DNA of 64,000 nt from Caulifigura coniformis (GTDB lineage Bacteria > Planctomycetota > Planctomycetia > Planctomycetales > Planctomycetaceae), in contig NZ_CP036271.1 of assembly GCF_007745175.1 (NCBI RefSeq), forward strand, positions 4,228,314 through 4,292,313, given 5' to 3'. Positions 1 to 64,000 of the stretch are shown here, piece after piece (position 1 is the first letter of the stretch; each line of letters opens with the position of its first letter). Both the position numbers and the translations under genes were made by a program. The notes beneath the pieces were generated by a model. The model was not told the DNA's origin and did not search any database. It saw only the letters and a list, made by a program, of their open reading frames with translations.

Positions 1-2
1 GA

Positions 3-353
3 AAGAAACTTGCCGGTGAACGTGTCAACCGCGGCTCGGACGGCCGGGCGAAGCTGTACGCCGACATCGCGCACCCGATCAATTCCGAGTGCCGCGACCA
101 GATCCAGGCCAGGGTGGTCGAGGCGTACGAGAACGAACTCGTACTGGCGCAGCAGCCGGGCTACATCTGCCACTACGACGATTACGGCGACGACTACGAT
201 TTCGGCGATGCGCACTACTACGACGAGCCTCATTCGGCTCCGGGGGGACGGATCGACCAGCCGGCCCGGCAGCCGGCACAGGCGCCGCACGCCGTTGATG
301 CCGAACGCGCCGCGAGGGCACGGACCGGGGGGCCCGGCGCGACGAAGCCCTGA
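3..353 (+). CDS. spoVG: SpoVG family protein, C-terminal part (5' end outside window)
   Basis: The frame is open from base 3 to a TGA at 351-353, giving about 116 residues with no start in view. The stretch [18 protein letters not shown] followed by VVEAYENEL is the conserved C-terminal signature of SpoVG, a small nucleic-acid-binding regulator usually of about 90-100 residues. After that signature the protein continues with an unusual Tyr/Asp-rich tail ([16 protein letters not shown]) and then a low-complexity Pro/Ala/Arg end, so it is longer than typical SpoVG. ATG codons at 89 and 114 are internal. The family call is firm; the role of the tail is unknown. Confidence 0.85.
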
Positions 354-426
354 GGCGCCGGACCTCAATCAGAGTGCCGCCCGCCGCTGAGAATCGTCCC
401 AGGTTCCCGCCCCCCCGCAGCGATCC

Positions 427-723
427 GGCCAGCACCCCTGATGGCCCGATACGCGGAATCCGGCCCCGCGCGCAACCGCTCCCGGACTGGGAGAGGGCTC
501 GTTCTTTGGCAATTCAGGACTGACGAGTGATCCACCCGGCGAGACGAAGCGCAGAAGACCTCAAAAACTTGTCACACATGTCACAGGTGTCACAGGTCAG
601 CAATTCCCAATGGTTCAGACCATTTTCTGCTGTCACAGGTCTCCGTCACAGGTCGTCACACATCTCGCATCACGCCGCACAGGGCCTTCACCAGGGCTGG
701 CGGACAAGGCTTCGAGACCGCGA
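427..723 (+). repeat. ~300 bp dispersed repeat, copy 1 (inverted relative to copy 2)
   Basis: This intergenic stretch is nearly identical to the reverse complement of 18702-19000. It contains several tandem GTCACAGGT / TGTCACA words at about 569-660 and a CTCCC-ggact-GGGAG hairpin at about 478-492. ORFs crossing it show no coding character and are shared by both copies only because the DNA is shared. No transposase, terminal inverted repeat or target duplication is visible. Confidence 0.9.
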
Positions 724-745
724 CGAGTGCGAGTGGCCAGTCGAT

Positions 746-1378
746 CTAGACCAGTTCCATGTCGAGCAGGAGTTGGCGCGTCTCCGCCAGCGGCAGGCCG
801 ACGACGTTCGTCAGGCTTCCTTCAATGCGGTCGACGAACATGCTGGCCAGGCCCTGGATGGCGTAGCCCCCGGCCTTTCCGTCGGGCTCGCTCGTCGAGA
901 GATACCAGTCGAGCCAGTCGGCCCGCGACCGGTTGAAGCTCACGGTCGTCACCGCGATGCACTCGGCCGTCCGTCCATCCGCCCGCTCGATCGTGACAGC
1001 CGTCATCGCGACATGCGGCCTGTGGAAATAGAACTCGTCGAACCATCGCCGCACGGTGGGCCGCGATGGCGACTCGCGCGGCGGCTGCCCGAGCACTGCG
1101 AGGTCGCCCGTGCGTGATTCGGCCACGATCGTAGTGTCGGCCGCGAGGATGGAGGCATCTGGCAGATCGCTACTCTCGGATCGGACGGCCACGCGCTTCA
1201 TCCGGGCGATCTCCAGCAGTCGGTCCTGGACGGCGTTGATCGTCTGGCAGTCGTCGAAGCCCGGTTCGTCGGCGCTGGCCGGCGGGCGAATGACGATTCG
1301 CTCAGGGCGGACCAGCAGGCCCAGAAGTTCCGACCGGCGCGGCGATCGGGAGGCGAGGATCAGGGGAGCGTTGTTCAC
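746..1378 (-). CDS. maf: Maf-like nucleoside triphosphate pyrophosphatase
   Basis: A 210-residue protein of the Maf/YhdE family, cytoplasmic enzymes that hydrolyse non-canonical or modified nucleoside triphosphates to monophosphates and pyrophosphate. The N-terminal SRSPRRSELL (residues 10-19) is the phosphate-binding Maf signature, LAADTTIV (78-85) carries the catalytic Asp, and KAGGYAIQG plus GSLTNVVGLPL near the C terminus are standard. Full length for the family. It lies 33 bp downstream of metF on the same strand, suggesting co-transcription. Exact substrate (dTTP/UTP versus 7-methyl-GTP type) cannot be told. Confidence 0.93.
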   Translation of the reverse strand: MNNAPLILASRSPRRSELLGLLVRPERIVIRPPASADEPGFDDCQTINAVQDRLLEIARMKRVAVRSESSDLPDASILAADTTIVAESRTGDLAVLGQPPRESPSRPTVRRWFDEFYFHRPHVAMTAVTIERADGRTAECIAVTTVSFNRSRADWLDWYLSTSEPDGKAGGYAIQGLASMFVDRIEGSLTNVVGLPLAETRQLLLDMELV

Positions 1379-1411
1379 CGGAGCGTCGGCATGGCGGGGA
1401 GCCGATCGGAT

Positions 1412-2305
1412 TCAGGCAGGCTTCCGGGCCGCGCCTGGCTGGTCGAGGGCGTCCAGAATCTGCTCGCAGGCCGAGGAACGGTTCAGCGCATAGAAGTGAA
1501 TTCCCTGCGCCCCTTCCCGGCAGAGCTCCCGGCACTGCTCGATGGCGAACTCGACTCCGATCTTGAATTGGGCATCCAGATCGTCCTGCACCGCTTCCAG
1601 CCTCGCCGCGAGCGCCTCGGGGAATGCCGCGCCGCACATCTGAGTGATGCGTTTGATGCGCGCGAACTCGGTGATCGGCATGATGCCGGGAATGATTGGG
1701 ATCGTGATTCCGGCAGCCCGGCAACGATCGCGGAAACGGAGGAAGCTCGCGTTGTCGAAAAAGAGCTGCGTGAAGACGGCGTCGGCTCCCGCATCGACCT
1801 TGCGCTTGAGGTTCGACAGGTCGACATCGTGGTCGGGCGCCTCCGGATGCTTCTCGGGATACCCGGCGACGCCGATTCCGGACTGCGGCTTGGTCTTCCG
1901 GATCAGCCCGACAAGCTCATTGGCATAGCTCAGACCTCCATCGACCGGCTTGAACCCTTCCTGGCCGCGGGGCGGATCGCCCCGCAGCGCCATGAAGTTC
2001 TGAATGCCGGCCTCCGCGGCCACATCGAGCCAATCGGTCAGTTCCGGGATCGTCGAGCCGACGCAGGTGAAATGCGCGGTCGCCGGAACGTTGAAGCGGG
2101 TGCGGATTTCGCGGCAGAGTTCAACCGTCCGGTTGCGCGTGCTGCCGCCTGCCCCATAGGTGCACGACACGAACGACGGGCCGTAAGGCATCAGCCGCTC
2201 GAGATTCTCCCACAGGGCCGAGTCTGCGTCCGCAGATTTCGGGGGAAAGATCTCAATGGAGAGACAGAACGGCTTGTTCTCGAGGATTTGGCGAAGGACG
2301 GTCAT
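1412..2305 (-). CDS. metF: Methylenetetrahydrofolate reductase
   Basis: A 297-residue MetF, the FAD enzyme that reduces 5,10-methylene-THF to 5-methyl-THF for methionine synthesis. The family N-terminal signature SIEIFPPK is present with the catalytic Glu at residue 18, and LRGDPP places the FAD-contacting Asp at 110. [10 protein letters not shown] (51-60), [10 protein letters not shown] and TQLFFDN complete the TIM-barrel pattern. The length matches the bacterial single-domain form. It probably heads a two-gene operon with maf. Confidence 0.96.
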
Positions 2306-2449
2306 TGAACGCAGGAAAGACGAGGGAAATCACACTACCGAGGATTTCAGCAGGTCGCGGAGGGGATCGGAAGGAAGAAACGCTCTCGCGATCGCGAGAT
2401 CCGGTCGGTTTGCAACGGTCGATCCGGCAAGTCGGACCGTTTGGACGCT

Positions 2450-5400
2450 TTACATTCCATCCGGAGGCATCGTCGCCACCGGAGGGGCCGGCGGAGACGT
2501 CGCCTCATCGGCCGACGGAGCCCCCATTGGAGCTCCTGGCTCGACGGGCATGGGCGGCTTGTCCGGGGCGACCGCAGTCGCTCGTTCGCCGTTCTCCTGG
2601 TACATCGGCTGATCGTCTCCAACCTCGGGAGCCGGAGGCTGCGGGGAGACGGTCTCACCCGTCAGGATGCCGTAATAATACGCGGCCAGAGGCCTGATGC
2701 TGGCGCGGGGCGCGACATCGAAGATTCTTTTCACGGCCGAGCGGGCTTCAGAGAGCTGGCCATGCTCGATCTCCGAGACGGCCAGAAGCATCTGCACGCT
2801 GCCCCACCGCTCGGGGAATGTGAAGAGGACTTCGGCGGCGACGCGACCTCCAACAAACGCGAGGAGATCCTGCCGAGGGGGCAAAGCCGCCGCGAGGGGA
2901 ACGTTGTCGAGCGCGCCGCGGACCGACGACTCGCTGAGCTGCCGGGCCTCGTCGGTCCAGAGGTCGACCGCGCGGTTCACGTCGCCCCGAATCATGTTGG
3001 CGATGGCGGTCTGGGAGCGCCAGATCGACTTGATGTCGTTGACGCCGGGAGCGCTCCGCACGTCGGGCGGAAAGAGCGATTCGATCCCCTCCAGCCGCTC
3101 CCAGCATTCCTCGATCCGGCCGACCGCCATCAGCACCTGGGCGTGAAGCATGGAGGCCATCGGATCCTGAACGATCTGGGGTTCCAGTGGCTCGAGAATC
3201 GTCAGCGCGAACCTCGGACATCCGGCATCGAATGCGGCGCGGGCAACGGCGATCGGGTCTTCACCCCGCTGAATCTCACGATTTGCGTTCGCCTGAACTT
3301 CCTTGACGCTCGTTTCCAGCTGCTTGAGCAGAGTCTGGTTCTCCGTGCGCGCCTGGTTGAAGTTGGGATGATTGCGGCCCAGGGAGGTCCACGATCCGGT
3401 CTGGCGATAGACGGCCTGCAGATGTTCGAGTGCGACGTCGCGGTAGCCCACGGCCGCCAGTGCGTAGGCCAGTTGCTCGTGATCGGCCGGGAGCGCGGCG
3501 GACGTGAGAAGCGAGAAATATTCGGCAGCAAGTAGCTGGCGGACACGGAGCTCGTTTAAGTTGCCAAACTGGCCAAAACTCTGCTCGCCTCCGAGGATCG
3601 CCCGGTACACGTCGCGCAAGACGCGATGGACCTGAGGCGTGTTGGGATCCTGAACCAGCGAACGCTGCGTCATTCGGATCGCAAGGATCCTGAGCGCATG
3701 TGCGGTCTCTCCCGGTTTCGATGTCGCCGGAAGGCGGGACGCAAGCTCATTCGCGAGATAGGAGTAGTGCTGGGAAAGCTGTCCCTCGAGCGGAATGGCC
3801 GGCTCCGGCTGAATCAACCAGCGCTCGTAGGTGGTCAGTTCACGAGGCCATCCGGGGACTTCCGTAAAGGGGACATCTTCGCCGCGAAACGCGAGTTGAA
3901 TGAAATCGATTCCGACCTGCGGAGCAGCCGGGGGGGGTGTTCCGGCCTGTGCGTCGGCGCGATCCAGGCGCGCGGCCGCGGCATCGACCGCCGCGAGCTT
4001 CAGTTCCGGGTTCAGCATCAGCCGTTGGAGCAGGCTGTATTTTGCAAAGCCGTCGTCACCGGTGAGTCGGGCGTAAATGTGCTTGAGCTGATAGCGGTCG
4101 AGGACTTCTTTCCAGAGTTCCGGCTTTCCTGTTCCGGGGACATTCTCTTGGACGACCTGCAAGGCACGGAAGACATCGCGGTGCAGCTTGAGAAGGTTCT
4201 CGCCCCCCCGGGAAAAGAGCGCAAGACGGGAGTCGTTGAACGGACGCATGCCGCTCCAGATCATGAGGTCGCCATGATCGGGACGGCCGTTGAAGGCTTT
4301 CGGGTCGTCCGTATTCGCTGCCAGTGTGGCGTAGCTTTCGATCGCGGTCCGGATTCGCCAGTCGAATCCGAGGCCGAGGCGCCGGCCGGCAACACCCGGC
4401 AGCGCACCGTTGATCATCAGATATGCCAGGGTGAACAGCCCGAGCACGGTGATGGCCCGTCCCGCCCGCGAAAACGCGAGTTCCGACCAGGCGACCGAGT
4501 AGGTCTGTCGGAACGTGCGTGAGTACCAGGCTTGGCCGTTCAGGCTGGCCAGCACGGCGTTGACGATCGAAGCAGCCGGAAGCAAGAGGCCCGCCGAGAA
4601 TGCGAGCCCGTTTGCGACAACGAACAGCGCGACGTGCGTGAGCGGCACGCGGCTTGAGTTGAGCAGCAGCGTGACGAGAGTCAGGAACGCGAGGAGCACT
4701 CCGGCGCCGACAGGCCATTCGAGGGTCGACCAGAACGCCGGATCGTTGGCGGGAAACAGCATCCAGCGAAAATGTGGACCTATCGAACCATAGGCACGGG
4801 CTTCGGGAAGCTCCGACTGGAACAGGACGAGCGGCGATTCCAGAACATGCCAATGGAAGGGGTGGATCAGGGCGGCGACCGTCGCGACGCCCGCGGCTTT
4901 GAGCAGGAAGGTCCTGTCCCCTGACGCTGCGCCGAGACGCTCACCGGTTGTCAGGAACCTGCCGATTCCCGCTCCCCAGATTAGGGCGAGGCCGACCCAG
5001 GCCAGAGCATCGAGATTGCTCCAGAACAGGAACAGGGCCCCGAACAGCAGCAGCGAGGGAGCCTTTGTCGCATCATCGGCTCGGTGCAGAAGCCACATCA
5101 GAAGCGATGCGCCCAGCAAAGTGATACTGACGGGACCGGCCGTCAGAGTCGGAAAAACGGCGATCAGGGCAAGCGCCGCTGCGATGGAATTCCACCACGT
5201 CGGAATTCGGGCGAGGGTGATTCGGGAGAGAATCCAGAAAGTCAGCAGACCGAGCATGACGGCCCACAACGTGAGGCTTTTTCCAGCGAGGTAGAAATTC
5301 TGCCCGAGCATGCCGCCCGCGCGATAGACCGCGCCGAGGGCGTGGTCTGCGAGCCAGCCAAGATTAATCCACTGGCGCCCTTCCGCCGAGACGGAGAAGG

Positions 5401-5686
5401 GATCAGTTTTCGGCGGAAGGAAGCCATTCTCCACCATGAACGCGCCGGATGCGAGGCGGACCAGCAGCGAGGTGTCGGCAATCTGCGTCCAACTCAGCAG
5501 GACGGCCAACAGCAGGACGGAATGCCGCAGCATTGCGTCGCCACGGATCGCTTCGTCCTCGACAAGCTCTGGCGTGAGCGGTTCCCAATCCGGAAGTTCG
5601 TCATCAGGAGTCGTTTGCGCTTTCGGCCCGTCCGGCGCCGTCGCAACGGACTCCGGGCGGGGGGCGTCGTCGGAAGGGGAAGACAC
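2450..5686 (-). CDS. Large multi-pass membrane protein with TPR-like C-terminal region
   Basis: The protein is about 1078 residues from a GTG at 5684-5686. The frame stays open to an ATG at 5951-5953, but those extra 89 residues are Pro/Arg/Gly-rich and look non-coding, so I prefer the GTG; there is no clear ribosome site at either. After a charged, cytoplasmic-looking N terminus there are about 9-11 hydrophobic segments (e.g. HSVLLLAVLLSW, LTLWAVMLGLLTFWIL, GLALIWGAGIGRFL). A long soluble C-terminal half follows with helical pairs suggestive of TPR units and a Pro-rich tail. The architecture recalls planctomycete membrane proteins with TPR tails; no catalytic motif was recognised and function is unknown. 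Confidence 0.75.
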   Translation of the reverse strand: MSSPSDDAPRPESVATAPDGPKAQTTPDDELPDWEPLTPELVEDEAIRGDAMLRHSVLLLAVLLSWTQIADTSLLVRLASGAFMVENGFLPPKTDPFSVSAEGRQWINLGWLADHALGAVYRAGGMLGQNFYLAGKSLTLWAVMLGLLTFWILSRITLARIPTWWNSIAAALALIAVFPTLTAGPVSITLLGASLLMWLLHRADDATKAPSLLLFGALFLFWSNLDALAWVGLALIWGAGIGRFLTTGERLGAASGDRTFLLKAAGVATVAALIHPFHWHVLESPLVLFQSELPEARAYGSIGPHFRWMLFPANDPAFWSTLEWPVGAGVLLAFLTLVTLLLNSSRVPLTHVALFVVANGLAFSAGLLLPAASIVNAVLASLNGQAWYSRTFRQTYSVAWSELAFSRAGRAITVLGLFTLAYLMINGALPGVAGRRLGLGFDWRIRTAIESYATLAANTDDPKAFNGRPDHGDLMIWSGMRPFNDSRLALFSRGGENLLKLHRDVFRALQVVQENVPGTGKPELWKEVLDRYQLKHIYARLTGDDGFAKYSLLQRLMLNPELKLAAVDAAAARLDRADAQAGTPPPAAPQVGIDFIQLAFRGEDVPFTEVPGWPRELTTYERWLIQPEPAIPLEGQLSQHYSYLANELASRLPATSKPGETAHALRILAIRMTQRSLVQDPNTPQVHRVLRDVYRAILGGEQSFGQFGNLNELRVRQLLAAEYFSLLTSAALPADHEQLAYALAAVGYRDVALEHLQAVYRQTGSWTSLGRNHPNFNQARTENQTLLKQLETSVKEVQANANREIQRGEDPIAVARAAFDAGCPRFALTILEPLEPQIVQDPMASMLHAQVLMAVGRIEECWERLEGIESLFPPDVRSAPGVNDIKSIWRSQTAIANMIRGDVNRAVDLWTDEARQLSESSVRGALDNVPLAAALPPRQDLLAFVGGRVAAEVLFTFPERWGSVQMLLAVSEIEHGQLSEARSAVKRIFDVAPRASIRPLAAYYYGILTGETVSPQPPAPEVGDDQPMYQENGERATAVAPDKPPMPVEPGAPMGAPSADEATSPPAPPVATMPPDGM

Positions 5687-5988
5687 GAGCGATTCCGAAG
5701 GAAAATGCGGAGAGAGATGGACGCCGGTGCATGCTACGGACGTGGATTCGCCGGAGTCCAGCGTTGACCTCCGAAGGACGACGACTCGCCCGCCGGAGCA
5801 GCGCCTCAAGCCGCCGTGACCCGCTCCAATGGAACCGCAGCCAGGCGAATTCGCCGCCGGAGGGGGCGCCCGCGAGGGCGGAACCGGCAGGGCTCGTGGA
5901 AATCGGGCGGTCATTCGCGTAGAAACCGATAGGAATGCAGGCCCCGGCCTCATCAGCCTCAGCGTCTTAGAAACAGCACGGCGGATTC

Positions 5989-8964
5989 ATGCTCTGGGAA
6001 GTGGAGATTCAGCCCCGCGACGGGGAAACTGATCGTGAAGGTCAGCGGGTCCTGGCGGATGCCAGGGCCTTGGGCATCGATTCGCTGACGAATGTGCGCT
6101 CAGCCCGGTCCTTCCTGATCGAGGGAGACCTCGCGGAGGCGCAGGTCGCCAGACTGCAGCCGCTGCTTGTGGACGGAGTCGTGGAGTCGGCATTTGTCCG
6201 GAAGCTTCCCGCGGCCGCGGACGCCCGCGCGAACGGCTCGACGTTGCTGAACGTCCTGTTCAAACCAGGTGTGACGGACAACGTCGGTCACACGGCCCAG
6301 GAAGCGATCGCCGGACTGGGCGTGGCCGTCTCGTCCGTCGCGACCTGCCGGAAGTACTACATCACCGGCTCCCTCGCCGCCGAGCACCTCGCGCGGCTCA
6401 GCTCCAAGATCCTGGCAAACGACGCGATCGAGCATGTGGTCGCAGGCCCCCTGCCCCTTGCCAGCCTGGCCATCGGCAGCGACTACCAGTTCAAACTGGT
6501 GACCGTCGGCATTCGCGGGATGTCCGACGCCGACCTGACGCGGCTCAGCAAAGAAGGTCAGCTGTACCTGAGCCTGACCGAGATGCAGACGATCCAGGCA
6601 TACTTCAAGAAGCTGGATCGCGATCCGACCGACATCGAGCTCGAAACCGTCGCCCAGACGTGGAGCGAACACTGCTCCCACAAGACGCTCCGCGGCCGGA
6701 TCCGCTATCGCGACGAGAACGGCGAACGGCAGTTCGAGAACCTGCTCAAGGAAACGGTTTTCGCCGCGACACAGACCCTGCGGGACAAGGCCGGCAAGGA
6801 CGACTGGTGCGTCAGCGTGTTCCGCGACAACGCGGGTGTCGTCAAATTCACGGACGAATTCGACATCTGCATGAAGGTCGAAACGCACAACCACCCGTCG
6901 GCGATTGAGCCTTACGGCGGCGCCAACACCGGACTCGGCGGCGTCATCCGCGACCCGATGGGAACGGGAATGGGCGCCAAGCCGATCTGCAGCACCGATG
7001 TGTTCTGCTTCGCACCGCCCAACTTCCCGTTCGAGAACCTCCCTGCCGGAACGCTGCACCCCCGCACCGTCATGCGGGGCGTCGTTTCCGGGGTCCGCGA
7101 CTACGGAAACCGGATGGGCATCCCCACGGTGAACGGCGCCGTCTTCTTCGACGACCGTTACCTCGGTAACCCACTGGTCTATTGCGGCAACGTCGCCCTG
7201 CTTCCGGTCGGAATGGCCGAAAAGACGGTCCACCCGGGCGATTACGTGGTCACGGTCGGCGGCCGTACCGGCCGTGACGGCATTCACGGAGCAACATTCT
7301 CGAGCGCCGAACTGACGCATGAGAGCGAGTCGATCTCCGGCGGCGCGGTCCAGATCGGGAACGCGGTCGTCGAGAAGATGGTGCTGGAGGTCGTCCTGAA
7401 AGCCCGCGACAAGGGGCTGTTCAACGCCATCACCGATTGCGGCGCGGGGGGATTTTCCAGCGCCGTCGGGGAGATGGGAGAAGAGACGGGCGCCGACGTG
7501 TGGCTGGAAAAAGCCCCGCTGAAATATGCCGGCCTTTCCTACACCGAGATCTGGATCTCCGAAGCGCAGGAACGAATGGTCCTGGCCGTGTCGCCGAAGC
7601 AGTGGGACGAATTCCATGCCCTCTGCGCGTCGGAAGGAGTCGAGGCCTCGGTCATTGGGCAGTTCCGGAACGACGGGCAGTTGATCCTGAACTACAACGG
7701 CCAGGAAGTCGGCCGGATCTCGATGGAGTTCCTGCACGAAGGGCGCCCGCCGGTCGTTCGCGAGGCGGTTTTCAAGCCGCAGTCGACCGCCCCGGGATCG
7801 ATCATTCCCCGCAAGGCAAAGCCGTTCTCCACGAAGGGCTCCCTTGGGCAGCAGGCCCTGTTTGAGATTCTTGGCTCGCTGAATGTCTGCTCCAAGGAGT
7901 GGATCATCCGGCAGTACGATCACGAGGTGCAGGGAGGCAGCGTGGTGAAGCCGCTCATCGGCGTACACCACGACGGCCCGTCCGATGCGGCCGTTGTGCG
8001 TCCCACCCAGCACTCGCCGCGCGGCGTCGTCGTCTCCAACGGCATGAATCCCCGCTATGGCGACTATGACCCGTACTGGATGGCCTGCTCGGCGATCGAC
8101 GAGGCGCTGCGGAACTGTGTTGCGACCGGGGCCGACCCGAAGAGGACGGCCATCCTCGACAACTTCTGCTGGGGCAACACCGAGAAGCCTGAAACGCTCG
8201 GCTCGCTGGTGCGGGCGGCGATCGGCTGCCACGACGCGGCCCTCGCATACCAGACGCCGTTCGTCAGCGGAAAGGACTCGCTCAACAACGAGTTCACCTA
8301 CACGACGAACGAAGGCCCGCGCACAATTGCGATCCCCTCCTCGCTGCTCATCAGCGCCATGGGGCAGATCGAAGACGTGGCGCACGCCGTCACGATGGAT
8401 CTCAAGTCGCCCGGCAACGAGCTGTTTCTCATCGGCGCCACCGCCGCCGAGTTTGGCGGCAGCCACCTGTCGCTCGTCCTCGAGCAGACCGGTTCCGCGA
8501 AGCCGCAGGAGATTCCGGCCGACGGATGGAACGCCGTTCCGAAGGTCGACCTCAAAACGGCTCCGGAAGTCCTGACTGCGCTGCATGGCGCGATGAAAAG
8601 ATGCCTGGTCCGCGCCTGTCACGATCTCAGTGAAGGCGGCCTCGCGGTCGCGCTGGCGGAGATGGCGTTCGCGGGGGGACGCGGCATCCAGGCGGATGTC
8701 GCCGAGGCCGCCAGCGTGGCAAAGCTTCCGCCGATCGCCCTGCTCTACTCCGAGAGCAATACCCGCTTCGTGGCCGAAGTGGCCGTGGGCGATCGGGACC
8801 AATTCCTGACCGCGTTCTCGTCCGCTGGACTGATGCCTCCGGTGAAGATCGGAACGGTCTCGGATTCCGGCCGTGTCGTCATCACCAGTGGCGGGGCGAC
8901 CGTCATCGACGCCGGCATCGAGGACCTGCGTGCCGCGTGGAAGAAGCCGCTGGCCTGGGATTAA
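5989..8964 (+). CDS. purL: Phosphoribosylformylglycinamidine synthase with fused PurS-like N terminus
   Basis: A 991-residue FGAM synthase, fourth step of purine synthesis: FGAR + ATP + ammonia to FGAM. Residues ~1-70 and ~85-155 each look PurS-like; the second contains [17 protein letters not shown] and KYYITG. The catalytic PurL region follows with [35 protein letters not shown] (~297-315), [16 protein letters not shown] and [16 protein letters not shown]. There is no C-terminal glutamine amidotransferase, so it needs separate PurQ. It is longer than small PurL (~740) and shorter than the proteobacterial PurL (~1300). It reads divergently from the membrane protein gene. Confidence 0.95.
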
Positions 8965-9061
8965 TTCACCCCTGTAGTCGGGCGACGTAGTGGCCGAACT
9001 GGATCACTGCGTCGCCGATGTCATTGCACTCCTGAGATCCTGATCACGGAAAGCGCTTTCG

Positions 9062-9895
9062 ATGAACGTTCGACGGTTTCTCGGATCCCTCGTTGTCCTG
9101 GGCAGTGCCCTCGTCGCCCTCGTCGGCGCGCACCCTGCGTCCGGGGGGGAGAAGACCCCGATCATCCTGGCGCATCGCGGCGGGGCCTACGAATACGAAG
9201 AAAACACGATGGAAGGCTTCCGTGCGTGTTACGAGCGGGGAATCCGTGGCTTCGAAACCGATGTGCGGATGACGAAGGACGGCGTCCTCGTGATCCTGCA
9301 CGACGATACTCTCGACCGCACCCACAACGGAACTGGTTCCGTAGAACACAAGACTGCGGCCGAGCTACGGGACGTGACGACGAAGAAGAAGGGACAGAAG
9401 ATGCTGTTCCTCGACGAATTGCTCGACTACTTCGCCGACAAGCCGGATGTCTACATCGAGTGGGAGATGAAGGTCAGCAACAAGGACCTCTACCCCAACG
9501 ACCGGATTTCCGAGTACTGCCAGAAGCTGTATACGGCTGCGGAAAAGAAGAAGGCGAAGGGCTCCGTCTATGTCTATTCCTCGTTCGATGAGCGCCCCCT
9601 CAAGGCGATCGACGCGATCGCTCCCGCTGCTCCGATGTCGCTGATCGCCGGCAAGCCCTGCTCGGCCGAGTTCATCCAGAAGGCCAAGGCCGTCGGCGCC
9701 GACCGCATCGCTTGTCAGATCAACGGATCGTCGCGGGCGTCGATCAAGGAGGCCCAGAAGGCCGGCCTCATGGTCAACGGCTGGCCGGGTCGCGGCGCGC
9801 AGGACTACCAACTCGCCATCGGCCTGGGACTCGATGTGCACTGCACCGATGTGCCGGTGGCGGTGATCGCCGTGAAAGAACAGATCGATAAGTAG
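9062..9895 (+). CDS. Exported glycerophosphodiester phosphodiesterase
   Basis: A 277-residue GDPD-family enzyme that hydrolyses glycerophosphodiesters to glycerol-3-phosphate and an alcohol. Residues 1-29 form a signal peptide (RRFLGSLVVLGSALVALVGA), so it acts outside the cytoplasmic membrane. Conserved active-site motifs are AHRGG (37-41), EENTMEGF, FETDVRMTKDG (64-74; metal-binding Glu and Asp) and LHDDTLDRT (79-87). The C-terminal NGWPGRG and CTDVP are also typical. Length is normal for UgpQ/GlpQ-type enzymes. It stands alone about 100 bp after purL. Confidence 0.92.
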   Translation: MNVRRFLGSLVVLGSALVALVGAHPASGGEKTPIILAHRGGAYEYEENTMEGFRACYERGIRGFETDVRMTKDGVLVILHDDTLDRTHNGTGSVEHKTAAELRDVTTKKKGQKMLFLDELLDYFADKPDVYIEWEMKVSNKDLYPNDRISEYCQKLYTAAEKKKAKGSVYVYSSFDERPLKAIDAIAPAAPMSLIAGKPCSAEFIQKAKAVGADRIACQINGSSRASIKEAQKAGLMVNGWPGRGAQDYQLAIGLGLDVHCTDVPVAVIAVKEQIDK

Positions 9896-9951
9896 TCGGA
9901 GGCGCGACAGCGAGTATCGGCCGCCTCGAGTTCATTCGGGAGCAGACACGG

Positions 9952-10914
9952 ATGCGACGCGAGCTGTTCTCCCTGAGCATCGCGCTGGCGTTCACAGGGG
10001 ACCTGTATACACAGAGCCTGTTCGCCCAGGACGGGGCGAACGCCGCGAAGCCTGTCGAGCCGTCCTCCGCGAAGATGTCGACGTCCGACCTGCTCCGTCG
10101 CTTCGAGAACGCCGAGTACGCCTGGCAGCAGGCGCAGATCGCCGACGTCCTCGTGATCGCGGGAGATCGGTCGATCCTTCCGCGCATCGCGCAACTCACG
10201 CGAGTTTCAGATCGCAAACGGCGGTGCAACGCGGCCTTCGTTCTCGATGGTCTCGGCGATGCCCGCGGCATGGCGATCCTCGTCGCCGAACTGCGTGACA
10301 CCCGACCTCGCGCGGTGAATCCGGAGGAAAAACGTGGAAACGGCGGCGCAGAGAGGCAGGCTCACTCCGACCGACATCACTGTGCGCACCTGCTGGGGCG
10401 GATCGGTCGCGATGAGGCGATTCCCACACTCATCGAATTGCTCAAGGACGAAGAGCTGTGTGACGTCGCGGCCTCTTCGCTGGGCAACCTCGGAGTCAGC
10501 GACGCGATGGATGACCTTGTCGTCATGGCGGATGCGTTTCCGCAACATCGTGACTCCGCGGCCTCGGCGCTCGCAAAACTGGGGGACGCACGAGGCCTCG
10601 AGATGCTGTCCGAAATTGTGACTTCGAACTTGCACGAGTCCGTCCGCTTGAGAGCCACTGATGCACTTCGGGAATCGGGCTCCCTGAAGCAGCAGCCCGT
10701 CCTGCTTCAGGCCCTGGCAGACCCCCATCCGAACGTCCGTGTGGCGGCCGTGCGGGCGCTCAATGCCCTCGGCGACGCCCGGTCGTTGCCCGGTCTGAGA
10801 ATCGCTTCGCAGGATGAATCGGTCCCTCCCTGGCACGCCCCGACAACCGTGTCCGCGGAAGCGATCGCCGCGATCGAGGCGATTGAACGCCGCGATCAGC
10901 AATTGCTCCCTTGA
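9952..10914 (+). CDS. Secreted HEAT-repeat protein
   Basis: A 320-residue protein with a signal-like N terminus (hydrophobic to about residue 24, cleavage near LFAQDG) and about six HEAT-type helical repeats. Examples of repeat cores are RIGRDEAIPTLIELLKDEE, AASSLGNLGVSDAMDDL, ASALAKLGDARGLEMLSEI and VRAALNALGDARSLPGL-like segments. HEAT/PBS-lyase-like repeats are protein-binding scaffolds and are common in planctomycetes. No catalytic residues are evident; it may act as a periplasmic scaffold. It lies 56 bp after the phosphodiesterase. Confidence 0.85.
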   Translation: MRRELFSLSIALAFTGDLYTQSLFAQDGANAAKPVEPSSAKMSTSDLLRRFENAEYAWQQAQIADVLVIAGDRSILPRIAQLTRVSDRKRRCNAAFVLDGLGDARGMAILVAELRDTRPRAVNPEEKRGNGGAERQAHSDRHHCAHLLGRIGRDEAIPTLIELLKDEELCDVAASSLGNLGVSDAMDDLVVMADAFPQHRDSAASALAKLGDARGLEMLSEIVTSNLHESVRLRATDALRESGSLKQQPVLLQALADPHPNVRVAAVRALNALGDARSLPGLRIASQDESVPPWHAPTTVSAEAIAAIEAIERRDQQLLP

Positions 10915-11049
10915 GCGTCTTGCCGGCGTCTTCGCGGTGAGTGATGCCACAGGCGTTTCCACGGTCCCCGGGCTCACAGTGTTGCTGTCACCCCGATGCC
11001 CCTGGCAGTACCTTGGAGAGGTCACTTTCGTCTGATTCGGGGGCTTTCG

Positions 11050-14000
11050 ATGCGACGTGTGTTCGGAGGTTTCGGTCTCGTCCTCGCGTGCGCGGCTGCG
11101 ATGCCAGCGCTTGCAGACGCCGCCGACCTGCGCTTCAATCGCGACATCCGCCCGATCCTCTCCGAGCACTGCTTCGCCTGTCACGGTCCGGATAGTGCGA
11201 GCCGCAAGGCAGACCTGCGCCTCGACCGCCGCGCTGCGGCGGTCGAACTGGGAGCGATCGTTCCCTCGAAGCCGGACCACAGCGAATTGGTCCGCCGTGT
11301 GTTCTCATCGGCTCATGATGACGTGATGCCGCCGCCGGAAACGAAGCGGACGCTCACGGCCGGGCAGAAAGAACTCCTGAAACGCTGGGTGGCCGAGGGG
11401 GCCGAGTACGAATCGCACTGGTCGTTTCTCCGCGTGCCGAAGGAGGTTCCGGTTCCCGTGTCGGTCGAAGCGAATGACTGGGGGCGGACGTCGATCGATG
11501 CGTTTGTTCTCGACCGACTCCAGGAGGAAAAACTCCAGCCAGCTGAAGAGGCGACGCGCGAGAAATGGATTCGCCGGGTGTCATTCGACCTGACCGGCCT
11601 GCCGCCAACGCTCGCGGAGATTGACGCGTTTCTCGCAGACGACTCGGCCACCGCATTCGACAACGTGGTCGATCGCCTGCTGGCCTCTCCGGCGTATGGC
11701 GAGCGGATGGCCAACGACTGGCTTGACGTCGCGCGCTATGCCGACACCTTCGGCTACCAGGCCGACCGGAACATGCACATGTCTCCCTGGCGGGACTGGG
11801 TGATCCGCGCGTTCAACGAGAACCTCCCGTACAGCGACTTCATCGTCTGGCAGCTGTCTGGCGACATGCTGGAGAATCCGACGCGCGATCAGCGCCTGGC
11901 GACCGCCTTCAACCGCCTTCATCGACAGACGAACGAAGGGGGGAGCATCGAGGAAGAGTTTCGAGTCGAGTATGTGGCCGATCGCGTCCGTACGATGGGC
12001 TCGGCGTTCCTGGGGCTCACGTTCGAATGTGCCCGCTGTCACGACCACAAGTATGACCCGATCACGCAGCGTGAGTACTACTCACTGACCGCGTTCTTCA
12101 ACAACATCGATGAGCACGGGCTGTATTCGCACTTCACCGAGACCGCCCCGACGCCCACGCTGTTGCTCTACGAGGGAGACCAGCAGTCGAAGCATCGCGA
12201 ACTGCTCGCCCGCATCGCCGCTGCGGAGGAGCAGCTACGCGAGGCGATCGCGCAGGCGTTCAAGAAGCCTGCCCCCTTGCCTGCCGACGCGATCGCCGCT
12301 CCCGATCCGGAGAAGGTGTACACGTTTGACGACGTCCCAAACGGCGGTGATTTCCGCGGCGTCGAAGGTCATGCCGGACGGGCGATCGAGTTCGGGGGGG
12401 ACGACCAGTTCGTCTGCAAAGAAGCTCCCCAGCTCAGTCGCTCAGCGCCGTTCAGCCTGTCGCTGTGGGTGAAGCCGGGCCCGCATGGCCCGCGGCAGAT
12501 CGTGTTTCACCAGTCGCGCGCGGCCGAGGATTCGGCGTTCCGTGGCGTTTCGCTGACGATCGACAATGGCCGTCCGACGTTTTCGATGGTTCACTTCTGG
12601 CCGGGCAACGCCCTTCAGATCCGGACCCAGGCGCTGCTTGCCCCTGAAGTGTGGACGCAGCTGGTCATCACGTCGGACGGAAGCGGCCGGGCGGCCGGCA
12701 CGACTTTCTATGTGAATGGCGTGGCAGCCGAGGTCGAAGTCGTCGGCGATCGCTTGACCCGCGATGTGATCCACCGGGCCGAATGGGGCGACTCCGAGGC
12801 CAAATCGATCCCTTTCGCGCTCGGCGCGCGGTTTCGAGACCTCGGATTTAAGGGAGGATGTGTTGATGAACTGGAGTTCTATTCCGTCGCACTGACGGAG
12901 GCCGAGGTCGCGTTCGTGTCCGGCCGGGCGGACCTGATCAATGATTCACAGCGGCAGGACCACCATGCGCGACGCATCGACACGGACGTCGTGAAGATCG
13001 AGGCCGAATTGCGGGCGCTGCGTGTCGAAGAGAACACTCTCATCGGCAGGGTTCGCCAGATCATGACGATGCAGGAGCTTCCGTCCGACCGAAGGCGGCT
13101 GACCTACCGGCTCGACCGCGGCGCGTATGATGGGCGGGCTGAGACGGTCGTCCCGGCGACGCCCGTGGAAATCTTCACGCTCCCCGAAGGCTCGCGAACT
13201 GATCGACTCGGCTTCGCCCGTGCGCTCATCGACGATCGCAACCCGCTGACCGCGCGCGTCGCCGTCAATCGCTATTGGGCGATGTTCTTCGGGACGGGAC
13301 TTGTCGCGACGACCCAGGATTTCGGCAGTCAGGGGGAGCCTCCCTCGCATCCGGAGCTTCTCGACTGGCTGGCCCGTGATTTCATGGATCACGGGTGGAA
13401 TGTCCAGCGGCTGTTTCGACAGATCGTACTTTCCGCGACGTATCGCCAGTCGTCGACTCCGCGCGACCCGAAGCTCTACGCAAGCGATCCTGCGAATCGG
13501 CTCCTCGCGCGCGGGCCGCGGCATCGTCTTCCGGCCGAGCAGATTCGCGACAATGCGCTCGCGATCAGCGGGCTGTTGAAACCTCGCGTGGGCGGCGACA
13601 GCGTATTCCCCTACCAACCGGCTGGCCTCTGGGAAGAAGCGGGCACCGGGAAGTCGTATTCGCAGTCGCACGGTGACGATCTGTACCGACGGAGCCTGTA
13701 CACATTCTGGAGGCGGACATCCCCGCCGCCGACCATGACGGCGTTCGACGCCCCCTCGAGAGAATACTGCGTCATCCAGCGCGAGCGCACTGCCACGCCC
13801 CTCCAGGCGCTGACGCTGCTCAACGACCCGCAGTTCGTGGAGGCCGCCCGAGTGCTGGCGTCGAACGTGCTCTCGACCATGCCGCGCAACGACGATGCCG
13901 GGCTGGTCCGCGTCTTCCGTTGGACGACCAGCCGGCAACCCACAGTCACGGAGCAGGAGATTCTGCAGTCTCTCCTTGCGGCCGCTCGAGTGCAGTTCGC

Positions 14001-14142
14001 AGGGAACGAAGATGCGGCCAAGGCGCTCGTGTCTGTCGGTGAATCTCCGGTAGACAAAGCGTTGGAGGTCGCTGAGCTTGCCGCTTGGACATCGGTCGTC
14101 CAGTCATTGCTCGGCTTTGACGAGTGTTTGACCAAACGCTGA
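11050..14142 (+). CDS. PSD1-type protein: cytochrome c-like, DUF1549, LamG-like and DUF1553 domains
   Basis: About 1030 residues from the ATG at 11050, which gives a good signal peptide ([21 protein letters not shown]); an upstream in-frame ATG at 10996 would bury it. Domains in order: planctomycete cytochrome C-like domain with haem motif CFACH (41-45), DUF1549 with [12 protein letters not shown] (~326-337), a concanavalin/LamG-like insert (about 450-600, [10 protein letters not shown]), and DUF1553 (about 700-1000, [49 protein letters not shown]). These proteins are exported and abundant in Planctomycetota, usually paired with DUF1501; a role in polysaccharide breakdown is suspected but unproven. 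The second CxxCH lies in DUF1549. Confidence 0.93.
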
Positions 14143-14185
14143 GGATCCAGGCAATCTTTCTCTGCCGTCGATGCAGGGCTAACGA

Positions 14186-15913
14186 ATGGACGACTTTGAA
14201 CAGAAAGCGGCGAAACGCGTTGTGAAGAAAGTTGCTGCGACTCCAGAGGAGTTCGCGCTCGAGAAGATCGCCAAAGACCTTCGGCAATGTGCTCCTGACG
14301 ATCTCGAGTGGTTGCGGAGACAGCTTCAGAAAAGGCTCAGCGAGGCGCCTCCGAGTTTCGTGCGGCCGTACCGGTCTGCCGAAATTCTGAATCACCTTGG
14401 TGATCCCGCTTGCGTGCATTTCCACATTCAGCAGCTGCTGCGACCTGTGACCTCGATCGAGTTTGCACGATCGCTTGGGGCTCTCGAAGACCGACGGCGG
14501 GCAGAACAGTTGGCTGGCCCTGGAATCAGCGACGAAGTCCGTCGATCGCTCCTCTTCAGCTTCGAGAAGCGACTCACGTCGCACGATCACCATTGGCGCG
14601 GGATCCCCGAGCAACTCCTCTCGTTGTGTGAAGTCTGGGCAGTCCCGGACATTCCGAGCATGCTTGTTGGACTTTGGAACGAGAGTGCGTCCCTTGAAGT
14701 GCTGGAACGTCTTTGCCGTCCTGAAGTGCTTCCATTGCTGACGACTGCACACGTTGCCGCCGTGGTGACGGCATTTGGTTCGTCGGCGAAGGGTTTCTCG
14801 GAGTGCCGTGAGTTTCTCAGAATGTGTGCGGTGCTCTGCCATTCCGAATTCGAGGATGTTCGTGTCGCCGCCGCCAGCGCCGCCGATCAGTTGTTGCCCC
14901 TCGATGGCATCTGGCGCAATGAAAAACACGATGTTCTGCCGTACCGCAAAGTCTGGTCGTCGGAGCTGACAGGATTTCTTCAACGACTGCTGGCGAGGGA
15001 CCCCTCACCCGTTCACGCCGCCCATGCAGTCCGCCTCTTGGCCGAGTTCAAGCCGGAGGCCGTCGTTGCCCTCGGCGACTCTTTCAGGCTCGACCCACAG
15101 CAGCGGATCGATCTCTGCGAGCGGATCGCGCTGCGGCTCAACGGATCAAAGGACAAGAAGGCACTCCGGTTCATTCAGGAGGCAGCCAAGCTCGATCCGC
15201 CCGAGCGGCGACTGCGGTTCGCGTTCATGTGCAGGATGGTCGGAGGGGCAGCGGCCTCTGAGTCGACGGTCGCTTCCCTGTCCAATTCGCTGAGCCAGTC
15301 AGACCGCAACCTGCTCGACCTTGCGCCGGATGGAAACGCGGTCGCCCCATTCGACCAACTGCTTCGCGACGCGGGTTTGCTGAAGAAGACTCTCAGGAAA
15401 CCTCTGCCCGAGTGGACGGATCGGCCCCCGTACTCGGCTCGACACTGGACACTCAACAGGATGGAGGCGCTCGGGCTGGCTGTACCCATCTGGTTTGAAT
15501 GTGATCAGAAAGTTGGCCGCCACGATCAGGCGATGCTCAAGCTTGCGAGGTTACTCAAGCCACAGCTTGGAAAAGCGACGGCGAAGCAATCGCTCCAAGC
15601 TCACCGCAACCAAATGGTGCTCTTGTCGGTCTCCTTTGAGTGCGAGCGAGGGTTGTGCACACTGGATTTTGAAACGTCGGAAAAGTGCTTGAACGTCAGT
15701 CCGCTGTACAATGCGATTAACTGGATGCTGCATCGGGAGAAGCTGCCCGAGCGAATCGTGCCAGTTGAGGAGGCGTGTTACGTCGCTGGAGTTCCGGAGC
15801 GAATTCACGAGCTCGGCGAACGTTTTGGCTGGAAGATCACGGAGCCGATGAAACGGATCGCCGAAGGACACCTGAAGGCGATTGAATCGAAGGACTGGAA
15901 GGCGTCGACATGA
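14186..15913 (+). CDS. Unknown 575-residue helical protein
   Basis: I do not recognise a family. The product has no signal peptide and no membrane segment, starts with a Lys-rich helix ([19 protein letters not shown]) and is helical throughout, with irregular HEAT/ARM-like stretches ([34 protein letters not shown]). It begins 43 bp after the PSD1-type gene and its stop overlaps the start of the DUF1501 gene by 4 bp (ATGA), so it sits inside what is normally a two-gene pair. Its cytoplasmic appearance contrasts with its exported neighbours. Its base composition looks less GC-rich than theirs by eye, suggesting an inserted gene. Confidence 0.8.
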
Positions 15914-17364
15914 ACGCCGCCTCGCTGGAGCCGCACTTGTCAATTTCTTCGATGAACCGTCGAACTCTCTTATCCACGATTGGTGGCGGACTCGGTGCGA
16001 TCGCCTTGTCGGATCTGCTCTCTCCGCCTGCAGCGGCCGGACTCGCGACCGCTGGCGTAATCGCGAAGCCGCATGTCGAGCCTAGAGCCAAGCGAGTCAT
16101 TTACCTCTTTCAGAGCGGCGGCCCCTCGCAGCTCGAAATGTTCGACTACAAGCCGCTGCTCAGCGAAATGTGGGGTCAGAGCCTCCCCGACTCGGTCCGC
16201 AAAGGGCAGCGGCTCACCGGCATGTCGGCGAACCAGGCGGTACTGCCACTGGCCGGATCGATCTTTCCTTTCAAACAGCAGGGAGCCGCCGGGACATGGG
16301 TCTCGGACCTGCTTCCGCACACGGCGAAGGTCGTCGACGACATCACGGTGATTCGCTCGATGTTCACCGAGGCGATCAACCACGATCCGGCGATCACGTT
16401 TCTGCAGACCGGGAACCAGATCGCGGGCCGGCCCAGCATGGGGGCGTGGATTCAGTACGGCCTCGGGAGCGATAACGCGAATCTTCCGGCGTTCGTCGTG
16501 CTGATTACACGCGGCAAGGCCGATCAGCCGCTTTACTCCCGGCTGTGGGGGGCCGGATTTCTCCCCTCCGAATATCAGGGGGTGCAGTTCCGGTCGGGGA
16601 AAGACCCGGTCCTGTTCCTGAATAATCCTCCGGGAGTCGACGCCGCCGGCCGGCGGTCCCAGCTGGATGCCCTGAACGAACTGCACCGTCTCGAGGCCGC
16701 CGCGACGCAGGATCCCGAAGTGGAGGCGCGGATCGCGCAGTATGAAATGGCGTTCCGGATGCAGTCGAGCGTCCCCGAGGCGACGGATCTCTCGGGCGAA
16801 CCGGAGCATATCTTTGATCTCTACGGTCCCGACTCCAGAAAGCCCGGAACCTTTGCGGCCAATTGCCTGCTCGCCCGGCGCCTGGCCGAGCGCGGCGTGA
16901 AGTTCATCCAGCTCTACCACCAGGGGTGGGATCAGCATGGCGGTCTGCCCAAGGGGATTGCCCGGCAGTGCGAAGAGACCGATCAGCCTTCGGCGGCCCT
17001 GCTCCAGGACCTCAAACAGCGCGGCCTTCTCGATGACACGCTCGTGATCTGGGGCGGGGAATTTGGCCGGACGAACTACTCGCAGGGGAAGCTGCAGAAG
17101 GACAACTACGGCCGCGATCACCATCCTCGGTGCTTCAGCGTCTGGATGGCCGGCGGCGGCATCAAAGGGGGGACGGTGTACGGCGAGACGTGCCCTTTCG
17201 GCTACAACATCGAGCGTGACGGAGTGCATGTTCGCGACTTCCATGCGACCGTCCTGCATCTTCTGGGAATCGATCACGAGCGACTGACGTTCAAGTTTCA
17301 GGGGCTGAACGCCAAACTCACCGGTGTCGAACCGGCGAAGGTCGTCCGCGGCGTCCTCGCCTGA
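15910..17364 (+). CDS. DUF1501 exported protein (sulfatase-like fold)
   Basis: A 484-residue DUF1501 protein. The start at 15910 overlaps the previous stop (ATGA); an in-frame ATG at 15952 would start directly at [19 protein letters not shown], a Tat-like signal with twin Arg, and may be the real start. Family motifs are [35 protein letters not shown] and [17 protein letters not shown], which resemble the alkaline phosphatase/sulfatase superfamily. DUF1501 and DUF1549/DUF1553 proteins are typically adjacent in planctomycete genomes. Substrate unknown. Confidence 0.92.
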
Positions 17365-17515
17365 TCTTTCCGGCGTTCGGGGAAGTTTTTCGTGATCAAA
17401 TCGAGTCCGCGCTGCGTTTGCCCTGGCGCTCGATGTTCGCCGGCTGCGGACGAACGCTATCCTGTGCAGTCAGAACGCCATTGATCCTTCGAGTCGTCCC
17501 CGCCGACGGAACGCC

Positions 17516-18667
17516 GTGAGCCACGACCCGCCTCCGTTTCCAGCCGAACGCCCGGGGCATCGTCCCACGCCTGCCGGCGAGGCCATCGATGACGGCAAGG
17601 GACGCATCTTCCCGTGCGAGGAATGCGGCGCTGACGTTGAGTTTCATATCGGCAGCCAGGCGCTGAAATGTCCCTACTGCGGGCATGTGAAGCCGCTCGA
17701 CCTCGACCCCGAAGCGCAGATTCGCGAGCAGAATTTCGACGCGATTGTCGCCCGGGCCGAGGAACAGCACGAGGCCGACCGGCACGACGAAGAGGGGCAA
17801 AGCGAGGTCCGGTGCGAATCGTGTGGCGGGACGGTCGTGTTCTTCGGCACCCTGACCAGTTCGGCCTGTCCTTACTGCGGCACTCCCATTCAGCGGGACA
17901 GGATCCACTCTGCGACGCACCGGATCCCTGTCGACGGCGTGATCGCCTTTCAGATCGATCGCGAGCGGGCCGGCCGGAATCTCGCCGACTGGGTGCAGTC
18001 GCGATGGTTTGCGCCGAACGCGTTCAGAAAGCAGGGAGTCAGCGGCAATTTCAACGGCGTCTACCTGCCTTACTGGACGTTCGACACCTTGACGTACAAC
18101 GCCTATTCCGGCGAGCGCGGCGACGCCTATTGGGTGACGGTCGGCAGCGGGCAGAACCAGCGGCGCGTACGACGGGTGCGCTGGAGTTCGGCCTCCGGCC
18201 GGTTCCAGAGGTTTTTCGACGACGTGACCATTCCTGCTTCGCGGGGGCTCGATCTCGACCGCCTTGTCGCACTCGAGCCCTGGCCTTTCGGCACGATGCT
18301 GCCCTTCACGCAGCAGGTCCTCGCAGGCTTTCTGGCCCGCACTTACGATATTCCGCTGAAGGAAGGTTTCGTGATTGCCAAGGAGCGTGTCGACTCGGCG
18401 ATCGCCGGAGAGGTGCTTCAAAGAATCGGCGGCGACGAACAGCGGATCTGGTCAATCCAGTCCCGGTACGACGCGATCACGTTCAAGCACCTGCTGCTGC
18501 CTGTCTGGTTGATGACGTACCGGTTCCACGACAAGCCTTTCCGCGTTTACATCAACGCGGCGACCGGCGAGGTGCAGGGAGACCGTCCTTACAGCTGGGT
18601 GAAGATCACCCTGGCTGTGCTCGCCGCGCTGATCGTGGCCGCCATCATCGCATCGGCTCAGCAATGA
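17516..18667 (+). CDS. Double zinc-ribbon protein with C-terminal membrane anchor
   Basis: The product has 383 residues from a GTG start. Two Cys4 zinc ribbons are visible: C34-C37/C52-C55 (CEECG...CPYCG) and C100-C103/C118-C121 (CESCG...CPYCG). A beta-rich middle follows (YLPYWTFDTLTYNAYSGERG), and one membrane segment ends the chain (ITLAVLAALIVAAIIAS). The plan matches the widespread family annotated as TFIIB-type zinc ribbon or primosome-like membrane proteins of unknown role. It ends about 35 bp before repeat copy 2. Confidence 0.8.
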   Translation: MSHDPPPFPAERPGHRPTPAGEAIDDGKGRIFPCEECGADVEFHIGSQALKCPYCGHVKPLDLDPEAQIREQNFDAIVARAEEQHEADRHDEEGQSEVRCESCGGTVVFFGTLTSSACPYCGTPIQRDRIHSATHRIPVDGVIAFQIDRERAGRNLADWVQSRWFAPNAFRKQGVSGNFNGVYLPYWTFDTLTYNAYSGERGDAYWVTVGSGQNQRRVRRVRWSSASGRFQRFFDDVTIPASRGLDLDRLVALEPWPFGTMLPFTQQVLAGFLARTYDIPLKEGFVIAKERVDSAIAGEVLQRIGGDEQRIWSIQSRYDAITFKHLLLPVWLMTYRFHDKPFRVYINAATGEVQGDRPYSWVKITLAVLAALIVAAIIASAQQ

Positions 18668-18701
18668 TCGCCGGCCAGGTCGTCTGGCCATTCCTCCGCT
18701 C

Positions 18702-19000
18702 CGCGGTCTCGAAGCCTTGTCCGCCAGCCCTGGTGGGGGCTCTTTGCGGCGGCGTGATGCGAGATGTGTGACGACCTGTGACGGAGACCTGTGACAGCAG
18801 AAAATGGTCTGAACCATTGGGAATTGCTGACCTGTGACACCTGTGACATGTGTGACAAGTTTTTGAGGTCTTCTGCGCTTCGTCTCGCCGGGTGGATCAC
18901 TCGTCAGTCCTGAATTGCCAAAGAACGAGCCCTCTCCCAGTCCGGGAGCGGTTGCGCGCGGGGCCGGATTTCGCGTATCGGGCCACCAGGGGCGCTGGCC
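18702..19000 (-). repeat. ~300 bp dispersed repeat, copy 2
   Basis: Reverse-complement copy of 427-723, differing by scattered substitutions and small indels. It fills most of the gap between the zinc-ribbon gene and the PntB-like gene. It again carries the TGTGACA/ACCTGTGAC words and the CTCCC-agtc-GGGAG hairpin. See copy 1. Confidence 0.9.
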
Positions 19001-19058
19001 AGGTTTCTGTGGGGACGCTTCTCAGCGGCGTGACGGCAGAGTTTGAAGAGCCCGACCC

Positions 19059-20069
19059 TTAAAGAATCGGAGCGTCAGGATCCGCCGTGACTCGAGGCGG
19101 GGGGGGAGAAGAAGCCTGAGGAGCGTCCTCTGCGGACTCTTCCGGTTCCGAGGCGGTCGTCCTGGACGACTCGATTCCACGAACCAGGCCGAGAAGTGAG
19201 ACGTTCAGCGACCGGCTGACCGACTGGGCCACCACCGCCCCGCCCCCTGCGACCAGCGCTCCGGCCGTCACCATCAGCAGGTTGCCGACGACAAGCCCGG
19301 ACGCGGCCAGCGAGAAACCGGACGCCGCGACGCAGGCGGCCAGAACGGGGGGGACGTCGACAATCTTCAGGTGAATTGTCAGGACGTATCCGAGCGCAAG
19401 CGCTGCGACCAACAGCAGCCACAGAAACGTCTCGGTGCCCGGCCACGCCGTCAGCAGGACGCCGAGGAGCAGACAGACAACAACAAGGGCCAGTTGGGGT
19501 TTGGCCGGGTCTTCCAGCTTCGGAAGAGCCTTCCTGAGTGGAGATCGCGCGAGCTTGAGATAGGAAATCACTCCCGCTGCGGCGATCGCGCCGCCGAACG
19601 CCGCGGCCATCGAGGCGGCGGCCGCGATCGTCCACGGGATCTGCAGTTCGACCGTCACTTTTTCATTGACGCGGCGCATCTCTTCGCTGAAGCCTTTCCA
19701 TTTCTCGTCGACGGCTGCGAGGCCTGCGTCGTAGAACGCGCCGATGTTGTGGATGCTCGATCCGGCGATGAGCGCCGTCGCGAATCCGATTGCGGCGACG
19801 AGCAGCGCAATTCGGCCGAGTGCGTTCTCCTGGTCGGCCCTGAGACCGAGGAACGCCCCAAGCCCGATGCCGACGCCGAGCCCTGCCAGCGCGCCGACGA
19901 TCGAAAACAACCCGCCCGCCGTCAGTGTGGCCAGGATCGCCAGCAGAACTCCCGCGCCCCCCAGTATGTTCCCCAGGCGGCTGTGCCCCGGCCTGAGGAA
20001 TTGCCAGATGCCGGCCAGCATCAGGCCCGAGGACACCAGGTAAATGAAGTCGATCAGGGTGGACGTCAT
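19059..20069 (-). CDS. PntB-like membrane protein lacking the NADP-binding domain
   Basis: A 336-residue protein with about 9 membrane segments. The segment MVTAGALVAGGGAVVAQSVS followed by RSLNVSLLGLV, and the preceding DVPPVLAACVAASGF, align with the end of the membrane domain of transhydrogenase beta subunit PntB. PntB then normally continues about 180-200 residues into the NADP(H)-binding domain III. Here the chain ends in a short acidic/Pro-rich tail instead. The first half keeps the PntB plan (helices, then a loop, then further helices) but the loop around residues 110-135 is not PntB-like. It follows the PntA-like gene by 52 bp, so both are probably co-transcribed. Confidence 0.7.
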   Translation of the reverse strand: MTSTLIDFIYLVSSGLMLAGIWQFLRPGHSRLGNILGGAGVLLAILATLTAGGLFSIVGALAGLGVGIGLGAFLGLRADQENALGRIALLVAAIGFATALIAGSSIHNIGAFYDAGLAAVDEKWKGFSEEMRRVNEKVTVELQIPWTIAAAASMAAAFGGAIAAAGVISYLKLARSPLRKALPKLEDPAKPQLALVVVCLLLGVLLTAWPGTETFLWLLLVAALALGYVLTIHLKIVDVPPVLAACVAASGFSLAASGLVVGNLLMVTAGALVAGGGAVVAQSVSRSLNVSLLGLVRGIESSRTTASEPEESAEDAPQASSPPPPRVTADPDAPIL

Positions 20070-20121
20070 CGGGAGGACACCAGTCGGAGAAGCGGCCGGA
20101 AGAGGCGGAATGAACGCAGTC

Positions 20122-20448
20122 TCAGGGGGTCTCTTTGGTCGTCTGCCCTTTGACGAGCGTGTGTGTCGTCAGGAACCCGGCCACGGCGGCGGTCGTTGCC
20201 AGCGCGACGGCAATCACTCCCGCTGTCCGCCCGAACAGGCCGCCCGAGCCGGCGGCCACCACGATCGCGCCCAGGGCGCCGGCCCCGGCGAGGCCGACAA
20301 GCAGACTCAGACGCGCCGCCAGTGTCTGGGCGGTGGTCTCGCTGAACAGTTTTGCGCCGATGAGTGCGGCCAGGAGAAAAATCGTCAGCGCCGCGATCAA
20401 TGGATCGGCGAACCCGCTGGGGCCCGCCAGTAGCAGTGGGAATCGCAT
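20122..20448 (-). CDS. Small membrane protein like the PntA membrane domain
   Basis: A 108-residue protein with three to four membrane helices (DPLIAALTIFLLAALIGAKLF; a Gly/Ala-rich pair; VALATTAAVAGFLTTHTLVKG). This matches the membrane part at the C-terminal end of PntA (the separate PntA2 subunit in some bacteria). No NAD-binding domain I lies next to it in this window. With the PntB-like gene it makes a membrane-only pair. Short length makes the call moderate. Confidence 0.6.
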   Translation of the reverse strand: MRFPLLLAGPSGFADPLIAALTIFLLAALIGAKLFSETTAQTLAARLSLLVGLAGAGALGAIVVAAGSGGLFGRTAGVIAVALATTAAVAGFLTTHTLVKGQTTKETP

Positions 20449-20527
20449 GATGGCTCTCGAGAGGTCGAGTCTGGAAGTGCTCAGTCTACTCTACCGCCCG
20501 CGACTCCCGGGACGCGATCCAAGTCTC

Positions 20528-21415
20528 TCAAAACAACGTTTGCTGCCGCGGAGCCTGCAGCTCCGCCCGGCCGGGCCAGGTGGGAAGCGGCGCCATCTGT
20601 GGGAGCCGGGCCCGCAGCAGGTCGTGGAACGTTTCCGCCATGTCAGCCGCGAAGGCGTCATCCGGAGCATGAGTGAAGACGTACGGTTCAAGCCCCGACC
20701 GGATCCAGCCGGAGACGGTGTCCGCCCAATCGGTCAACCACGGGATGGTCTGATCAACTTTGTCGCGGCCAACGACGCGGACCATAGGCCGCGGGCCGGT
20801 GACCGTCGTCCGGAACGGGGAACGAGGCTTGCGGGTCTGAGAGGCTTTCTCGGCCTCCGTCACTGGCGGGCTGGAATAGAGGGGCCGGCTGTCGAACAGC
20901 ACGCGGTCGACTCCGCGTTCCATCAACAACTGGTCCAGCGCGGTTTCCGCTCGGCCTTGGTCGAAGTAGTCGCGATGACGCACTTCCACCGCGTAGGGGA
21001 AGCCGGCGGGTAACCTTTTCAGGAACGACTGCAGTTTGGGGAACTCGCTGGCGTCGAAGGTCGGCGGCAGTTGCAGGAACGACGGGCCCAGCCGATCGGC
21101 CGCCTGCAGGACATCAAGGACCTGCAGGAACGCGCGGGTCTCGACCGTGCAGTCGGTGAGTCGGCGCTCATGGGAAACCGCTTGAGGAAACTTCAACGCA
21201 AACCGGAATCCCGGCTCCGTCTCAGCGGCCCAGCGGCGGGCCGTTTCAACCGAAGGCAAGGCGTAGAACGTGGTGTTGCCTTCGACGGTGGGAAAGACTC
21301 TCGAGTAGTCGCCCAGCCATTGGCTGCGGGGCGCCTTCGCCCGGTAGACCGTTCCTTTCCAGGCGGGGCTCGTCCAGACGGGACAGCCGATGAAGTATGG
21401 GAGACGCTCGGACAT
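20528..21415 (-). CDS. DUF72 family protein (YecE-like)
   Basis: A 295-residue DUF72 protein, predicted TIM barrel of unknown activity. Typical motifs are IGCPVWTSPAWKGTVY (9-24), FPTVEGNTTFYALPS, FRFALKFPQAVSHERRL, PPTFDAS, YAVEVRHRDYF and FTHAPDDAFAADMAETF. Full length. It lies 26 bp downstream of rdgB on the same strand and is probably translated from the same mRNA. Confidence 0.93.
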   Translation of the reverse strand: MSERLPYFIGCPVWTSPAWKGTVYRAKAPRSQWLGDYSRVFPTVEGNTTFYALPSVETARRWAAETEPGFRFALKFPQAVSHERRLTDCTVETRAFLQVLDVLQAADRLGPSFLQLPPTFDASEFPKLQSFLKRLPAGFPYAVEVRHRDYFDQGRAETALDQLLMERGVDRVLFDSRPLYSSPPVTEAEKASQTRKPRSPFRTTVTGPRPMVRVVGRDKVDQTIPWLTDWADTVSGWIRSGLEPYVFTHAPDDAFAADMAETFHDLLRARLPQMAPLPTWPGRAELQAPRQQTLF

Positions 21416-21441
21416 GCGGTGCGACGTTGGCGTCTGGCGTT

Positions 21442-22068
21442 CTACGGGCCGAGCCGTTCGAAGAGCTTCTGCAATTCGGGGATCAGCCGCCGGAACGCGC
21501 GGGCCCGGTGGCTGAGGTACTTTTTCACGATCGGGGACAATTGCCCGAATGTTTCGTGGTATTCCCGAACAAGGAAATAGGGGTCATAGCCGAATCCGTT
21601 TTCTCCCCGCGGCTCGGAGATGATCCTGCCCCGGCAGGTGTCCTCGAACGACAGGTGAATCTTTCCCGTCGGGTCCGCGACGGCGACGTGACACACGTAT
21701 CCCGCGCCGCGGCGCGCGTCGGGAACGCCTCGAAGCGCCTCCTGCAGTTTGAGGTTGTTTTTCTCGTCAGTGGCTCCCTCCCCGCTGTATCGCGCCGAGA
21801 GCACTCCGGGATCACCGTTGAGCGCATCGACCTGCAGTCCGCTGTCTTCCCCGATCGCCCACTGGCCAGTCGCGATGGCCACTTCGCGCGCCTTCTTGGC
21901 CGCATTGGCGGCGAAGGTCTCGCCGTCCTCGTCGACTTCGCCCACACCCGGGAATTCCGCCACCGATTTCAGTGGGAACCCATAGGGCGCGAGCAGGTCG
22001 CGGATCTCGCCAGACTTCTTCAGATTCCGGCTGGCCAGTACCAGGAGAGGGGATTTCGCAGACATCAA
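21442..22068 (-). CDS. rdgB: RdgB/HAM1 non-canonical purine NTP pyrophosphatase
   Basis: A 208-residue cytoplasmic enzyme that removes dITP, ITP and XTP from nucleotide pools, releasing pyrophosphate. LVLASRNLKKSGEI (9-22) is the nucleotide-binding start, and GEDSGLQVDALNGDPGV (73-89) contains the catalytic Asp (D75). ARYSGEGATDEKNN and GFGYDPYF follow as expected. Complete. It starts 9 bp after the MurQ-kinase fusion ends, on the same strand, so the two are likely co-transcribed. Confidence 0.95.
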   Translation of the reverse strand: MMSAKSPLLVLASRNLKKSGEIRDLLAPYGFPLKSVAEFPGVGEVDEDGETFAANAAKKAREVAIATGQWAIGEDSGLQVDALNGDPGVLSARYSGEGATDEKNNLKLQEALRGVPDARRGAGYVCHVAVADPTGKIHLSFEDTCRGRIISEPRGENGFGYDPYFLVREYHETFGQLSPIVKKYLSHRARAFRRLIPELQKLFERLGP

Positions 22069-22076
22069 TCGTGAGT

Positions 22077-23984
22077 TCAGGCCTGGGGCTTGGCGGACAG
22101 TGCATGTTGCGCCGCCAGGCGGAGGGCGCCAGCGACAGGTGCGGCAACGAGAACCACCTTCGAGGGCAACATGCCCCCCTCTTCCAGCCGCTTGAGCACG
22201 CCGACCCGCAGGTATTGCGAATTGACGATCAACCCGCCGGCGAGCGCCAGCGGATAGTTCTTTGGTTGCGGGCCCATCAGCTGCACGCCGACGGTCGCCA
22301 CCATCGTCGCAAGGTCCAGAATATTTTCGTCCACGATTTCTCGGGCTCTTTCATCGCCCTCCTGCGCCGACGCCAGGACGACGCTCGCCATCCCGGCGAT
22401 CCACGTGCGATCTTCGGCCTGTTCGTAAAAACGCTGGATGAAGTGCGCGGTCGAATTCACCTGCAGCCTGTTCTGGAAGCCCCGGGTCATGCTTGTGACC
22501 GGCCCTCGCCCATCCACGGCCTTCAAGGCGGCGCGAATTCCCTCGAGGGCGATGTGGTAGCCGCTTCCTTCGTCACCCAGCAGGTATCCGAACCCGCCTG
22601 CGCGAGCGGAACGGCCGTCCTGGGTTTTCCCGTAGGCGAGTGACCCGGTTCCGGCGACGAGTGCGATGCCATGACCATCAAGTCCCGGAACTGACAGAAG
22701 AGGCGCGACGTCATGCGTGACGTGGATGAGGTTCGCCAGACGCCGCTGGTCGATCCACGTCCGCAGACGCTGCTGTTCCGAGTCACGACCGGCCCCGGCC
22801 ACTCCCAGGCAAATCGAAGTTGCCGGCCGCCGGGAGAGACCGGCTGCATGGAAGGCACGAGTGACCGCGAGTTCGATATTCCCGGTCGCGGCCGCCCACC
22901 CGAGCGAGTTGGGATTGGAACCTCCGGCTTCGCCTTCGCCGATCGGCTTGAGATCGTTGAGGTCGCTGCCGTCGGCTGGAAGCCGGGCGATCCACGCGAG
23001 TGTCTTCGACCCACCTCCGTCGACGCCGATCACGAGACGTTCGCCCGCGGTTTCGGAGGTGACGGTGATCTGAGGCTCTGAGAAGTCTGGAGCCGACTCC
23101 AGGGCCCCGCGGAGCTGACCTCCGGCCTGGCCCAGCAGCCCGCGGGCCTGAACTTCGTCGACGCCGTGCCGCTGCATGACGATGGCGGCCTTCACGTCGC
23201 CGTGGCTCATCTTCAGCAGTTCGGTCGCCCTTTCGGGAGCGACGTCGGCCAGCGTCGCCACGATCCGGCGAGAGCGTTCCTGCAGCTTGAGATTGGTGGC
23301 CGACAGGTCGACCATCAGGTTGCCGTAGGTCTTCCCAAGGCGAATCATCGTCGCCGTGGTCAGCATATTGAGGATCAGCTTGGTGGCGGTTCCCGCTTTC
23401 AGACGGGTTGAGCCGCTGACCACTTCGGGCCCGACGACCGGCGCGAGCATCAGCCGGGAGACGGCGGTCAGTTCCGACTCTGCATTGCAGGCCAGGCCGA
23501 TGGGAAAGGCACCGACTTCGGCCGCGTACTTGAGCCCGCCGATGACGTAGGGGGTGCGTCCGCTGCTGGCGATGCCGACCACGACGTCGTTCGGTCCGAG
23601 CGACAGTTTCTTGAGATCCTGCACCGCCAGGTCGGGGTAATCTTCGGCCCCTTCAATGGCCCTCGTCAGCGCGGCTGGACCTCCGGCGATGACTCCGACA
23701 ACCTGCCAGGGCGGAGTGTTGAATGTCGGAGGGCATTCCGATGCATCAAGGACGCCCAGGCGTCCGGACGTTCCCGCCCCGATATAGATCAGGCGCCCGC
23801 CAGAACGCATGCGGTCTGCGATGACGTCGATGGCCGCGGCGATCTGATCGGCAATGAGCGCGATGGCCGGGGCGATGCCTGCGTCTTCGGCGTTCATGAT
23901 CCGCACGATCTCCGCTGACGACAGGCGGTCGATTTCACTCGAAGCCGGGTTTCTTGCTTCGGTCGTCAGTTGATGGAGACTCAT
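22077..23984 (-). CDS. murQ: N-acetylmuramic acid 6-phosphate etherase fused to a BadF/BadG-type sugar kinase
   Basis: A 635-residue two-enzyme fusion. Residues ~1-300 are MurQ, which cleaves the lactyl ether of MurNAc-6-phosphate to give GlcNAc-6-P and D-lactate. GAGTSGRLGVLDASECPPTF (69-88) and EGAEDY (111-116) put glutamates at 83 and 114, the positions implicated in catalysis in E. coli MurQ. Residues ~317-635 are an ASKHA-fold kinase (VIGVDGGGSKT 318-328, GTGSLAYGK, LLGDEGSGYHIALEGIRAAL), probably making MurNAc-6-P or GlcNAc-6-P. One chain could therefore phosphorylate and cleave an imported amino sugar. It is divergent from the symporter gene and heads a set with rdgB and DUF72. Confidence 0.93.
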   Translation of the reverse strand: MSLHQLTTEARNPASSEIDRLSSAEIVRIMNAEDAGIAPAIALIADQIAAAIDVIADRMRSGGRLIYIGAGTSGRLGVLDASECPPTFNTPPWQVVGVIAGGPAALTRAIEGAEDYPDLAVQDLKKLSLGPNDVVVGIASSGRTPYVIGGLKYAAEVGAFPIGLACNAESELTAVSRLMLAPVVGPEVVSGSTRLKAGTATKLILNMLTTATMIRLGKTYGNLMVDLSATNLKLQERSRRIVATLADVAPERATELLKMSHGDVKAAIVMQRHGVDEVQARGLLGQAGGQLRGALESAPDFSEPQITVTSETAGERLVIGVDGGGSKTLAWIARLPADGSDLNDLKPIGEGEAGGSNPNSLGWAAATGNIELAVTRAFHAAGLSRRPATSICLGVAGAGRDSEQQRLRTWIDQRRLANLIHVTHDVAPLLSVPGLDGHGIALVAGTGSLAYGKTQDGRSARAGGFGYLLGDEGSGYHIALEGIRAALKAVDGRGPVTSMTRGFQNRLQVNSTAHFIQRFYEQAEDRTWIAGMASVVLASAQEGDERAREIVDENILDLATMVATVGVQLMGPQPKNYPLALAGGLIVNSQYLRVGVLKRLEEGGMLPSKVVLVAAPVAGALRLAAQHALSAKPQA

Positions 23985-24096
23985 GCGTTGCCTCGGTATG
24001 TCATCCGCGCCAGAATCAGCACCCTAGTAAACGATTGGCACTCGGACCTGCAAGCCAGGGGCGAGACCCGCCCTGCAAGCAGTCGTCCCGGATACG

Positions 24097-25611
24097 ATGA
24101 ACTCTTCCCTGACCTTTCTCGACCTGATCGTCGCTGCGATCTATCTGCTGCTGAGCGTCGCCATCGGAATGTGGATGGGGCGCAACAACCGCAACATTGA
24201 CGACTACCTGCTCGGCGGACGGAACATGTCGTGGTGGGCGATCCTCGGCTCGATCGTTTCCACCGAGACGAGTGCAGCGACGTTCCTGAGCGTTCCCGGA
24301 CTGGCCTATGCGCAGGGAGGAAACTTCAGCTTTCTGCAGCTGGCCTTCGGATACATCCTCGGGCGGATCGTCGTCACGATGTTCCTGCTCCCGCTGTATT
24401 TTCGCGGTGAGCTGCTGACGGCCTACCAGATCCTGCAGACCCGGTTCGGAATCTCGACGCGGCGGATCGCTTCGGGAACGTTCCTGGTGACGCGAAACCT
24501 TGGCGACGGCCTGCGGATGTTCCTCACCGGACTCACGCTGCACCATGTCACCGGCTGGTCGATGACCGTCTGTATTCTGATCGCCGGCGGCGTCACGATT
24601 CTCTACACGCTCTATGGGGGACTGCGGTCGGTCGTCTGGAGCGATTGCATCCAGTTCGTGATCTACATGATTGCGGCCGCGGTGACCCTCTGGATCCTGA
24701 TTGATCGCATTCCCGGCAACTGGGCCGGGCTCATGGAGTTTGGCCGGGAGAATCAGAAGTTTGTGCTGTTCGACTGGAGCTGGGACTGGTCGAAGCCGTT
24801 CACGTTCTGGGCCGGCATCGTGGGCGGGATGTTTATTACGCTCGGATCGCACGGCACCGATCAGATGATGGTGCAGCGCTGCCTGGCGGCTCCGAACTGC
24901 CGCGACGCCGGGAAGGCGATGATCGCGAGCGGACTCATCGTCTTCTTCCAGTTCGCAGTGTTTCTCCTGATCGGAACGGCCCTGGCCGCGTTCTTTCACA
25001 GTCATCCTCCGGCCGCGGCGCTGTCGAAAGACGAGTCGTACCTGGCCTTTATCATGCAGGAGCTGCCGTCCGGGCTGAGAGGACTGACATTGGCCGGCAT
25101 TTTCGCGGCGGCGTTTACCGGCTCGCTGAATGCCTGTGCCTCCACGCTGATCGGTGATTTCGGAAGCCTGTTTCGAGTCGATCGCCTGTCGGAATCGCAA
25201 CGGGTGACGCTCAGTCGTGCCGCGACTTTTGTATTCGGCATCGTCCAGATGATCGTCGCGCTGATTGCCGCGGCCCTCGCCAGTGACTCAAGTCTTGTCG
25301 AGAACGTCCTGGCGGTGGCCGGACTGTCGGCCGGCGTCCTGCTGGGAGTGTTCATTCTCGGGCAGTTGCCGCTGCGCGTGACTGAGCCGGGCGCCATTGC
25401 CGGCATGGCGACGGCGCTGATCGTCGTTTTCGGCGTCTGCATCGAAACCAAGATGCCGCACCTGATCGGCTTCGAGAAGTCCCCCTTCCCCATTGCCTAC
25501 CCGTGGTGGCCGGTGATCGGCAGCGCGCTCACAGTGTTTGTCGGAATTGCAGCTTCGTACGTCAGCCAGCGCGCCACGACGGCCGCGGCAGCCGAGGAAT
25601 CAGTCGCATGA
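24097..25611 (+). CDS. Sodium:solute symporter (SSS family)
   Basis: A 504-residue protein with about 13 membrane segments. SSS signatures include the N-terminal NIDDYLLGGRNMSWWAI, STETSAATFLSVPG (~66-79, sodium-binding region), YTLYGGLRSVVWSDCIQF and SHGTDQMMVQRCLAA. Substrate is not set by sequence. Its place between the MurQ-kinase fusion and NamZ-type muramidases makes an amino sugar such as MurNAc or a muropeptide sugar the best guess. Its stop overlaps the next start (ATGATGA), indicating translational coupling. Confidence 0.9.
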   Translation: MNSSLTFLDLIVAAIYLLLSVAIGMWMGRNNRNIDDYLLGGRNMSWWAILGSIVSTETSAATFLSVPGLAYAQGGNFSFLQLAFGYILGRIVVTMFLLPLYFRGELLTAYQILQTRFGISTRRIASGTFLVTRNLGDGLRMFLTGLTLHHVTGWSMTVCILIAGGVTILYTLYGGLRSVVWSDCIQFVIYMIAAAVTLWILIDRIPGNWAGLMEFGRENQKFVLFDWSWDWSKPFTFWAGIVGGMFITLGSHGTDQMMVQRCLAAPNCRDAGKAMIASGLIVFFQFAVFLLIGTALAAFFHSHPPAAALSKDESYLAFIMQELPSGLRGLTLAGIFAAAFTGSLNACASTLIGDFGSLFRVDRLSESQRVTLSRAATFVFGIVQMIVALIAAALASDSSLVENVLAVAGLSAGVLLGVFILGQLPLRVTEPGAIAGMATALIVVFGVCIETKMPHLIGFEKSPFPIAYPWWPVIGSALTVFVGIAASYVSQRATTAAAAEESVA

Positions 25612-27938
25612 TGAAGTCGCGGACCTATGTTCGGTGCTGGATGGCGCTCGTGGCCGGAGTGTGCCTGTGCGTTTCGTCGCAGCTTCTCGCCGCTCCCCCG
25701 AAGCTGTCGGTCGTCGACCCGGCCGATGTCGGCATGGACGCGAAGCGTCTTGCGGAGATCGACCGGATCGTGGAGGAAGGACTGGCCAGGGGCAACATGC
25801 CTGGGGCGGTGGTTCTCGTCGGCCGGCATGGCGGCATCGCCTTCCGGAAGGCCTACGGCCAGAAGCAGCTGGAGCCCGAGAAGGCTCCGATGACCATCGA
25901 CACGGTCTTCGACATGGCGTCGATCACCAAGCCGATGGCGACCGCGACGAGCGTCATGAAGCTCATCGAAGAGGGGAAACTGGGGCTGGATGATCCCGTT
26001 TCGAAATACATTCCGGAGTTCGCGGCGAACGGCAAGGACGTCATCACGATCCGCGACCTGCTCACTCACCAGAGCGGATTGATCGCCGACAACTCCATCA
26101 ACGACTACGCCGGAACGCCGGAAGAGTCGTACAAGAAGATTGCGGCGCTTCCTTTCAAGGAGCCGCATCGTTCGAAGTTTATCTACAGTGACGTCAACTT
26201 CATCACTCTCGGCCGGATTGTGGAAGTGGTCTCGGGGCAGGACGTCAACAAGTTTGCCCGGGCGACTTTCTACGAACCGCTGGGAATGAGCGAAACCGGC
26301 TACCTGCCGGATGACGACCTGAAGAAGCGGGCGGCGCCGACGGAGAAGCGTAACGATGCCTGGATGCAGGGAGAGGTCCACGACCCCCGCGCCTATCGGC
26401 TGGAAGGCGTCGCGGGCCACGCGGGCCTGTTCTCGACGGTGCAGGACATTGCCGTCTACGCCCAGATGATGCTCAATGGCGGGGAGTATGGCGGTGTCCG
26501 GGTCCTGAAGCCCGAGACCGTAAAGCTCATGACGACTCCAAACCCGCTCCCCGGCGGGCGCGGAGTCCGCGGACTCGGCTGGGACATGCGGACCGGGTAC
26601 TCGATCAATCGGGGTGATCGGCTGTCCGACAAGGCGTTCGGGCACGGCGGATTCACCGGAACCGTGCTCTGGATCGACCCTGAACTCGACCTGTTCTTTG
26701 TGTTCCTCAGCAACCGGGTCCATCCGAACGGAAAGGGGAGCGTCAACCAGCTTGCCGGTCGCATCGCGTCCACCATCGGATTGTCGATCACCGATGCCGA
26801 GGTGCCGGGCAAGGTCCTGACGGGCCTCGATGTGCTGCGTCGTGACCGCTTCGAGCCACTCAAGGGGCGCAAGATCGGCCTGATCACCAATCAGACCGGG
26901 ATCGCCAGCGACTGGACGAACGAGGTCAAACTGCTGCACGAAGCGAAGGAACTGGAACTCAAGGTGCTCTTCAGCCCCGAGCACGGCTTCCAGGGGAAGC
27001 TCGACCAGTCGAACATCGGAAATTCGAAGGACGAAGCGACCGGCCTGCCGGTGTTCAGTCTCTACGGTGAAACCCGCAGTCCCACGACTGAAAGCCTGGC
27101 CGGTCTCGACACCATCGTGTTCGACATCCAGGACATCGGCGCCCGCTTCTACACCTATCCTTCGACGATGGCGAACGCGATGCAGGCGGCCGCAAAACAC
27201 GGGCTGAAGTTCGTCGTGCTCGACCGCCCCAACCCGATCAACGGGGCCGATGTGGAAGGGCCGGTGCTGGACGAAGGCAAGCAGACGTTCATCGGCTTTC
27301 ACACGCTCCCCATTCGTCACGGCATGACGGTTGGCGAACTTGCCCTGATGTACAAGGAAGAGAAAGGCCTCACGCTCGATCTGCAGATCATCAAATGTGA
27401 AGGCTGGAAACGGGGCGACTACTTCGACGCCACCGGGCTTCCCTGGGTGAACCCCTCTCCGAACATGCGGAATCTCTCCGAAGCCCTGCTCTATCCGGGC
27501 GTCGGGATGGTCGAATACACGAACGTCTCCGTCGGCCGCGGAACGGATCGTCCGTTCGAACTGTTCGGGGCGCCCTGGCTCGATGCCGTGAAGTTCGCTG
27601 CGGCGCTCAATGCGGCGAAGCTCGAAGGCGTGCGTTTCATGCCGGTGAAGTTCACTCCGACGGCCGCGAAGTTTCCCAAGCAGGAATGCCAGGGGGTCGA
27701 CATCATCGTCACCGACCGCCTCAAGCTGAAACCTGTGCGGCTTGGCCTGACGCTCGTGCAGGTGCTGCGGCGCGACTACCCGAACGACTGGAAACCGGAC
27801 GGACTCGAGAAACTGCTTCTGAACCAGGCGGCGCTGGATGCGCTGCTTGCGGGAAAAACGCCCCTCGACGTCGAAGCGGCCAACGAGGAAGCCCTGACCG
27901 GTTTTCTGCGTCGCCGCCAGTCGTTCCTGATCTACTGA
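25608..27938 (+). CDS. Exported serine beta-lactamase-like hydrolase fused to NamZ-type exo-muramidase (DUF1343)
   Basis: A 776-residue protein starting at 25608, overlapping the symporter stop by 4 bp; earlier in-frame codons lie inside the symporter gene. Residues 1-29 are a signal peptide ending LLAAP. Residues ~35-390 are a class C/AmpH-like serine hydrolase: catalytic S105-I-T-K108, YSDVNF (193-198) and HGGFTGT. Residues ~402-776 are DUF1343, the family of B. subtilis NamZ (exo-beta-N-acetylmuramidase, GH171): GLITNQTGI, LFSPEHGFQGKLDQ, DIQDIGARFYTYPSTM and VLDRPNPINGADVEGPV. In Bacillus the two activities are separate genes of a MurNAc salvage operon. The fusion would trim peptides and release MurNAc outside the membrane. 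Confidence 0.9.
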   Translation: MMKSRTYVRCWMALVAGVCLCVSSQLLAAPPKLSVVDPADVGMDAKRLAEIDRIVEEGLARGNMPGAVVLVGRHGGIAFRKAYGQKQLEPEKAPMTIDTVFDMASITKPMATATSVMKLIEEGKLGLDDPVSKYIPEFAANGKDVITIRDLLTHQSGLIADNSINDYAGTPEESYKKIAALPFKEPHRSKFIYSDVNFITLGRIVEVVSGQDVNKFARATFYEPLGMSETGYLPDDDLKKRAAPTEKRNDAWMQGEVHDPRAYRLEGVAGHAGLFSTVQDIAVYAQMMLNGGEYGGVRVLKPETVKLMTTPNPLPGGRGVRGLGWDMRTGYSINRGDRLSDKAFGHGGFTGTVLWIDPELDLFFVFLSNRVHPNGKGSVNQLAGRIASTIGLSITDAEVPGKVLTGLDVLRRDRFEPLKGRKIGLITNQTGIASDWTNEVKLLHEAKELELKVLFSPEHGFQGKLDQSNIGNSKDEATGLPVFSLYGETRSPTTESLAGLDTIVFDIQDIGARFYTYPSTMANAMQAAAKHGLKFVVLDRPNPINGADVEGPVLDEGKQTFIGFHTLPIRHGMTVGELALMYKEEKGLTLDLQIIKCEGWKRGDYFDATGLPWVNPSPNMRNLSEALLYPGVGMVEYTNVSVGRGTDRPFELFGAPWLDAVKFAAALNAAKLEGVRFMPVKFTPTAAKFPKQECQGVDIIVTDRLKLKPVRLGLTLVQVLRRDYPNDWKPDGLEKLLLNQAALDALLAGKTPLDVEAANEEALTGFLRRRQSFLIY

Positions 27939-28013
27939 CGCGCCACGCTTTTTCAGCTGTGTGCGACTGCCCCGGTTTCTACGGCGATCCTGCCTGAGAC
28001 GTTGTTACTGCAC

Positions 28014-29180
28014 ATGTCCGAACTTCGCATTGGCCTCGAGCGTGTGCAGGAATCGTGCTTCGATCCAATGCGCGGAGCACAGATCGGCCTGGTGATGAAC
28101 CAGGCGTCTGTCGATCGATCATTCCGCTATTCGTACGACGTTCTCGCCGCTGAGGGGGGCGCGAAGATCCGCGCGATCTTCTCACCGCAGCACGGCCTGT
28201 GGGGCGAAGAACAGGCGAACATGATCGAGACGCCGCACGGGCACACGCGGCTGCCGATCGAAGTCCCCGTGTTCAGCCTGTACAGCGAGACGCGGCGTCC
28301 TGCGCCGAAGATGCTCGAGGGGCTGGATGCTCTCGTCATCGATCTCCAGGACGTCGGCACTCGAATCTACACCTACATCTGGACCATCACCCACTGCCTG
28401 GAAGAATGCGCCGCGCGCAGGCTGCCGGTGGTGCTTCTGGATCGCCCGAATCCGCTTGGCGGCGGCGTGGTCGAAGGCCCGGTGCTCGATCCCGCATTCC
28501 AGAGCTTCGTCGGCCGCGCGCCGATTCCGATGCGGCACGGGCTCACGCTGGGGGAACTCTCCAGCCGCCTGAATCGCTCAATGGGCATCCACGCCGATCT
28601 GACGGTCATCGAGTGCACCGGGCTCGACAAGAACTCGCTCTGGCCGGACCTGAAACGTGACTGGATCATGACGTCGCCCAACATGCAGCGCTGGGAGACT
28701 GTTGTGGTCTATCCCGGCCAGGTGCTGCTCGAAGGGGCCAATCTTTCTGAAGGCCGTGGCACGACCCTCCCGTTCGAGTTCTGCGGCGCTCCCTGGATCG
28801 ACCCGTTCCGCCTCGCCGATGTCCTGAACGAGCAGCAGCTTCCCGGCGTCTCCTTCCGCCCGGTGAAGTTTCGTCCGACATTCGACAAATGGGCCGGCCA
28901 GAGCTGTGGTGGGGTGGCCTTCCAGGTCACCGACGTCCACGCGTTTCGGTCGTACTCCGCCACGCTCCACCTGTTTGCGGCCGTCAAATCGCTCTATCCC
29001 CGCGACTTCGACTGGCTCCCGCCGCCGTACGAGTACGAGCGCATCAAACCGCCGATCGACATCCTGTCCGGATCCTCGGCGCTCCGGGAATGGCTCGCCT
29101 CCGAGAGCGCAGGCCTGGTCCCGCCGATGGAACTCATCGGCGACCGGTCCGCTCAGGCCTGGGCCCGCGAGTCCGAGTGA
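28014..29180 (+). CDS. namZ: NamZ-type exo-N-acetylmuramidase (DUF1343), second copy
   Basis: A 388-residue DUF1343 protein from the ATG at 28014; an ATG at 28002 would add four residues. Motifs parallel the fused copy: IGLVMNQASVDR, IFSPQHGLWGEEQANM, DLQDVGTRIYTYIWTI, LLDRPNPLGGGVVEGPV and PNMQRWETVVVYPGQVLLEG. No signal peptide is evident, unlike the fused copy, so this one may be cytoplasmic and act on imported disaccharides. It follows the fusion by 75 bp and is probably part of the same transcript. Confidence 0.88.
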   Translation: MSELRIGLERVQESCFDPMRGAQIGLVMNQASVDRSFRYSYDVLAAEGGAKIRAIFSPQHGLWGEEQANMIETPHGHTRLPIEVPVFSLYSETRRPAPKMLEGLDALVIDLQDVGTRIYTYIWTITHCLEECAARRLPVVLLDRPNPLGGGVVEGPVLDPAFQSFVGRAPIPMRHGLTLGELSSRLNRSMGIHADLTVIECTGLDKNSLWPDLKRDWIMTSPNMQRWETVVVYPGQVLLEGANLSEGRGTTLPFEFCGAPWIDPFRLADVLNEQQLPGVSFRPVKFRPTFDKWAGQSCGGVAFQVTDVHAFRSYSATLHLFAAVKSLYPRDFDWLPPPYEYERIKPPIDILSGSSALREWLASESAGLVPPMELIGDRSAQAWARESE

Positions 29181-29227
29181 AGCGTCCCTGCCTCTCGAGG
29201 GAGGCTTCGACGCGGATGCGACGTGAT

Positions 29228-30115
29228 CTATCCCTTCAGCAGGGCCGTCAGCGCCCCCTTGAGATCGGGGTGCATGTATTCGTATCCGGCCGACTGCAGC
29301 CGGGTCGGCACCACGCGGGTGCTCGAGAGAATCAGTGAATCCGCCATTTCTCCGAGGGCGAGGCGGGCCGCGAATGCCGGCATGGGGAGGAACGTCGGCC
29401 GATGCAGGACGCTTCCCAGGGCACGTGTGAACTCCGCGTTGGTCACCGGCTGCGGGGCGACCGCGTTCACCGGGCCGGAGAGTTCGGCATGCGTGAGCGC
29501 AAAGAGAATGACCCGCACTGCGTCGTCGAGCGTGACCCAGCTCCAGTACTGTTTGCCATCTCCCATGTTCCCGCCGACGCCCAGCTTGAACGGCGTCAAC
29601 ATCGCGGCCAGAGCGCCGTCTTCCGGAGTGAGAATCATCCCGAAGCGCAGCAGGACGGTCCGTACGTCCGCCTTCATGGCCGCTGCTTCCCATTGCCGGC
29701 AGACGTCCACAAGAAACCCTTCCCCCGCTGCGCTCGATTCACTCAGCGCCTCACTCCCGCGATTCCCGTAGATGCCGATCGCCGATGCCGTCACGAACAC
29801 GTTTGGTTTCCCGGACGAACGGGCGATCGTGTCCGCCAGAAGTCCGGCCGTCTGAACGCGGCTCTCCAGAATCCGTTTCTTCTTGGCGTCGTTCCAACGT
29901 CCCTTGCCGATGTTGTCGCCGGCCAGGTTGACGACGGCGTGTACCCCCTCCAGGACGGACGGATCGAGCTTTCCAGCGGCGGGATCCCAGAAGCGCTCGT
30001 CGGCCGATGTCGGCTCACGACGGACCAGCCGCGTCACACCATGTCCGGAAGCCCTCAACAGCCGCATCAGGTGCCGACCGACAAGTCCGCTCGATCCGCT
30101 GATCAGGACGTTCAT
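29228..30115 (-). CDS. TIGR01777 family sugar-nucleotide epimerase-like protein
   Basis: A 295-residue protein of the YfcH/TIGR01777 extended SDR group. The ATG at 30115 gives MNVLISGSSGLVGRHL, the Rossmann dinucleotide-binding start. An upstream ATG at 30184 would add 23 unlikely residues and overlap a terminator. Other motifs are VVNLAGDNIGKGRWN, VFVTASAIGIYGNRG and YWSWVTLDDAVRVI, and the C-terminal DUF1731-like part contains YEYMHPDL. Substrate unknown. It converges with the NamZ gene. Confidence 0.92.
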   Translation of the reverse strand: MNVLISGSSGLVGRHLMRLLRASGHGVTRLVRREPTSADERFWDPAAGKLDPSVLEGVHAVVNLAGDNIGKGRWNDAKKKRILESRVQTAGLLADTIARSSGKPNVFVTASAIGIYGNRGSEALSESSAAGEGFLVDVCRQWEAAAMKADVRTVLLRFGMILTPEDGALAAMLTPFKLGVGGNMGDGKQYWSWVTLDDAVRVILFALTHAELSGPVNAVAPQPVTNAEFTRALGSVLHRPTFLPMPAFAARLALGEMADSLILSSTRVVPTRLQSAGYEYMHPDLKGALTALLKG

Positions 30116-30171
30116 CTCATACTCCTCGCGCCGGGCCGCCAGTCCCAAGTGTAGGCGATTGCGAAATGAAA

Positions 30172-30193
30172 TCGCCCCTCGCATGAGGGGCGA
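30172..30193 (-). terminator. Rho-independent-like terminator
   Basis: Stem TCGCCCCTC / GAGGGGCGA with loop GCAT. Read on the minus strand it is followed by a T-rich stretch (GATTTCATTTC). It would end the transcript of the small gene at 30260-30592 before the epimerase gene. Confidence 0.6.
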
Positions 30194-30259
30194 CTCACCG
30201 ATCGGGAACCGACATCGGGCCGGGATGACAACCGATCTTGTCGCCGGTTCTGCGAGGTC

Positions 30260-30592
30260 TTATTTCGCGAGGAGCAGCGATCCGCGGGCCACGTGGCACC
30301 AGCGGCCTGCGTAGAGGGGGACGGCGTCGCGGACCGGGCGCGGGCTTGCTGCCGGACGGCGGAGCTTCATGTCGGTCGCCCGCATGTTCAGCGCGGCCAG
30401 ACGGCGTTCGAGCGTCGATTCACGGACCGCCCACTCCATGCTCGAATCGCGCACCGCCTGTTCGGCGGCGGCCAGTTCGTCGCGGAAGGCGTTCAGGGAT
30501 GGGATGGTCATGGGGGCGGACATGGCAACCTCGTGGGCATTCAGGATGCGGGGCGGCATCGGCAGATTCCGCCGAATCTTGATATCGCCCAT
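30260..30592 (-). CDS. Small hypothetical protein with helical centre
   Basis: Up to 110 residues. I recognise no family. The central part (SLNAFRDELAAAEQAVRDS, then ESTLERRLAALNMR) is a probable coiled coil, and the C terminus is basic and hydrophobic. The start is unclear: ATG at 30592, or 30523 giving an 87-residue product beginning MSAPMTIPSLNAF. It is followed by a terminator, which supports it being a transcribed gene. Confidence 0.5.
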   Translation of the reverse strand: MGDIKIRRNLPMPPRILNAHEVAMSAPMTIPSLNAFRDELAAAEQAVRDSSMEWAVRESTLERRLAALNMRATDMKLRRPAASPRPVRDAVPLYAGRWCHVARGSLLLAK

Positions 30593-30699
30593 GCGGCGAG
30601 CGAAGCTTCAGTGTCTGGAGGAAACAGCGAAACTTTTCCGATCGCGGGCTGCAGGCTGGCCGCGCAAACCTTGCGGCCGGGAACCCCGGCACACGCCCG

Positions 30700-32355
30700 T
30701 CAATTGTTCTCCGGTGTCCCCAGGCACCGCCGCTGGTAAATCCGGTCCAGCCGTTTGAACCGGTGCACCTGATACGAGACGTTTGCCCCGACGCTCGCCA
30801 GCAGAGCCGCGGTGATGAAGGGAAAGTGGGCCGGGGCCTCGCCATGCATCGTGGGATGCAGACCCCTGAGCACGAAATAGCTGGCGACGCTGAGAGACGT
30901 CATCCACCAGATCAGTCGCACCTGGAACCACAGCCCCGCCCCCGAGATCATCACGGCGTATCCGACGAGCAGCATGTCAACGGGCCAGCCCCAGTTGACC
31001 GACAGGTTCAGCAAGACCGTGTAAAACACGACGTCCATGGCCGTCCAGCAGTAGCGGGCCACGTCTTGGGCCCATCCCGTCCTCAGCCAGTACTGCAGGA
31101 CCCAGCAGAGCGCCGCCCACACTCCAAACAATCCCATGACGGTCGCATGTGACGCGGCATCGACGGGCGTCAGCAGCGCCCGCACCTGCACGATTCCAGC
31201 CGCCAGCGCCAGGGCCAGCCAGTGCGATGCGAGTGCCGGCTCGCGCCGCAAAGACTGCCGGACACGGTGCTTCAGGTCGGTCGTCGGAAGTGTGATCGGT
31301 TCGCCGTCCGCGAAGCGCTGGAGGTCGTCCGCGAGTGCTCCGGCCGACGCATAGCGCAGGCCTGGCGATTTCTCCAGGCACCTCAGGCAGATCCGCTCGA
31401 GTTCCGGTGGAATGTTCCGGTCAATTTTCCGGGGGAGCGTCGGCTCCGTTTCAAGAACCGCGAACAGCGTGTTGAGCGGGCCATCCGACCGAAACGGCGG
31501 CCGGCCGGTCAGCAGCTCGTACAGGATGGCCCCCAGGCTGAACACATCGCTGAGGGACGTGACCTGCGCGCTCTGTCCTTCCGCCTGCTCGGGCGACATG
31601 TAGTTGGGCGTGCCGATGATCGTCCCGCTCAGCGTCGCGTCTTCCCCGGCCGAGAACACCTTTGCCAGCCCGAAATCGCTGACGTGGGGCACTCCGTGCG
31701 AGTCGATCAGAATATTGGACGGCTTGATGTCGCGATGGACGATTCCTTTTTCATGCAGGTAGTGGACGGCCCGGGCCACCTGCTCCATGAAGGTCGCCGC
31801 CGCGGCAGGCGTGAACGGGCCTTTTTTCAGGGTCTCGGCGAGGCTCGGCCCGTCGATCAGGTCCATCGTCAGGTAATGCAGGCCCTCGCATTCGCCCGCA
31901 TCGTGAACGCGGGTGATGTTCGGGTGGATCAGCCCCGCGGCCGCCCGGGCCTCCAGGTAGAACCGTCGCACCTCGTCGACCGACGCCAGGTCGCTCGACC
32001 GGATCGTCTTCAGCGCCACATCCAGCTTGAGAGTGCGATGTCGCGCCTGGTACACGACTCCCATCGCGCCGCGTCCCAGCTCCTTGACCAGGTCGAAGTG
32101 GCCGAGTGTTTTCCTTCGCAGGAGCGAGGAATCTGAAGCCGCGCTTGCCGGCCTGGGGCGCGCGAGGTGGGCCAGGTCATTGAGTCCGTCGAGGCAGTCG
32201 AGCAGCCGTGAGAGTTCCGCATTCTGGAACTCCTCGGGGAACAGCACCTCAGTGGAACCGCCCGAGCCTCCGCATCCCCCTTCAACGTAACGATGCAGCA
32301 GCTCGAACAGGCGCTGCTGTCCAGCGTCGTCAGGCTCGGGCTTGGCAGGATCCAT
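30700..32355 (-). CDS. Membrane Ser/Thr protein kinase
   Basis: The chain is 551 residues. An N-terminal segment of ~85 residues is followed by a complete Hanks-type kinase domain. It has the Gly loop GRGAMGVVY (94-102), the ATP Lys in VALKTI (K116), catalytic loop HRDIKPSNIL, DFGLAKVF, activation segment GTIIGTPNYMSPEQAEG and SDVFSLGAILYELL. About five hydrophobic segments follow in the C-terminal third (e.g. ALALAAGIVQVRALL, WPVDMLLVGYAVMISGAGLW), so it is anchored in the membrane with a cytoplasmic catalytic domain. No PASTA or WD repeats. The short N-terminal segment plus kinase layout is common in planctomycetes. Confidence 0.93.
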   Translation of the reverse strand: MDPAKPEPDDAGQQRLFELLHRYVEGGCGGSGGSTEVLFPEEFQNAELSRLLDCLDGLNDLAHLARPRPASAASDSSLLRRKTLGHFDLVKELGRGAMGVVYQARHRTLKLDVALKTIRSSDLASVDEVRRFYLEARAAAGLIHPNITRVHDAGECEGLHYLTMDLIDGPSLAETLKKGPFTPAAAATFMEQVARAVHYLHEKGIVHRDIKPSNILIDSHGVPHVSDFGLAKVFSAGEDATLSGTIIGTPNYMSPEQAEGQSAQVTSLSDVFSLGAILYELLTGRPPFRSDGPLNTLFAVLETEPTLPRKIDRNIPPELERICLRCLEKSPGLRYASAGALADDLQRFADGEPITLPTTDLKHRVRQSLRREPALASHWLALALAAGIVQVRALLTPVDAASHATVMGLFGVWAALCWVLQYWLRTGWAQDVARYCWTAMDVVFYTVLLNLSVNWGWPVDMLLVGYAVMISGAGLWFQVRLIWWMTSLSVASYFVLRGLHPTMHGEAPAHFPFITAALLASVGANVSYQVHRFKRLDRIYQRRCLGTPENN

Positions 32356-32388
32356 GTTGACTCCCGGGCCGATTCCGCCGGCCCACGT

Positions 32389-33861
32389 TCACTTGCCTGC
32401 TTTGACCTTCTTGAGCAGGTCGAATTCGGGACGCTCTTTGTAGTAATCATCCAGCGGATAGCACCCGGAGATCATGCCGTTGCGAGGGGCGGTGGTGCAG
32501 TCGCTGAAGGTGCGGCAGATTTTCTTGTCCGCCGCGTAATCTTCTCCACGGAGAATTTTCGCCGGCAGCGTCCAGTCGCTGAGGACAAGACGCCCGATGC
32601 CGACGGAATCGACCCAGCCCTCCTTGACCACGGCCTCGGCCACATGAGGCAGATACTCCTGGAAGTAGGAGTAGGCCGTTCCGACCAGCACGACATCGGG
32701 AAGCGACTGCTTGATCTGGCGCACCGCATCGATCTGGCGGACGCACCCGACGATCGGATCCTCGGGCGGCTGATAGCCGTCCGAAGGGGGATAGAACGCG
32801 GGCCGCTGGATGTGCGGGTTGTAATAGGGGGAGCCGGCCGTCAGGTTGAACAACCTCACGCCATGCTCGTCGCGAAGTCGCTTCAGGAGTGCCAGCGGTT
32901 CCGTAAGGTCCATTTTCAGAGCGTTGTCGGCCCGCGCCCCGAACGCCGGATAGTGTTCGACCGAGCAGGTCTCCGGAACGCCGGTTCCCTTCTTCCGCGC
33001 ATCCCCTTCCCCGGGCTTCGGTCGGAATGCAGGCTGGTCGAACAGCGACAGCCGGACGCCGATTTCCAGCCCCGGGCACTCCGAGCGAATGGCGCCGATC
33101 ACTTCGCGCAGCAGCCGGGTCCGCCCCTCGAAATCGCCCCCGTATTCTCCAGGCCGGGTGAAGCCCGACAGGAACTCGTGCATCAGGTAGCCGTGGCAGG
33201 CTTTTACATCCACAAAATCGAACCCGACTTGCTCCGCCGTTTTCGCGGCCGCGACATAGGCCTCGACGAGCCCCGGGAGTTCATCGTCCCGGAATACGCT
33301 GGCGTCGTCCGTCACGCCGACCCGCGCATCGAGCACCGGATGCCGGTAGGCTACGCGCGATTCGAACGTGTCGTTGCGGGTCGGCTTGCAGAAACGTCCG
33401 CTGTGAGTGAGCTGCAGGCCGACAATAAGGTCCTCCGTCGACGAGGGCCCGAACGAAGCCTGGTGTTCCTGTCGCAGACCGTGCAGCAGTTCGCGCAGCG
33501 GCTCGATGTCGTGCGGGCGATGCGTGAGCTGCCTCGGGTTGGCCCGCCCGTCGGGACGGATGGCGAATGCCTCACAGCCCCAGATCAACTTGCAGCCGGA
33601 GGCCCCGAAGTTTCTCCAGCGGCGGCGCATCATCTCCGTCGGCCGGCCATCGGTTTCGCCGTCCCACCCTTCCATCGGATGCACGCACCAGCGGTTGCCG
33701 ATGACGCGCCCCTGAAGTTCCAGCGGAGCGGCCAGCACCGAGCCTTCGGCGGCCGACTGCGGACGCTCGGCGACCGGAAGCTTCAGCCCCAGTGACGCGA
33801 GGTGTTGCTGAAATGCGGCCACGGTTTTGTGGCCGCCAACGCGGGGATAAACAGCGGCCAT
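32389..33861 (-). CDS. NADH:flavin oxidoreductase (OYE family)
   Basis: A 490-residue FMN-dependent oxidoreductase of the old yellow enzyme family. Supporting motifs are NRWCVHPMEGWDGETDG near the N terminus, QLTHSGRFCKPTRN, FDFVDVKACHGYLMHEFLS and GVRLSLFD. It resembles the N-terminal barrel of 2,4-dienoyl-CoA reductase-like enzymes but lacks their C-terminal FAD/NADPH domain. The C-terminal Cys residues (ICRTFSDCTT, SGCYPLDD) recall the Fe-S ligand region in those enzymes, so a cluster cannot be ruled out. Substrate unknown. Confidence 0.85.
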   Translation of the reverse strand: MAAVYPRVGGHKTVAAFQQHLASLGLKLPVAERPQSAAEGSVLAAPLELQGRVIGNRWCVHPMEGWDGETDGRPTEMMRRRWRNFGASGCKLIWGCEAFAIRPDGRANPRQLTHRPHDIEPLRELLHGLRQEHQASFGPSSTEDLIVGLQLTHSGRFCKPTRNDTFESRVAYRHPVLDARVGVTDDASVFRDDELPGLVEAYVAAAKTAEQVGFDFVDVKACHGYLMHEFLSGFTRPGEYGGDFEGRTRLLREVIGAIRSECPGLEIGVRLSLFDQPAFRPKPGEGDARKKGTGVPETCSVEHYPAFGARADNALKMDLTEPLALLKRLRDEHGVRLFNLTAGSPYYNPHIQRPAFYPPSDGYQPPEDPIVGCVRQIDAVRQIKQSLPDVVLVGTAYSYFQEYLPHVAEAVVKEGWVDSVGIGRLVLSDWTLPAKILRGEDYAADKKICRTFSDCTTAPRNGMISGCYPLDDYYKERPEFDLLKKVKAGK

Positions 33862-33964
33862 GACGTCGGTTCAACCAAAGGAGCTCGGCGAAACACCCTG
33901 AGCCCGTGTTGTCCCGTGTCTCGGATCGACGGTCAATGCCCGACCGAGGTTCCGAGGCTCCCGG

Positions 33965-34531
33965 CTACAGCCGCTCGACTTCCCAGTCCGGCAGCTCGAT
34001 CGATGCTCCCTGCTGGAGAAAATCGACCATGACGAGCAGGCGCGACATCCCGTGCCGTTTGAAGACCAACCCTTCCAGGCCCATCATCGAACCCGATTTG
34101 ATCCGCACCCGATCGCCCGCCTCGATTTTTGCTTCGGGCGTGACCTGCACTCCGGTGTCGATCAGCGCCCTGATCCGCCTGAGGTCGGCGACGAACATCG
34201 ACTCCGAAGACACATCGAGGCTGCGCGAGACGCAACCCGTCGCCAGCGCGTCGTACCGTTCCGTCTCGGCGCCGAACAGGAACACGTAGTTGGTGAACAG
34301 CGGGAGGTAGCTCGTCCGCTGGCGGCCGGCGGGGGAGCGGTAGCGGTTTTCGACGATCGGCGAATAAAACGGTGCCCCCTTGGCGACGAGCCGACGCATC
34401 AGCTCCTTCTCCATCCGCGACCGTGTATAGAGCACCCGCCAGAGCCGCCCGGCATCTTTTCCTTCGACCTGGAACTCTTCTGTGAGGAGCGCGTCCGGAA
34501 AGAGGCAGCGTTCAGGGCCAATCAGCGGCAT
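33965..34531 (-). CDS. NusG-family specialised transcription elongation factor
   Basis: About 188 residues from the ATG at 34529-34531; in-frame ATGs further upstream would add poorly conserved sequence that runs into the divergent promoter. The NGN domain starts WRVLYTRSRMEKEL and includes YLPLFTNYVFLF. A C-terminal KOW motif follows (IEAGDRVRIKSGSMMGLEG), ending in hydrophobic beta strands. These are RfaH/LoaP/UpxY-like paralogues that bind RNA polymerase and assist long operons such as exopolysaccharide clusters. No such cluster is next to it here. Confidence 0.8.
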   Translation of the reverse strand: MPLIGPERCLFPDALLTEEFQVEGKDAGRLWRVLYTRSRMEKELMRRLVAKGAPFYSPIVENRYRSPAGRQRTSYLPLFTNYVFLFGAETERYDALATGCVSRSLDVSSESMFVADLRRIRALIDTGVQVTPEAKIEAGDRVRIKSGSMMGLEGLVFKRHGMSRLLVMVDFLQQGASIELPDWEVERL

Positions 34532-34663
34532 CGTGGCCGTAATCCCATCGAGGCAATAAGGAACCCGGAAAACCGGGGAAGTCGGAAGCGCTTCGGAATC
34601 CTGACACCCGGGGGAGAGGCTTTCAACCTGAAGTGGCGAATCGATCGCAATCTTCATCCCGTA

Positions 34664-34691
34664 TTGACAAAACGCGATATTCAGGCAAAAT
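34664..34691 (+). promoter_or_regulatory. Sigma-70-type promoter candidate
   Basis: TTGACA at 34664-34669 and CAAAAT at 34686-34691 with a 16 bp spacer. The start point would lie near 34698, upstream of the ATG at 34771. It sits in the divergent region between the NusG paralogue and the helical-repeat gene. Confidence 0.5.
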
Positions 34692-34770
34692 GGCGAACGT
34701 TCCGGCTCAATGTCCGGGACGTCGCACTCTCTCTCGCTTCTCGCCGCCTCTCTCCGCACGGAGAGCGGGT

Positions 34771-35583
34771 ATGGTCACATCGGCTGGCGTCACGGCGGTT
34801 TCACATCTGTTCGCCAGGCGGTTTCTTCGTCTTGCGCTCGAAGCAGAAGTTCGCGCCGAGCCAAGACTGGCCCGAGCTCATTTCCTCACCGCCATCCGCC
34901 ACGATCCGACTCCGGAGGCGAGCCTCGAATTCGGCCGCTTTCTCGCAGACGCCGGGCAGGTCGAAGACGCCCTGCTCGTCCTGCAGGATGGATGGCAGCT
35001 GGCCCTTCGCCGCGGCCGATTCGAGGAAGTCGCCCGCTGTTGTCGCCGGCTCGCCGAAGTGTCTCTGCTGAACCAGGACGAACCGCAGGCCCGCCGCTTT
35101 GTGCAGCGCGCGGCGGCCGCCGAGATGTCGGCCTGGGGGGCCGACGAGGCGAGCTTGAGTTCCGAACAATTGCTGATCGAATCGGAATTCGCGGCCCGCG
35201 AAGGTGACCACACGCGAGCGGTTTCGCTGGCGCAGGGAGCGCTGGCCGTCGCGTCCTCTTCGCATTGCTGCACCGTGCTTCGCCATCTCGCACGGCTCGC
35301 CGTCCTCCAGGGGACCCAGGAAACGGCGGCGAAGCACCTTCTCGCCGCGGCTCGTTCCGCGCGTGAGCAGAAGAACGACCGCGACTATGCCGAATCGTTT
35401 CTGGAACTCGCTCACCTGCTGCGAGCGATGCGGCGGGGCAAGCTCGCCGTGAAGTGCTACCGGATGGCAGCGGCCTGGTTCGAACGCTGCGGCCGCCTGA
35501 AACTGGCGAAAGTTGCACGCCGCCTGTGGACGCAGACGGCCGCCCTCGAACGTCAGGCCGTGGGAGATCCGCGCTGGAACTGA
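34771..35583 (+). CDS. TPR-like helical repeat protein
   Basis: About 270 residues from the ATG at 34771, which lies downstream of the promoter candidate; the frame is open further up to 34633. The product is all-helical with repeated paired helices of TPR type (ASLEFGRFLADAGQVEDALL, LRHLARLAVLQGTQETAAKH, ESFLELAHLLRAMRRGKLAV, KCYRMAAAWFERCGRLKLA). No signal peptide or catalytic motif. TPR proteins mediate protein contacts; the partner is unknown. Confidence 0.75.
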   Translation: MVTSAGVTAVSHLFARRFLRLALEAEVRAEPRLARAHFLTAIRHDPTPEASLEFGRFLADAGQVEDALLVLQDGWQLALRRGRFEEVARCCRRLAEVSLLNQDEPQARRFVQRAAAAEMSAWGADEASLSSEQLLIESEFAAREGDHTRAVSLAQGALAVASSSHCCTVLRHLARLAVLQGTQETAAKHLLAAARSAREQKNDRDYAESFLELAHLLRAMRRGKLAVKCYRMAAAWFERCGRLKLAKVARRLWTQTAALERQAVGDPRWN

Positions 35584-35596
35584 GCCCCGGTTTGCT

Positions 35597-36787
35597 TCAG
35601 GCAGTGCAGCGGCGGCAGACGACAGCATGTGCCTTGCCGGCGATTCTCGCGTACACCAATACAAGGGCGGCTTTCCCTTCGAGGGACAGGTGCTTGCGCA
35701 CCTTCTCGGGGACGACCGGGATCCGTCGGCATTTGATTTCGACCTGGCCGCAGTCGGACCGGCGAAACCAGTTCCGGATCTCCCGCTCGTTGTTTGAGAG
35801 CTGGGCGATGACCTCAAATGTCTGGACAAACGGCGATGGAACGGCGGTGTCACCCGTGAGGTACTCTTCTTCCCGGTCGAGACGCGCCAATCCCGTCGAC
35901 TCGCAGAGAACGTCCACGAGACCCGCCCTGACGACGGCCGGATCGGGGTCGAACAGGTACGTTCGCAGTGGGGACTGTTCGCTGACCGCCGACCACGGGT
36001 CGCCAGTCAACGTGTCTCCTGTTGGAAGGACTGTGGCCCGCCAGTCGGTCTCCGTTCGCAGCGGCCCGCACCAGACGAGCGCCTCCTTGCATTCTCCGTT
36101 CAGGCTGACGAGCTCGATCTCACAGCCAGGAAACTTTCCCCCGAAGTTGGATGCGGGCGAGAGCTTGATGACTCCGCCCGCCGGGTGGAGCGCGAGCTGC
36201 TGCAGAAACTCGAGACCGGGCCGGTGGTCTTCAATCCGCAGCGATCGCTGTCCGCCGGGGCGCCGATCGGGATCGATGTGGAACGGCCGATTGCGAAGAT
36301 CGGCGTTCTCAGCCAGCCCCACCTGGAACTCGATGCGATCGTCCAGGCCATAAGCCTCGGCATTCCATTTCGCCATCAGGCACGCAGCCGGCCGCAGATC
36401 GACCGCCTGCACCTTCGCCAGCGCCGCAATCGCCAGCGCATCGGCCCCGATGCCGCAACAGAGGTCGACGACCTCTGCGGCCCGGCCGAGCCGCCCGGCC
36501 TTATGTTTCGCCACCGTTTCCGATGTCGATTGCTCGAGCCCGGTACGGTCGAACCACATCTGGTCCGCGCGCAAAAACTTCGACACGCCCCGTTTTCTCA
36601 GGTCGTGAAGAAGGAGAGCTGCTCGCACGAGATCCTCGGGATACTCCGCGCGCAGCTGCTTCTGAAGGGCGAGTTCCGTTCCGTTCGACTGCTTCAGACG
36701 TTCAAACAGGTCCGGAGCGTTCCGGAGCCGTTCGAGGAGGGAAACGTCATCGAACGGACCCGGATCCCGGCTGCTGGCGCCGCTCAT
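35597..36787 (-). CDS. Class I SAM-dependent methyltransferase with THUMP-like C terminus
   Basis: A 396-residue protein. An N-terminal helical region is followed by SAM motif [13 protein letters not shown] (108-119) and the acidic [17 protein letters not shown] that binds the ribose. The C-terminal region ([18 protein letters not shown] ... [13 protein letters not shown]) matches the THUMP-like domain found in this family. Target, probably RNA, is unproven. Its start overlaps the cysK stop by 4 bp, so the two genes are translationally coupled. Confidence 0.85.
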
Positions 36788-37716
36788 TCACGAACGCCGT
36801 CGAACAGCGGAGTCGACAGGTAACGCTCGCCCGAGTCGGGCAGGATGACGACGATCGTCTTACCGGCGGAATCAGGACGGGCGGCGACCTTGAGAGCGGC
36901 CGCCATCGCGGCGCCACAGCTGATTCCGCAGGTGATCCCTTCTTCGCGGGAAATCCGGCGCGCCATTTCGATCGACTCATCGCCGGTCACTGTCATGACT
37001 TCGTCGACGATCGAGCGGTCGAGCGTTTCCGGGATAAAGCCGGCCCCCAGCCCCTGGATCGGGTGCTTGCCTGGCTGGCCTCCGGAGAGAACCGGGCTGG
37101 CGCTCGGTTCAACTGCGATTGAGTACAGCGGCTTCTTCTTTTCCTGCTCCCAGAACCGCGAGATGCCGGTGATCGTGCCGCCGGTTCCTACGCCCGAGAC
37201 CAGGATGTCGACCTTGCCGTCGGTGTCGTTCCAGATCTCCGGGCCCGTCGTCTGGAAATGGATCTCCGGGTTTGCGGGGTTCTTGAACTGCTGCGGCATG
37301 AAGTATTCCGGGGACTTTGCGAGCTCTTCCGCCCGCGCGATCGCGCCCTTCATGCCCTCGGCGGCCGGCGTGAGAATGATCTTCGCGCCGAAGCCCTTCA
37401 GCATCATCCGCCGTTCGATCGACATTGTTTCCGGCATCGTCAGCGTCAGCGGGTAACCCTTGGCCGCGCACACGTATGCCAGCGCGATGCCCGTGTTTCC
37501 GCTTGTCGGCTCGACGACCTGCATGCCGGGCTTCAGCTTTCCGGACTTCTCCGCGTCCCAGATCATCGACGCGCCGATGCGGCATTTGACGCTATATGCC
37601 GGATTCCGGCCTTCCACCTTGGCCAGTACCGTTGCCTTCAGCCCCTCCGTCAACCGGTTGATGCGAACCAGCGGCGTGCGGCCGATCGAGTCAGCATTGT
37701 CTTTGAAAACAGGCAT
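36784..37716 (-). CDS. cysK: Cysteine synthase A (O-acetylserine sulfhydrylase)
   Basis: A 310-residue PLP enzyme that joins O-acetylserine and sulfide to make cysteine. The PLP Lys is K44 in [11 protein letters not shown]. The substrate loop is [10 protein letters not shown] (71-80) and the phosphate-binding loop is [30 protein letters not shown] is typical of CysK/CysM. Complete. It precedes and overlaps the methyltransferase gene. Confidence 0.96.
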
Positions 37717-37819
37717 GGTCGCTCCTTCGTGCAGTGCGTGTCAGTCGATGGAATGGAACAGGAATTATGGAAGGTGGCCTTGAGTGGGGCAATCCCGGCC
37801 GCCGCGTCGTGGTCCCGTC

Positions 37820-40084
37820 TCAGCCCATGTCGGCGGCCTCCGCCGGATCGAGTTCTGCGTCGAGGACACCGTGCCCGCTGCGAACCAGCCGACGCGTCAT
37901 CGCCACCTCAAAAACCAGCAGCCCCAGCACCGCCAGCAGGGCCAGCCACCAGACCTCGGCACGCGGCGAATCGTCGTCCACTGCGGCTGTCCAGTCGGCG
38001 ACGTCCCGGATGAAATTCATCCGCTCGTGATCCGCAAGCTGCTCCTGCTCAGTTGCCGTCAAAGCCGCCAGGTTCGATTCCGCACGGTCGAAATCGACCA
38101 CGAAATAGTCCGGTGGGTCTTGCGGGCGATTGGCCCGCAGGGCCTGGTAAACCCCTGGCAGCAGCGTCGATTTCAATCGTGCAATCGGCCGGCTGTCGTC
38201 GCTCCCCGGCTCCGCGGGAACTTCGCTTCCATCCGGCAGCCGGAACCGGATCGATTCCGCCGGGACGCCGCGCGGCAGCTGCAGTTCGAGGGGGGCTCCG
38301 GTTTCGACCGTATGCCCCTGCCCCCGGGATGTGATTGAGAATAGAAGTTCGTGCAGAAACGGGACGAAATCATTCTTCGAAGGAAGCGTGCTCCACTCCG
38401 AATCGAGCGGAGCCGAGAGCACTGCCACCTGTCCTTCCCCGTAGCGGCGCGTGACGAGCCACGGATCGCCATTCTTCAGCTGCGCGGCGATCACGGGGGC
38501 GCTGATCGCCGGACCGGCAGGCGCGGCCCCGGGGCGCTCCGCCGGATCGGCCTCGCCCGGATGAAGTGGCTTCAGAGTGCGCCACGTCGTGAACCGAACG
38601 GTTGCCAGATCGATTCCGGAACCGGGCTTGAACCGTGTCAGCCACGGCACGGCCAGGGATTCACCTTCAATCGTCACCGGCTCCGACGCCGGAACCGGCC
38701 TGGCCGTCGCCAGTTCCGCCGGCATCAAGCCCTTCCCCTTGCGACCGAAGGGCCCGTTGTAGAAATCGGGTTTCGATTCGGGCCCGGTCGCCACGACCAG
38801 CCCTCCCCCTTTCGAGACGAACGCCTCCAGCGCCTGTACCTGCTCCGCGTCGAGGTCGGCGACATCCAGTAGCATGACGGCGTCGCGCCCCTCGAGCCTG
38901 GCGGCATTCAGTTCGGACGGCGGAATTGTTGCCGCTCGAACCCAGGCGGCGTCAGGTGTGGCCCCCCCGAATGCCGCCTGAACGAAGAACGATTTGCTCT
39001 GCACAGGATCGAGCGATGGGCGCCCGTCGACGAGCAGTATTGGAACCGCCGCCGCAACGGTGACTACCGAATGCGATGCGTTGTCTCCCGGGAGCTGGTC
39101 GTCGTCGAGGCTGACCGTGACAAGATATGAGCCCGCGGCGTCGAACCGCTGTTCGAACTCGATCGGCGCTTCCCCATCCGGAGGCAGGCTGACCACGGTG
39201 GTCTTGTCCTGCAGACGCTGCCCGTTGATCGACAGGTAAACCGGTCGCCTGGCGGAAACTCCCCCGAACTGCCGCACCGTCGTCCGAATGCGGACCGGAA
39301 AATTGGGGACCGTCATCGTGCGCGATAGCTCAAGGCGATCGACGGCAAAATTGGGGGCGTCCAGAGCGGCGAGGTCCGACACATCAACGGCCCAGATTCG
39401 CGGCTTGATCGTCTGCTGCGAGCGGAGGTCGTCCAACCGGGCCCACAGGGTCGAGTCTCCCACGTTCCAGGGAAACGACTGCCCATCCGTGACGACGATC
39501 AATTCGCGAATCGGGTTGGTCCCCTGGTTCAGTTGCTGGATCGCCCGTGTCATCGCGGCCGTCAGACGCGACGCCCCGGCTGGCTGCGGAAGCCGGTCGA
39601 TCTGCTCGCGGACCTGCTGGAGATCGGAAGTGGCCGACTCGACTCGCGGAACCACCTGCTCACGGGCTTCCCACAGCGAGACGGTATCCCCCGTTCGCAG
39701 CGTCCCGAGCGATTTCTGGATCCACTGTCGGGCAGCGGCCTGGGGCGTCTTGTCGCCCGTCAGCCGGCCCATGCTGTACGAGCCATCGATGACGTACGCC
39801 ACATCGCGGCGAACCCCTTCCGTCAGGGCGTTGAACGCCCCTCCCTTTCCCCACGGACGCGCGAACGCGAGGACGATGATCGCAATCAGTCCGATCCGCA
39901 GCAGGAGCAGCAGGATCTCTTCGAGGCGGATGCGGCGGCGTGTTTTCCGCCCCAGTTCCAGGAACTGCATCGCCCCCCAGAAGACGATGTCGAACTTGCG
40001 CTTGCTCAGCAGGTGGGCAATGATCGGCAGCGACACGCCGGCCAGGGCGAACAGCATCCACGGTTGGATGAAGCCAAAGGACAT
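37820..40084 (-). CDS. BatA-domain/VWA membrane protein
   Basis: The product has 754 residues. The N-terminal BatA domain has two membrane helices (WMLFALAGVSLPIIAHLLSK; LEEILLLLLRIGLIAIIVL) around the characteristic FWGAMQFLELGRKTRRRIR. A VWA domain follows with MIDAS Asp/Ser in VIDGSYSMG (D100, S102, S104). A long beta-rich region and a C-terminal membrane helix (WWLALLAVLGLLVFEVAM) complete it. In aerotolerance-type and planctomycete loci such proteins lie with MoxR ATPases and DUF58 proteins; those would be downstream of the present orientation and are not in the window. Confidence 0.9.
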   Translation of the reverse strand: MSFGFIQPWMLFALAGVSLPIIAHLLSKRKFDIVFWGAMQFLELGRKTRRRIRLEEILLLLLRIGLIAIIVLAFARPWGKGGAFNALTEGVRRDVAYVIDGSYSMGRLTGDKTPQAAARQWIQKSLGTLRTGDTVSLWEAREQVVPRVESATSDLQQVREQIDRLPQPAGASRLTAAMTRAIQQLNQGTNPIRELIVVTDGQSFPWNVGDSTLWARLDDLRSQQTIKPRIWAVDVSDLAALDAPNFAVDRLELSRTMTVPNFPVRIRTTVRQFGGVSARRPVYLSINGQRLQDKTTVVSLPPDGEAPIEFEQRFDAAGSYLVTVSLDDDQLPGDNASHSVVTVAAAVPILLVDGRPSLDPVQSKSFFVQAAFGGATPDAAWVRAATIPPSELNAARLEGRDAVMLLDVADLDAEQVQALEAFVSKGGGLVVATGPESKPDFYNGPFGRKGKGLMPAELATARPVPASEPVTIEGESLAVPWLTRFKPGSGIDLATVRFTTWRTLKPLHPGEADPAERPGAAPAGPAISAPVIAAQLKNGDPWLVTRRYGEGQVAVLSAPLDSEWSTLPSKNDFVPFLHELLFSITSRGQGHTVETGAPLELQLPRGVPAESIRFRLPDGSEVPAEPGSDDSRPIARLKSTLLPGVYQALRANRPQDPPDYFVVDFDRAESNLAALTATEQEQLADHERMNFIRDVADWTAAVDDDSPRAEVWWLALLAVLGLLVFEVAMTRRLVRSGHGVLDAELDPAEAADMG

Positions 40085-40465
40085 CAGGGAAGTCGGCCGG
40101 CCAGTTGGAAGTCAGGTTGGGAATCCCATCCGATGATCGCGGCTCGACCGGCGGCCGTCCACCGGCCCCGGAACACGCCGGCCAGAACGCCAGTTTTTCA
40201 AGGCCCACCCCTCGAACTCCGGGCCGCCGGCCCGTGTCACTCCTGGGCGTTCACCCGCCCACGCGGACCGTGCCACGGCCGCTCCCGCGGTGAGCGAACG
40301 CCAGCGATTTCCCCAGTCTTGTCCCGACAGACGACAGGACACAGGGGCATCTCCACGGCCATCCGACCAGCAGTCCCGGAGCACGACCAGCCACCCCATT
40401 CCGCACAATTCCTCGCCCCGGACAGCCCGAAGAACGCCCTCCCCCGTCAACCCGAGAAAAGTTCC
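40085..40465. other. Intergenic region without recognised gene
   Basis: About 380 bp of Pro/Arg-codon-like GC-rich sequence between the BatA protein and the tRNA promoter. ORFs on both strands here lack recognisable content. I see no repeat or RNA structure. Confidence 0.5.
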
Positions 40466-40494
40466 TTGACCCTCCGGCCGGCGAGTCTTACCCT
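40466..40494 (+). promoter_or_regulatory. tRNA-Val promoter candidate
   Basis: TTGACC (40466-40471), 17 bp spacer, TACCCT (40489-40494). The start would be about 22 bp before the mature tRNA at 40524. Confidence 0.55.
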
Positions 40495-40523
40495 GCGAGA
40501 CCCGCGGCCCACCGCGAGAAGAA

Positions 40524-40597
40524 GCGCCTGTAGCTCAGTTGGTTAGAGTGCATGCTTGACATGCATGAGGTCACAGGTTCGAGTCCTGTCAGGCGCA
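40524..40597 (+). tRNA. tRNA-Val (GAC)
   Basis: A complete 74-nt cloverleaf: acceptor GCGCCTG pairing with CAGGCGC plus discriminator A, D arm with GTTGGTTA, anticodon stem CATGC/GCATG with loop TTGACAT (anticodon GAC), and T arm ACAGG-TTCGAGT-CCTGT. CCA is not encoded. The 3' half doubles as the integration site attL of the following element, so insertion leaves the tRNA intact. Confidence 0.95.
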
Positions 40598-40598
40598 C
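40554..40598 (+). repeat. attL of element 1
   Basis: 45 bp identical to 55985-56029, starting in the anticodon stem (GCTTGACATGCATGAGG) and running one base past the tRNA 3' end. Crossover in the anticodon loop is usual for tyrosine integrases at tRNA genes. Confidence 0.92.
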
Positions 40599-40620
40599 TA
40601 AGCAGAAGTGATTTCACGAA

Positions 40621-40654
40621 AAGGGTTTCCGACGACTGTCGGGAACCCTTTTTT
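40621..40654 (+). terminator. Rho-independent terminator after tRNA-Val
   Basis: A 13 bp stem AAGGGTTTCCGAC / GTCGGGAACCCTT with loop GACT, followed by a T run to 40654. It lies inside the element, just after the tRNA that the element reconstitutes. Confidence 0.85.
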
Positions 40655-40670
40655 CGACGACAAGGCTGAG

Positions 40671-40766
40671 TTTGTGCAACAAGTCCGAAAACGGACTGCA
40701 CAAAGCCTGTTCTATGAGTCGTCGATCAACCGATACAGCCGTTGTGCAGCACGGCTACTGCACAGA
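40671..40766. promoter_or_regulatory. Probable integrase arm-type sites, left end
   Basis: Four TGTGCA-type words occur as two inverted pairs: TTTGTGCAAC (40671-40680) against TGCACAAA (40697-40704), and GTTGTGCAGC (40741-40750) against CTGCACAGAA (~40758-40767). The same words occur near the right end. Paired repeats next to an att site and upstream of the integrase are typical integrase or excisionase binding sites; this is inferred. Confidence 0.5.
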
Positions 40767-40835
40767 ACCGCCTCGCGGCCCTCCCGATGTCCCGACGTGT
40801 GAGCGTTCGTGGCATCCATTTTCCGGGAGACAGCG

Positions 40836-41897
40836 ATGAAGACACCTTCGATTTATTGGCGGGCAAGCTGCAAGGCGTACTACGCGCACTGGATGAAGCC
40901 GGGCGACATCAGCCGGCAGCATTGGTTGGGCAAGACGGTCGGCGAGGCAAAGGACAATCTTGCCCGCCTGATGGCCGGCGAGGACGTGAAGCGACCGGAG
41001 CGACACAAAGCCCCGCCGAAGATCACGGAACCCGCCGTCGCCAGTATCGTCGACGACTTCCTGACGTGGGTTGAGCAGCACAAAAAGCCGCTCACGCACC
41101 GGTGGTACAAACAGTACCTCGAATCGTTCAAAGACAGCGTCGGGACGCTGCGCGTCGGCAAACTCACGAAGAGACACGTTCAGGAATGGATTGCCGGTCA
41201 GGCCAACTGGAACGCCAACAGCAAGCACGGCGCGGCCCGCTCTGTCGTCCGCTGCTTCAATTGGGCCGTGAAGAATGACCACCTGTCGCGGTCTCCCGTA
41301 AGCGGGTTCGAGAAAGAGAAAGCTCAGCCGCGCCAAGACGCCGCCCTTGACGACGCCGATTGGAAGGCGTTCGCCAAGGCCATTGAGGCCGACACACAGT
41401 TCCGTGACATCGTCACGTTCATGCGGCTGACGGGCTGTCGGCCAGAGGAAGCCCGAACGGTCGAGAAGCGTCATTTCGATGCCAGCGTGCCGGCGATGAT
41501 CCTGTCGATGAAGGAATGGAAGAATGGCGCGAAGACGAAACGGGAGCGCGTCATTCACCTGCCGGGCGAGGCGCTAGACATCGTGAAGCGCCTGATGGAA
41601 TCGACACCGCACGGTCCCTTGTTCCGCAGTGGCAAAGGCTCGCCGTGGACGAAAGACAGTCTCGCGCGGAAGTTCGCCCGCTGGCGGGCGCGGCTGGCGA
41701 AAGCCAATACACCGATTCCCCACCTGATCCCATACAGCGTTCGCCACACTTATGCCACGGAAATGGCGTTCAAGGTCGACAGCCTGATTCTCGCCGAACT
41801 GATGGGCACGTCGGTCCGCATGCTTGAGGGCGTTTACGCCAAGGTTCGGGCACGGAAGAACCTCATGCGCGAAGCGGCGTTGAAGGTCGGGTCGTGA
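40836..41897 (+). CDS. Tyrosine recombinase (integrase of element 1)
   Basis: About 353 residues from the ATG at 40836, which has GGGAGA a few bases upstream; a GTG at 40809 is also in frame. The N-terminal arm-binding-like start is followed by a core-binding SAM-like domain (SIVDDFLTWVEQHKKPLTH ... RSVVRCFNWAVKNDH). The catalytic domain has Arg in MRLTGCRPEEARTVE, SVRHTYATEMAFK and nucleophile Tyr in MLEGVYAKV. The His of the usual HxxR is Tyr here (YSVR), a seen variation. It sits next to its tRNA target. The stop overlaps a GTG start of a small gene. Confidence 0.92.
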   Translation: MKTPSIYWRASCKAYYAHWMKPGDISRQHWLGKTVGEAKDNLARLMAGEDVKRPERHKAPPKITEPAVASIVDDFLTWVEQHKKPLTHRWYKQYLESFKDSVGTLRVGKLTKRHVQEWIAGQANWNANSKHGAARSVVRCFNWAVKNDHLSRSPVSGFEKEKAQPRQDAALDDADWKAFAKAIEADTQFRDIVTFMRLTGCRPEEARTVEKRHFDASVPAMILSMKEWKNGAKTKRERVIHLPGEALDIVKRLMESTPHGPLFRSGKGSPWTKDSLARKFARWRARLAKANTPIPHLIPYSVRHTYATEMAFKVDSLILAELMGTSVRMLEGVYAKVRARKNLMREAALKVGS

Positions 41898-42004
41898 CGT
41901 GGATCATCGCGGCCTTCGTGGTGGTCTGGCTGACGTGTCGCCTCTGGCCGTCGAGCGTCTTGGACGACACGACTGACGACATCGCCAATGAACTGATCGA
42001 ATGA
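41894..42004 (+). CDS. Small single-pass membrane protein (36 residues)
   Basis: GTG at 41894 overlaps the integrase stop, and its TGA overlaps the next ATG at 42001. The 36-residue product begins with a hydrophobic helix (TWIIAAFVVVWLTC), then has an acidic tail (LDDTTDDIANELIE). Coupling on both sides and a membrane-helix composition suggest a real gene. Function unknown. Confidence 0.5.
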   Translation: MTWIIAAFVVVWLTCRLWPSSVLDDTTDDIANELIE

Positions 42005-42018
42005 CGAAAGGATGCAAC

Positions 42019-42387
42019 ATGATTGCCGGACTGCCCTGTGAGCTTATGCGTGAATTGAAAGACTCGTTGAACAAGGGTGATGAAGTTGAGATTGCGGACA
42101 TCATCCGTGACATCCTCGCGTTCGGCGCTGCCAGTCCACAGACGCAGAAAGCTGTGGGTCACTTGTCGACGCCCGACATGATTACTCAGATTCGAGTTTC
42201 GGGCATCGGACCTGCGGATAGCAAAGACGAGCATCTTGCCGCGATCGCGCGAGCGATTCAGAAACACGCGGATAAGAGTGTCTTGGACGGAGCGGACATC
42301 AGCGTCATCGCTCGTATCATCTTTTGGCCGGTTCGAGATTTCGCGATCAATGGCCCGCAACTGTCGGATCGCGAATCCCGCACTTAA
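42019..42387 (+). CDS. MIAGLP-family small protein, element 1 copy
   Basis: A 122-residue product from the ATG at 42019 (GAAAGG upstream); an ATG at 42001 is in frame. I know no family, but the first ~50 residues (MIAGLPCELMRELKDSL ... IADIIRDIL ... TQKAVGHL) align with the gene at 57764 in element 2. In both elements it follows the integrase. Acidic and helical, no membrane segment. Possibly a recombination accessory or regulator; unproven. Confidence 0.7.
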   Translation: MIAGLPCELMRELKDSLNKGDEVEIADIIRDILAFGAASPQTQKAVGHLSTPDMITQIRVSGIGPADSKDEHLAAIARAIQKHADKSVLDGADISVIARIIFWPVRDFAINGPQLSDRESRT

Positions 42388-42547
42388 ATCGGCCAACTGC
42401 CCCACAACCCGCTTCAGGCGTCACGAAACCGCGTATACCGCGACCTTGCGCCCGCCGGAACGGCGGTTTCTGGTCGATTCAGGCCATCGAAAGTAGAATG
42501 CGGCCTGATGCTCCCGTGGTTTTAGACCGCCCCGGTTGAGCGTCGAG

Positions 42548-42572
42548 ACCCCGTCCTAGCGGCGGGGTTTTT
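42548..42572 (+). terminator. Rho-independent terminator
   Basis: Stem ACCCCG / CGGGGT with a nine-base loop, then TTTT. It ends the integrase operon. The stop codon of the minus-strand restriction gene (42556-42558) lies in its loop, a tight convergent arrangement. Confidence 0.75.
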
Positions 42573-43743
42573 CGCTTACGTCCTTCAGCTCCTTCCTCAA
42601 CTTGCCAGTCCATCCTTTTCGGACTCGGTCTTTGAATGACTTGCGGAAGGACTCGGTAACGCCCCGCTGGATTGCTTCATTCGATGCCCGGACGAATGCG
42701 TGATGCGTTAGCGCAGCGGCAGACACTTCGACTTCACGAACGACAATGAGTGGCGACGGTGATTCCTTCGATTCGCGGTCGATGTCGAACACGTAGACCG
42801 TTGCATGAGCGTTCAAGCCTGACTCTGCATCGCCGGGCGTTCGCAGCCTCATCTTTCGAGCGTCGGAACCGATCGCTTCAAGGTCGGGACAACCAAGATG
42901 CCGAAGCCAACTCTGCCACACGGGAACCGGCAGAATGATCGCGAAGCCAGCGCACTCGGAATCTCGCGCCAGTTCGATTTTGAAGATCATCTGATAAATC
43001 GTCCGCTTGAAGATGTTGGCCTTGTTCGGACCTTCAACGCCCGTGCCTGCGATCTCCGGGCGCTTTCTCAGTTCATCGTGATAGCCTTCCCGTGCCTCAC
43101 CGCGCGGACAAACAGCCCGCAAAGCCCCGGCAGCATGCAGCGGACTGCCGTGGAAGTCGGATGTCTGAATCTCGAAAAGCAGATGGTTCCCGAACGTAAG
43201 AGGCTGCCCCGACTCATCAAGGCCGGTCACTTCTATGACTGACATATCGACTGCCGCGCCGGGAGATGCGTCGGTTTCACGGAAGTCGACTTCACCACCG
43301 AGCTTGGTCCCGGTGAACAGGAACACTCGCTTGCCGAGTCTGAACGATTCCCGAACCCGTTGCTGTTGCTCCGGCGTCCGAAGGGCACTCACCGGGGCCA
43401 AAGTCAGGTCGTCGGCCGATGCGATTCCGAACGCCCGTTGAACCGCCGTCGACAGCAACGTGAAATGTTGATCGAGCGTCCGGTGAGGACAGGCAATCCA
43501 GTCTTGCCGCTCGCCGTTGCTGTCACTGCTGATGGTGCAGACGCCGTATGGTTCGCCGTCGCGGACTTTGACGCATTCGATTTGCTCCCCAGTCGCGATC
43601 GAGATAAACGGACATTGGCACTGGGATTGGTCGCGCCGGGCGGCCGGGGAATCATTCACTGTCGGCCAAACACGATGGCCGAACCATTCGGCGACGAAAT
43701 TCCCGTCAGTGCAATCGGCAGCCGGCGTCTTGCGAGCGCCCAT
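42556..43743 (-). CDS. NotI-family type II restriction endonuclease
   Basis: About 395 residues from the ATG at 43741-43743, which overlaps the controller gene stop (TAATG). The N-terminal pattern AEWFGHRVWP, then QCPFI, a further Cys, YGVC and ACPHR matches NotI-type nucleases, whose structure holds an iron site formed by four Cys. NotI itself cuts GCGGCCGC; the site of this enzyme is not predictable. The VDFRE and LLFEIQTSDFHGSPLHA segments could supply the PD-(D/E)xK catalytic residues. Neighbours are a controller-type HTH protein and a DNA methyltransferase, completing a restriction-modification set. Confidence 0.78.
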   Translation of the reverse strand: MGARKTPAADCTDGNFVAEWFGHRVWPTVNDSPAARRDQSQCQCPFISIATGEQIECVKVRDGEPYGVCTISSDSNGERQDWIACPHRTLDQHFTLLSTAVQRAFGIASADDLTLAPVSALRTPEQQQRVRESFRLGKRVFLFTGTKLGGEVDFRETDASPGAAVDMSVIEVTGLDESGQPLTFGNHLLFEIQTSDFHGSPLHAAGALRAVCPRGEAREGYHDELRKRPEIAGTGVEGPNKANIFKRTIYQMIFKIELARDSECAGFAIILPVPVWQSWLRHLGCPDLEAIGSDARKMRLRTPGDAESGLNAHATVYVFDIDRESKESPSPLIVVREVEVSAAALTHHAFVRASNEAIQRGVTESFRKSFKDRVRKGWTGKLRKELKDVSEKPRR

Positions 43744-43988
43744 TACTTCGCCCTCTTGGAGCAAAGGGCGTCAAATTCCGCAATCATCTGCGCGGGTCGA
43801 ACCCCAAGGGCCGTCGCGAGCTGTTGGATGACGGTCAGCGAGGGATTCCGCAGGCCGCGCTCAAGCAAACTGATGTACGTCCGGTGCAGGCCAGCTTCGT
43901 CGGCGAGGGCTTCTTGCGAAATGCCTCGTTTCAGACGAAGCTGTCGAACAACCTCGCCGAAAGCCTGTTGCGGATCACGGTTTGCCAT
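43743..43988 (-). CDS. Xre-type HTH controller (C) protein
   Basis: The product has 81 residues, a compact helix-turn-helix of the Xre/C.protein type (QLRLKRGISQEALADEAGLH, RTYISLLERGLRNPS). Controller proteins time expression of restriction genes after entry into a new host. It is transcribed with the endonuclease (1 bp overlap) and divergent from the methyltransferase. Paired inverted repeats fill the intergenic region. Confidence 0.88.
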   Translation of the reverse strand: MANRDPQQAFGEVVRQLRLKRGISQEALADEAGLHRTYISLLERGLRNPSLTVIQQLATALGVRPAQMIAEFDALCSKRAK

Positions 43989-44018
43989 TGCGGAAGCCTT
44001 CCGCAGCCGAGACTGACC

Positions 44019-44037
44019 GTCTACAGACAGTTGTCTG
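44019..44037. promoter_or_regulatory. Operator of the restriction-modification controller
   Basis: Two overlapping perfect inverted repeats: GTCT-AC-AGAC (44019-44028) and CAGACA-GT-TGTCTG (44024-44037). They lie about midway between the controller start (43988) and the methyltransferase start (44067), where C-boxes are expected. Spacing suggests control of both divergent promoters. Confidence 0.65.
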
Positions 44038-44066
44038 AGGTTGTTGACCGTGGTAGCTTCGGAATC

Positions 44067-45005
44067 ATGGACGTAACAACGAAGATGGAAGGCGTGCTGA
44101 CCGGAACCGAGCGATTCGCGTTGCGCCAGGGTGACGCTGACGATCTACTCCAAGAGTTGCCGGCTGAATCCGTCGACTTGGTCATCACTAGCCCGCCGTA
44201 TTGGGGACTCCGCAGCTACGAAGCCGACCACAATTGGGACATTCTGGACGAATGGCGTGCGGAGCATCCTGCCTCAGAGATTCCTAGTTACGAGTGGTAT
44301 CGCAGCCACGGCGGTCTACTCGGTTTGGAACCGCTGCCGGAGTGGTACGTTGCCAATTTGGCCGCGATTCTCCGTCGCTGTCAGCGGGTGCTGAAATCGA
44401 CTGGCAGCATGTGGCTAAACCTTGGTGACACATATTTCGCCCGTTGGTCGAGCATCCGAGCCAAGGGGCGTCAGGGATTGAATGGCGACGAACGCCAGCG
44501 GCGCAAGACACCAATGGGCGGGTTCCGGCAAGAGAAGCAACTGCTGTTGATCCCCTCGCGAGTTGCTATCGCGATGCAGGAACACCGCTGGATTCTTCGG
44601 AACGATTTGATTTGGTACAAGCCGAATGTTCCGCCCCGCCCGTTCGACGATCGGCTAGGGCTGACTCACGAACATTTCTTCCACTTCGTGAAGCGCCCGA
44701 AAGAGGGGCGCGCGAAGTATTTCTACTCACTTGAGGACGTTGGCGCACCACACGACGTGCAACAGGTCAATGTCGTCCCCGGTCGTGATTCTCACAGCGC
44801 TTCATTTCCGCCGAAGCTGATCGAACCGCGCATTCTCAGTTCGTGCCCGCCGGACGGAGTTGTGCTTGATCCGTTCTCAGGCGTCGGCACCGCACTTGAA
44901 GTGTCGGTCTCACTCGGTCGCCGGGCGATTGGCTTCGATCTCAACAAACGATTCTTGTCGGCTGCAAAAAAGCGTCTGGGCCGTATCGCGCCGCCTTTGT
45001 TCTGA
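44067..45005 (+). CDS. DNA methyltransferase, beta-group (N4-cytosine or N6-adenine)
   Basis: About 312 residues from the ATG at 44067; upstream in-frame sequence to 43824 is antisense to the controller gene. Catalytic motif IV is TSPPYWGLRSY near residue 40. SAM motif I, VLDPFSGVGTALEVSV, is near the C terminus, so the order is catalytic before SAM-binding (beta group). SPPY favours N4-cytosine modification. It would protect the site cut by the neighbouring NotI-like enzyme. Confidence 0.92.
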   Translation: MDVTTKMEGVLTGTERFALRQGDADDLLQELPAESVDLVITSPPYWGLRSYEADHNWDILDEWRAEHPASEIPSYEWYRSHGGLLGLEPLPEWYVANLAAILRRCQRVLKSTGSMWLNLGDTYFARWSSIRAKGRQGLNGDERQRRKTPMGGFRQEKQLLLIPSRVAIAMQEHRWILRNDLIWYKPNVPPRPFDDRLGLTHEHFFHFVKRPKEGRAKYFYSLEDVGAPHDVQQVNVVPGRDSHSASFPPKLIEPRILSSCPPDGVVLDPFSGVGTALEVSVSLGRRAIGFDLNKRFLSAAKKRLGRIAPPLF

Positions 45006-45014
45006 AGTGGTTTC

Positions 45015-45908
45015 ATGCGTGGCAGTCTGTCGATCGAACTGACTTGCGAGAATGACGACTGCGGGCACGAATACTCTGTGTCCGTATCGCCGTCAGACCT
45101 TCAGCAACGTCTTGAAGAGCAGGACATCAACTGTCCGCATTGCGGCGAGCAATTGTCCGGTTCAGGAACGCTTGAGTGTTACGTCTGCACGAACACCCAG
45201 GACTTCCACGACCTGACGGAAGCGGGATATGCGATTGAAGAGAAGTGCCCGGCCTGCGCCGGCCATCCGCAGTGGGAAGGCGACGTGAACTTCTACACGA
45301 TGCGGGTTGCCGGATCGTGGTACAGCGAGATGAGGTCATACGAGTGGGCGCTGGAACAGAAACTCACTGACGAGCTTGAGCGCGAAGGGCGAACGGACTA
45401 CTGGGAAGCGGTGATCCATTTCTGCAAGGCTGAAGAGTTCGTTGCGATCTATCGGGACCGAACGATTCGCGCAGCGTCGACGGGGCTTTACAAGAAACGG
45501 AATCCTGACGACTCGAAAGCGGTGTGCCTGACTGAAGCGACGGTTCCGAACTGGGATGAGTTGAAGGCAACTCACGGACACTACGGATACGTCTTTCAGA
45601 AGCGGGAGTTGATCGCGATTTCCGGTGCGCCGGCGATCTACCTGCCGGAGTCTGTCATTGCGCAAATGAAGCAAACTGGTGAACGAATCCCGAAAACGCT
45701 CTGGCCCTACCTGAACAAGCTAAGCCTCAAGCCCGGCCAGAAGTTCGATTACTTGCATGAGCGAGAATGGCGAGTGCCTCGCGACATCAAGTTGGATGAC
45801 GTAAAGCCCTTCGGCGTCGTGTTTCCTCACGTCCGTCCCGGCGTGGAAGACGAGACGCTGATAATCCAAGCTGCAAGAGAGTTCGGCGAAGTGGGCTACA
45901 AGTTCTGA
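45015..45908 (+). CDS. Zinc-ribbon protein with AbiGi-like C-terminal domain (defence candidate)
   Basis: A 297-residue protein. N-terminal Cys pairs (CENDDCGHEY, CPHCGEQL, CYVC, CPACAG) form likely zinc ribbons over the first ~85 residues. The C-terminal half has HYGYVFQKRELIAISGAPAI, LWPYLNKLSLKPGQ and DYLHEREWRVP. The EREWR motif after a PVxYL-like strand recalls the AbiGi antitoxin family of abortive-infection systems; this is from memory of the family pattern and is uncertain. It starts 9 bp after the methyltransferase, so it may be co-expressed with it. Confidence 0.5.
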   Translation: MRGSLSIELTCENDDCGHEYSVSVSPSDLQQRLEEQDINCPHCGEQLSGSGTLECYVCTNTQDFHDLTEAGYAIEEKCPACAGHPQWEGDVNFYTMRVAGSWYSEMRSYEWALEQKLTDELEREGRTDYWEAVIHFCKAEEFVAIYRDRTIRAASTGLYKKRNPDDSKAVCLTEATVPNWDELKATHGHYGYVFQKRELIAISGAPAIYLPESVIAQMKQTGERIPKTLWPYLNKLSLKPGQKFDYLHEREWRVPRDIKLDDVKPFGVVFPHVRPGVEDETLIIQAAREFGEVGYKF

Positions 45909-46025
45909 GCCAAGCTCAAAGGCATCTCCGCGCCAGCGCCAGGGTTCCGACCGCTGCGCCATGTCGCGCCAGGTCTGGCGCTCATTGGCCTTGGTGGTGC
46001 TGCCTGTCGGCGACACAATCCCTGC

Positions 46026-46433
46026 ATGAAGAGACGCCGCATCATCATCGCCTTGACCCTGTGCCTCGCGGGCTGGTTCCTCTGGCCGCGAGCGGATGCC
46101 CGGTTCGTGGGGACGTGGAGCTTTCAGGAATCGGGAGCGCCCCAGCCGTCGAACACGATCGTGTTTCGCAGGTCCGGCCTTGCGGACATCCGTGAGTTCG
46201 GTGAGTCCGAGACGCGGGCGTACATGCGATGGCGGGTCGACGGCGACCAGTTCACGTTGGGCGAGACTGATGAGCCGGGGCGCGTGATGACAGTCGTCGC
46301 CGGCCTCTGCGAGCGGATCGGGTTCCCGTTGGTGATGACTGACGGACTGAGGTTCACGATCGTCGCCATCGAGCCTGACGCGATCACGCTTCAGCGGACG
46401 GGACAGGGGCAGACGCGGCTCACTCGCCAGTAG
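46026..46433 (+). CDS. Small exported or anchored protein, lipocalin-like
   Basis: A 135-residue product starting MKRRRIIIALTLCLAGWFLWP, a signal peptide or N-terminal anchor. The remainder is beta-rich (FVGTWSFQESG, MRWRVDGDQFTLGE, LRFTIVAIEPDAITLQR), a pattern seen in small lipocalin-like 'GTW' proteins. No catalytic residues. It is the last gene before the long non-coding region. Confidence 0.65.
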   Translation: MKRRRIIIALTLCLAGWFLWPRADARFVGTWSFQESGAPQPSNTIVFRRSGLADIREFGESETRAYMRWRVDGDQFTLGETDEPGRVMTVVAGLCERIGFPLVMTDGLRFTIVAIEPDAITLQRTGQGQTRLTRQ

Positions 46434-47599
46434 CGCGGCGCACCACTTTGACGACAACGCGGCAGTGCGGCTGGCGAGCCGCGTCGATAGGGGAGATTGC
46501 CCGGCGGCATCCGAAAAGGCGTCTGGCGAGCGTCTGGGAGCGATCGCCGCGTCCTCTGAGGGCGTGACCCACGAATAAGGACTTACGGCGAGATTTGACC
46601 CGTCGAAATGGGGGAAATGGGAGAAAAAATGTTAATGTGAGAAGTTGTATATATATCCCTACACCTCACAATATACATGATTGCAGCAGAACATTTTGCG
46701 GGCAATAAACCCCATTTCAACGCGGCGGTCTTATATGACGCGGTGACGCGCTTCGGCGCTTGCGACTCACCTCAGACTCATGCGCAGGCGGTTGTGACTT
46801 ATACTGTATGCCCGTCCACTACTACGGGTAGACGAATCCTCAGAACAACCACAACCGCTAGGCCGCGTCAGACCCTCACGACCGCTATAGCCCGCACAAT
46901 CGGCATCACCTGACTGTCGCCTGACGGCGTTCGCCGCGTGTCCTCTTGCATGGTGAGCAAGTGGAAAGTGCTCGCAAACGCTGGGAAAATGCCCATTCTG
47001 TGCAGTGCAGCGTGTATCAACTGCACAATCGGGCCGCAATTGTGTATGTCCGTACACTATTCTGAACCCGCCGGCCGCCAGCACTCGGCCCCATAGCAGG
47101 CCGCCGCGACAATCTCCACCACCTGTCACACGCTCGCCAGCCGATCCGAGCCAGCATCACGGCCAATGGCCCTCGCTTGCCGTCTGCCTCGCTCGCAGCC
47201 GCTTGGTAGTGGTGTAGTAGTGCTGGCTGAATGAGAGCGTCTGCGAGCATTGTGGAGTGTTTAATAGACGCGACCTCTTATGGCATATATGAAACTGCCA
47301 TATCACACATTGACCCAACTCTGACCACGACCGACGAATGCGATTGCGTGCATCGCGGTTCCCAGAAAGTCGCCCCGTTCGTCGGTGGTCCGATCGTACC
47401 GGGTGGAGGGGTCAAACGCGGGCAGGCAGGCGGCAGGCCGGGGTAGCGGCGATGCCAAGCGGTATGCGCTGGGGCTGTGCCGACTCTACGGGTCGCTGCA
47501 ACCCGCGTCGTTCGCCGTCGCCAAGCTCGCAGCCGCACGGCCGCCATCACCATGCCGAATGGCTCGATGACCGCAAGTTTTCTGAATTCGACCAAAGAT
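46434..47599. other. Long non-coding region, with AT-rich palindrome
   Basis: No convincing gene on either strand. At 46636-46677 an AT-rich block carries nested inverted repeats: TGTGAG/CTCACA (46636-46641, 46665-46670) and TGTATAT/ATATACA (46646-46652, 46671-46677). A second, TATGGCA/TGCCATA, is at 47279-47302. TGTGCAGTGCAG at about 46998 resembles the arm-type words. With the downstream repeats this may be the element's replication origin region. Confidence 0.5.
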
Positions 47600-47915
47600 T
47601 TGTTATTTATCGTCTGAAACGCCCTTGTCTTAGTAGGACTGCAACAGACCGGGAACGAGTCCCCCGCGAAATCCTGCAAGATTTGGATTCTTTCGGCTGA
47701 ATCCACCTTGTCTCAGGCGGGGACTGCAACACGCCTGCAACGTGGGCCGCGTCAGGTACTTCTCAAAAATCGTCCGAGAATTGTTATTTTCGGTCCGAAT
47801 CCGCCTTGTCTGACTATGTGGCGGACCATGCAACACTGGGAATGACTTCCTGAGATTCCGGCCAGTTCGTGAACAAAAACGCGAATTTGCCTTTGTCTTA
47901 CCTGCCGGGACTCTG
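47600..47915 (+). repeat. Four-copy direct repeat upstream of primase (candidate origin iterons)
   Basis: Units at 47600-47647, 47682-47732, 47781-47835 and, weaker, 47873-47915. Each has an AT-rich start (TTGTTATTT in two), then a CGGTCTGAATCCGC-like segment, a CTTGTCT core (47624, 47707, 47805; TTTGTCT at 47892), then GGACTGCAACA-like sequence. Core spacing is 83, 98 and 87 bp. The block ends about 180 bp before the primase gene. Confidence 0.65.
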
Positions 47916-48030
47916 TTCCCGAACGCGCTCCGCTGAGCGCCGGGCCAATCACGGGCTGCAACACACGAACAACTGCGGACGCGGTGCGCGTCCGCCTCTG
48001 AACCAACGGTCGCGGTAGCTACGCGATCGC

Positions 48031-48062
48031 GCCGCGCCCGGTCCCGTCCAGCCGGGCGCGGC
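48031..48062 (+). other. GC-rich hairpin upstream of primase
   Basis: Perfect 11 bp stem GCCGCGCCCGG / CCGGGCGCGGC with a 10-base loop, 33 bp before the primase start. No T run follows. Confidence 0.6.
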
Positions 48063-48095
48063 ATTGATTCACGTTCTGGACGATCAAGGGTTTCA

Positions 48096-50426
48096 ATGGA
48101 CGTATTGCGTAATCATCCGATGGCCCCGTGGCTGTCGGTCTTTGACTGTGAAACAACTGTCTTCGGCGCGAAGGAAGAACAACGCGCCCGTAACGTGCGC
48201 CACCGAATGACGCGACCGGAGTTGGTCGAGCTTCCCGACTGGGAACCCGAACTGATCGGCGTCACCGGCTTCGACCCGGAAGGCTACAGCACCTTCGGCG
48301 GCGTCGACATTGACGGCTTGAACCACGCGGCCGGCCTGACGCCGGAACGCATCGCCGAAATCATCGCCGCTCTGAAGCCCGTCAAGTTCGTCCGAGTCCA
48401 GCGCAGCAAGTCGGGGCGTGGCATTCACCTGCTGTTTCGCTGGCATCCTGACCGGCGGCCCCGTGCTTCGACCGGTTCCGATCATGCTCGCAACTGCGAA
48501 CGGGCAATTCGCGAGATTGAGCGGCAGAGTGGCCTGAAGCTGATCGGCGGCGATGCTGACTGCTTCGGACAGGTGTTGTGGATTTGGAGTAAGAACCCCG
48601 CGCCCAACGGGTTCGAGGTGTTGCAGGAAGAAACGGAGTTCGTGCCCGATGAGTTACTGGAGCTTCCTGCCCGACAGCCGGTCCCGGCTACGAACGATGT
48701 CTCAACCGTCGACTTTGATCCGCAGCATTCCCGCTTGATCGACGAATGGTCGCAGACCAACTACGCCGTCATCACGGACACGCTGACAGACGGCCGCCGT
48801 TGCGTTCGTCTGCATACCCTCGCCCTTGGTGTTCCCACGACCAGCGAGGGTAAAGACCCGCGAACACCGAACGCTTACGGCTTCCCACTGCCGGGCGGCG
48901 GGTTCATTTTCTTCCGCTTCGGCGACGTGGCGGAAATCGAACCTTGGTTCCGAACAAAAACCGGCAAGACTTGTCTGCTGATCGGCGCGGACATCGAGTT
49001 CGCGGCCCGTATGCGGCTGCGATCAAACAAGGGCGTGTTCCTCGGAACCGTTCGGGAGATTGCGGCGGTCGTTCCCGGCATGAACACGGCAGGGTTCGAG
49101 GATCGGCCCGGCGAGCTTGATCGTGACGGCGACCAGTGGATTGTTTCGGTCGCCTCGCGGAAGGAAGAACCACTTCCCCCAGGTTGGGTCAAGCAGGGTT
49201 ACAAGGCCCTGTTCTTCGTCGATGCTCCGGTCGAGGAACTATCCGAGCAAATCTACGCCGTGGTCGAGGAAGCGACCGCCGACGGCGCGGAGATGGGCGA
49301 CTTCATGCGGATGGTCGACGGCGAGCCTCGATACTTCAACGAACGGCAGTTGGAAAACGACCTCGACCGCGAAGGGAAGTCCCGTGACCAGATTGCCGTG
49401 ATGAAGCGATCGGCCGTCGTCCTTCAGAAGCGAGTCGCCCACCTGCGGCCGTCGCGAATCGAGGGCAAGTGGCTGAACATCGGTGCGAGGTACATCGTTA
49501 CACCGCAGGCCGGCGAGCATCCGACGTGGACCATGCTCGATGAGCATGTCGGCCAGACAGTGACGCCACATCTCCCGCCGTGGTGTCTCGAACATGGCAT
49601 CCGGACCGGCGGCGATTGGATGCGACTTTGGCGATGCGTGGCGTTCCAACGTCCCGACCGCCCGACGCCATTCGTCACCCTAGTATCAAAGTTGCAAGGC
49701 ACCGGGAAAACGACCTATGTCAACGCCCTCAAGTTGCTCGTCACCGGCGGAATCGCCGGCGCGACGGGGATGTTGCGAAAGAACAGTCAGTTCAATTCGC
49801 ACGTCATGCGAAGCTGGCTTGCGATCATCGTGGAATCGGACATCAGTCGTGATGGCACGTATGACTTGCTGAAGCCTCTCATTTCGGACGACGACGCGGA
49901 ATGCGAGGCGAAGTTCAAGACGGCGACAGTCGCGCAGAACTTCTGCCACTTCGTACAGACGGTGAACCACCTGCGCTACTGCCCGTTGGGCGAGCCGGGT
50001 GACACGCGGATCGCGGTCGTCAGAGTGCCGCCGATTCAGAACGAGATTGATCGCGATGAGTTGAAACGACGGCTGCAAGCTGAAGCTCCGGCCTACCTTC
50101 ACACGTTGCTCAACACGACGCTTCCGCCCCCGGCCGGCCGCCTCTGGCTGCCGATCCCGAACACGCCGGAGCGTCAATTGTTGATCGACATGCGAACGGC
50201 CCCCCTCGAACGGTTCCTCGCTGAGAAAGTCGACGAAATTCCCCACAACCGCATCCCGGCTGGTGAATTCGTCGACCGCTATCAGACGTGGTTTCTTGAG
50301 GTGATGGGCAAGGGCACTGCGCCCGGCAAGCAGGAAGTGCTTGCCGACCTGCGATCCTTCGATACGACCCTGAAGTATGTCGGCGACCATCACGGCGCGT
50401 ACGTCGTGAATGGTGCTTGGAAGTAG
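48096..50426 (+). CDS. Primase-helicase replication protein
   Basis: A 776-residue protein. The N-terminal ~210 residues look like a primase-polymerase domain (FDCETTVFG; VRVQRSKSGRGIHLLFRWH, containing the usual basic/His segment). The C-terminal part is an SF3-type helicase with Walker A SKLQGTGKTTYV (about residues 530-541), a B-like acidic strand SWLAIIVESDI and Arg-rich RIAVVRVPP. Such proteins start replication of phages, satellites and integrative plasmids. It is preceded by repeats that could be its origin. Complete. Confidence 0.8.
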   Translation: MDVLRNHPMAPWLSVFDCETTVFGAKEEQRARNVRHRMTRPELVELPDWEPELIGVTGFDPEGYSTFGGVDIDGLNHAAGLTPERIAEIIAALKPVKFVRVQRSKSGRGIHLLFRWHPDRRPRASTGSDHARNCERAIREIERQSGLKLIGGDADCFGQVLWIWSKNPAPNGFEVLQEETEFVPDELLELPARQPVPATNDVSTVDFDPQHSRLIDEWSQTNYAVITDTLTDGRRCVRLHTLALGVPTTSEGKDPRTPNAYGFPLPGGGFIFFRFGDVAEIEPWFRTKTGKTCLLIGADIEFAARMRLRSNKGVFLGTVREIAAVVPGMNTAGFEDRPGELDRDGDQWIVSVASRKEEPLPPGWVKQGYKALFFVDAPVEELSEQIYAVVEEATADGAEMGDFMRMVDGEPRYFNERQLENDLDREGKSRDQIAVMKRSAVVLQKRVAHLRPSRIEGKWLNIGARYIVTPQAGEHPTWTMLDEHVGQTVTPHLPPWCLEHGIRTGGDWMRLWRCVAFQRPDRPTPFVTLVSKLQGTGKTTYVNALKLLVTGGIAGATGMLRKNSQFNSHVMRSWLAIIVESDISRDGTYDLLKPLISDDDAECEAKFKTATVAQNFCHFVQTVNHLRYCPLGEPGDTRIAVVRVPPIQNEIDRDELKRRLQAEAPAYLHTLLNTTLPPPAGRLWLPIPNTPERQLLIDMRTAPLERFLAEKVDEIPHNRIPAGEFVDRYQTWFLEVMGKGTAPGKQEVLADLRSFDTTLKYVGDHHGAYVVNGAWK

Positions 50427-50474
50427 GCGCGAGGACACCGCGCCGCCCCTCGCTCGTTGCGCTAGTTTCTTACA

Positions 50475-50580
50475 GGCCGGAGTCCGCCGGCCGGGCACGG
50501 CGTGTCGCCGTCGCCAACGTGGCCCGCGCCGTACACGCGGGCCACGTCGTGACCACCAAGCCCGAATTCGGGCGTTCTCT
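50475..50580 (+). other. Cluster of perfect hairpins between primase and next gene
   Basis: GGCCGG-agtccg-CCGGCC (50475-50492), ACGTGGCCCGCG / CGCGGGCCACGT (50517-50547, 12 bp stem) and the palindrome GCCCGAATTCGGGC (50560-50573), which is followed by GTTCTCTTTT. The last may be a terminator. Similar stem plus TCTCTT units recur in both elements. Confidence 0.6.
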
Positions 50581-50594
50581 TTTATGGAGTTGTG

Positions 50595-50837
50595 ATGCTT
50601 GAAGACCTCACCACGTTCCTGACGTATTGCGAAGCAGGAACCACGGCTGCCGCGCCATTCGCGGACAAATTCCTTCGCGCCTTTGGCCGGTTTAGTGACG
50701 ACGCCGCACAGCAGTCGGTTCTCGACATGCTGGCGGGCCAGTCGCTTCTGAGCGCCGATCGCCGGACGGTATTCCGCAAGATCGGCCCGTTGGGGCCGAA
50801 CGGTGTTCATCCGACGCTTGGCGTTGCCCAGTTCTGA
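50595..50837 (+). CDS. Small hypothetical protein (80 residues)
   Basis: ATG at 50595 just after a GTG. Helical (LTTFLTYCEAGTTAAAPFAD), ending with a Gly/Pro-rich tail. No family recognised. It belongs to the run of small plus-strand genes downstream of the primase; a replication- or packaging-associated role is only a guess. Confidence 0.6.
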   Translation: MLEDLTTFLTYCEAGTTAAAPFADKFLRAFGRFSDDAAQQSVLDMLAGQSLLSADRRTVFRKIGPLGPNGVHPTLGVAQF

Positions 50838-50846
50838 GGTGACGCC

Positions 50847-51062
50847 GTGGACATCGAACGAGTAGTTCAACGGAGCGTCTGCGAGGGCCGGAACAATTCG
50901 AGTGTCGAGCGACTGATATTGAAATCGGTCCGCAGCCGGATCGAGAGGAGCGACCTCGCCGAATGGCCTGACTCGCGAATCAGCGCGTATCTGAGAACAC
51001 GTTATCGCTCGCGCGAGTCGCCGGAAGGCGTCGTTCTGCTTGGCGTCTATCCGAAGAACTAA
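50847..51062 (+). CDS. Small basic hypothetical protein (71 residues)
   Basis: GTG start 9 bp after the preceding stop. The product is Arg- and Ser-rich (ILKSVRSRIERSD, YLRTRYRSRESPEG) and could bind nucleic acid. No family recognised. Confidence 0.5.
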   Translation: MDIERVVQRSVCEGRNNSSVERLILKSVRSRIERSDLAEWPDSRISAYLRTRYRSRESPEGVVLLGVYPKN

Positions 51063-51121
51063 ACGGGCTTGTCGGCCCGCCCGTGAATGTGGCCGACACC
51101 AACCGATTATGAGTGTGAAGA

Positions 51122-51976
51122 ATGATTCTTGATTCGAGACTGACGTGGGCAACGCTGGCGGATGGTCAGGGTGTAGTGGTATTCAAACCACGACGACGGA
51201 CTGCGCCCACCTTGGAGTTGCTGAAACCAACCACCGACAGCGACATCGCCGATGTCGCAAAGTTGATGGGCCATGAACCTACGGCAGTAGACATTGCCCG
51301 CGGGGCTGCCGACCGAAAAGGATATGAACGGCATGCCGAGATTTCGGCACGGGTGCGCCGGGATGCAGAGCGGAATGGCCCGGTGGTCGAGCCGACGCCG
51401 GAAGAACAGAAGTTGGCCTTCCTTCGTGCAAAGGTCGATGACGAGCGCCGGGCGAAGCTGACCACGGCCGAACGTCTACTTGAAGATGCGGAGCGCGAAG
51501 CCGCTCGCAATAAGGCCGCCGCTGAACAGGAAGCTGCGCGTGCTGCCATCCGGGAGACGGACGGCTACAAGGCACTCCGGCAGCAACTCGATGACGCGAT
51601 CTTCGTGGCGACCTACAGCAAGGAAGTCAGTCAGCCGCTTCTCGATGAGATCGTTCACCAATCCGAGATGCTTGAACGGTTCCTCGATGTTCCGACGGCG
51701 CTGTCGAACGTCGCGAAGTTGAGGGACGCCGCCCGTGCCGAAGTCGAACCCGAACGACTGCAACTTCAGACCGCGCAGGACGCCCTTGCCCGGCGGGCCG
51801 CGATTTTAGGTTCTGGAGTTTTCTCCGAAGCCGTCCCGGTGATGGTCGGCGACAAGCCGTACATCCGACTCACCCGCAACGGTCAGACCATCGCCATCAG
51901 CCGCGAACGGTATGAAGGCCGCGTGAGCGATGAGGCGTTGGCCTCGCAGGTTTTCACGGAGGGCGGCAATGTCTGA
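51122..51976 (+). CDS. Coiled-coil protein of element 1 (284 residues)
   Basis: The middle third is a strongly charged coiled coil (KLTTAERLLEDAEREAARN, then AAAEQEAARAAIRE). The C-terminal part has beta strands (VPVMVGDKPYIRLTRNGQTI). No family recognised. Its end overlaps the scaffold-like gene by 8 bp, indicating joint expression; it may be a structural or accessory partner. Confidence 0.65.
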   Translation: MILDSRLTWATLADGQGVVVFKPRRRTAPTLELLKPTTDSDIADVAKLMGHEPTAVDIARGAADRKGYERHAEISARVRRDAERNGPVVEPTPEEQKLAFLRAKVDDERRAKLTTAERLLEDAEREAARNKAAAEQEAARAAIRETDGYKALRQQLDDAIFVATYSKEVSQPLLDEIVHQSEMLERFLDVPTALSNVAKLRDAARAEVEPERLQLQTAQDALARRAAILGSGVFSEAVPVMVGDKPYIRLTRNGQTIAISRERYEGRVSDEALASQVFTEGGNV

Positions 51977-52517
51977 GAAACTGTTCTCCCAAGAGGATGT
52001 TGACCGCATGCTCGAAAAAGAGCGGCGCGGGCCAGTCGCCCGGCAGATTGAATCGCTTCAGGCTGTCGTCAACCGCCAAGAGCAACTGCGGGCCGTCATC
52101 GCCGAACACGGCATCGAACCCGCCGAAGGCGAGTCCGTCGCCGACGCCGCTGGCCGGCTGTTGAACCAGTGGACGGAGACCGCCGCAAGGCGGGAAGCCG
52201 ATCACCTCGCCAGTGTGAACGCGATGAAGGCCGAAAGCGATTCAAGCATTGCCGAAGTGAAAGCGGAAATTGGCCGGATCAATGCGCAGCGCCACAGTCA
52301 CGAAATCGACTTCGCCATCGGCGAGGCCGCGCGTAAGCATGGCGCGTTCGATGCCGAGCAACTGCGCGCGTTTGTTCGTCCGCATGTTCAAACGATGGGT
52401 GACGAACACGTTGTTCGGACGCCGGGAATGCTTCAGTCGATCGACGAATTCGTCGACGCGATGCGGGTTGATCCGGCAAGCGCCAACCTCTTTCGCGAGG
52501 GGTTAGGACTGAAATGA
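51969..52517 (+). CDS. Phage scaffold-like coiled-coil protein
   Basis: A 182-residue product from the ATG at 51969 inside the end of the previous gene. The start LFSQEDVDRMLEKERRGP resembles the conserved N-terminal 'FTQEDVDxxxxxR' of phage scaffold/GP20-DUF4355 proteins. A long helical region and a C-terminal ordered part (VDAMRVDPASANLFREGLG) follow, as in scaffolds. No capsid gene is beside it, so it could act on a helper phage capsid. Similarity is by pattern only. Confidence 0.5.
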   Translation: MSEKLFSQEDVDRMLEKERRGPVARQIESLQAVVNRQEQLRAVIAEHGIEPAEGESVADAAGRLLNQWTETAARREADHLASVNAMKAESDSSIAEVKAEIGRINAQRHSHEIDFAIGEAARKHGAFDAEQLRAFVRPHVQTMGDEHVVRTPGMLQSIDEFVDAMRVDPASANLFREGLGLK

Positions 52518-52891
52518 TTCCGTTCAATGATTTCATCTATCGAGCGTGTACCGGCGGGCGTTCGCTGATTTGGGATTTGGCAACGAAGTATTGCGAACTG
52601 AACGGCTGGCCGCCGCACGAATCGTATGTGCGGAATGTCGCAGAGCAATTCAAAGAATACGCCAGCGTTACCGATCCCAAATACTGCTTCCTGATGCTGG
52701 CCGATGACCGCGAGGTCGTCGCGAAGTTCTGCGAGTCTCACAAGGTCGTGCGTGGTCAGTTCACCACGGTCGACAAGCTGGCGAAGAGAATCTGCGAGTG
52801 GAGCGTTCTTCCGCTCAATCGCAGCGTTGTTCGCCTCTTGCTGGAACGTCAGCTTGTCGGTCCCGAACGTGTCCCCGAACGGGCTTCGTGA
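52514..52891 (+). CDS. Hypothetical protein (125 residues)
   Basis: ATG overlaps the scaffold-like stop by 4 bp. Mixed helical protein with several Cys and Trp (YRACTGGRSLIWDLATKYCE, KRICEWSVLPLNRSVVRLLL). No family recognised; the tight coupling suggests it works with its upstream neighbours. Confidence 0.6.
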   Translation: MIPFNDFIYRACTGGRSLIWDLATKYCELNGWPPHESYVRNVAEQFKEYASVTDPKYCFLMLADDREVVAKFCESHKVVRGQFTTVDKLAKRICEWSVLPLNRSVVRLLLERQLVGPERVPERAS

Positions 52892-52925
52892 CGCCGTCAA
52901 CGGCGAGGCGTCATTCACCTCGCCG

Positions 52926-53013
52926 GCCCCCGGTCTGGTTCACCGGGGGCATCTCTTAGCGCCGGGCCGGTGACCCCGGCGCACGGTCCCCGGCGAGTGA
53001 TGCGCCGGGGACC
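52926..53013 (+). other. Three tandem GC-rich hairpins
   Basis: GCCCCCGG/CCGGGGGC (52926-52950) followed by ATCTCTTA, GCGCCGGG/CCCGGCGC (52959-52982) and GGTCCCCGGCG/CGCCGGGGACC (52985-53013). They fill the gap between genes and may be terminators or processing structures. Confidence 0.6.
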
Positions 53014-53059
53014 GACCCGCACAACTACGACGCCTGCGGTCTGCGCGGGCATGAGGAAA

Positions 53060-53263
53060 ATGATGCTCGAAAAGTTTCTTGATGAACACACAGAGCCAGG
53101 CGCGGCGACGTGCGATGAGTTCGCCCGTCGCTATCTCACTTGGTGCCAGCGTGGCATCAACAGAACGAACGTCGAAATGACGATCGGAAAGTTAAGAGTC
53201 TTGGGAATGCTCAGGCCCGATGGCTTGGTGAAAGTGAGGGTCAAACATGCAGATACCCGTTGA
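53060..53263 (+). CDS. Small winged-helix-like protein (67 residues)
   Basis: ATGs at 53060 and 53063 follow GAGGAAA; the frame is open to 52970 but that part runs through hairpins. The product (MLEKFLDEHTEPG, CDEFARRYLTWCQRG, MTIGKLRVLGMLRPDGLV) looks like a compact winged helix. It overlaps the ParB-like gene by 17 bp. Likely DNA-binding; target unknown. Confidence 0.55.
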   Translation: MMLEKFLDEHTEPGAATCDEFARRYLTWCQRGINRTNVEMTIGKLRVLGMLRPDGLVKVRVKHADTR

Positions 53264-53969
53264 CCAGATTGTCGCCGACGAAGATTTCAATTGCCGGCAG
53301 GGCATTACGGTTCTCTCCGTGCGTGACCTCGCCGGAAGCCTCGACACTGTCGGACAGATTCAGCCCGTGGTCGTGAAGCCTCGCGATGACGGCCGCTTCG
53401 ACCTCATCGCCGGATTCCGGCGATACTTCGCAGCTACCAAGATTCTCCAATGGGAGACGATCGACGCCGTCGTCAAAGAGGTCGACCAGCATGAAGCCGA
53501 AACGCTGAATCTGATTGAAAACATCGAACGGCAAGACCTCGATGTTCTCGCGGAAGCAAAGGCCATCGAGAAGTTGTTTCCCGCCTCGCGGTACTCGTCA
53601 GAGGATGCCGCACGGGCCGTCCGTAAATACGCCAAGTGGGTTCAACACCGTCGAACGCTGTTGCAGTTACCGGAAGACATCCAGAAGCACTTCCAAGCCG
53701 GCTTGATCCCGCTCAGCCGCGTTCGCGCCGTTCTCGAATCGGACGACCGCGAGAACACTTGCGCTGTGCTGATGGGCCGAAAGCGTCGTCAACCCTGTAA
53801 GCAACTGGGGAAGCGAAGCAAGCGCGAGGTGAGCGCGATGATGAATCGTCTCTCGCTCGAATTCGACGTTGATCCGATGGGGCCGGTGGTTGCCGCCCTG
53901 TCGTGGGCCATCGGGCATTGTGCCACTGATCGTTTTGAAAGAATCATCAAAGAGAAGAGTCCATGTTGA
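53247..53969 (+). CDS. ParB/Spo0J-like protein
   Basis: A 240-residue protein with the ParB N-terminal domain: SLDTVGQIQPVVVKP, FDLIAGFRRYFAATKI (GxRR motif) and LNLIENIERQDLDVLAEAKA. A helix-turn-helix region follows (SRYSSEDAARAVRKYAKWVQ). The family includes centromere-binding CTPases and element-borne nuclease or regulatory variants. No ParA ATPase is present, so partitioning is doubtful and a regulatory or DNA-processing role is possible. Confidence 0.82.
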   Translation: MQIPVDQIVADEDFNCRQGITVLSVRDLAGSLDTVGQIQPVVVKPRDDGRFDLIAGFRRYFAATKILQWETIDAVVKEVDQHEAETLNLIENIERQDLDVLAEAKAIEKLFPASRYSSEDAARAVRKYAKWVQHRRTLLQLPEDIQKHFQAGLIPLSRVRAVLESDDRENTCAVLMGRKRRQPCKQLGKRSKREVSAMMNRLSLEFDVDPMGPVVAALSWAIGHCATDRFERIIKEKSPC

Positions 53970-54472
53970 CAACGGGCGAGACTGAGAATGAAAGCCGCGC
54001 TCCGACATTCGCAAGGTTCTGGAGCAAAGTGGATAAGTCCGGCGACTGTTGGGAATGGCGTGGCTGTCGTTGTGGCAACGGATACGGAAGTTTCACGGTC
54101 AACGGAAAGATGCGAAGGGCCAGTCGGGTCATATGGGAGTTGACCCACGGCCCGATCGCTGCCGGTCTCTGCGTGCTGCATCGGTGTGACAATCGAGCAT
54201 GCGTGAACCCGGCCCATCTCTTTCTCGGTACGCACGCCGCGAACATGGCCGACATGACGCAAAAGGGCAGGCAGGCAAAGGGGTCGAAAGTTGCCCGCCA
54301 CGGCGAGCAACATGGATGCTCAAAGCTCACCACCGATACCGTCGAACAAATCCTGCGGTCGACCGGCACTCAAAAGAGTATCGCTAAACGATTCGGCATC
54401 AGTCGGTCACACGTCAGCGCGATCAAATTGGGCAAATTCTGGAAACACATTTCAAGGAAAACATCATGCTAA
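53963..54472 (+). CDS. HNH endonuclease with C-terminal HTH
   Basis: A 169-residue product. HNH core residues are in GLCVLHRCDNRACVNPAHLF, followed by LGTHAANMADM, matching phage-type HNH_3 nucleases. The N-terminal GDCWEWRGCRCGNGYGSF is standard. The C terminus (LTTDTVEQILRSTGTQKS, IAKRFGISRSHVSAIKLGK) is a helix-turn-helix for site binding. Overlaps the ParB-like gene by 7 bp. May be a homing nuclease or part of packaging/defence. Confidence 0.88.
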   Translation: MLTTGETENESRAPTFARFWSKVDKSGDCWEWRGCRCGNGYGSFTVNGKMRRASRVIWELTHGPIAAGLCVLHRCDNRACVNPAHLFLGTHAANMADMTQKGRQAKGSKVARHGEQHGCSKLTTDTVEQILRSTGTQKSIAKRFGISRSHVSAIKLGKFWKHISRKTSC

Positions 54473-54759
54473 CCACAGAACAGAAGACTCATTTTTGGGC
54501 ACGGGTGGACAAGTCCGGCGGCGGCGGCGCACGAGCCTGCTGGAAATGGATGGGGGCGACCCGTGCCGATGGCTTCGGCGTCCTGCGACTTGCAGGCCGT
54601 CTGACCTACCCGCATCGAGTCGCGTTCTATCTGAGCGGCGGGAAGTCGCGGACATCGCACGTCACGCATACGTGCGGAAATCATGCCTGCTGCAATCCAA
54701 AACATCTGACCACGCGACCCGGAAGCGGGAAGCTCATTCCAGTACCGGGGACGAAATGA
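54466..54759 (+). CDS. Second HNH endonuclease, short form
   Basis: A 97-residue product overlapping the first HNH gene by 7 bp. ACWKWMGATRADGFGVLRL, YPHRVAFYLSGG, THTCGNHACCNPKHL form an HNH domain without the C-terminal HTH. The HTH protein encoded at 55054 has the missing half's character. Confidence 0.82.
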   Translation: MLTTEQKTHFWARVDKSGGGGARACWKWMGATRADGFGVLRLAGRLTYPHRVAFYLSGGKSRTSHVTHTCGNHACCNPKHLTTRPGSGKLIPVPGTK

Positions 54760-55061
54760 ACCTCTTTCAACGCACCATCGAACGATTCCCCGAACTGACT
54801 TCGGCGGGCTTTGTCGATGTCACCCATCCGGACTATTCACGCCTGCGCCAGAAACTGATCGAATCGGAAGCGGCGTTCAACGCCTGCGTCCGCTACCTGA
54901 TCCACTACGCCCCGGATACGTGTGCGACCAGCGTCGGTCTGAAACACGACGTTGAACGCTACTGCAACGGGCTTCTCTATGTGCCCCAAGGCTGCGCGAT
55001 CGCGGCCTGCATCGTCGACGGTGTTGGACGAATTGACGGGCAGGTGTTGCGCTATGATTAG
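54756..55061 (+). CDS. Hypothetical protein (101 residues)
   Basis: ATG overlaps the HNH stop by 4 bp; a longer in-frame read-through upstream is a shadow of the HNH genes. The product is helical with Cys (MNLFQRTIERFPELTSAGF, YLIHYAPDTCATSVGLKHD). No family recognised. Confidence 0.6.
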   Translation: MNLFQRTIERFPELTSAGFVDVTHPDYSRLRQKLIESEAAFNACVRYLIHYAPDTCATSVGLKHDVERYCNGLLYVPQGCAIAACIVDGVGRIDGQVLRYD

Positions 55062-55221
55062 TCGCAAGGGTGAAAAGAACGGGCGTGCAAAACTGACAGT
55101 CGATGATGTCCGGCAGATTCGAGCATCATCGGAAACATCTAAGAGCCTCGCCAAACGGCTTAACGTGCATCGCACGACCATCAGTCTGATTCGGCGACGG
55201 ATCAATTGGGCGCATCTTTGA
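55054..55221 (+). CDS. Small HTH DNA-binding protein (55 residues)
   Basis: ATG at 55054 overlaps the previous stop. GEKNGRAKLTVDDVRQIRAS and SLAKRLNVHRTTISLIRRR form a helix-turn-helix of the type normally fused to HNH nucleases. It may supply DNA recognition for the short HNH protein or act as a regulator. Confidence 0.72.
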   Translation: MISRKGEKNGRAKLTVDDVRQIRASSETSKSLAKRLNVHRTTISLIRRRINWAHL

Positions 55222-55514
55222 CAGCAGATTGGATCAAGGGCTTCATCGAGGATCGCTGCGAGCCTGACGCCGAAGGCGTTTCCCTCTCAAGTTTCCACAA
55301 ACATGCGGAGCGTGTTTGTGGCGTTCTTCTCCCCTTCAAAGAGGTCGCCCGCATCCTTCACGATCTAGGCGTGAGGCCGGGCGAACGTGTTCAGTTGAAG
55401 TACCGTGAATATCGAAAGCCTGTACGCCAAGTACCTGAAGATCGCGAGCGACCCAACAGCCGCCGCCACGCTGGTCCTCGCGCATGTTCAAGCTGGTCAA
55501 ACCGACCGGCCTGA
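55218..55514 (+). CDS. Small hypothetical protein, TTG start
   Basis: A TTG at 55218 overlaps the preceding TGA (TTGA), giving 98 residues. The first ~70 residues look real (DWIKGFIEDRCEPDAEGVSL, HKHAERVCGVLLPFKEVARI) and resemble a DNA-binding fold. The last third overlaps the excisionase gene in another frame and looks non-coding, an odd arrangement; the true end could be a frameshift. Confidence 0.45.
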   Translation: MTADWIKGFIEDRCEPDAEGVSLSSFHKHAERVCGVLLPFKEVARILHDLGVRPGERVQLKYREYRKPVRQVPEDRERPNSRRHAGPRACSSWSNRPA

Positions 55515-55677
55515 ATTGCTCGACACAACGGCCGCTGCCGAGCAGCTTGGCGTGTCCAAAGCGCAGGTCCAATCGTTTGCCCGCAACGGCCAGATACGGC
55601 ACATCCGCGTTGGCCGTCTGATGAAATTCAAGCCCGAACATATCGACGAGTTCCTGCGACCAGCGTCGTTCCTGTGA
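55405..55677 (+). CDS. Excisionase-like HTH protein
   Basis: A 90-residue product from a GTG. ELLDTTAAAEQLGVSKAQVQ, SFARNGQIRHIRVGRLMKF and PEHIDEFL form the MerR-like excisionase HTH. As the last gene before attR, it is the natural directionality factor for the integrase at the other end. Confidence 0.85.
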   Translation: MNIESLYAKYLKIASDPTAAATLVLAHVQAGQTDRPELLDTTAAAEQLGVSKAQVQSFARNGQIRHIRVGRLMKFKPEHIDEFLRPASFL

Positions 55678-55685
55678 CCTCCCTC

Positions 55686-55717
55686 AAGCCTCGCCGTTTT
55701 GCGGCGAGGCTTTTTTT
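55686..55717 (+). terminator. Rho-independent terminator
   Basis: An 11 bp stem AAGCCTCGCCG / CGGCGAGGCTT with loop TTTTG and a T run to 55717. It ends the long plus-strand operon of element 1. Confidence 0.92.
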
Positions 55718-55984
55718 GTGCAACGACACTAAGTTGCATTCCTGCAACAGTCTACATAACCTGTGCAGTATTGTGTTCACCGTACTTTTTCTGCACGTCA
55801 TTGACATCTTGGATGCCTGACCTCTTGCGTGCAGTCTCGCCGCGTCGTAGGGTGATGGACCGTCTGTGCAACTGCACCAAGTACCTGTTCTGAAGCATCT
55901 TTCTACGCCTAAATGGCTTACAACTGGTTTTCCGAAGGTCAATAACCCCAGCAAATTCGGCCTTTCGTCGAAATCGCTTTGATC
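55718..55984. promoter_or_regulatory. Right end of element 1 with arm-type words; otherwise no gene
   Basis: TGTGCA-type words at about 55716 (GTGCAACGAC), 55761 (CTGTGCAGTA), 55789 (TTCTGCACG) and 55864 (CTGTGCAACTGCAC) repeat those at the left end. TGCAACA-type words occur at 55732-55750. No coding sequence is credible here. Confidence 0.5.
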
Positions 55985-56029
55985 GCTTGACATGCATGAG
56001 GTCACAGGTTCGAGTCCTGTCAGGCGCAC
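55985..56029 (+). repeat. attR of element 1 / attL of element 2
   Basis: 45 bp identical to 40554-40598. It contains only the tRNA 3' half and cannot fold as a tRNA. Because a second integrase follows directly, this copy also serves as the left end of the next element. Confidence 0.92.
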
Positions 56030-56035
56030 ATTTCT

Positions 56036-56134
56036 TTACCGCTGAAACGGTAAGGGCTTCCGGCGAAAGCCGGAACTTCTGAGGATGCTGTAGAGGCTCA
56101 AAACGGTCCACATCGGACTTTCCGATGTGGACCG
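56036..56134 (+). other. Three tandem hairpins next to att
   Basis: TTACCG-ctgaaa-CGGTAA (56036-56053), TTCCGGC-GAAA-GCCGGAA (56058-56075) and a 14 bp stem CGGTCCACATCGGA / TCCGATGTGGACCG with a three-base loop (56104-56134). None has a T run. They may be a structured RNA leader or protein-binding sites. Confidence 0.6.
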
Positions 56135-56229
56135 GAGAGCCTGAATGCATCCAAAAACCTCTCTCGGCAACGCTCTGCCGTCCGCTACGTGCACCACTTG
56201 CTCACGTGGTCCGCCTTCTTTCCGGATTT

Positions 56230-56268
56230 CGGTCAAAACATCTCCGGAGGCTGTCTCTTCAATTGTGA
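56230..56268 (+). repeat. ~39 bp direct repeat upstream of integrase 2
   Basis: CGGTCAAAAC, a CTCCGGAG palindrome, then CTGTCTCTTCAATTGTGA. It matches 57685-57723 downstream of the integrase gene. It lies immediately before the integrase start and may be a promoter or operator. Confidence 0.65.
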
Positions 56269-56274
56269 GCGAAC

Positions 56275-57681
56275 ATGAGCGAGCGAAAACCATTCAAACG
56301 AAAGTTGTCGGACGGGTGCTTCCGTTGGTACGTCCTTTGGAACGGCCGTCAGCAGTGGCTCGGAAGGGATGAAGCCGAAGCGCAGCGAAACCTGGAGCGA
56401 CTGAAGGCCGGGGAAGCCGTCGTCAGTCCGAAGCAACAGGCCGCGAAGGCCGCATTGCCGGAGTACGTCGACAAGTTCCTGGACTGGACTCAGGCCAACA
56501 AGCCGGCCCGATACGACGCCTGCCGATTTGCGTTGCGTCCGTTCGTCGTGAGATTCGAGCGGGAGCCCGTCGCCAAGCTGAGCAGGCGCAAAGTCGAAGC
56601 CTGGATCAGTGAGCAGCCGAATCCCTTCCGCACGCGAAGGGCCGTTGTGCGTTGCTTCAAGTGGCTGGTCAATAACGGCCACGTGCCGTCATCACCGCTG
56701 GCCGGAATGGAAATCACCGTCTCCGAACTGGTCGACAAGTTCCTGGAGCACGCGAATCGACACTACGTGAAGCGCGGCAAGGTCACGTCCGAAGTGAATT
56801 CGATCAAGATGGCGGTCGCGCCGTTGGTCGACCTCTTTGGTGACCTGCCCGCGAGCCAGTTCGGACCGGTCCGCCTGGAGAAGGTGCGAACGGCGATGAT
56901 TGCCCGCGGTTGGTGTCGGAGCGCCATCAACCAGCACTGCGGTCGCATCCGGCGCGTCTTCAAACGGGGTGTCCGTCTCCAACTGATCCAACCACGCGTC
57001 CTGGAAGCCCTGAAGGCCCTGGAGCCGCTGTTGCACGGCCGGACGGAAGCTGTTGAAGCGGAGCCGGTCGAGCCAGTTTCGGAGACGACTGTGGAAGCAA
57101 CGATTCCACACCTGCCGCCGATGATCGTCGACATGATTCGCGTTCACCGGCTCACGGGGATGCGTCCCGGTGAAGTCTGTTCGATGGACTGGACAGAGAT
57201 CGACACGAGCGGAGCCGTGTGGGTGTACCGCCCGACGTCCCACAAGTTGGAACATCACAACCGGAAACGTGTGATCGCGATCGGCCCGCAGGCACAAGCG
57301 GTTCTGATGAAGTACCGCGGATTCGGTCCCGTCTGGCCTGGAAAGAACGGTGCGTTCACCACGGCCGCTTACAGGCGAGCCATCACCCGCGGCTGCGAGT
57401 TCGCGTTTGGGATGCCGAAGGAACTTCGCCCGCGAGGGAAGGCGCTGAAGGAACTCACCGCTGAGCAGCGGGAGGACGTGAAGCGACGAGCCGAAGCGTG
57501 GCGCGAGGAACACACGTGGCACCCGAACCAACTCCGTCACAGCTTCGCGACCGAGCTTCGGAAGTCTGAAACTCTGGACGTGGTTGCGGCCACGCTTGGT
57601 CACAGCCGTATCGCGACGTCAGAGCTTTACGCGGAACTCAACTTGGCAGCGGCGACGGCCGTTGTGGCGAAAATTGGGTAA
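56275..57681 (+). CDS. Tyrosine recombinase with two core-binding regions (integrase of element 2)
   Basis: A 468-residue protein, longer than the usual 350-400. Residues ~60-145 (LPEYVDKFLDWTQANKP ... RAVVRCFKWLVNNGHVPSSP) match the core-binding domain of integrase 1. A second core-binding-like region occupies ~147-260 (VSELVDKFLEHANRHYV ... NQHCGRIRRVFKRGVR). The catalytic domain has Arg in HRLTGMRPGEVCSMDW, LRHSFATELRK and Tyr in ATSELYAELN. The HxxR His is Asn (NQLR). The duplication may reflect fusion of two integrases or altered site recognition. Confidence 0.9.
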   Translation: MSERKPFKRKLSDGCFRWYVLWNGRQQWLGRDEAEAQRNLERLKAGEAVVSPKQQAAKAALPEYVDKFLDWTQANKPARYDACRFALRPFVVRFEREPVAKLSRRKVEAWISEQPNPFRTRRAVVRCFKWLVNNGHVPSSPLAGMEITVSELVDKFLEHANRHYVKRGKVTSEVNSIKMAVAPLVDLFGDLPASQFGPVRLEKVRTAMIARGWCRSAINQHCGRIRRVFKRGVRLQLIQPRVLEALKALEPLLHGRTEAVEAEPVEPVSETTVEATIPHLPPMIVDMIRVHRLTGMRPGEVCSMDWTEIDTSGAVWVYRPTSHKLEHHNRKRVIAIGPQAQAVLMKYRGFGPVWPGKNGAFTTAAYRRAITRGCEFAFGMPKELRPRGKALKELTAEQREDVKRRAEAWREEHTWHPNQLRHSFATELRKSETLDVVAATLGHSRIATSELYAELNLAAATAVVAKIG

Positions 57682-57684
57682 TTG

Positions 57685-57723
57685 CGGTCAAAACTCCGCG
57701 AGTGCCTGTCTCTTTAACTGTGA
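57685..57723 (+). repeat. ~39 bp direct repeat downstream of integrase 2
   Basis: Second copy of the 56230-56268 block (CGGTCAAAAC, an ACTCCGCGAGT palindrome, CTGTCTCTTTAACTGTGA). It directly precedes the MIAGLP-family gene and a GGCCCCGC/GCGGGGCC hairpin (57725-57745). Confidence 0.65.
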
Positions 57724-57763
57724 AGGCCCCGCACTTCGCGGGGCCAGCCACAAGGGGACAACG

Positions 57764-58189
57764 ATGATTGCTGGACTGCCTGAAGAACTGATTGACGAGT
57801 TGACGAACGCCTGGACGTCGGGCGACCGGGAACGGGCCTCTGAGATTCTGGAAGATGTTGCTGTCTATCACCGCACGGACGACGAAACGCGACGGGTGAT
57901 CGAACATCTGCTGTCGAATGAAGAAGCGTTGGGGCGAATCTTCGCCGACGCCGGGCTTCTGCGCGACGCATTTAGTGGAGTTAGCTGCGATCGCTCAAAA
58001 GAAATCCTGTCTGAGATTGATTCGTTCCTTGAGGGAGTCTTCGACAATGGCGTGACAGACGAATTCTCCGGGCACGTCTTCGATGTCCTGATGGAACGTG
58101 AATTCGACACTTTGGTGATCGCGTCGATCGTTCTGTATCGAGCGAAGACCGTTCTATTGCCCGCGGTGCTGGAAGCCATCAACGCCTAA
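57764..58189 (+). CDS. MIAGLP-family small protein, element 2 copy
   Basis: A 141-residue product from the ATG at 57764 (AGGGGACAACG upstream); the frame reads through integrase 2 upstream. MIAGLPEELIDELTNAW and SEILEDVAVYH ... VIEHLL align with the element 1 copy at 42019. The remainder is acidic and helical (EFDTLVIASIVLYRAKTVLL). Same place relative to the integrase in both elements suggests a shared element function. Confidence 0.75.
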   Translation: MIAGLPEELIDELTNAWTSGDRERASEILEDVAVYHRTDDETRRVIEHLLSNEEALGRIFADAGLLRDAFSGVSCDRSKEILSEIDSFLEGVFDNGVTDEFSGHVFDVLMEREFDTLVIASIVLYRAKTVLLPAVLEAINA

Positions 58190-58203
58190 CCCCGTCTGTC
58201 CCC

Positions 58204-58240
58204 GGCCGGCCCTGCGCACGACGTGCGGGCCGGCCTCTTT
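58204..58240 (+). terminator. Probable terminator after the MIAGLP-family gene
   Basis: Stem GGCCGGCCC / GGGCCGGCC with an inner self-complementary loop, followed by TCTTTT. Only 12 bp separates it from the next start, so it may act as an attenuator for the cargo operon. Confidence 0.65.
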
Positions 58241-58251
58241 TCACAACTCCC

Positions 58252-58824
58252 ATGATCCTCATTGACAACATCGAATCTCTGGACGTCGCCGAACTTGCTG
58301 ACCGTCTCGACCTGTCGAGTTTGGACGAGTACGGAGTCGAGATCGCCCGGAATGCATTCATCACCGGAGACGTGGACATGATGCCATTTCGTCTCGACTT
58401 GCGTTTCGTCTGGATCAATGCCCCCTTGCTGAAGCATCGCGGGATGTACGAACAAGTCCTTCTGCATGCCTACACGGGAGCGAAAGGCAACTGGTCTCAT
58501 TGGTCGATCTGCTGCATCGAGAGGCTGTTCAATATCGCCGATCGCGACCGACTACGGGCGGCCGGCAACCCGCTGCCCAGTGAAGGCCCGTTTACGCTCT
58601 ATCGCGGAGTGTCGGGCGTTGGACAACGTCGACGGCTAAGAGGTTTCTCCTGGACAGACTCGGTTGACGTCGCCCGTTGGTTCGCCAATCGGTTCCCTGG
58701 CATTCTGAAACATCCCGCAGTCCTGAAGGCTACGGTTGCGGCGAACGAAGTCTTCGCATTCATCAACGGGAGCGAACGCGAGTTCATCTGTCAGCCCAAA
58801 CAATTCGAGCGGATTCCGGCATGA
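58252..58824 (+). CDS. R-S-E type ADP-ribosyltransferase-like protein (toxin candidate)
   Basis: A 190-residue product. ADP-ribosyltransferase signatures of the arginine-type group are visible in order: Arg in FTLYRGVSG (R118), the STS-like strand GFSWTDSVDVARWFA (S133-W-T), and ExE in NGSEREFICQP (E175-R-E177). The N-terminal ~110 residues are helical with no known domain. No signal peptide, so it acts in the cell. Its stop overlaps the next start by 4 bp, and the partner is an HTH protein, the usual toxin-antitoxin layout. Target unknown. Confidence 0.7.
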   Translation: MILIDNIESLDVAELADRLDLSSLDEYGVEIARNAFITGDVDMMPFRLDLRFVWINAPLLKHRGMYEQVLLHAYTGAKGNWSHWSICCIERLFNIADRDRLRAAGNPLPSEGPFTLYRGVSGVGQRRRLRGFSWTDSVDVARWFANRFPGILKHPAVLKATVAANEVFAFINGSEREFICQPKQFERIPA

Positions 58825-59168
58825 ACGAACTACTTCAACAACTCGACAAGCGGCGACGCATGGTCCAAATGACTCAGACGCACCTCGCGTTTCAGTCCGG
58901 ACTGACTCAGGCCGCGGTGTCGAACATCCTGGCCGGAAAGACATCGCCGACGCTCGCGACCCTGAAAGCTCTCGTCACTGCGATGGGCGGCAAGGTCACC
59001 GTCGAGTTTCCAACCGAGCCTTACCAGTTCAGGAACCAGCGTGCCGAATGGCTTGATCGGTCACCGTCGAGCGGCATGGTCTGGACGATTCACAAGGACT
59101 GGCAAAGCCTGCCGCCGCTTCCGCGCCGTCCAGCGCCGAAACCGACCGGAAAGCCCGACAACTCATGA
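58821..59168 (+). CDS. Xre-type HTH protein (antitoxin candidate 1)
   Basis: A 115-residue product. LDKRRRMVQMTQTHLAFQSG and LTQAAVSNILAGKTSPTLAT form an Xre HTH, followed by AMGGKVTVEF. The Pro-rich C-terminal tail may contact the toxin. ATGA overlaps on both sides place it between two ADP-ribosyltransferase-like genes. Confidence 0.85.
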   Translation: MNELLQQLDKRRRMVQMTQTHLAFQSGLTQAAVSNILAGKTSPTLATLKALVTAMGGKVTVEFPTEPYQFRNQRAEWLDRSPSSGMVWTIHKDWQSLPPLPRRPAPKPTGKPDNS

Positions 59169-59683
59169 TTCTGTACCACTTCACGGCGCTGATTAACCTG
59201 CCGCCGATCATCCGCAACGGCATCACTGACGGCCGCTTGCCAGTCCATCGTCGGCACGGGTTCATCCGTTGCGCCAGCCTCACGACCGAGCCCGACCACC
59301 GTCGTCAGTCTTGGTACACCGACACCGGGTTCGATCGGACTCGCGTCCGGCTCACCTGCGACGTCGATGCCTGGAGCGTGCGGCAGATTTACCAGCGGTA
59401 TCCGACTCCCGTGAGGATTCAGCGCCAGCTTGTCCCGTGGGAGATGCGTGGGAAGTGGTTCTTCGCTGCCAGCGTCCCGCCGGAGAAGCTGACGGTGGAG
59501 ATTCGACACGACGACTACGAACCCGTGCCCCCTGATGAACTCGCGGGTCTGATCCACGACATCGACCTGGAGCGCCAGAACTTCAGGTTTGAAGCCGGTC
59601 CGCACGGAGAGATTGCGGACCTGATTGCTTCACGTTCCTGGCTCGTTGACGGTCCCTCTGTCCCGAAAGTGCTTACCGTATGA
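59165..59683 (+). CDS. Second ADP-ribosyltransferase-fold candidate (H-type)
   Basis: A 172-residue product starting MILYHFTALINLPPIIRNGI, the 'YHFT ... NL ... I ... G' start seen in DarT/PARP-like and related ART-fold proteins with a catalytic-site His. RCASLTTEPDHRRQ follows, then VRLTCDVDAW and FFAASVPPEKLTVEI strands. The final Glu cannot be assigned with confidence. Different from the first candidate, so this is not a simple duplication. Overlaps both neighbours by 4 bp. Confidence 0.5.
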   Translation: MILYHFTALINLPPIIRNGITDGRLPVHRRHGFIRCASLTTEPDHRRQSWYTDTGFDRTRVRLTCDVDAWSVRQIYQRYPTPVRIQRQLVPWEMRGKWFFAASVPPEKLTVEIRHDDYEPVPPDELAGLIHDIDLERQNFRFEAGPHGEIADLIASRSWLVDGPSVPKVLTV

Positions 59684-59946
59684 ACTTCGCAGAAATCGTT
59701 TCCACTCGGCTCAAGGCGCTGAGCATGAATCAGCGTCAGCTTGCGCAGCGGGCCGGCCTCACTCCGATGAAAGTGTCTCGGCTCCTGACCGGGAAAGAAG
59801 AACCGTCCCTGGCCGTGGCTGAGTCGCTCCTGAAGGCTGTCGGCGGCGCGTTGCAGCCTCACTTGGTCGACGTCGTCACCTACAAGACCGGACTTGCCCA
59901 TAAGAAAGGCTTGCCGGTCGACTCGCCGGAGTTGTGGGAGCAGTGA
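59680..59946 (+). CDS. Xre-type HTH protein (antitoxin candidate 2)
   Basis: An 88-residue product. RLKALSMNQRQLAQRAGLTP and MKVSRLLTGKEEPSLAVAES form a standard Xre HTH, then AVGGALQPHLV. It follows the second ART-like gene exactly as the first HTH follows the first. Likely binds its own promoter and neutralises the upstream protein. Confidence 0.85.
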   Translation: MNFAEIVSTRLKALSMNQRQLAQRAGLTPMKVSRLLTGKEEPSLAVAESLLKAVGGALQPHLVDVVTYKTGLAHKKGLPVDSPELWEQ

Positions 59947-59957
59947 CACTTGAATTG

Positions 59958-59986
59958 ATGCCGGGTAATTGATAACTATCCGGCAT
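59958..59986 (+). promoter_or_regulatory. Inverted repeat over a start codon
   Basis: ATGCCGG (59958-59964) and CCGGCAT (59980-59986) with a 15-base AT-rich spacer. The right arm includes the first bases of the ATG at 59985. It could be an operator or an RNA hairpin limiting translation. Confidence 0.6.
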
Positions 59987-60812
59987 GTCGTCGAAGGATA
60001 GTGAATTTCGGCTTCCCGATCAGGATTTATCCAACATCCTGTTCCTTGTGCTTTGCTTGCTGGCTGAGAAGCCGCATCTTCAACGGCGGCTTAGGACACG
60101 ACTAGAAGAACTCAATTGGCGTCCGGCATCCGGAAAGCCAGCTTTTCACGGCCTGATGGCCCGGATTGAATCGCTGGGCTGGGCACTCTCGACGTCGATC
60201 GACGATGGCGAATCCCGCGACCGACTGTGGCAACTGACTCGCGAAGGTTACGAGGCCTGGAAAGCGCAATTCGATTTCACGGATATGACCGCGAGGCGAT
60301 GGGCGGGCGTTCGGAAGGGTGTGGCTGAATCGGATTTCGTGCTGCTGGCGGGCCTTCCGCCGCGAGTCGGTAAGCCAAAGATTGTTGAGCGGATGCCGAC
60401 TGCTGATGAGAGTCGGAAGATTGCTCAAGCAGCGCGTCCAGACCTGCAACGAATCCTGGCGTTTTCATCACTCACGGGCGCGCGTCCTTACGACCTAATC
60501 ACTGCACGAATCGAGTCAGTGAACCTACGGGCTCGGAAACTGACTTTGGAGGAAAGGTCTGCTTCAGGTAGTCGAATCACGGATCGGGAAGTTTCGTTCA
60601 ACGCCGACGCCTCACGTGTGATTCGAGAGGCGATGTCTCAGCGGGCAAGCGGTCTCGTTTTCCTGACGACGACTGGACGCCCTTGGAATGCTGACTCCCT
60701 GGCGCGAGCGTTTCGGACTGCACGTCGGAAAGCGGGCGTTCCAGAAGATGTTTCGTTGAGCGGACGTGGGGGACGTGTTGCACGCGCAGATTTCACGGAG
60801 GTCGGATCATGA
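59985..60812 (+). CDS. Winged-helix protein fused to a truncated tyrosine-recombinase catalytic domain
   Basis: A 275-residue product. The N-terminal ~90 residues form a winged helix (LFLVLCLLAEKPHLQRRLRT, GLMARIESLGWALSTSI, LWQLTREGYEAWK). Residues ~140-260 match the first half of a tyrosine recombinase catalytic domain (LAFSSLTGARPYDLITARIE with the first Arg; VFLTTTGRPWNADSLARAFR; TARRKAGVPEDVSL). The chain then ends without HxxR, H/W or Tyr. No recoverable frame follows, so it is not simply frameshifted; it probably binds DNA without recombining. Confidence 0.68.
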   Translation: MSSKDSEFRLPDQDLSNILFLVLCLLAEKPHLQRRLRTRLEELNWRPASGKPAFHGLMARIESLGWALSTSIDDGESRDRLWQLTREGYEAWKAQFDFTDMTARRWAGVRKGVAESDFVLLAGLPPRVGKPKIVERMPTADESRKIAQAARPDLQRILAFSSLTGARPYDLITARIESVNLRARKLTLEERSASGSRITDREVSFNADASRVIREAMSQRASGLVFLTTTGRPWNADSLARAFRTARRKAGVPEDVSLSGRGGRVARADFTEVGS

Positions 60813-61030
60813 GCGTCCGAAAGAAGAGCGTGGAAACGGCCGAAATACCTGCACTCTGGAAACGCCTCTGGCCGGCCTGCGTGATCGTGGTGGTTGCGGT
60901 TCCAACGGCGACTCGCCTCTGGCCTGTTGCATTCGAGTTCAACGTGACACTCAAGGTCACGAATCGAGAAGCGGCCGAACCTTTGAAATTGCCTGATCCG
61001 GCGAACGCAGTCACCGATCATTCGAGATAA
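60809..61030 (+). CDS. Small single-pass membrane protein (73 residues)
   Basis: ATG overlaps the previous stop (ATGA). One hydrophobic helix (WPACVIVVVAVPTATRLWPV) follows a short basic N terminus; the C-terminal ~30 residues are polar and would lie outside. It sits 10 bp before the KAP NTPase gene, which is itself membrane-anchored, so a complex is plausible. Confidence 0.65.
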   Translation: MSVRKKSVETAEIPALWKRLWPACVIVVVAVPTATRLWPVAFEFNVTLKVTNREAAEPLKLPDPANAVTDHSR

Positions 61031-61040
61031 GAGGCAAGGA

Positions 61041-63743
61041 ATGAAGCCCGATTCACCTGCACCTTCCGACGACGCCGAACCCGCACAAAGGAAGGCGCTG
61101 GCGGTCCGAATCCGGCTTCATCGCTTCATCATTCTCGCTGCTTATGCGGTGATTGCGGCAGTTTCCAGCGCGGTCGCAGTTACATTCGGCCAAGCCCACA
61201 CATACTGGGGAGACTTCCTCACGCGGCTTCCACTTCAGCATTGGACCTGGATGATTGTCATCAGCGTTGGACTGGCCGCACTCGCGGCCTTTCCTAGCTG
61301 TCGTCTCTATCCCCTGAGAAGCTCGCATCTCAGACTGGACTATCCGCCGCTCTGGATCGGCGTCATTGCAGGAATCGGCCTTCTGCCGGGCTTCATTTTT
61401 CTGATCCAAAAGTACGTTCTTGCAGCTCGCGCCGACAATACGCCTGTGCTGACCGATTGGATCGTGGCCGTTCTGCTTCTCTTACTGATCGTGATCCTCT
61501 GGTCCTGGGGCATACGGACACTAGACGACCTTTCAGAACGCATGTTGCTAGAGACAGCTTCCGGTGAACATCCAATTCGAAGTGCAGCCGAAGATGAATA
61601 CCGCTTCGATCGCGTCGGGAAGAGATTGGCACATGGACTGCGCCAACAGCGGTATCGAAGCATTGGACTCATCGGCGGTTACGGAAGCGGAAAGACCGGG
61701 ATTACGAACTTGATTCGAGAGAATGTTGAGAAAATCCGTCACCAAGCAGAGTTCGCACAGTATCCGGAGTTGTGGTTCTCCCATACGACGTGCTGGGGAT
61801 TCGCCGACTCGAAATCGGCCATTCACGAAATCTTGGATGCCGCAATCCGAGAGGTCGACGATCGCGCGGACACGCTCGGCGTGCGATCGCTACCTGATTC
61901 CTACATTTCAGCCGTCACTGCATCCTCAAGCTGGATTGAACAGCTTTGGTCGCTGTTTAGTCGGCATCAGAGTCCAGAAAGCAGACTGGCGGGTCTGTCC
62001 CCAATCTTGACTGCCCTGAATGCACGGCTGGTCATCATCGTTGAGGACTTAGATCGAAACCAAAGCCAAGATTTCGATCGTCAGGCTGTTCTTGCGATGC
62101 TTCAACGAATCAAAGACATCCCTTCGCTGTCATTTGTCCTCACCGGCGGTCGCGAGAGTACCGGAGACTCGCTCGCATTTACAAAGCTCTGCGATCACGT
62201 CGAGCCGATGCCCACTCTGCCATTGGTCGACGTCGCGAAATCCCTGCTGGCGGCGCGAGAGGCAGCATCGAAGGCGTACGGCGACGTCGATCCCACTCCT
62301 GACCCGCGCCGTAGCGACTTTGGCCAACTGCTTCGCTGGGATGGCCCATCACTCATACCGAAGTACGATTCGATCGAGCGACGTCTGCTTATGCTGCTCA
62401 GAACCCCTAGGAACCTGAAGCACACAATAGAACGGTCAGCGGATCTTTGGGAATCGCTGCATGGGGAAGTGGACTTTGATGAGTTGCTCTGCGTTTCAGC
62501 GCTCCATGTCGCTGCACCGTCCGCTCTGGATTTTATAATTCGTAACATCGACGACTTCCGCAAAACAGCCAGCCGCATTGAAAGCCAAGACCGAAGTGAC
62601 GGTGCGATAAATGCACCCTGGTATGACCGGTGGCAAGAGGTTGTGCCAAAAGCCGACTTCGACGTCGATTCTGTCACGACAATTATTGACTACCTTTTGC
62701 CTGGAATGGTGACTTCAAAGATCGCAAGAAGCTATGGGAGTCCTGGTCCGCAAGCGCTTTGCCGGGTGAAGCCGACGGATTACTTCAGGCGAATCATGGA
62801 AGGTGAAGTCCCGGCGGACGAACTTACCGATCAGGAAGTGTTGAGGTTGATCGAAGAGGCTCGCAAGGGCGGCAGCTTGACGACGCTCGCAGACAAAATG
62901 GTGTCGAGCTTCGCCTTTATTGCGAAGTGGGAGCAGTTCGCGGATCGATTTCCGCGAGATCGATTGCTGGAACTGATTAGCTTGACGTTGAAGGAGGCCG
63001 TGACACCCGCGCTCTTTAAGCGCCAGCCCGGCTCGGAAGCATGGCTGGTCCCGCTCCGGGCCACATACCGCTGCAAGCCGATGCCCGCAGATCAGTATGT
63101 GGATTGGATGTGGCGAGAAATGGAAAAGGCGCTTCCGAAGAACATTGGTCTCGCGAACAGCATCTACGACCAGTTCGCGCTAGGTGAGCCCCGCCTGATT
63201 GAATGGGACCAACGTGAATACTGTCGAGACCGCCTTCGTGAGCGGGTTTATGCGTGGTGCAAAGAGCACTGGCCAAAGCTAACCCCAGCAGAATTTGCCA
63301 AGGCAGTCGATGGTCCAGCAGGGTCGCGTGGATGGGAACTGTGTCAGTTAATGTTCCCTGGCTCATCGCGTGGATTCAAAGTGAAACACTCCGAACGCAG
63401 CGATTGGGCATGGGCAGGCCCACTGATTCAAGCGGCGGCCGTTGCCTGCCCTGACATCATGATTCGCCAAGTCGCGAATCTCGTTTTCAAACAGGTTCAG
63501 TTCACTGTTGGCCCGGTGGACGGCAAGTCGCTGCGGGCTCTTTTCGGAGAAAATGGTCGGAATGTTGTGAAGTGGATCGCCGACAATTCCCATCGCTTGC
63601 CTCCGGTCGAAGGGATGGATGGAAAAGTTGTCGACGATCTAGCCGAACGATGGCTCCTGCATGGTGACGAGCCGGAAGATGGCAAAGCCACTGACCCAGT
63701 CACTGATAACCAAGACGGGACTGCGCCGCCTAGCGATTCATGA
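61041..63743 (+). CDS. KAP-family membrane-anchored P-loop NTPase
   Basis: A 900-residue protein. Four membrane segments lie at about 29-50, 70-86, 104-124 and 139-157. The KAP NTPase domain has Walker A IGGYGSGKTG (211-220) and Walker B LVIIVEDLDR (~333-342), then a sensor-like FVLTGGRES. The C-terminal ~450 residues are helical with no recognised domain. KAP NTPases have membrane helices at or inside the NTPase domain and occur in phage-defence and mobile contexts. It ends the cargo operon that starts with the ART-like genes. Confidence 0.85.
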   Translation: MKPDSPAPSDDAEPAQRKALAVRIRLHRFIILAAYAVIAAVSSAVAVTFGQAHTYWGDFLTRLPLQHWTWMIVISVGLAALAAFPSCRLYPLRSSHLRLDYPPLWIGVIAGIGLLPGFIFLIQKYVLAARADNTPVLTDWIVAVLLLLLIVILWSWGIRTLDDLSERMLLETASGEHPIRSAAEDEYRFDRVGKRLAHGLRQQRYRSIGLIGGYGSGKTGITNLIRENVEKIRHQAEFAQYPELWFSHTTCWGFADSKSAIHEILDAAIREVDDRADTLGVRSLPDSYISAVTASSSWIEQLWSLFSRHQSPESRLAGLSPILTALNARLVIIVEDLDRNQSQDFDRQAVLAMLQRIKDIPSLSFVLTGGRESTGDSLAFTKLCDHVEPMPTLPLVDVAKSLLAAREAASKAYGDVDPTPDPRRSDFGQLLRWDGPSLIPKYDSIERRLLMLLRTPRNLKHTIERSADLWESLHGEVDFDELLCVSALHVAAPSALDFIIRNIDDFRKTASRIESQDRSDGAINAPWYDRWQEVVPKADFDVDSVTTIIDYLLPGMVTSKIARSYGSPGPQALCRVKPTDYFRRIMEGEVPADELTDQEVLRLIEEARKGGSLTTLADKMVSSFAFIAKWEQFADRFPRDRLLELISLTLKEAVTPALFKRQPGSEAWLVPLRATYRCKPMPADQYVDWMWREMEKALPKNIGLANSIYDQFALGEPRLIEWDQREYCRDRLRERVYAWCKEHWPKLTPAEFAKAVDGPAGSRGWELCQLMFPGSSRGFKVKHSERSDWAWAGPLIQAAAVACPDIMIRQVANLVFKQVQFTVGPVDGKSLRALFGENGRNVVKWIADNSHRLPPVEGMDGKVVDDLAERWLLHGDEPEDGKATDPVTDNQDGTAPPSDS

Positions 63744-64000
63744 GGCTCACGGTCCAACACGACCACAGAGACAATCGCGAGACTCTGAGGTGATTGCGCG
63801 CGCAATACACGGGCCGCCACAAGCCCGCCAGCGGCCTGGAATCATCCTGGACGGGTTCCGGTAGCCTGGAGCACTGAAGACGTCTACGGGCGGCCTGGAG
63901 GCCGCTGCGGGCGTATCACAATGTGATACGAATCAGACGACCTGGAATGAGCCTGGAAAGGCATTCTAACAGTCTGTGATATGTCACGGATTGATATCGA
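63744..64000. promoter_or_regulatory. Non-coding end of window with repeated CCTGGA and palindromes
   Basis: CCTGGA occurs six times (63835, 63846, 63865, 63894, 63941, 63952). A 9 bp perfect inverted repeat CGTATCACA-A-TGTGATACG lies at 63912-63930, and GTGATATGTCAC at about 63979. These look like binding sites for a regulator of whatever follows. No gene is supported. Confidence 0.5.

Follow-up and report, generated by a model that had tools for sequence, protein, structure and literature searches.

Does Caulifigura coniformis encode a route for the salvage of MurNAc, and which proteins would carry it? The question is raised by four neighboring genes in a 64,000-nt stretch of forward strand (NZ_CP036271.1, 4,228,314 to 4,292,313), called the window here; all coordinates are positions in it. 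A sequence-only reading of the window had described planctomycete peptidoglycan as debated, but it was demonstrated in 2015 and is no longer in doubt (PMC4432640); the genome encodes MurA. The gene content and domain identity that we observed agree with that reading: the four genes are present, with domain scores far beyond chance, and profile searches bore out the family assignments of all four proteins. The features are as follows.

22077..23984, minus strand: MurQ-MurK-like one-chain fusion, 635 amino acids (profile searches, AlphaFold2, Foldseek)
23094..23984, minus strand: MurQ half of the fusion (residues 1-297), etherase domain
Residues 298-315 of the fusion, minus strand: linker between the MurQ and kinase halves
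22080..23039, minus strand: BadF/MurK-type sugar kinase half of the fusion (residues 316-635), from domain and structure matches
23985..24096, no strand: divergent intergenic region of 112 bp, the gap between the fusion and symporter genes
24097..25611, plus strand: SSS-family sodium/solute symporter, 504 amino acids, predicted from synteny to import MurNAc (or a MurNAc-sugar)
25608..27938, plus strand: exported AmiE-type serine hydrolase-NamZ fusion, 776 amino acids (domains, signal-like N-terminus)
28014..29180, plus strand: NamZb, a second NamZ, 388 amino acids (NamZ domains, no signal peptide)

The MurQ-kinase fusion and the sugar of its kinase half

The N-terminal half of the protein encoded at 22077-23984 belongs to the MurQ (MurNAc-6-P etherase) family. 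Over residues 6-296, the match to the MurQ equivalog TIGR00274 reaches 377.5 bits (cut-off 302), and Glu83 and Glu114, which we take to be the catalytic residues of E. coli MurQ, are present; etherase activity is predicted. There is no other MurQ match in the genome. Residues 319-593 score 109.9 bits against BadF PF01869 (cut-off 31.5). In the AlphaFold2 model of the fusion (pLDDT 86.4, pTM 0.55), linker residues 300-311 fall below pLDDT 50, and Foldseek matched the model to 4s12/4lzj and 8zo3. An internal GTG start may exist at codon 318.

The fusion is a true one-chain protein, as originally read, and its kinase half is nearest in the PDB to Clostridium acetobutylicum MurK. That a sequencing or assembly error joined two genes is very improbable: most relatives do have two genes, and in three of them the kinase is in frame beyond a stop codon, but the C. 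coniformis genome is a single contig (6.76 Mb), the linker has the third-base bias of its reading frame (GC3 0.70, vs 0.61 and 0.52 for the two alternative frames; 23 codons only), and further one-chain versions, with unrelated linkers, were found. Glucokinase regulatory protein is likewise a chain built on the MurQ fold (two MurQ-like units) and binds a kinase, but it has no kinase domain of its own. Among the open-licence PMC papers listed, we found no title on a MurQ-kinase fusion or on planctomycete MurNAc recycling.

The best PDB sequence match of the kinase half is the MurNAc/GlcNAc kinase 8zo3 (E 1.4e-34). This C. acetobutylicum MurK is also its closest solved structure (Foldseek: TMt 0.85, 32% identity; VIA-align: Z 33.4, 306 residues, rmsd 2.8), although it is a stand-alone enzyme. 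With Tannerella forsythia MurK, VIA-align gave Z 22.4 over 271 residues (rmsd 3.1), and identity in structure alignments was 16-20%. A catalytic-type Asp425, preceded by His424, is invariant in 20/20 aligned kinases. The half thus combines the BadF fold and catalytic Asp of a MurK-type kinase, and MurNAc kinase activity is predicted.

Two positions may bear on its sugar. A loop of small residues, ARAGGFG (460-466), is near-identical to that of 8zo3 in the alignment and may give a lactyl-ether pocket with small residues in place of Glu/His; in other kinases, bulkier residues at the equivalent loop reportedly shut MurNAc out (PMC10465942). His424 occupies the position of Thr94 in T. forsythia MurK, where larger residues exclude MurNAc according to the authors (PMC10465942); the position is Asn in 8zo3 and varies widely among the relatives aligned. 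Because His424 stands where T. forsythia-type MurK has Thr before the catalytic Asp, the half was not filed under that type. It scores 114.6 bits against the NagK equivalog NF046058 (cut-off 370) and fits no named sugar specificity. BadF kinases are broad, and His424 is the same as in Sulfolobus tokodaii hexokinase, so the half could be a GlcNAc or general hexose kinase in a cluster devoted chiefly to amino sugars besides MurNAc. We consider this improbable: MurQ acts on MurNAc-6-P, the kinase lies next to it or on the same chain in 19/20 relatives fetched, and the closest structure is a MurK.

The predicted salvage route and its known counterparts

The symporter scores 124.6 bits against SSF PF00474 and 196.4 bits against TIGR00813 (cut-off 184), which places it in the SSS family; its predicted role as MurNAc importer comes from synteny. 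AmiE-NamZ matches Beta-lactamase PF00144 (250.2 bits), NamZ_N (280.1) and NamZ_C (154.3), and its start is better placed at ATG 25608, which overlaps the symporter stop (ATGA) and yields a hydrophobic, signal-like N-terminus. The AmiE part has a serine beta-lactamase fold with SITK at 105-108 as its SxxK motif; among the 25 of 47 NCBIfam models listed, none exceeds its cut-off, and specificity as a MurNAc-L-Ala amidase is putative. With NamZ_N and NamZ_C above cut-off, a PEHG motif (Glu458) and an export signal, the NamZ part (residues 423-776) is a predicted exo-muramidase.

The locus is likely a MurNAc salvage cluster in which release is followed by import, phosphorylation and cleavage. Domains, structural matches and synteny speak well for this salvage reading; the order of steps, which is the one first proposed, is a prediction, as are the substrates, transport direction and activity of each protein. 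Exported AmiE-NamZ would strip stem peptides from peptidoglycan fragments and clip MurNAc from non-reducing ends. MurNAc, and possibly the MurNAc-GlcNAc disaccharide too, would cross the inner membrane via the SSS symporter. The kinase half would form MurNAc-6-P with ATP, and the MurQ half of the same chain would convert it to GlcNAc-6-P and D-lactate. GlcNAc-6-P could then enter central metabolism through downstream homologues observed elsewhere in the genome: a NagA-like protein as deacetylase (219.9 bits vs cut-off 225.65) and a NagB-like fragment as deaminase (236.7 bits vs TIGR00502 cut-off 236.9).

The route had been called complete, which is overstated. GH3 (NagZ), GH20, GH73, GHL10 and AnmK have no match in the genome, so the exposure of MurNAc ends and the removal of GlcNAc have no candidate enzyme among these families; the glucosaminidase search took in GH3, GH20, GH73 and GHL10, and the GH3 search gave matches in 10/14 genomes as a control. 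In another possible reading, the symporter would import MurNAc-GlcNAc made by endo-glucosaminidase digestion (e.g., by other bacteria), NamZb would split this disaccharide in the cytoplasm, and the dual-type kinase half would act on MurNAc as well as GlcNAc. The lack of NagZ, GH20 and GH73, the lack of a signal-like N-terminus in all NamZb copies read, and the dual MurNAc/GlcNAc kinase nearest to the kinase half are consistent with such a disaccharide route. It is nonetheless a doubtful one: it depends on putative disaccharide transport by the SSS protein, the Glu of PEHG is replaced by Gln in NamZb, and NamZb is missing from most relatives.

Parts of the MurNAc route have precedents. In Bacillus subtilis, equivalents of AmiE, NamZ (ybbC, which we take to be NamZ) and MurQ also lie in one locus. 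That cluster, murQ-murR-murP-amiE-nagZ-ybbC (PMC5061867), relies on the PTS protein MurP, in contrast to the SSS symporter and ATP kinase of C. coniformis, where, in addition, AmiE is fused to NamZ and MurQ to the kinase, the genes are arranged divergently, and the genome has no NagZ (GH3) match, which sets the locus apart from the B. subtilis type. The replacement of a PTS by an SSS transporter plus kinase was borne out as a gene set of symporter, kinase and MurQ, but it has a precedent in T. forsythia murTKQ, an operon of transporter, kinase and etherase described as an experimentally established MurNAc route (PMC5790795). The same paper places the transporter in the sodium symporter superfamily and, in its discussion, in the MFS (PMC5790795). 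Both organisms have a PTS-independent transporter (likened by description), a MurNAc kinase (predicted in C. coniformis) and MurQ, which in T. forsythia form one operon, but kinase and etherase are separate proteins in T. forsythia, and T. forsythia is a MurNAc auxotroph whereas C. coniformis has MurA. A NamZ1/NamZ2 pair of T. forsythia has also been published (cited in PMC10465942).

Conservation of the locus and history of the fusion

Synteny was observed well beyond the window. An SSS gene of at least 41% identity is divergent from murQ in 17/20 relatives fetched, and the SSS/AmiE-NamZ unit lies beside murQ in several distant planctomycetes. Of further loci fetched by the kinase alone, 38/80 also had MurQ. 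A promoter scan of the 112-bp divergent gap found no sigma-70-like promoter. The AmiE-NamZ gene lies some 45-58 kb away from murQ in eight genomes of one genus (g3), and its linkage to murQ is therefore not universal. The pathway is also dispensable, since no MurQ match was found in G087, the one genome sampled from the same genus.

The fusion is not how planctomycetes in general encode these enzymes. Most relatives keep a two-gene operon: kinase and murQ are separate adjacent genes in 18/19 relatives inspected. The one-chain kinase-etherase is a fusion of this conserved operon, and its standing as the main novelty was lowered for this reason. Four further one-chain kinase-MurQ cases were observed elsewhere, one in reverse order. 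The MurQ tree requires five changes for five fused rows (55 MurQ rows), and the concatenated tree four changes for four fused rows (41 rows; 14 kinase-first or distant rows left out). Both trees exclude L086, which by length and place is the contig of G216, and also L126 and L143, in which the kinase does not neighbor murQ. These counts favor separate fusion events, with several forks of the trees unresolved. An AU test against a single origin gave p 0.0375 for the window fusion with L085 and L091, and 0.0292 for all four fused rows; the groups were defined with knowledge of the fused rows and of a first tree, and the test speaks only mildly against one origin. A check for hidden fusions detected a same-frame kinase in 0/20 further MurQ places, in most of which the match is surrounded by a long open frame; in the 11 MurQ-place frames viewed, the upstream run-through mostly resembles an Arg-rich non-coding frame.

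NamZb and the PQHG clade

NamZb matches NamZ_N (242.1 bits) and NamZ_C (147 bits) and has no hydrophobic N-terminus. The genome contains exactly two NamZ_N matches, both at the locus. The NamZb model (pLDDT 89.2, pTM 0.90) matched only Bacteroides fragilis 4k05 (TMq 0.82) and 4jja at E 0.001 or better; apart from their family, DUF1343/NamZ (GH171), no PDB family was matched by the NamZ parts. Both structures have PEHG, as does AmiE-NamZ. In contrast, NamZb, without a signal peptide, has PQHG (Gln59), and SLYS for SLYG.

A second NamZ lacking a signal peptide, as first described, was confirmed, but it is not simply another NamZ. NamZb is a member of a planctomycete clade with Gln in place of an otherwise invariant Glu: PQHG is present in 12/12 clade rows vs PEHG in 55/55 other scored rows, a single change on the NamZ tree. 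The count covers 68 NamZ rows, from which rows of <230 residues or duplicates had been dropped; one, L126, starts late and went unscored, but reads PEHG in another alignment. All clade copies read lack a signal-like N-terminus, and clade members are mostly kept in the predicted MurNAc salvage cluster.

Membership of NamZb in the NamZ fold stands; an exo-muramidase function is not claimed. The PEHG Glu is a conserved, not an established catalytic, residue, and its replacement by Gln makes hydrolysis by NamZb uncertain. Probably, NamZb acts in the cytoplasm as a partner that encounters MurNAc-containing sugar after import. It might do so as a sensor or scaffold that binds MurNAc but has no catalytic activity, which would agree with the clade-wide Gln and its single origin on the tree; no regulator family was found among the four flanking proteins scanned, and the cluster has no obvious MurR-type regulator. 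We regard this as rather unlikely, because the remaining invariant residues of NamZ are conserved in NamZb (D110, D113, R117, H175, E181 and E240 among them), which argues for retained chemistry. Our proposal, a tentative one, is that NamZb founds a planctomycete NamZ-fold subfamily of cytoplasmic proteins in which a conserved carboxylate is altered. Such proteins would act on imported MurNAc sugars, or sense them, through a chemistry different from that of the exported NamZ, and would work next to a kinase-etherase that arose by several independent fusions.

The Glu-to-Gln clade provides a natural test of the NamZ catalytic residue and of another job for a cytoplasmic NamZ. The recurrence of fusions between MurK-type kinases and MurQ suggests that coupling of the two steps has been under selection. 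The predicted salvage locus is conserved, PTS-free and shared across several planctomycete families, and with it the salvage of cell-wall sugars by planctomycetes becomes directly testable.

Genes and genomic context of the predicted salvage locus

The four genes that the sequence-only reading had assigned to muramic acid salvage are present where it placed them, with domain scores far over curated cut-offs:

22077-23984 (-), MurQ-kinase fusion in one chain (P0001, 635 aa)
24097-25611 (+), SSS symporter
25608-27938 (+), exported AmiE-NamZ hydrolase (P0003; its NamZ, NamZa, of PEHG type)
28014-29180 (+), second NamZ of PQHG type (NamZb, P0004, 388 aa), starting at the ATG at 28014

A gap of 112 bp separates the start of the fusion gene from that of the symporter, which is read from the opposite strand. 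Because the ATG of the AmiE-NamZ hydrolase overlaps the symporter stop (ATGA), these two genes are probably translationally coupled. Both NamZ_N matches of the genome lie within the locus, and there is a single MurQ match. Since MurA is encoded (525.9 bits), the organism can presumably make its own MurNAc and would not need scavenging for survival. NagA-like (219.9 bits, slightly below cut-off) and NagB-like proteins are encoded elsewhere. AnmK, GH3, GH20, GH73, and GHL10 gave no match in the genome in searches whose positive controls worked. Nothing thus points to the E. coli anhydro-MurNAc route, and degradation by NamZ would halt at GlcNAc, barring another glucosaminidase or MurNAc-GlcNAc disaccharide substrates. 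Downstream of a one-chain kinase-etherase in another stretch (L085:7983-9515), we noted by eye an exported glycosidase resembling GHL10, the family missing from the window's genome. E. coli DigH, of the same family, acts on denuded glycans.

Elsewhere in the window, GC content drops from about 0.64 to 0.56-0.61 across 40000-64000. Together with the following genes, this makes the region look like an integrated element:

43824-45005, DNA methylase
48096-50426, DUF5906 protein
56275-57681, phage-type integrase
61041-63743, KAP NTPase

A 1167-aa open frame at 2450-5953 (-) has no Pfam match, overlaps a frame on the plus strand, and is possibly not a gene at all.

The MurQ-kinase fusion and its origin

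Residues 1-297 of the fusion make up a full MurQ (top PDB sequence match 4s12, E 5.3e-85), and residues 316-635 a BadF-type kinase (top match the C. acetobutylicum MurNAc/GlcNAc kinase 8zo3, E 1.4e-34). In an AlphaFold2 model built from 24 sequences, both halves were confident and the linker was not; pTM was 0.55, leaving their relative placement open. Foldseek and VIA-align agreed in matching the first half to MurQ structures and the second to 8zo3, which ranked above S. tokodaii hexokinase, human GlcNAc kinase, and T. forsythia MurK. Asp425 is invariant among 20 aligned kinases and is directly preceded by His424. According to the study of T. forsythia MurK, bigger residues before the catalytic-type Asp clash with the lactyl group (PMC10465942), whereas Asn takes up the equivalent position in 8zo3, whose deposition names it a MurNAc/GlcNAc kinase. 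Weighing these, we regard MurNAc specificity of the kinase half as likely.

A P0001 search of 392 genomes in the phylum, scoring up to three candidates per genome, found matches with E no higher than 1e-30 in 225. Among 20 matching loci fetched, the kinase adjoins murQ in 19, and an SSS gene (at least 41% identity) diverges from murQ in 17. A stop separates the murQ frame from the kinase in 18 of the 19 kinase-bearing loci; in the remaining one (G165, another family) murQ reads through into the kinase. A kinase-alignment scan of named genomes covered at least 80 loci; among the matches listed, MurQ was present in at least 38 and one-chain versions in at least three, from a Gemmata MAG (L085), a Planctomycetia MAG (L091), and an Anaerolineae MAG (L151) in which the kinase precedes MurQ. 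The linkers of the one-chain versions are unlike in sequence and length. Five fused rows require five changes on a 55-row MurQ tree, and four require four on a 41-row concatenated tree, on which AU tests gave p 0.0375 and 0.0292 against single clades of fused rows. We therefore conclude, with moderate confidence, that the fusions reflect repeated welding of a conserved operon.

Cluster conservation and the second NamZ

The full set of murQ-kinase, SSS, AmiE-NamZ, and NamZb recurs in L088 and L096, and with other sequence interposed in G165 and G203. Only the kinase is missing from G119, whose contig begins just past murQ. SSS and AmiE-NamZ lie beside murQ, with no NamZb in the stretch examined, in five loci (L093, L097, L103, L121, L136) and four genomes (G105, G321, G327, G377). 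G024 and L092 have SSS, NamZa, and NamZb, the hydrolase domain being absent. In eight genomes of one genus (g3, Gimesia by placement in the MurQ and concatenated trees), AmiE-NamZ lies ~45-58 kb from murQ. The only same-genus genome sampled (G087) gave no MurQ match at E 1e-30 across the whole genome, so the pathway is patchy even inside the genus.

AmiE-NamZ chains with an extra N-terminal part occur in G119 (L199:2984-6784, 1266 aa, with FG-GAP repeats by Pfam) and G165 (L198:6431-10084, 1217 aa), the latter with a formylglycine-generating-enzyme-like (FGE-sulfatase) gene between both NamZ genes (L198:4984-6363). In the 55-row tree, MurQ of L088, a MAG labelled Candidatus Kuenenia, clusters tightly with that of a Planctomyces-labelled MAG (L098); such labels look unreliable.

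NamZb carries Gln (28188-28190) in place of the PEHG Glu, as do its orthologues throughout the clade, and retains the remaining invariant NamZ-family residues. PQHG was found in 5/5 NamZb rows of a first sample (PEHG in 21 NamZa-type rows) and in 12 of 68 NamZ rows of a wider one (11 plus the window's), against PEHG in 55 (54 plus the window's) and one unscored. On a quick tree PQHG is a single change, with SH-aLRT of 85 for the 12 rows and 99 for 11 of these. No signal-like N terminus was found in any PQHG protein read, and one was apparent by eye in the stand-alone NamZa of G024, L092, and L094. A signal is also absent from some PEHG proteins (L085, L151, L154, L156, L183, L189), so motif and missing signal are separate traits. 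NamZb at 50% identity or more occurs in 8/392 genomes, all with NamZa; no NamZb lies within ~9 kb of murQ in G299 or G249, and the sole NamZ match of G028 is a PQHG protein. The NamZb model (pLDDT 89.2, pTM 0.90) had 4k05 and 4jja as its sole matches with E no higher than 0.001.

Relation to known salvage systems

A NamZ1/NamZ2 pair has reportedly been published for T. forsythia. The locus resembles murTKQ of that organism in its predicted set of symporter-type transporter, kinase, and etherase. The murTKQ report describes a MurNAc transporter of the sodium symporter superfamily together with kinase and etherase (PMC5790795), so a symporter and kinase replacing the PTS is not special to this locus. 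B. subtilis has murQ-murR-murP-amiE-nagZ-ybbC (PMC5061867). Nor can planctomycete peptidoglycan still be called debated, its presence having been demonstrated in 2015 (PMC4432640). Given these precedents, the predicted pathway is a variant of known salvage: PTS-free use of MurNAc is already known, and here it would come with two fused genes and an atypical paralogue of NamZ.

Follow-up and report, generated by a model that had tools for sequence, protein, structure and literature searches.

A winged-helix/half-recombinase protein heads a cargo operon with a PifA-like KAP NTPase in a tRNA-Val-associated planctomycete element

A three-gene operon in the 64,000-nucleotide stretch of Caulifigura coniformis DNA analysed here (the window) opens with a 275-aa protein in which a PadR-like winged helix is joined to the N-terminal half of the catalytic domain of a tyrosine recombinase, and closes with a membrane NTPase of the KAP family that is homologous to PifA. 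The simplest account consistent with the data is that a catalytically dead, recombinase-derived DNA-binding regulator heads the operon and that the PifA-like NTPase would be its effector; we put the probability of this reading at roughly 0.4. It is preferred because the regulator belongs to a five-member family whose members are all catalytically dead, because members of that family lie next to recombinases, because MrpR offers a precedent and the PifC–PifA gene pair a comparable layout, and because of the homology of the NTPase to PifA and a palindrome that is unique in the genome.

Because the 3' end of tRNA-Val is present in three copies, the last of which lies beyond the window, two tandem integrated elements can be delimited (Table 1). 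In each, a separate tyrosine integrase gene immediately follows the left repeat. Element 1 carries genes for a DNA methylase, a DUF5906 primase, a ParB, an HNH protein, and an HTH_17 protein, and element 2 carries its integrase, two toxin-antitoxin-like pairs, and the three-gene operon, with a tape-measure-like protein beyond the window. As the operon is located within the boundaries of element 2, its three genes are cargo of this second element behind tRNA-Val. Neither of the toxin-like proteins that are paired with Xre (190 and 172 aa) matched anything in Pfam or NCBIfam; possibly they are ADP-ribosyltransferase toxins.

Table 1. Features of the two tandem elements and of the three-gene operon (window coordinates; extended coordinates beyond the window).
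Feature	Position	Strand	Remark
tRNA-Val	40524-40598		
tRNA-Val 3' part, first copy	40554..40598	+	left attachment site of element 1; 45-bp direct repeat
Element 1	40599-56029		
Element 1 tyrosine integrase	40809		
Element 1 HTH_17 gene	55405		excisionase-like
tRNA-Val 3' end, second copy	55985..56029	+	exact 45-bp repeat; junction of elements 1 and 2
Element 2	56030-72186		16.2 kb
Element 2 tyrosine integrase	56275..57681	+	complete, 468 aa; Phage_integrase 2.1e-14; XerC-like
Two pairs of overlapping genes (190 aa with Xre; 172 aa with Xre)	58252..59946	+	toxin-antitoxin-like; Xre HTH match
Imperfect palindrome ATGCCGGGTA-ATTGATAAC-TATCCGGCAT	59958..59986		covers start codon of 275-aa gene; candidate operator
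275-aa gene	59985..60812	+	PadR-like winged helix + N-terminal half of tyrosine-recombinase catalytic domain
73-aa gene	60809..61030	+	predicted single-pass membrane protein
KAP-family P-loop NTPase gene	61041..63743	+	900 aa; four predicted N-terminal membrane helices; PifA homologue
tRNA-Val 3' end, third copy	72144-72186 (extended coordinate, beyond window)		43 bp; closes element 2

The three open reading frames, their ATGA coupling, and the 38-bp distance to the preceding Xre gene were all located as described in the original prediction. The 275-aa and 73-aa genes overlap by the ATGA at 60809-60812, 10 nt separate the stop of the 73-aa gene from the start of the KAP gene, and 38 nt lie between the stop of the upstream Xre gene at 59946 and the start of the 275-aa gene. 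Codon usage ranks the annotated frame best of six in each of the three genes, with scores of +0.12 bits/codon for the 73-aa gene and +0.09 for the KAP gene; within the 275-aa gene, the winged helix scores +0.16 bits/codon and the recombinase part a weak -0.07. The single membrane pass proposed for the 73-aa protein agrees with its one predicted hydrophobic segment (residues ~24-42), and no relatives of this protein were found.

The 275-aa protein consists of a PadR-like winged helix (residues ~1-103) and a recombinase half (~124-258), followed by the conserved R261 and a short tail. Residues 140-254 match positions 5-125 of the 172-position Phage_integrase profile (E 4e-7), and since the profile is covered only to position 125, the recombinase domain stops before box II; no C-terminal recombinase half was seen in any of the three frames after residue 258. 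The earlier description of the protein as lacking HxxR and the nucleophile holds for the box II histidine and the tyrosine, which are absent together with the His/Trp residue, but has to be adjusted at two points: Arg I is kept (R167, within GARPYDL), and R261, a family-invariant arginine 14 residues from the C-terminus, occupies roughly the position at which box II would be expected to start. The catalytic β-hairpin lysine is replaced by S192, the HKTA of active relatives aligning with RSAS. The AlphaFold model resolves the recombinase lobe with confidence (pLDDT above 90 for most of residues 141-258) and the winged-helix half poorly (pLDDT 50-60). Searched with Foldseek, the model matched XerA, lambda Int, and other recombinases, as well as, weakly, the phage phi3T repressor SroF (9rgl, E 0.006). 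The predicted design, a winged helix followed by a catalytically dead half of a recombinase, is supported. The winged helix is related to the standalone PadR-like proteins L053 and L054; the PadR profile does not match the 275-aa protein itself and scores weakly in relatives (0.0042 in the family member L118, and 3e-5, below the cut-off, in L053). An alignment that included the standalone PadR proteins misaligned them and did not serve for folding. With these two modules, the 275-aa protein probably binds DNA.

By its sequences, the winged-helix/half-recombinase protein is a member of a small conserved family. Searching first with just the winged helix and then with a four-member profile yielded five intact loci in four genomes: the window, L118 in genome G718, L052 and L114 in G217, and L155 in G761. 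The other four members are 19-30% identical to the 275-aa protein, the closest being the 274-aa L118 protein (30% over 255 residues, E 7e-42), and the L052 member has 252 aa. Members match the whole family profile, whereas ordinary recombinases match only from about residue 120 to 255. All five proteins terminate within ~25 residues of the invariant arginine corresponding to R261; the lysine, the box II histidine, and the tyrosine are absent from every one of them, and Arg I is also lost in the G761 relative. The full-length relatives, all of which are without an active site, therefore bear out the expectation that close homologues would not have complete recombinase active sites. Scans for close relatives with the single protein against genome and viral contigs gave no match, nor did a scan of the viral contigs with the family alignment, and a search of phage records returned an ordinary integrase only. 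The family was not found in a limited search of open-access full text and is undescribed as far as checked.

Three of the four other members directly adjoin a complete tyrosine recombinase. At both G217 loci, the family gene lies downstream of a complete recombinase that is extended at its C-terminus; at L052 this extension is a Trans_reg_C-like (OmpR-type) winged helix; in G761, the family gene lies 4 nt upstream of a complete recombinase, and in G718 the next large gene downstream is a transposase. This adjacency suggests a role in element control. The L052 locus (L052:2690-6872) encodes in series a ParB-like protein, the complete recombinase with the OmpR-type winged helix, and the winged-helix/half-recombinase protein.

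The family bears directly on two rival explanations of the 275-aa protein. It could assist the integrase as an accessory or directionality factor, binding att-like arms without cutting them and controlling excision, its place before the KAP gene being incidental. Such a role would fit the retention of the recombinase DNA-binding lobe in its fold and the recombinases next to its relatives, and no recognisable excisionase gene was found among the element 2 open reading frames tested, element 1 having its HTH_17 gene. However, the 275-aa gene lies 2.3 kb from the element 2 integrase and is coupled to the KAP operon rather than to the integrase gene, and the palindrome sits at its own start codon and not at att; we consider this explanation possible but on the unlikely side. 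At the other extreme, the open reading frame would be a decaying integrase fragment that happened to become joined to a PadR gene and has no function. The weak codon bias of the recombinase half and the occurrence of a decayed 157-aa half-recombinase in the same genome (at 6441268) would be expected of such decay, but the reading is contradicted by the four other intact members, which share both domains and the end point, and we regard it as highly improbable; a one-off pseudogene is excluded because the truncation point is conserved in the family. The 157-aa half-recombinase (L055:4672-5616; genome 6440671-6441615) has a comparable end, and a small gene next to it resembles a gene from the right end of element 2; as it is without a winged helix, it was rejected as a family member and treated as a decayed integrase.

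The imperfect palindrome at the start of the operon is 29 bp long with 10-bp arms and occurs once in the 6.76 Mb genome at up to 2 mismatches. It is only modestly better than shuffled sequence (5 of 300 shuffles equalled it), and no clear counterpart was found upstream of the family relatives. It is no more than a candidate operator for the 275-aa protein. A wider regulon served by further palindrome sites was considered and rejected, as a search of the genome that allowed up to 2 mismatches gave no second site.

The 900-aa protein matches KAP_NTPase (Pfam PF07693) with 28.9 bits against a gathering cut-off of 20, and carries a Walker A motif (GGYGSGKT, residue 212) and a Walker B motif (LVIIVEDLD, residue 330). 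In the classical KAP form, which is not shared by all members, the membrane helices are inserted inside the P-loop domain. The window protein differs from this form: its four hydrophobic segments (residues 29-47, 71-89, 104-122, and 136-154), which account for the four membrane helices anticipated in the original prediction, all lie at the N-terminus before Walker A, and none lies between Walker A and Walker B except the Walker B strand. Homology to PifA is confined to the NTPase region (BLASTP E 9e-7, 19% identity; hhalign E 2e-9; PADLOC PifA 1e-14). The AlphaFold model is too weak in its membrane part (mean pLDDT 66), and Foldseek returned generic AAA+ matches, ORC/Cdc6 and TRIP13. Thirteen planctomycete relatives and one fragment in G761 were collected, and none was found in viral contigs. 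Two of these relatives, in two planctomycetes, lie within DISARM/Druantia-like operons, one together with a DrmMI/type IIG-like methyltransferase and a DruE/DrmA-like helicase (L048:1038-15421), the other with such a methyltransferase and a DrmD-like end (L072:12-8556). Because relatives sit in such operons, a defence role for the KAP family is supported, and the proposal that the membrane KAP NTPase plausibly serves in defence is upheld by this context and by the PifA homology. The neighbours of the window KAP gene in element 2 include no methyltransferase or helicase of the DISARM/Druantia kind. A shortened KAP paralogue with 41% identity, followed by an IS3-like transposase, is present in the same genome (L044:7506-9224), where it adjoins ParA and a relaxase-like gene.

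The same support does not extend to the three genes as a set. They had been proposed to form one phage-defence system, in which the half-recombinase would sense phage DNA and trigger the membrane NTPase; the translational coupling of the genes, the homology of the KAP protein to PifA, the KAP relatives in defence operons, and the adjoining toxin-antitoxin-like genes are all in keeping with it. Yet the three genes were found together at no other locus, and KAP relatives without the other two genes are what the original prediction had named as refuting it: neither the winged-helix gene nor the 73-aa gene was found upstream of any of the 12 KAP relatives with readable upstream sequence, none of the four other loci of the half-recombinase family has an adjoining KAP gene, and no KAP gene was found anywhere in G718 or G217, a KAP fragment in G761 lying on a different contig. 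The 73-aa gene, moreover, is without relatives. Because the two families occur apart, a dedicated three-gene defence system is unsupported and quite unlikely, and the set looks like a one-off cargo operon rather than a recurring defence system. Slightly less probable still is that the KAP protein, as a membrane-bound NTPase, serves to maintain or transfer the element and is no antiviral effector. The paralogue beside ParA and the relaxase-like gene would suit such a function, as would the many KAP relatives that are solitary in ordinary chromosomal surroundings, but the PifA homology and the two relatives in DISARM/Druantia-like operons argue against it. The boldest proposal, a new class of sensor for recombination or phage DNA structures that would gate the KAP NTPase directly and cause recombination-triggered abortive infection, is very doubtful.

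The preferred regulator–effector reading draws on two known systems. MrpR (YopR) of SPbeta is a catalytically dead tyrosine-recombinase fold that acts as a DNA-binding phage repressor (PMC10516654), and the family described here likewise has a recombinase fold without catalysis, SroF being also a Foldseek match. MrpR, in contrast, retains its core-binding and catalytic domains in full, the lysine and tyrosine included, whereas the window family has the first half of the catalytic domain only, with a PadR-like winged helix instead of the core-binding domain. On plasmid F, a gap of 1 bp separates the gene for the PifA NTPase from that for PifC, a transcriptional repressor, upstream of it, and ccdAB and an integrase adjoin the pair; as in the window, a DNA-binding regulator directly precedes a KAP NTPase on a mobile element, with a toxin-antitoxin pair and an integrase nearby. 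The regulators, however, are unrelated (PifC was compared with the 275-aa protein as a possible homologue, and no homology was found), and the window operon differs in the four N-terminal membrane helices of its KAP protein, the low identity of that protein to PifA, and the extra 73-aa membrane protein. Other systems resemble single parts of the operon. PadR regulators have a related winged helix, but the window protein falls below the PadR profile, and its winged helix is followed by a recombinase lobe. The DISARM/Druantia-like operons share the KAP family, but the window KAP gene is without their methyltransferase or DruE/DrmA-like helicase. QatA of the antiphage operon qatABCD is also a KAP NTPase (PMC12424860) and gives a weak profile match to the window KAP protein, but QatB, QatC, and QatD are absent here.

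In the regulator–effector operon, the 275-aa protein would keep DNA binding through both its winged helix and its recombinase lobe, and most likely represses its own operon from the palindrome over its start codon; it may also tune the integrase of the element. The membrane-anchored, PifA-type KAP NTPase would most likely be the effector. Upon infection or loss of repression, it would hydrolyse NTP, disturb the membrane, and block the phage. PifA has been reported to sense T7 proteins, leading to membrane depolarisation (PMC8594841), and by analogy the window KAP protein could depolarise the membrane in the same manner. The 73-aa membrane protein may act with the NTPase, as its partner or adaptor.

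A recombinase fold that has turned into a regulator is already known, and the half-recombinase form is new as far as checked. The family shows that exactly the N-terminal half of the catalytic domain of a tyrosine recombinase can persist alone as a probable DNA-binding module. MrpR is a dead recombinase that has become a repressor; the family would extend that case to another phylum, in a fused form that is smaller and lies next to integrases. The KAP relatives add a planctomycete branch to the PifA-like NTPases, with two of its members embedded in DISARM/Druantia-like operons.
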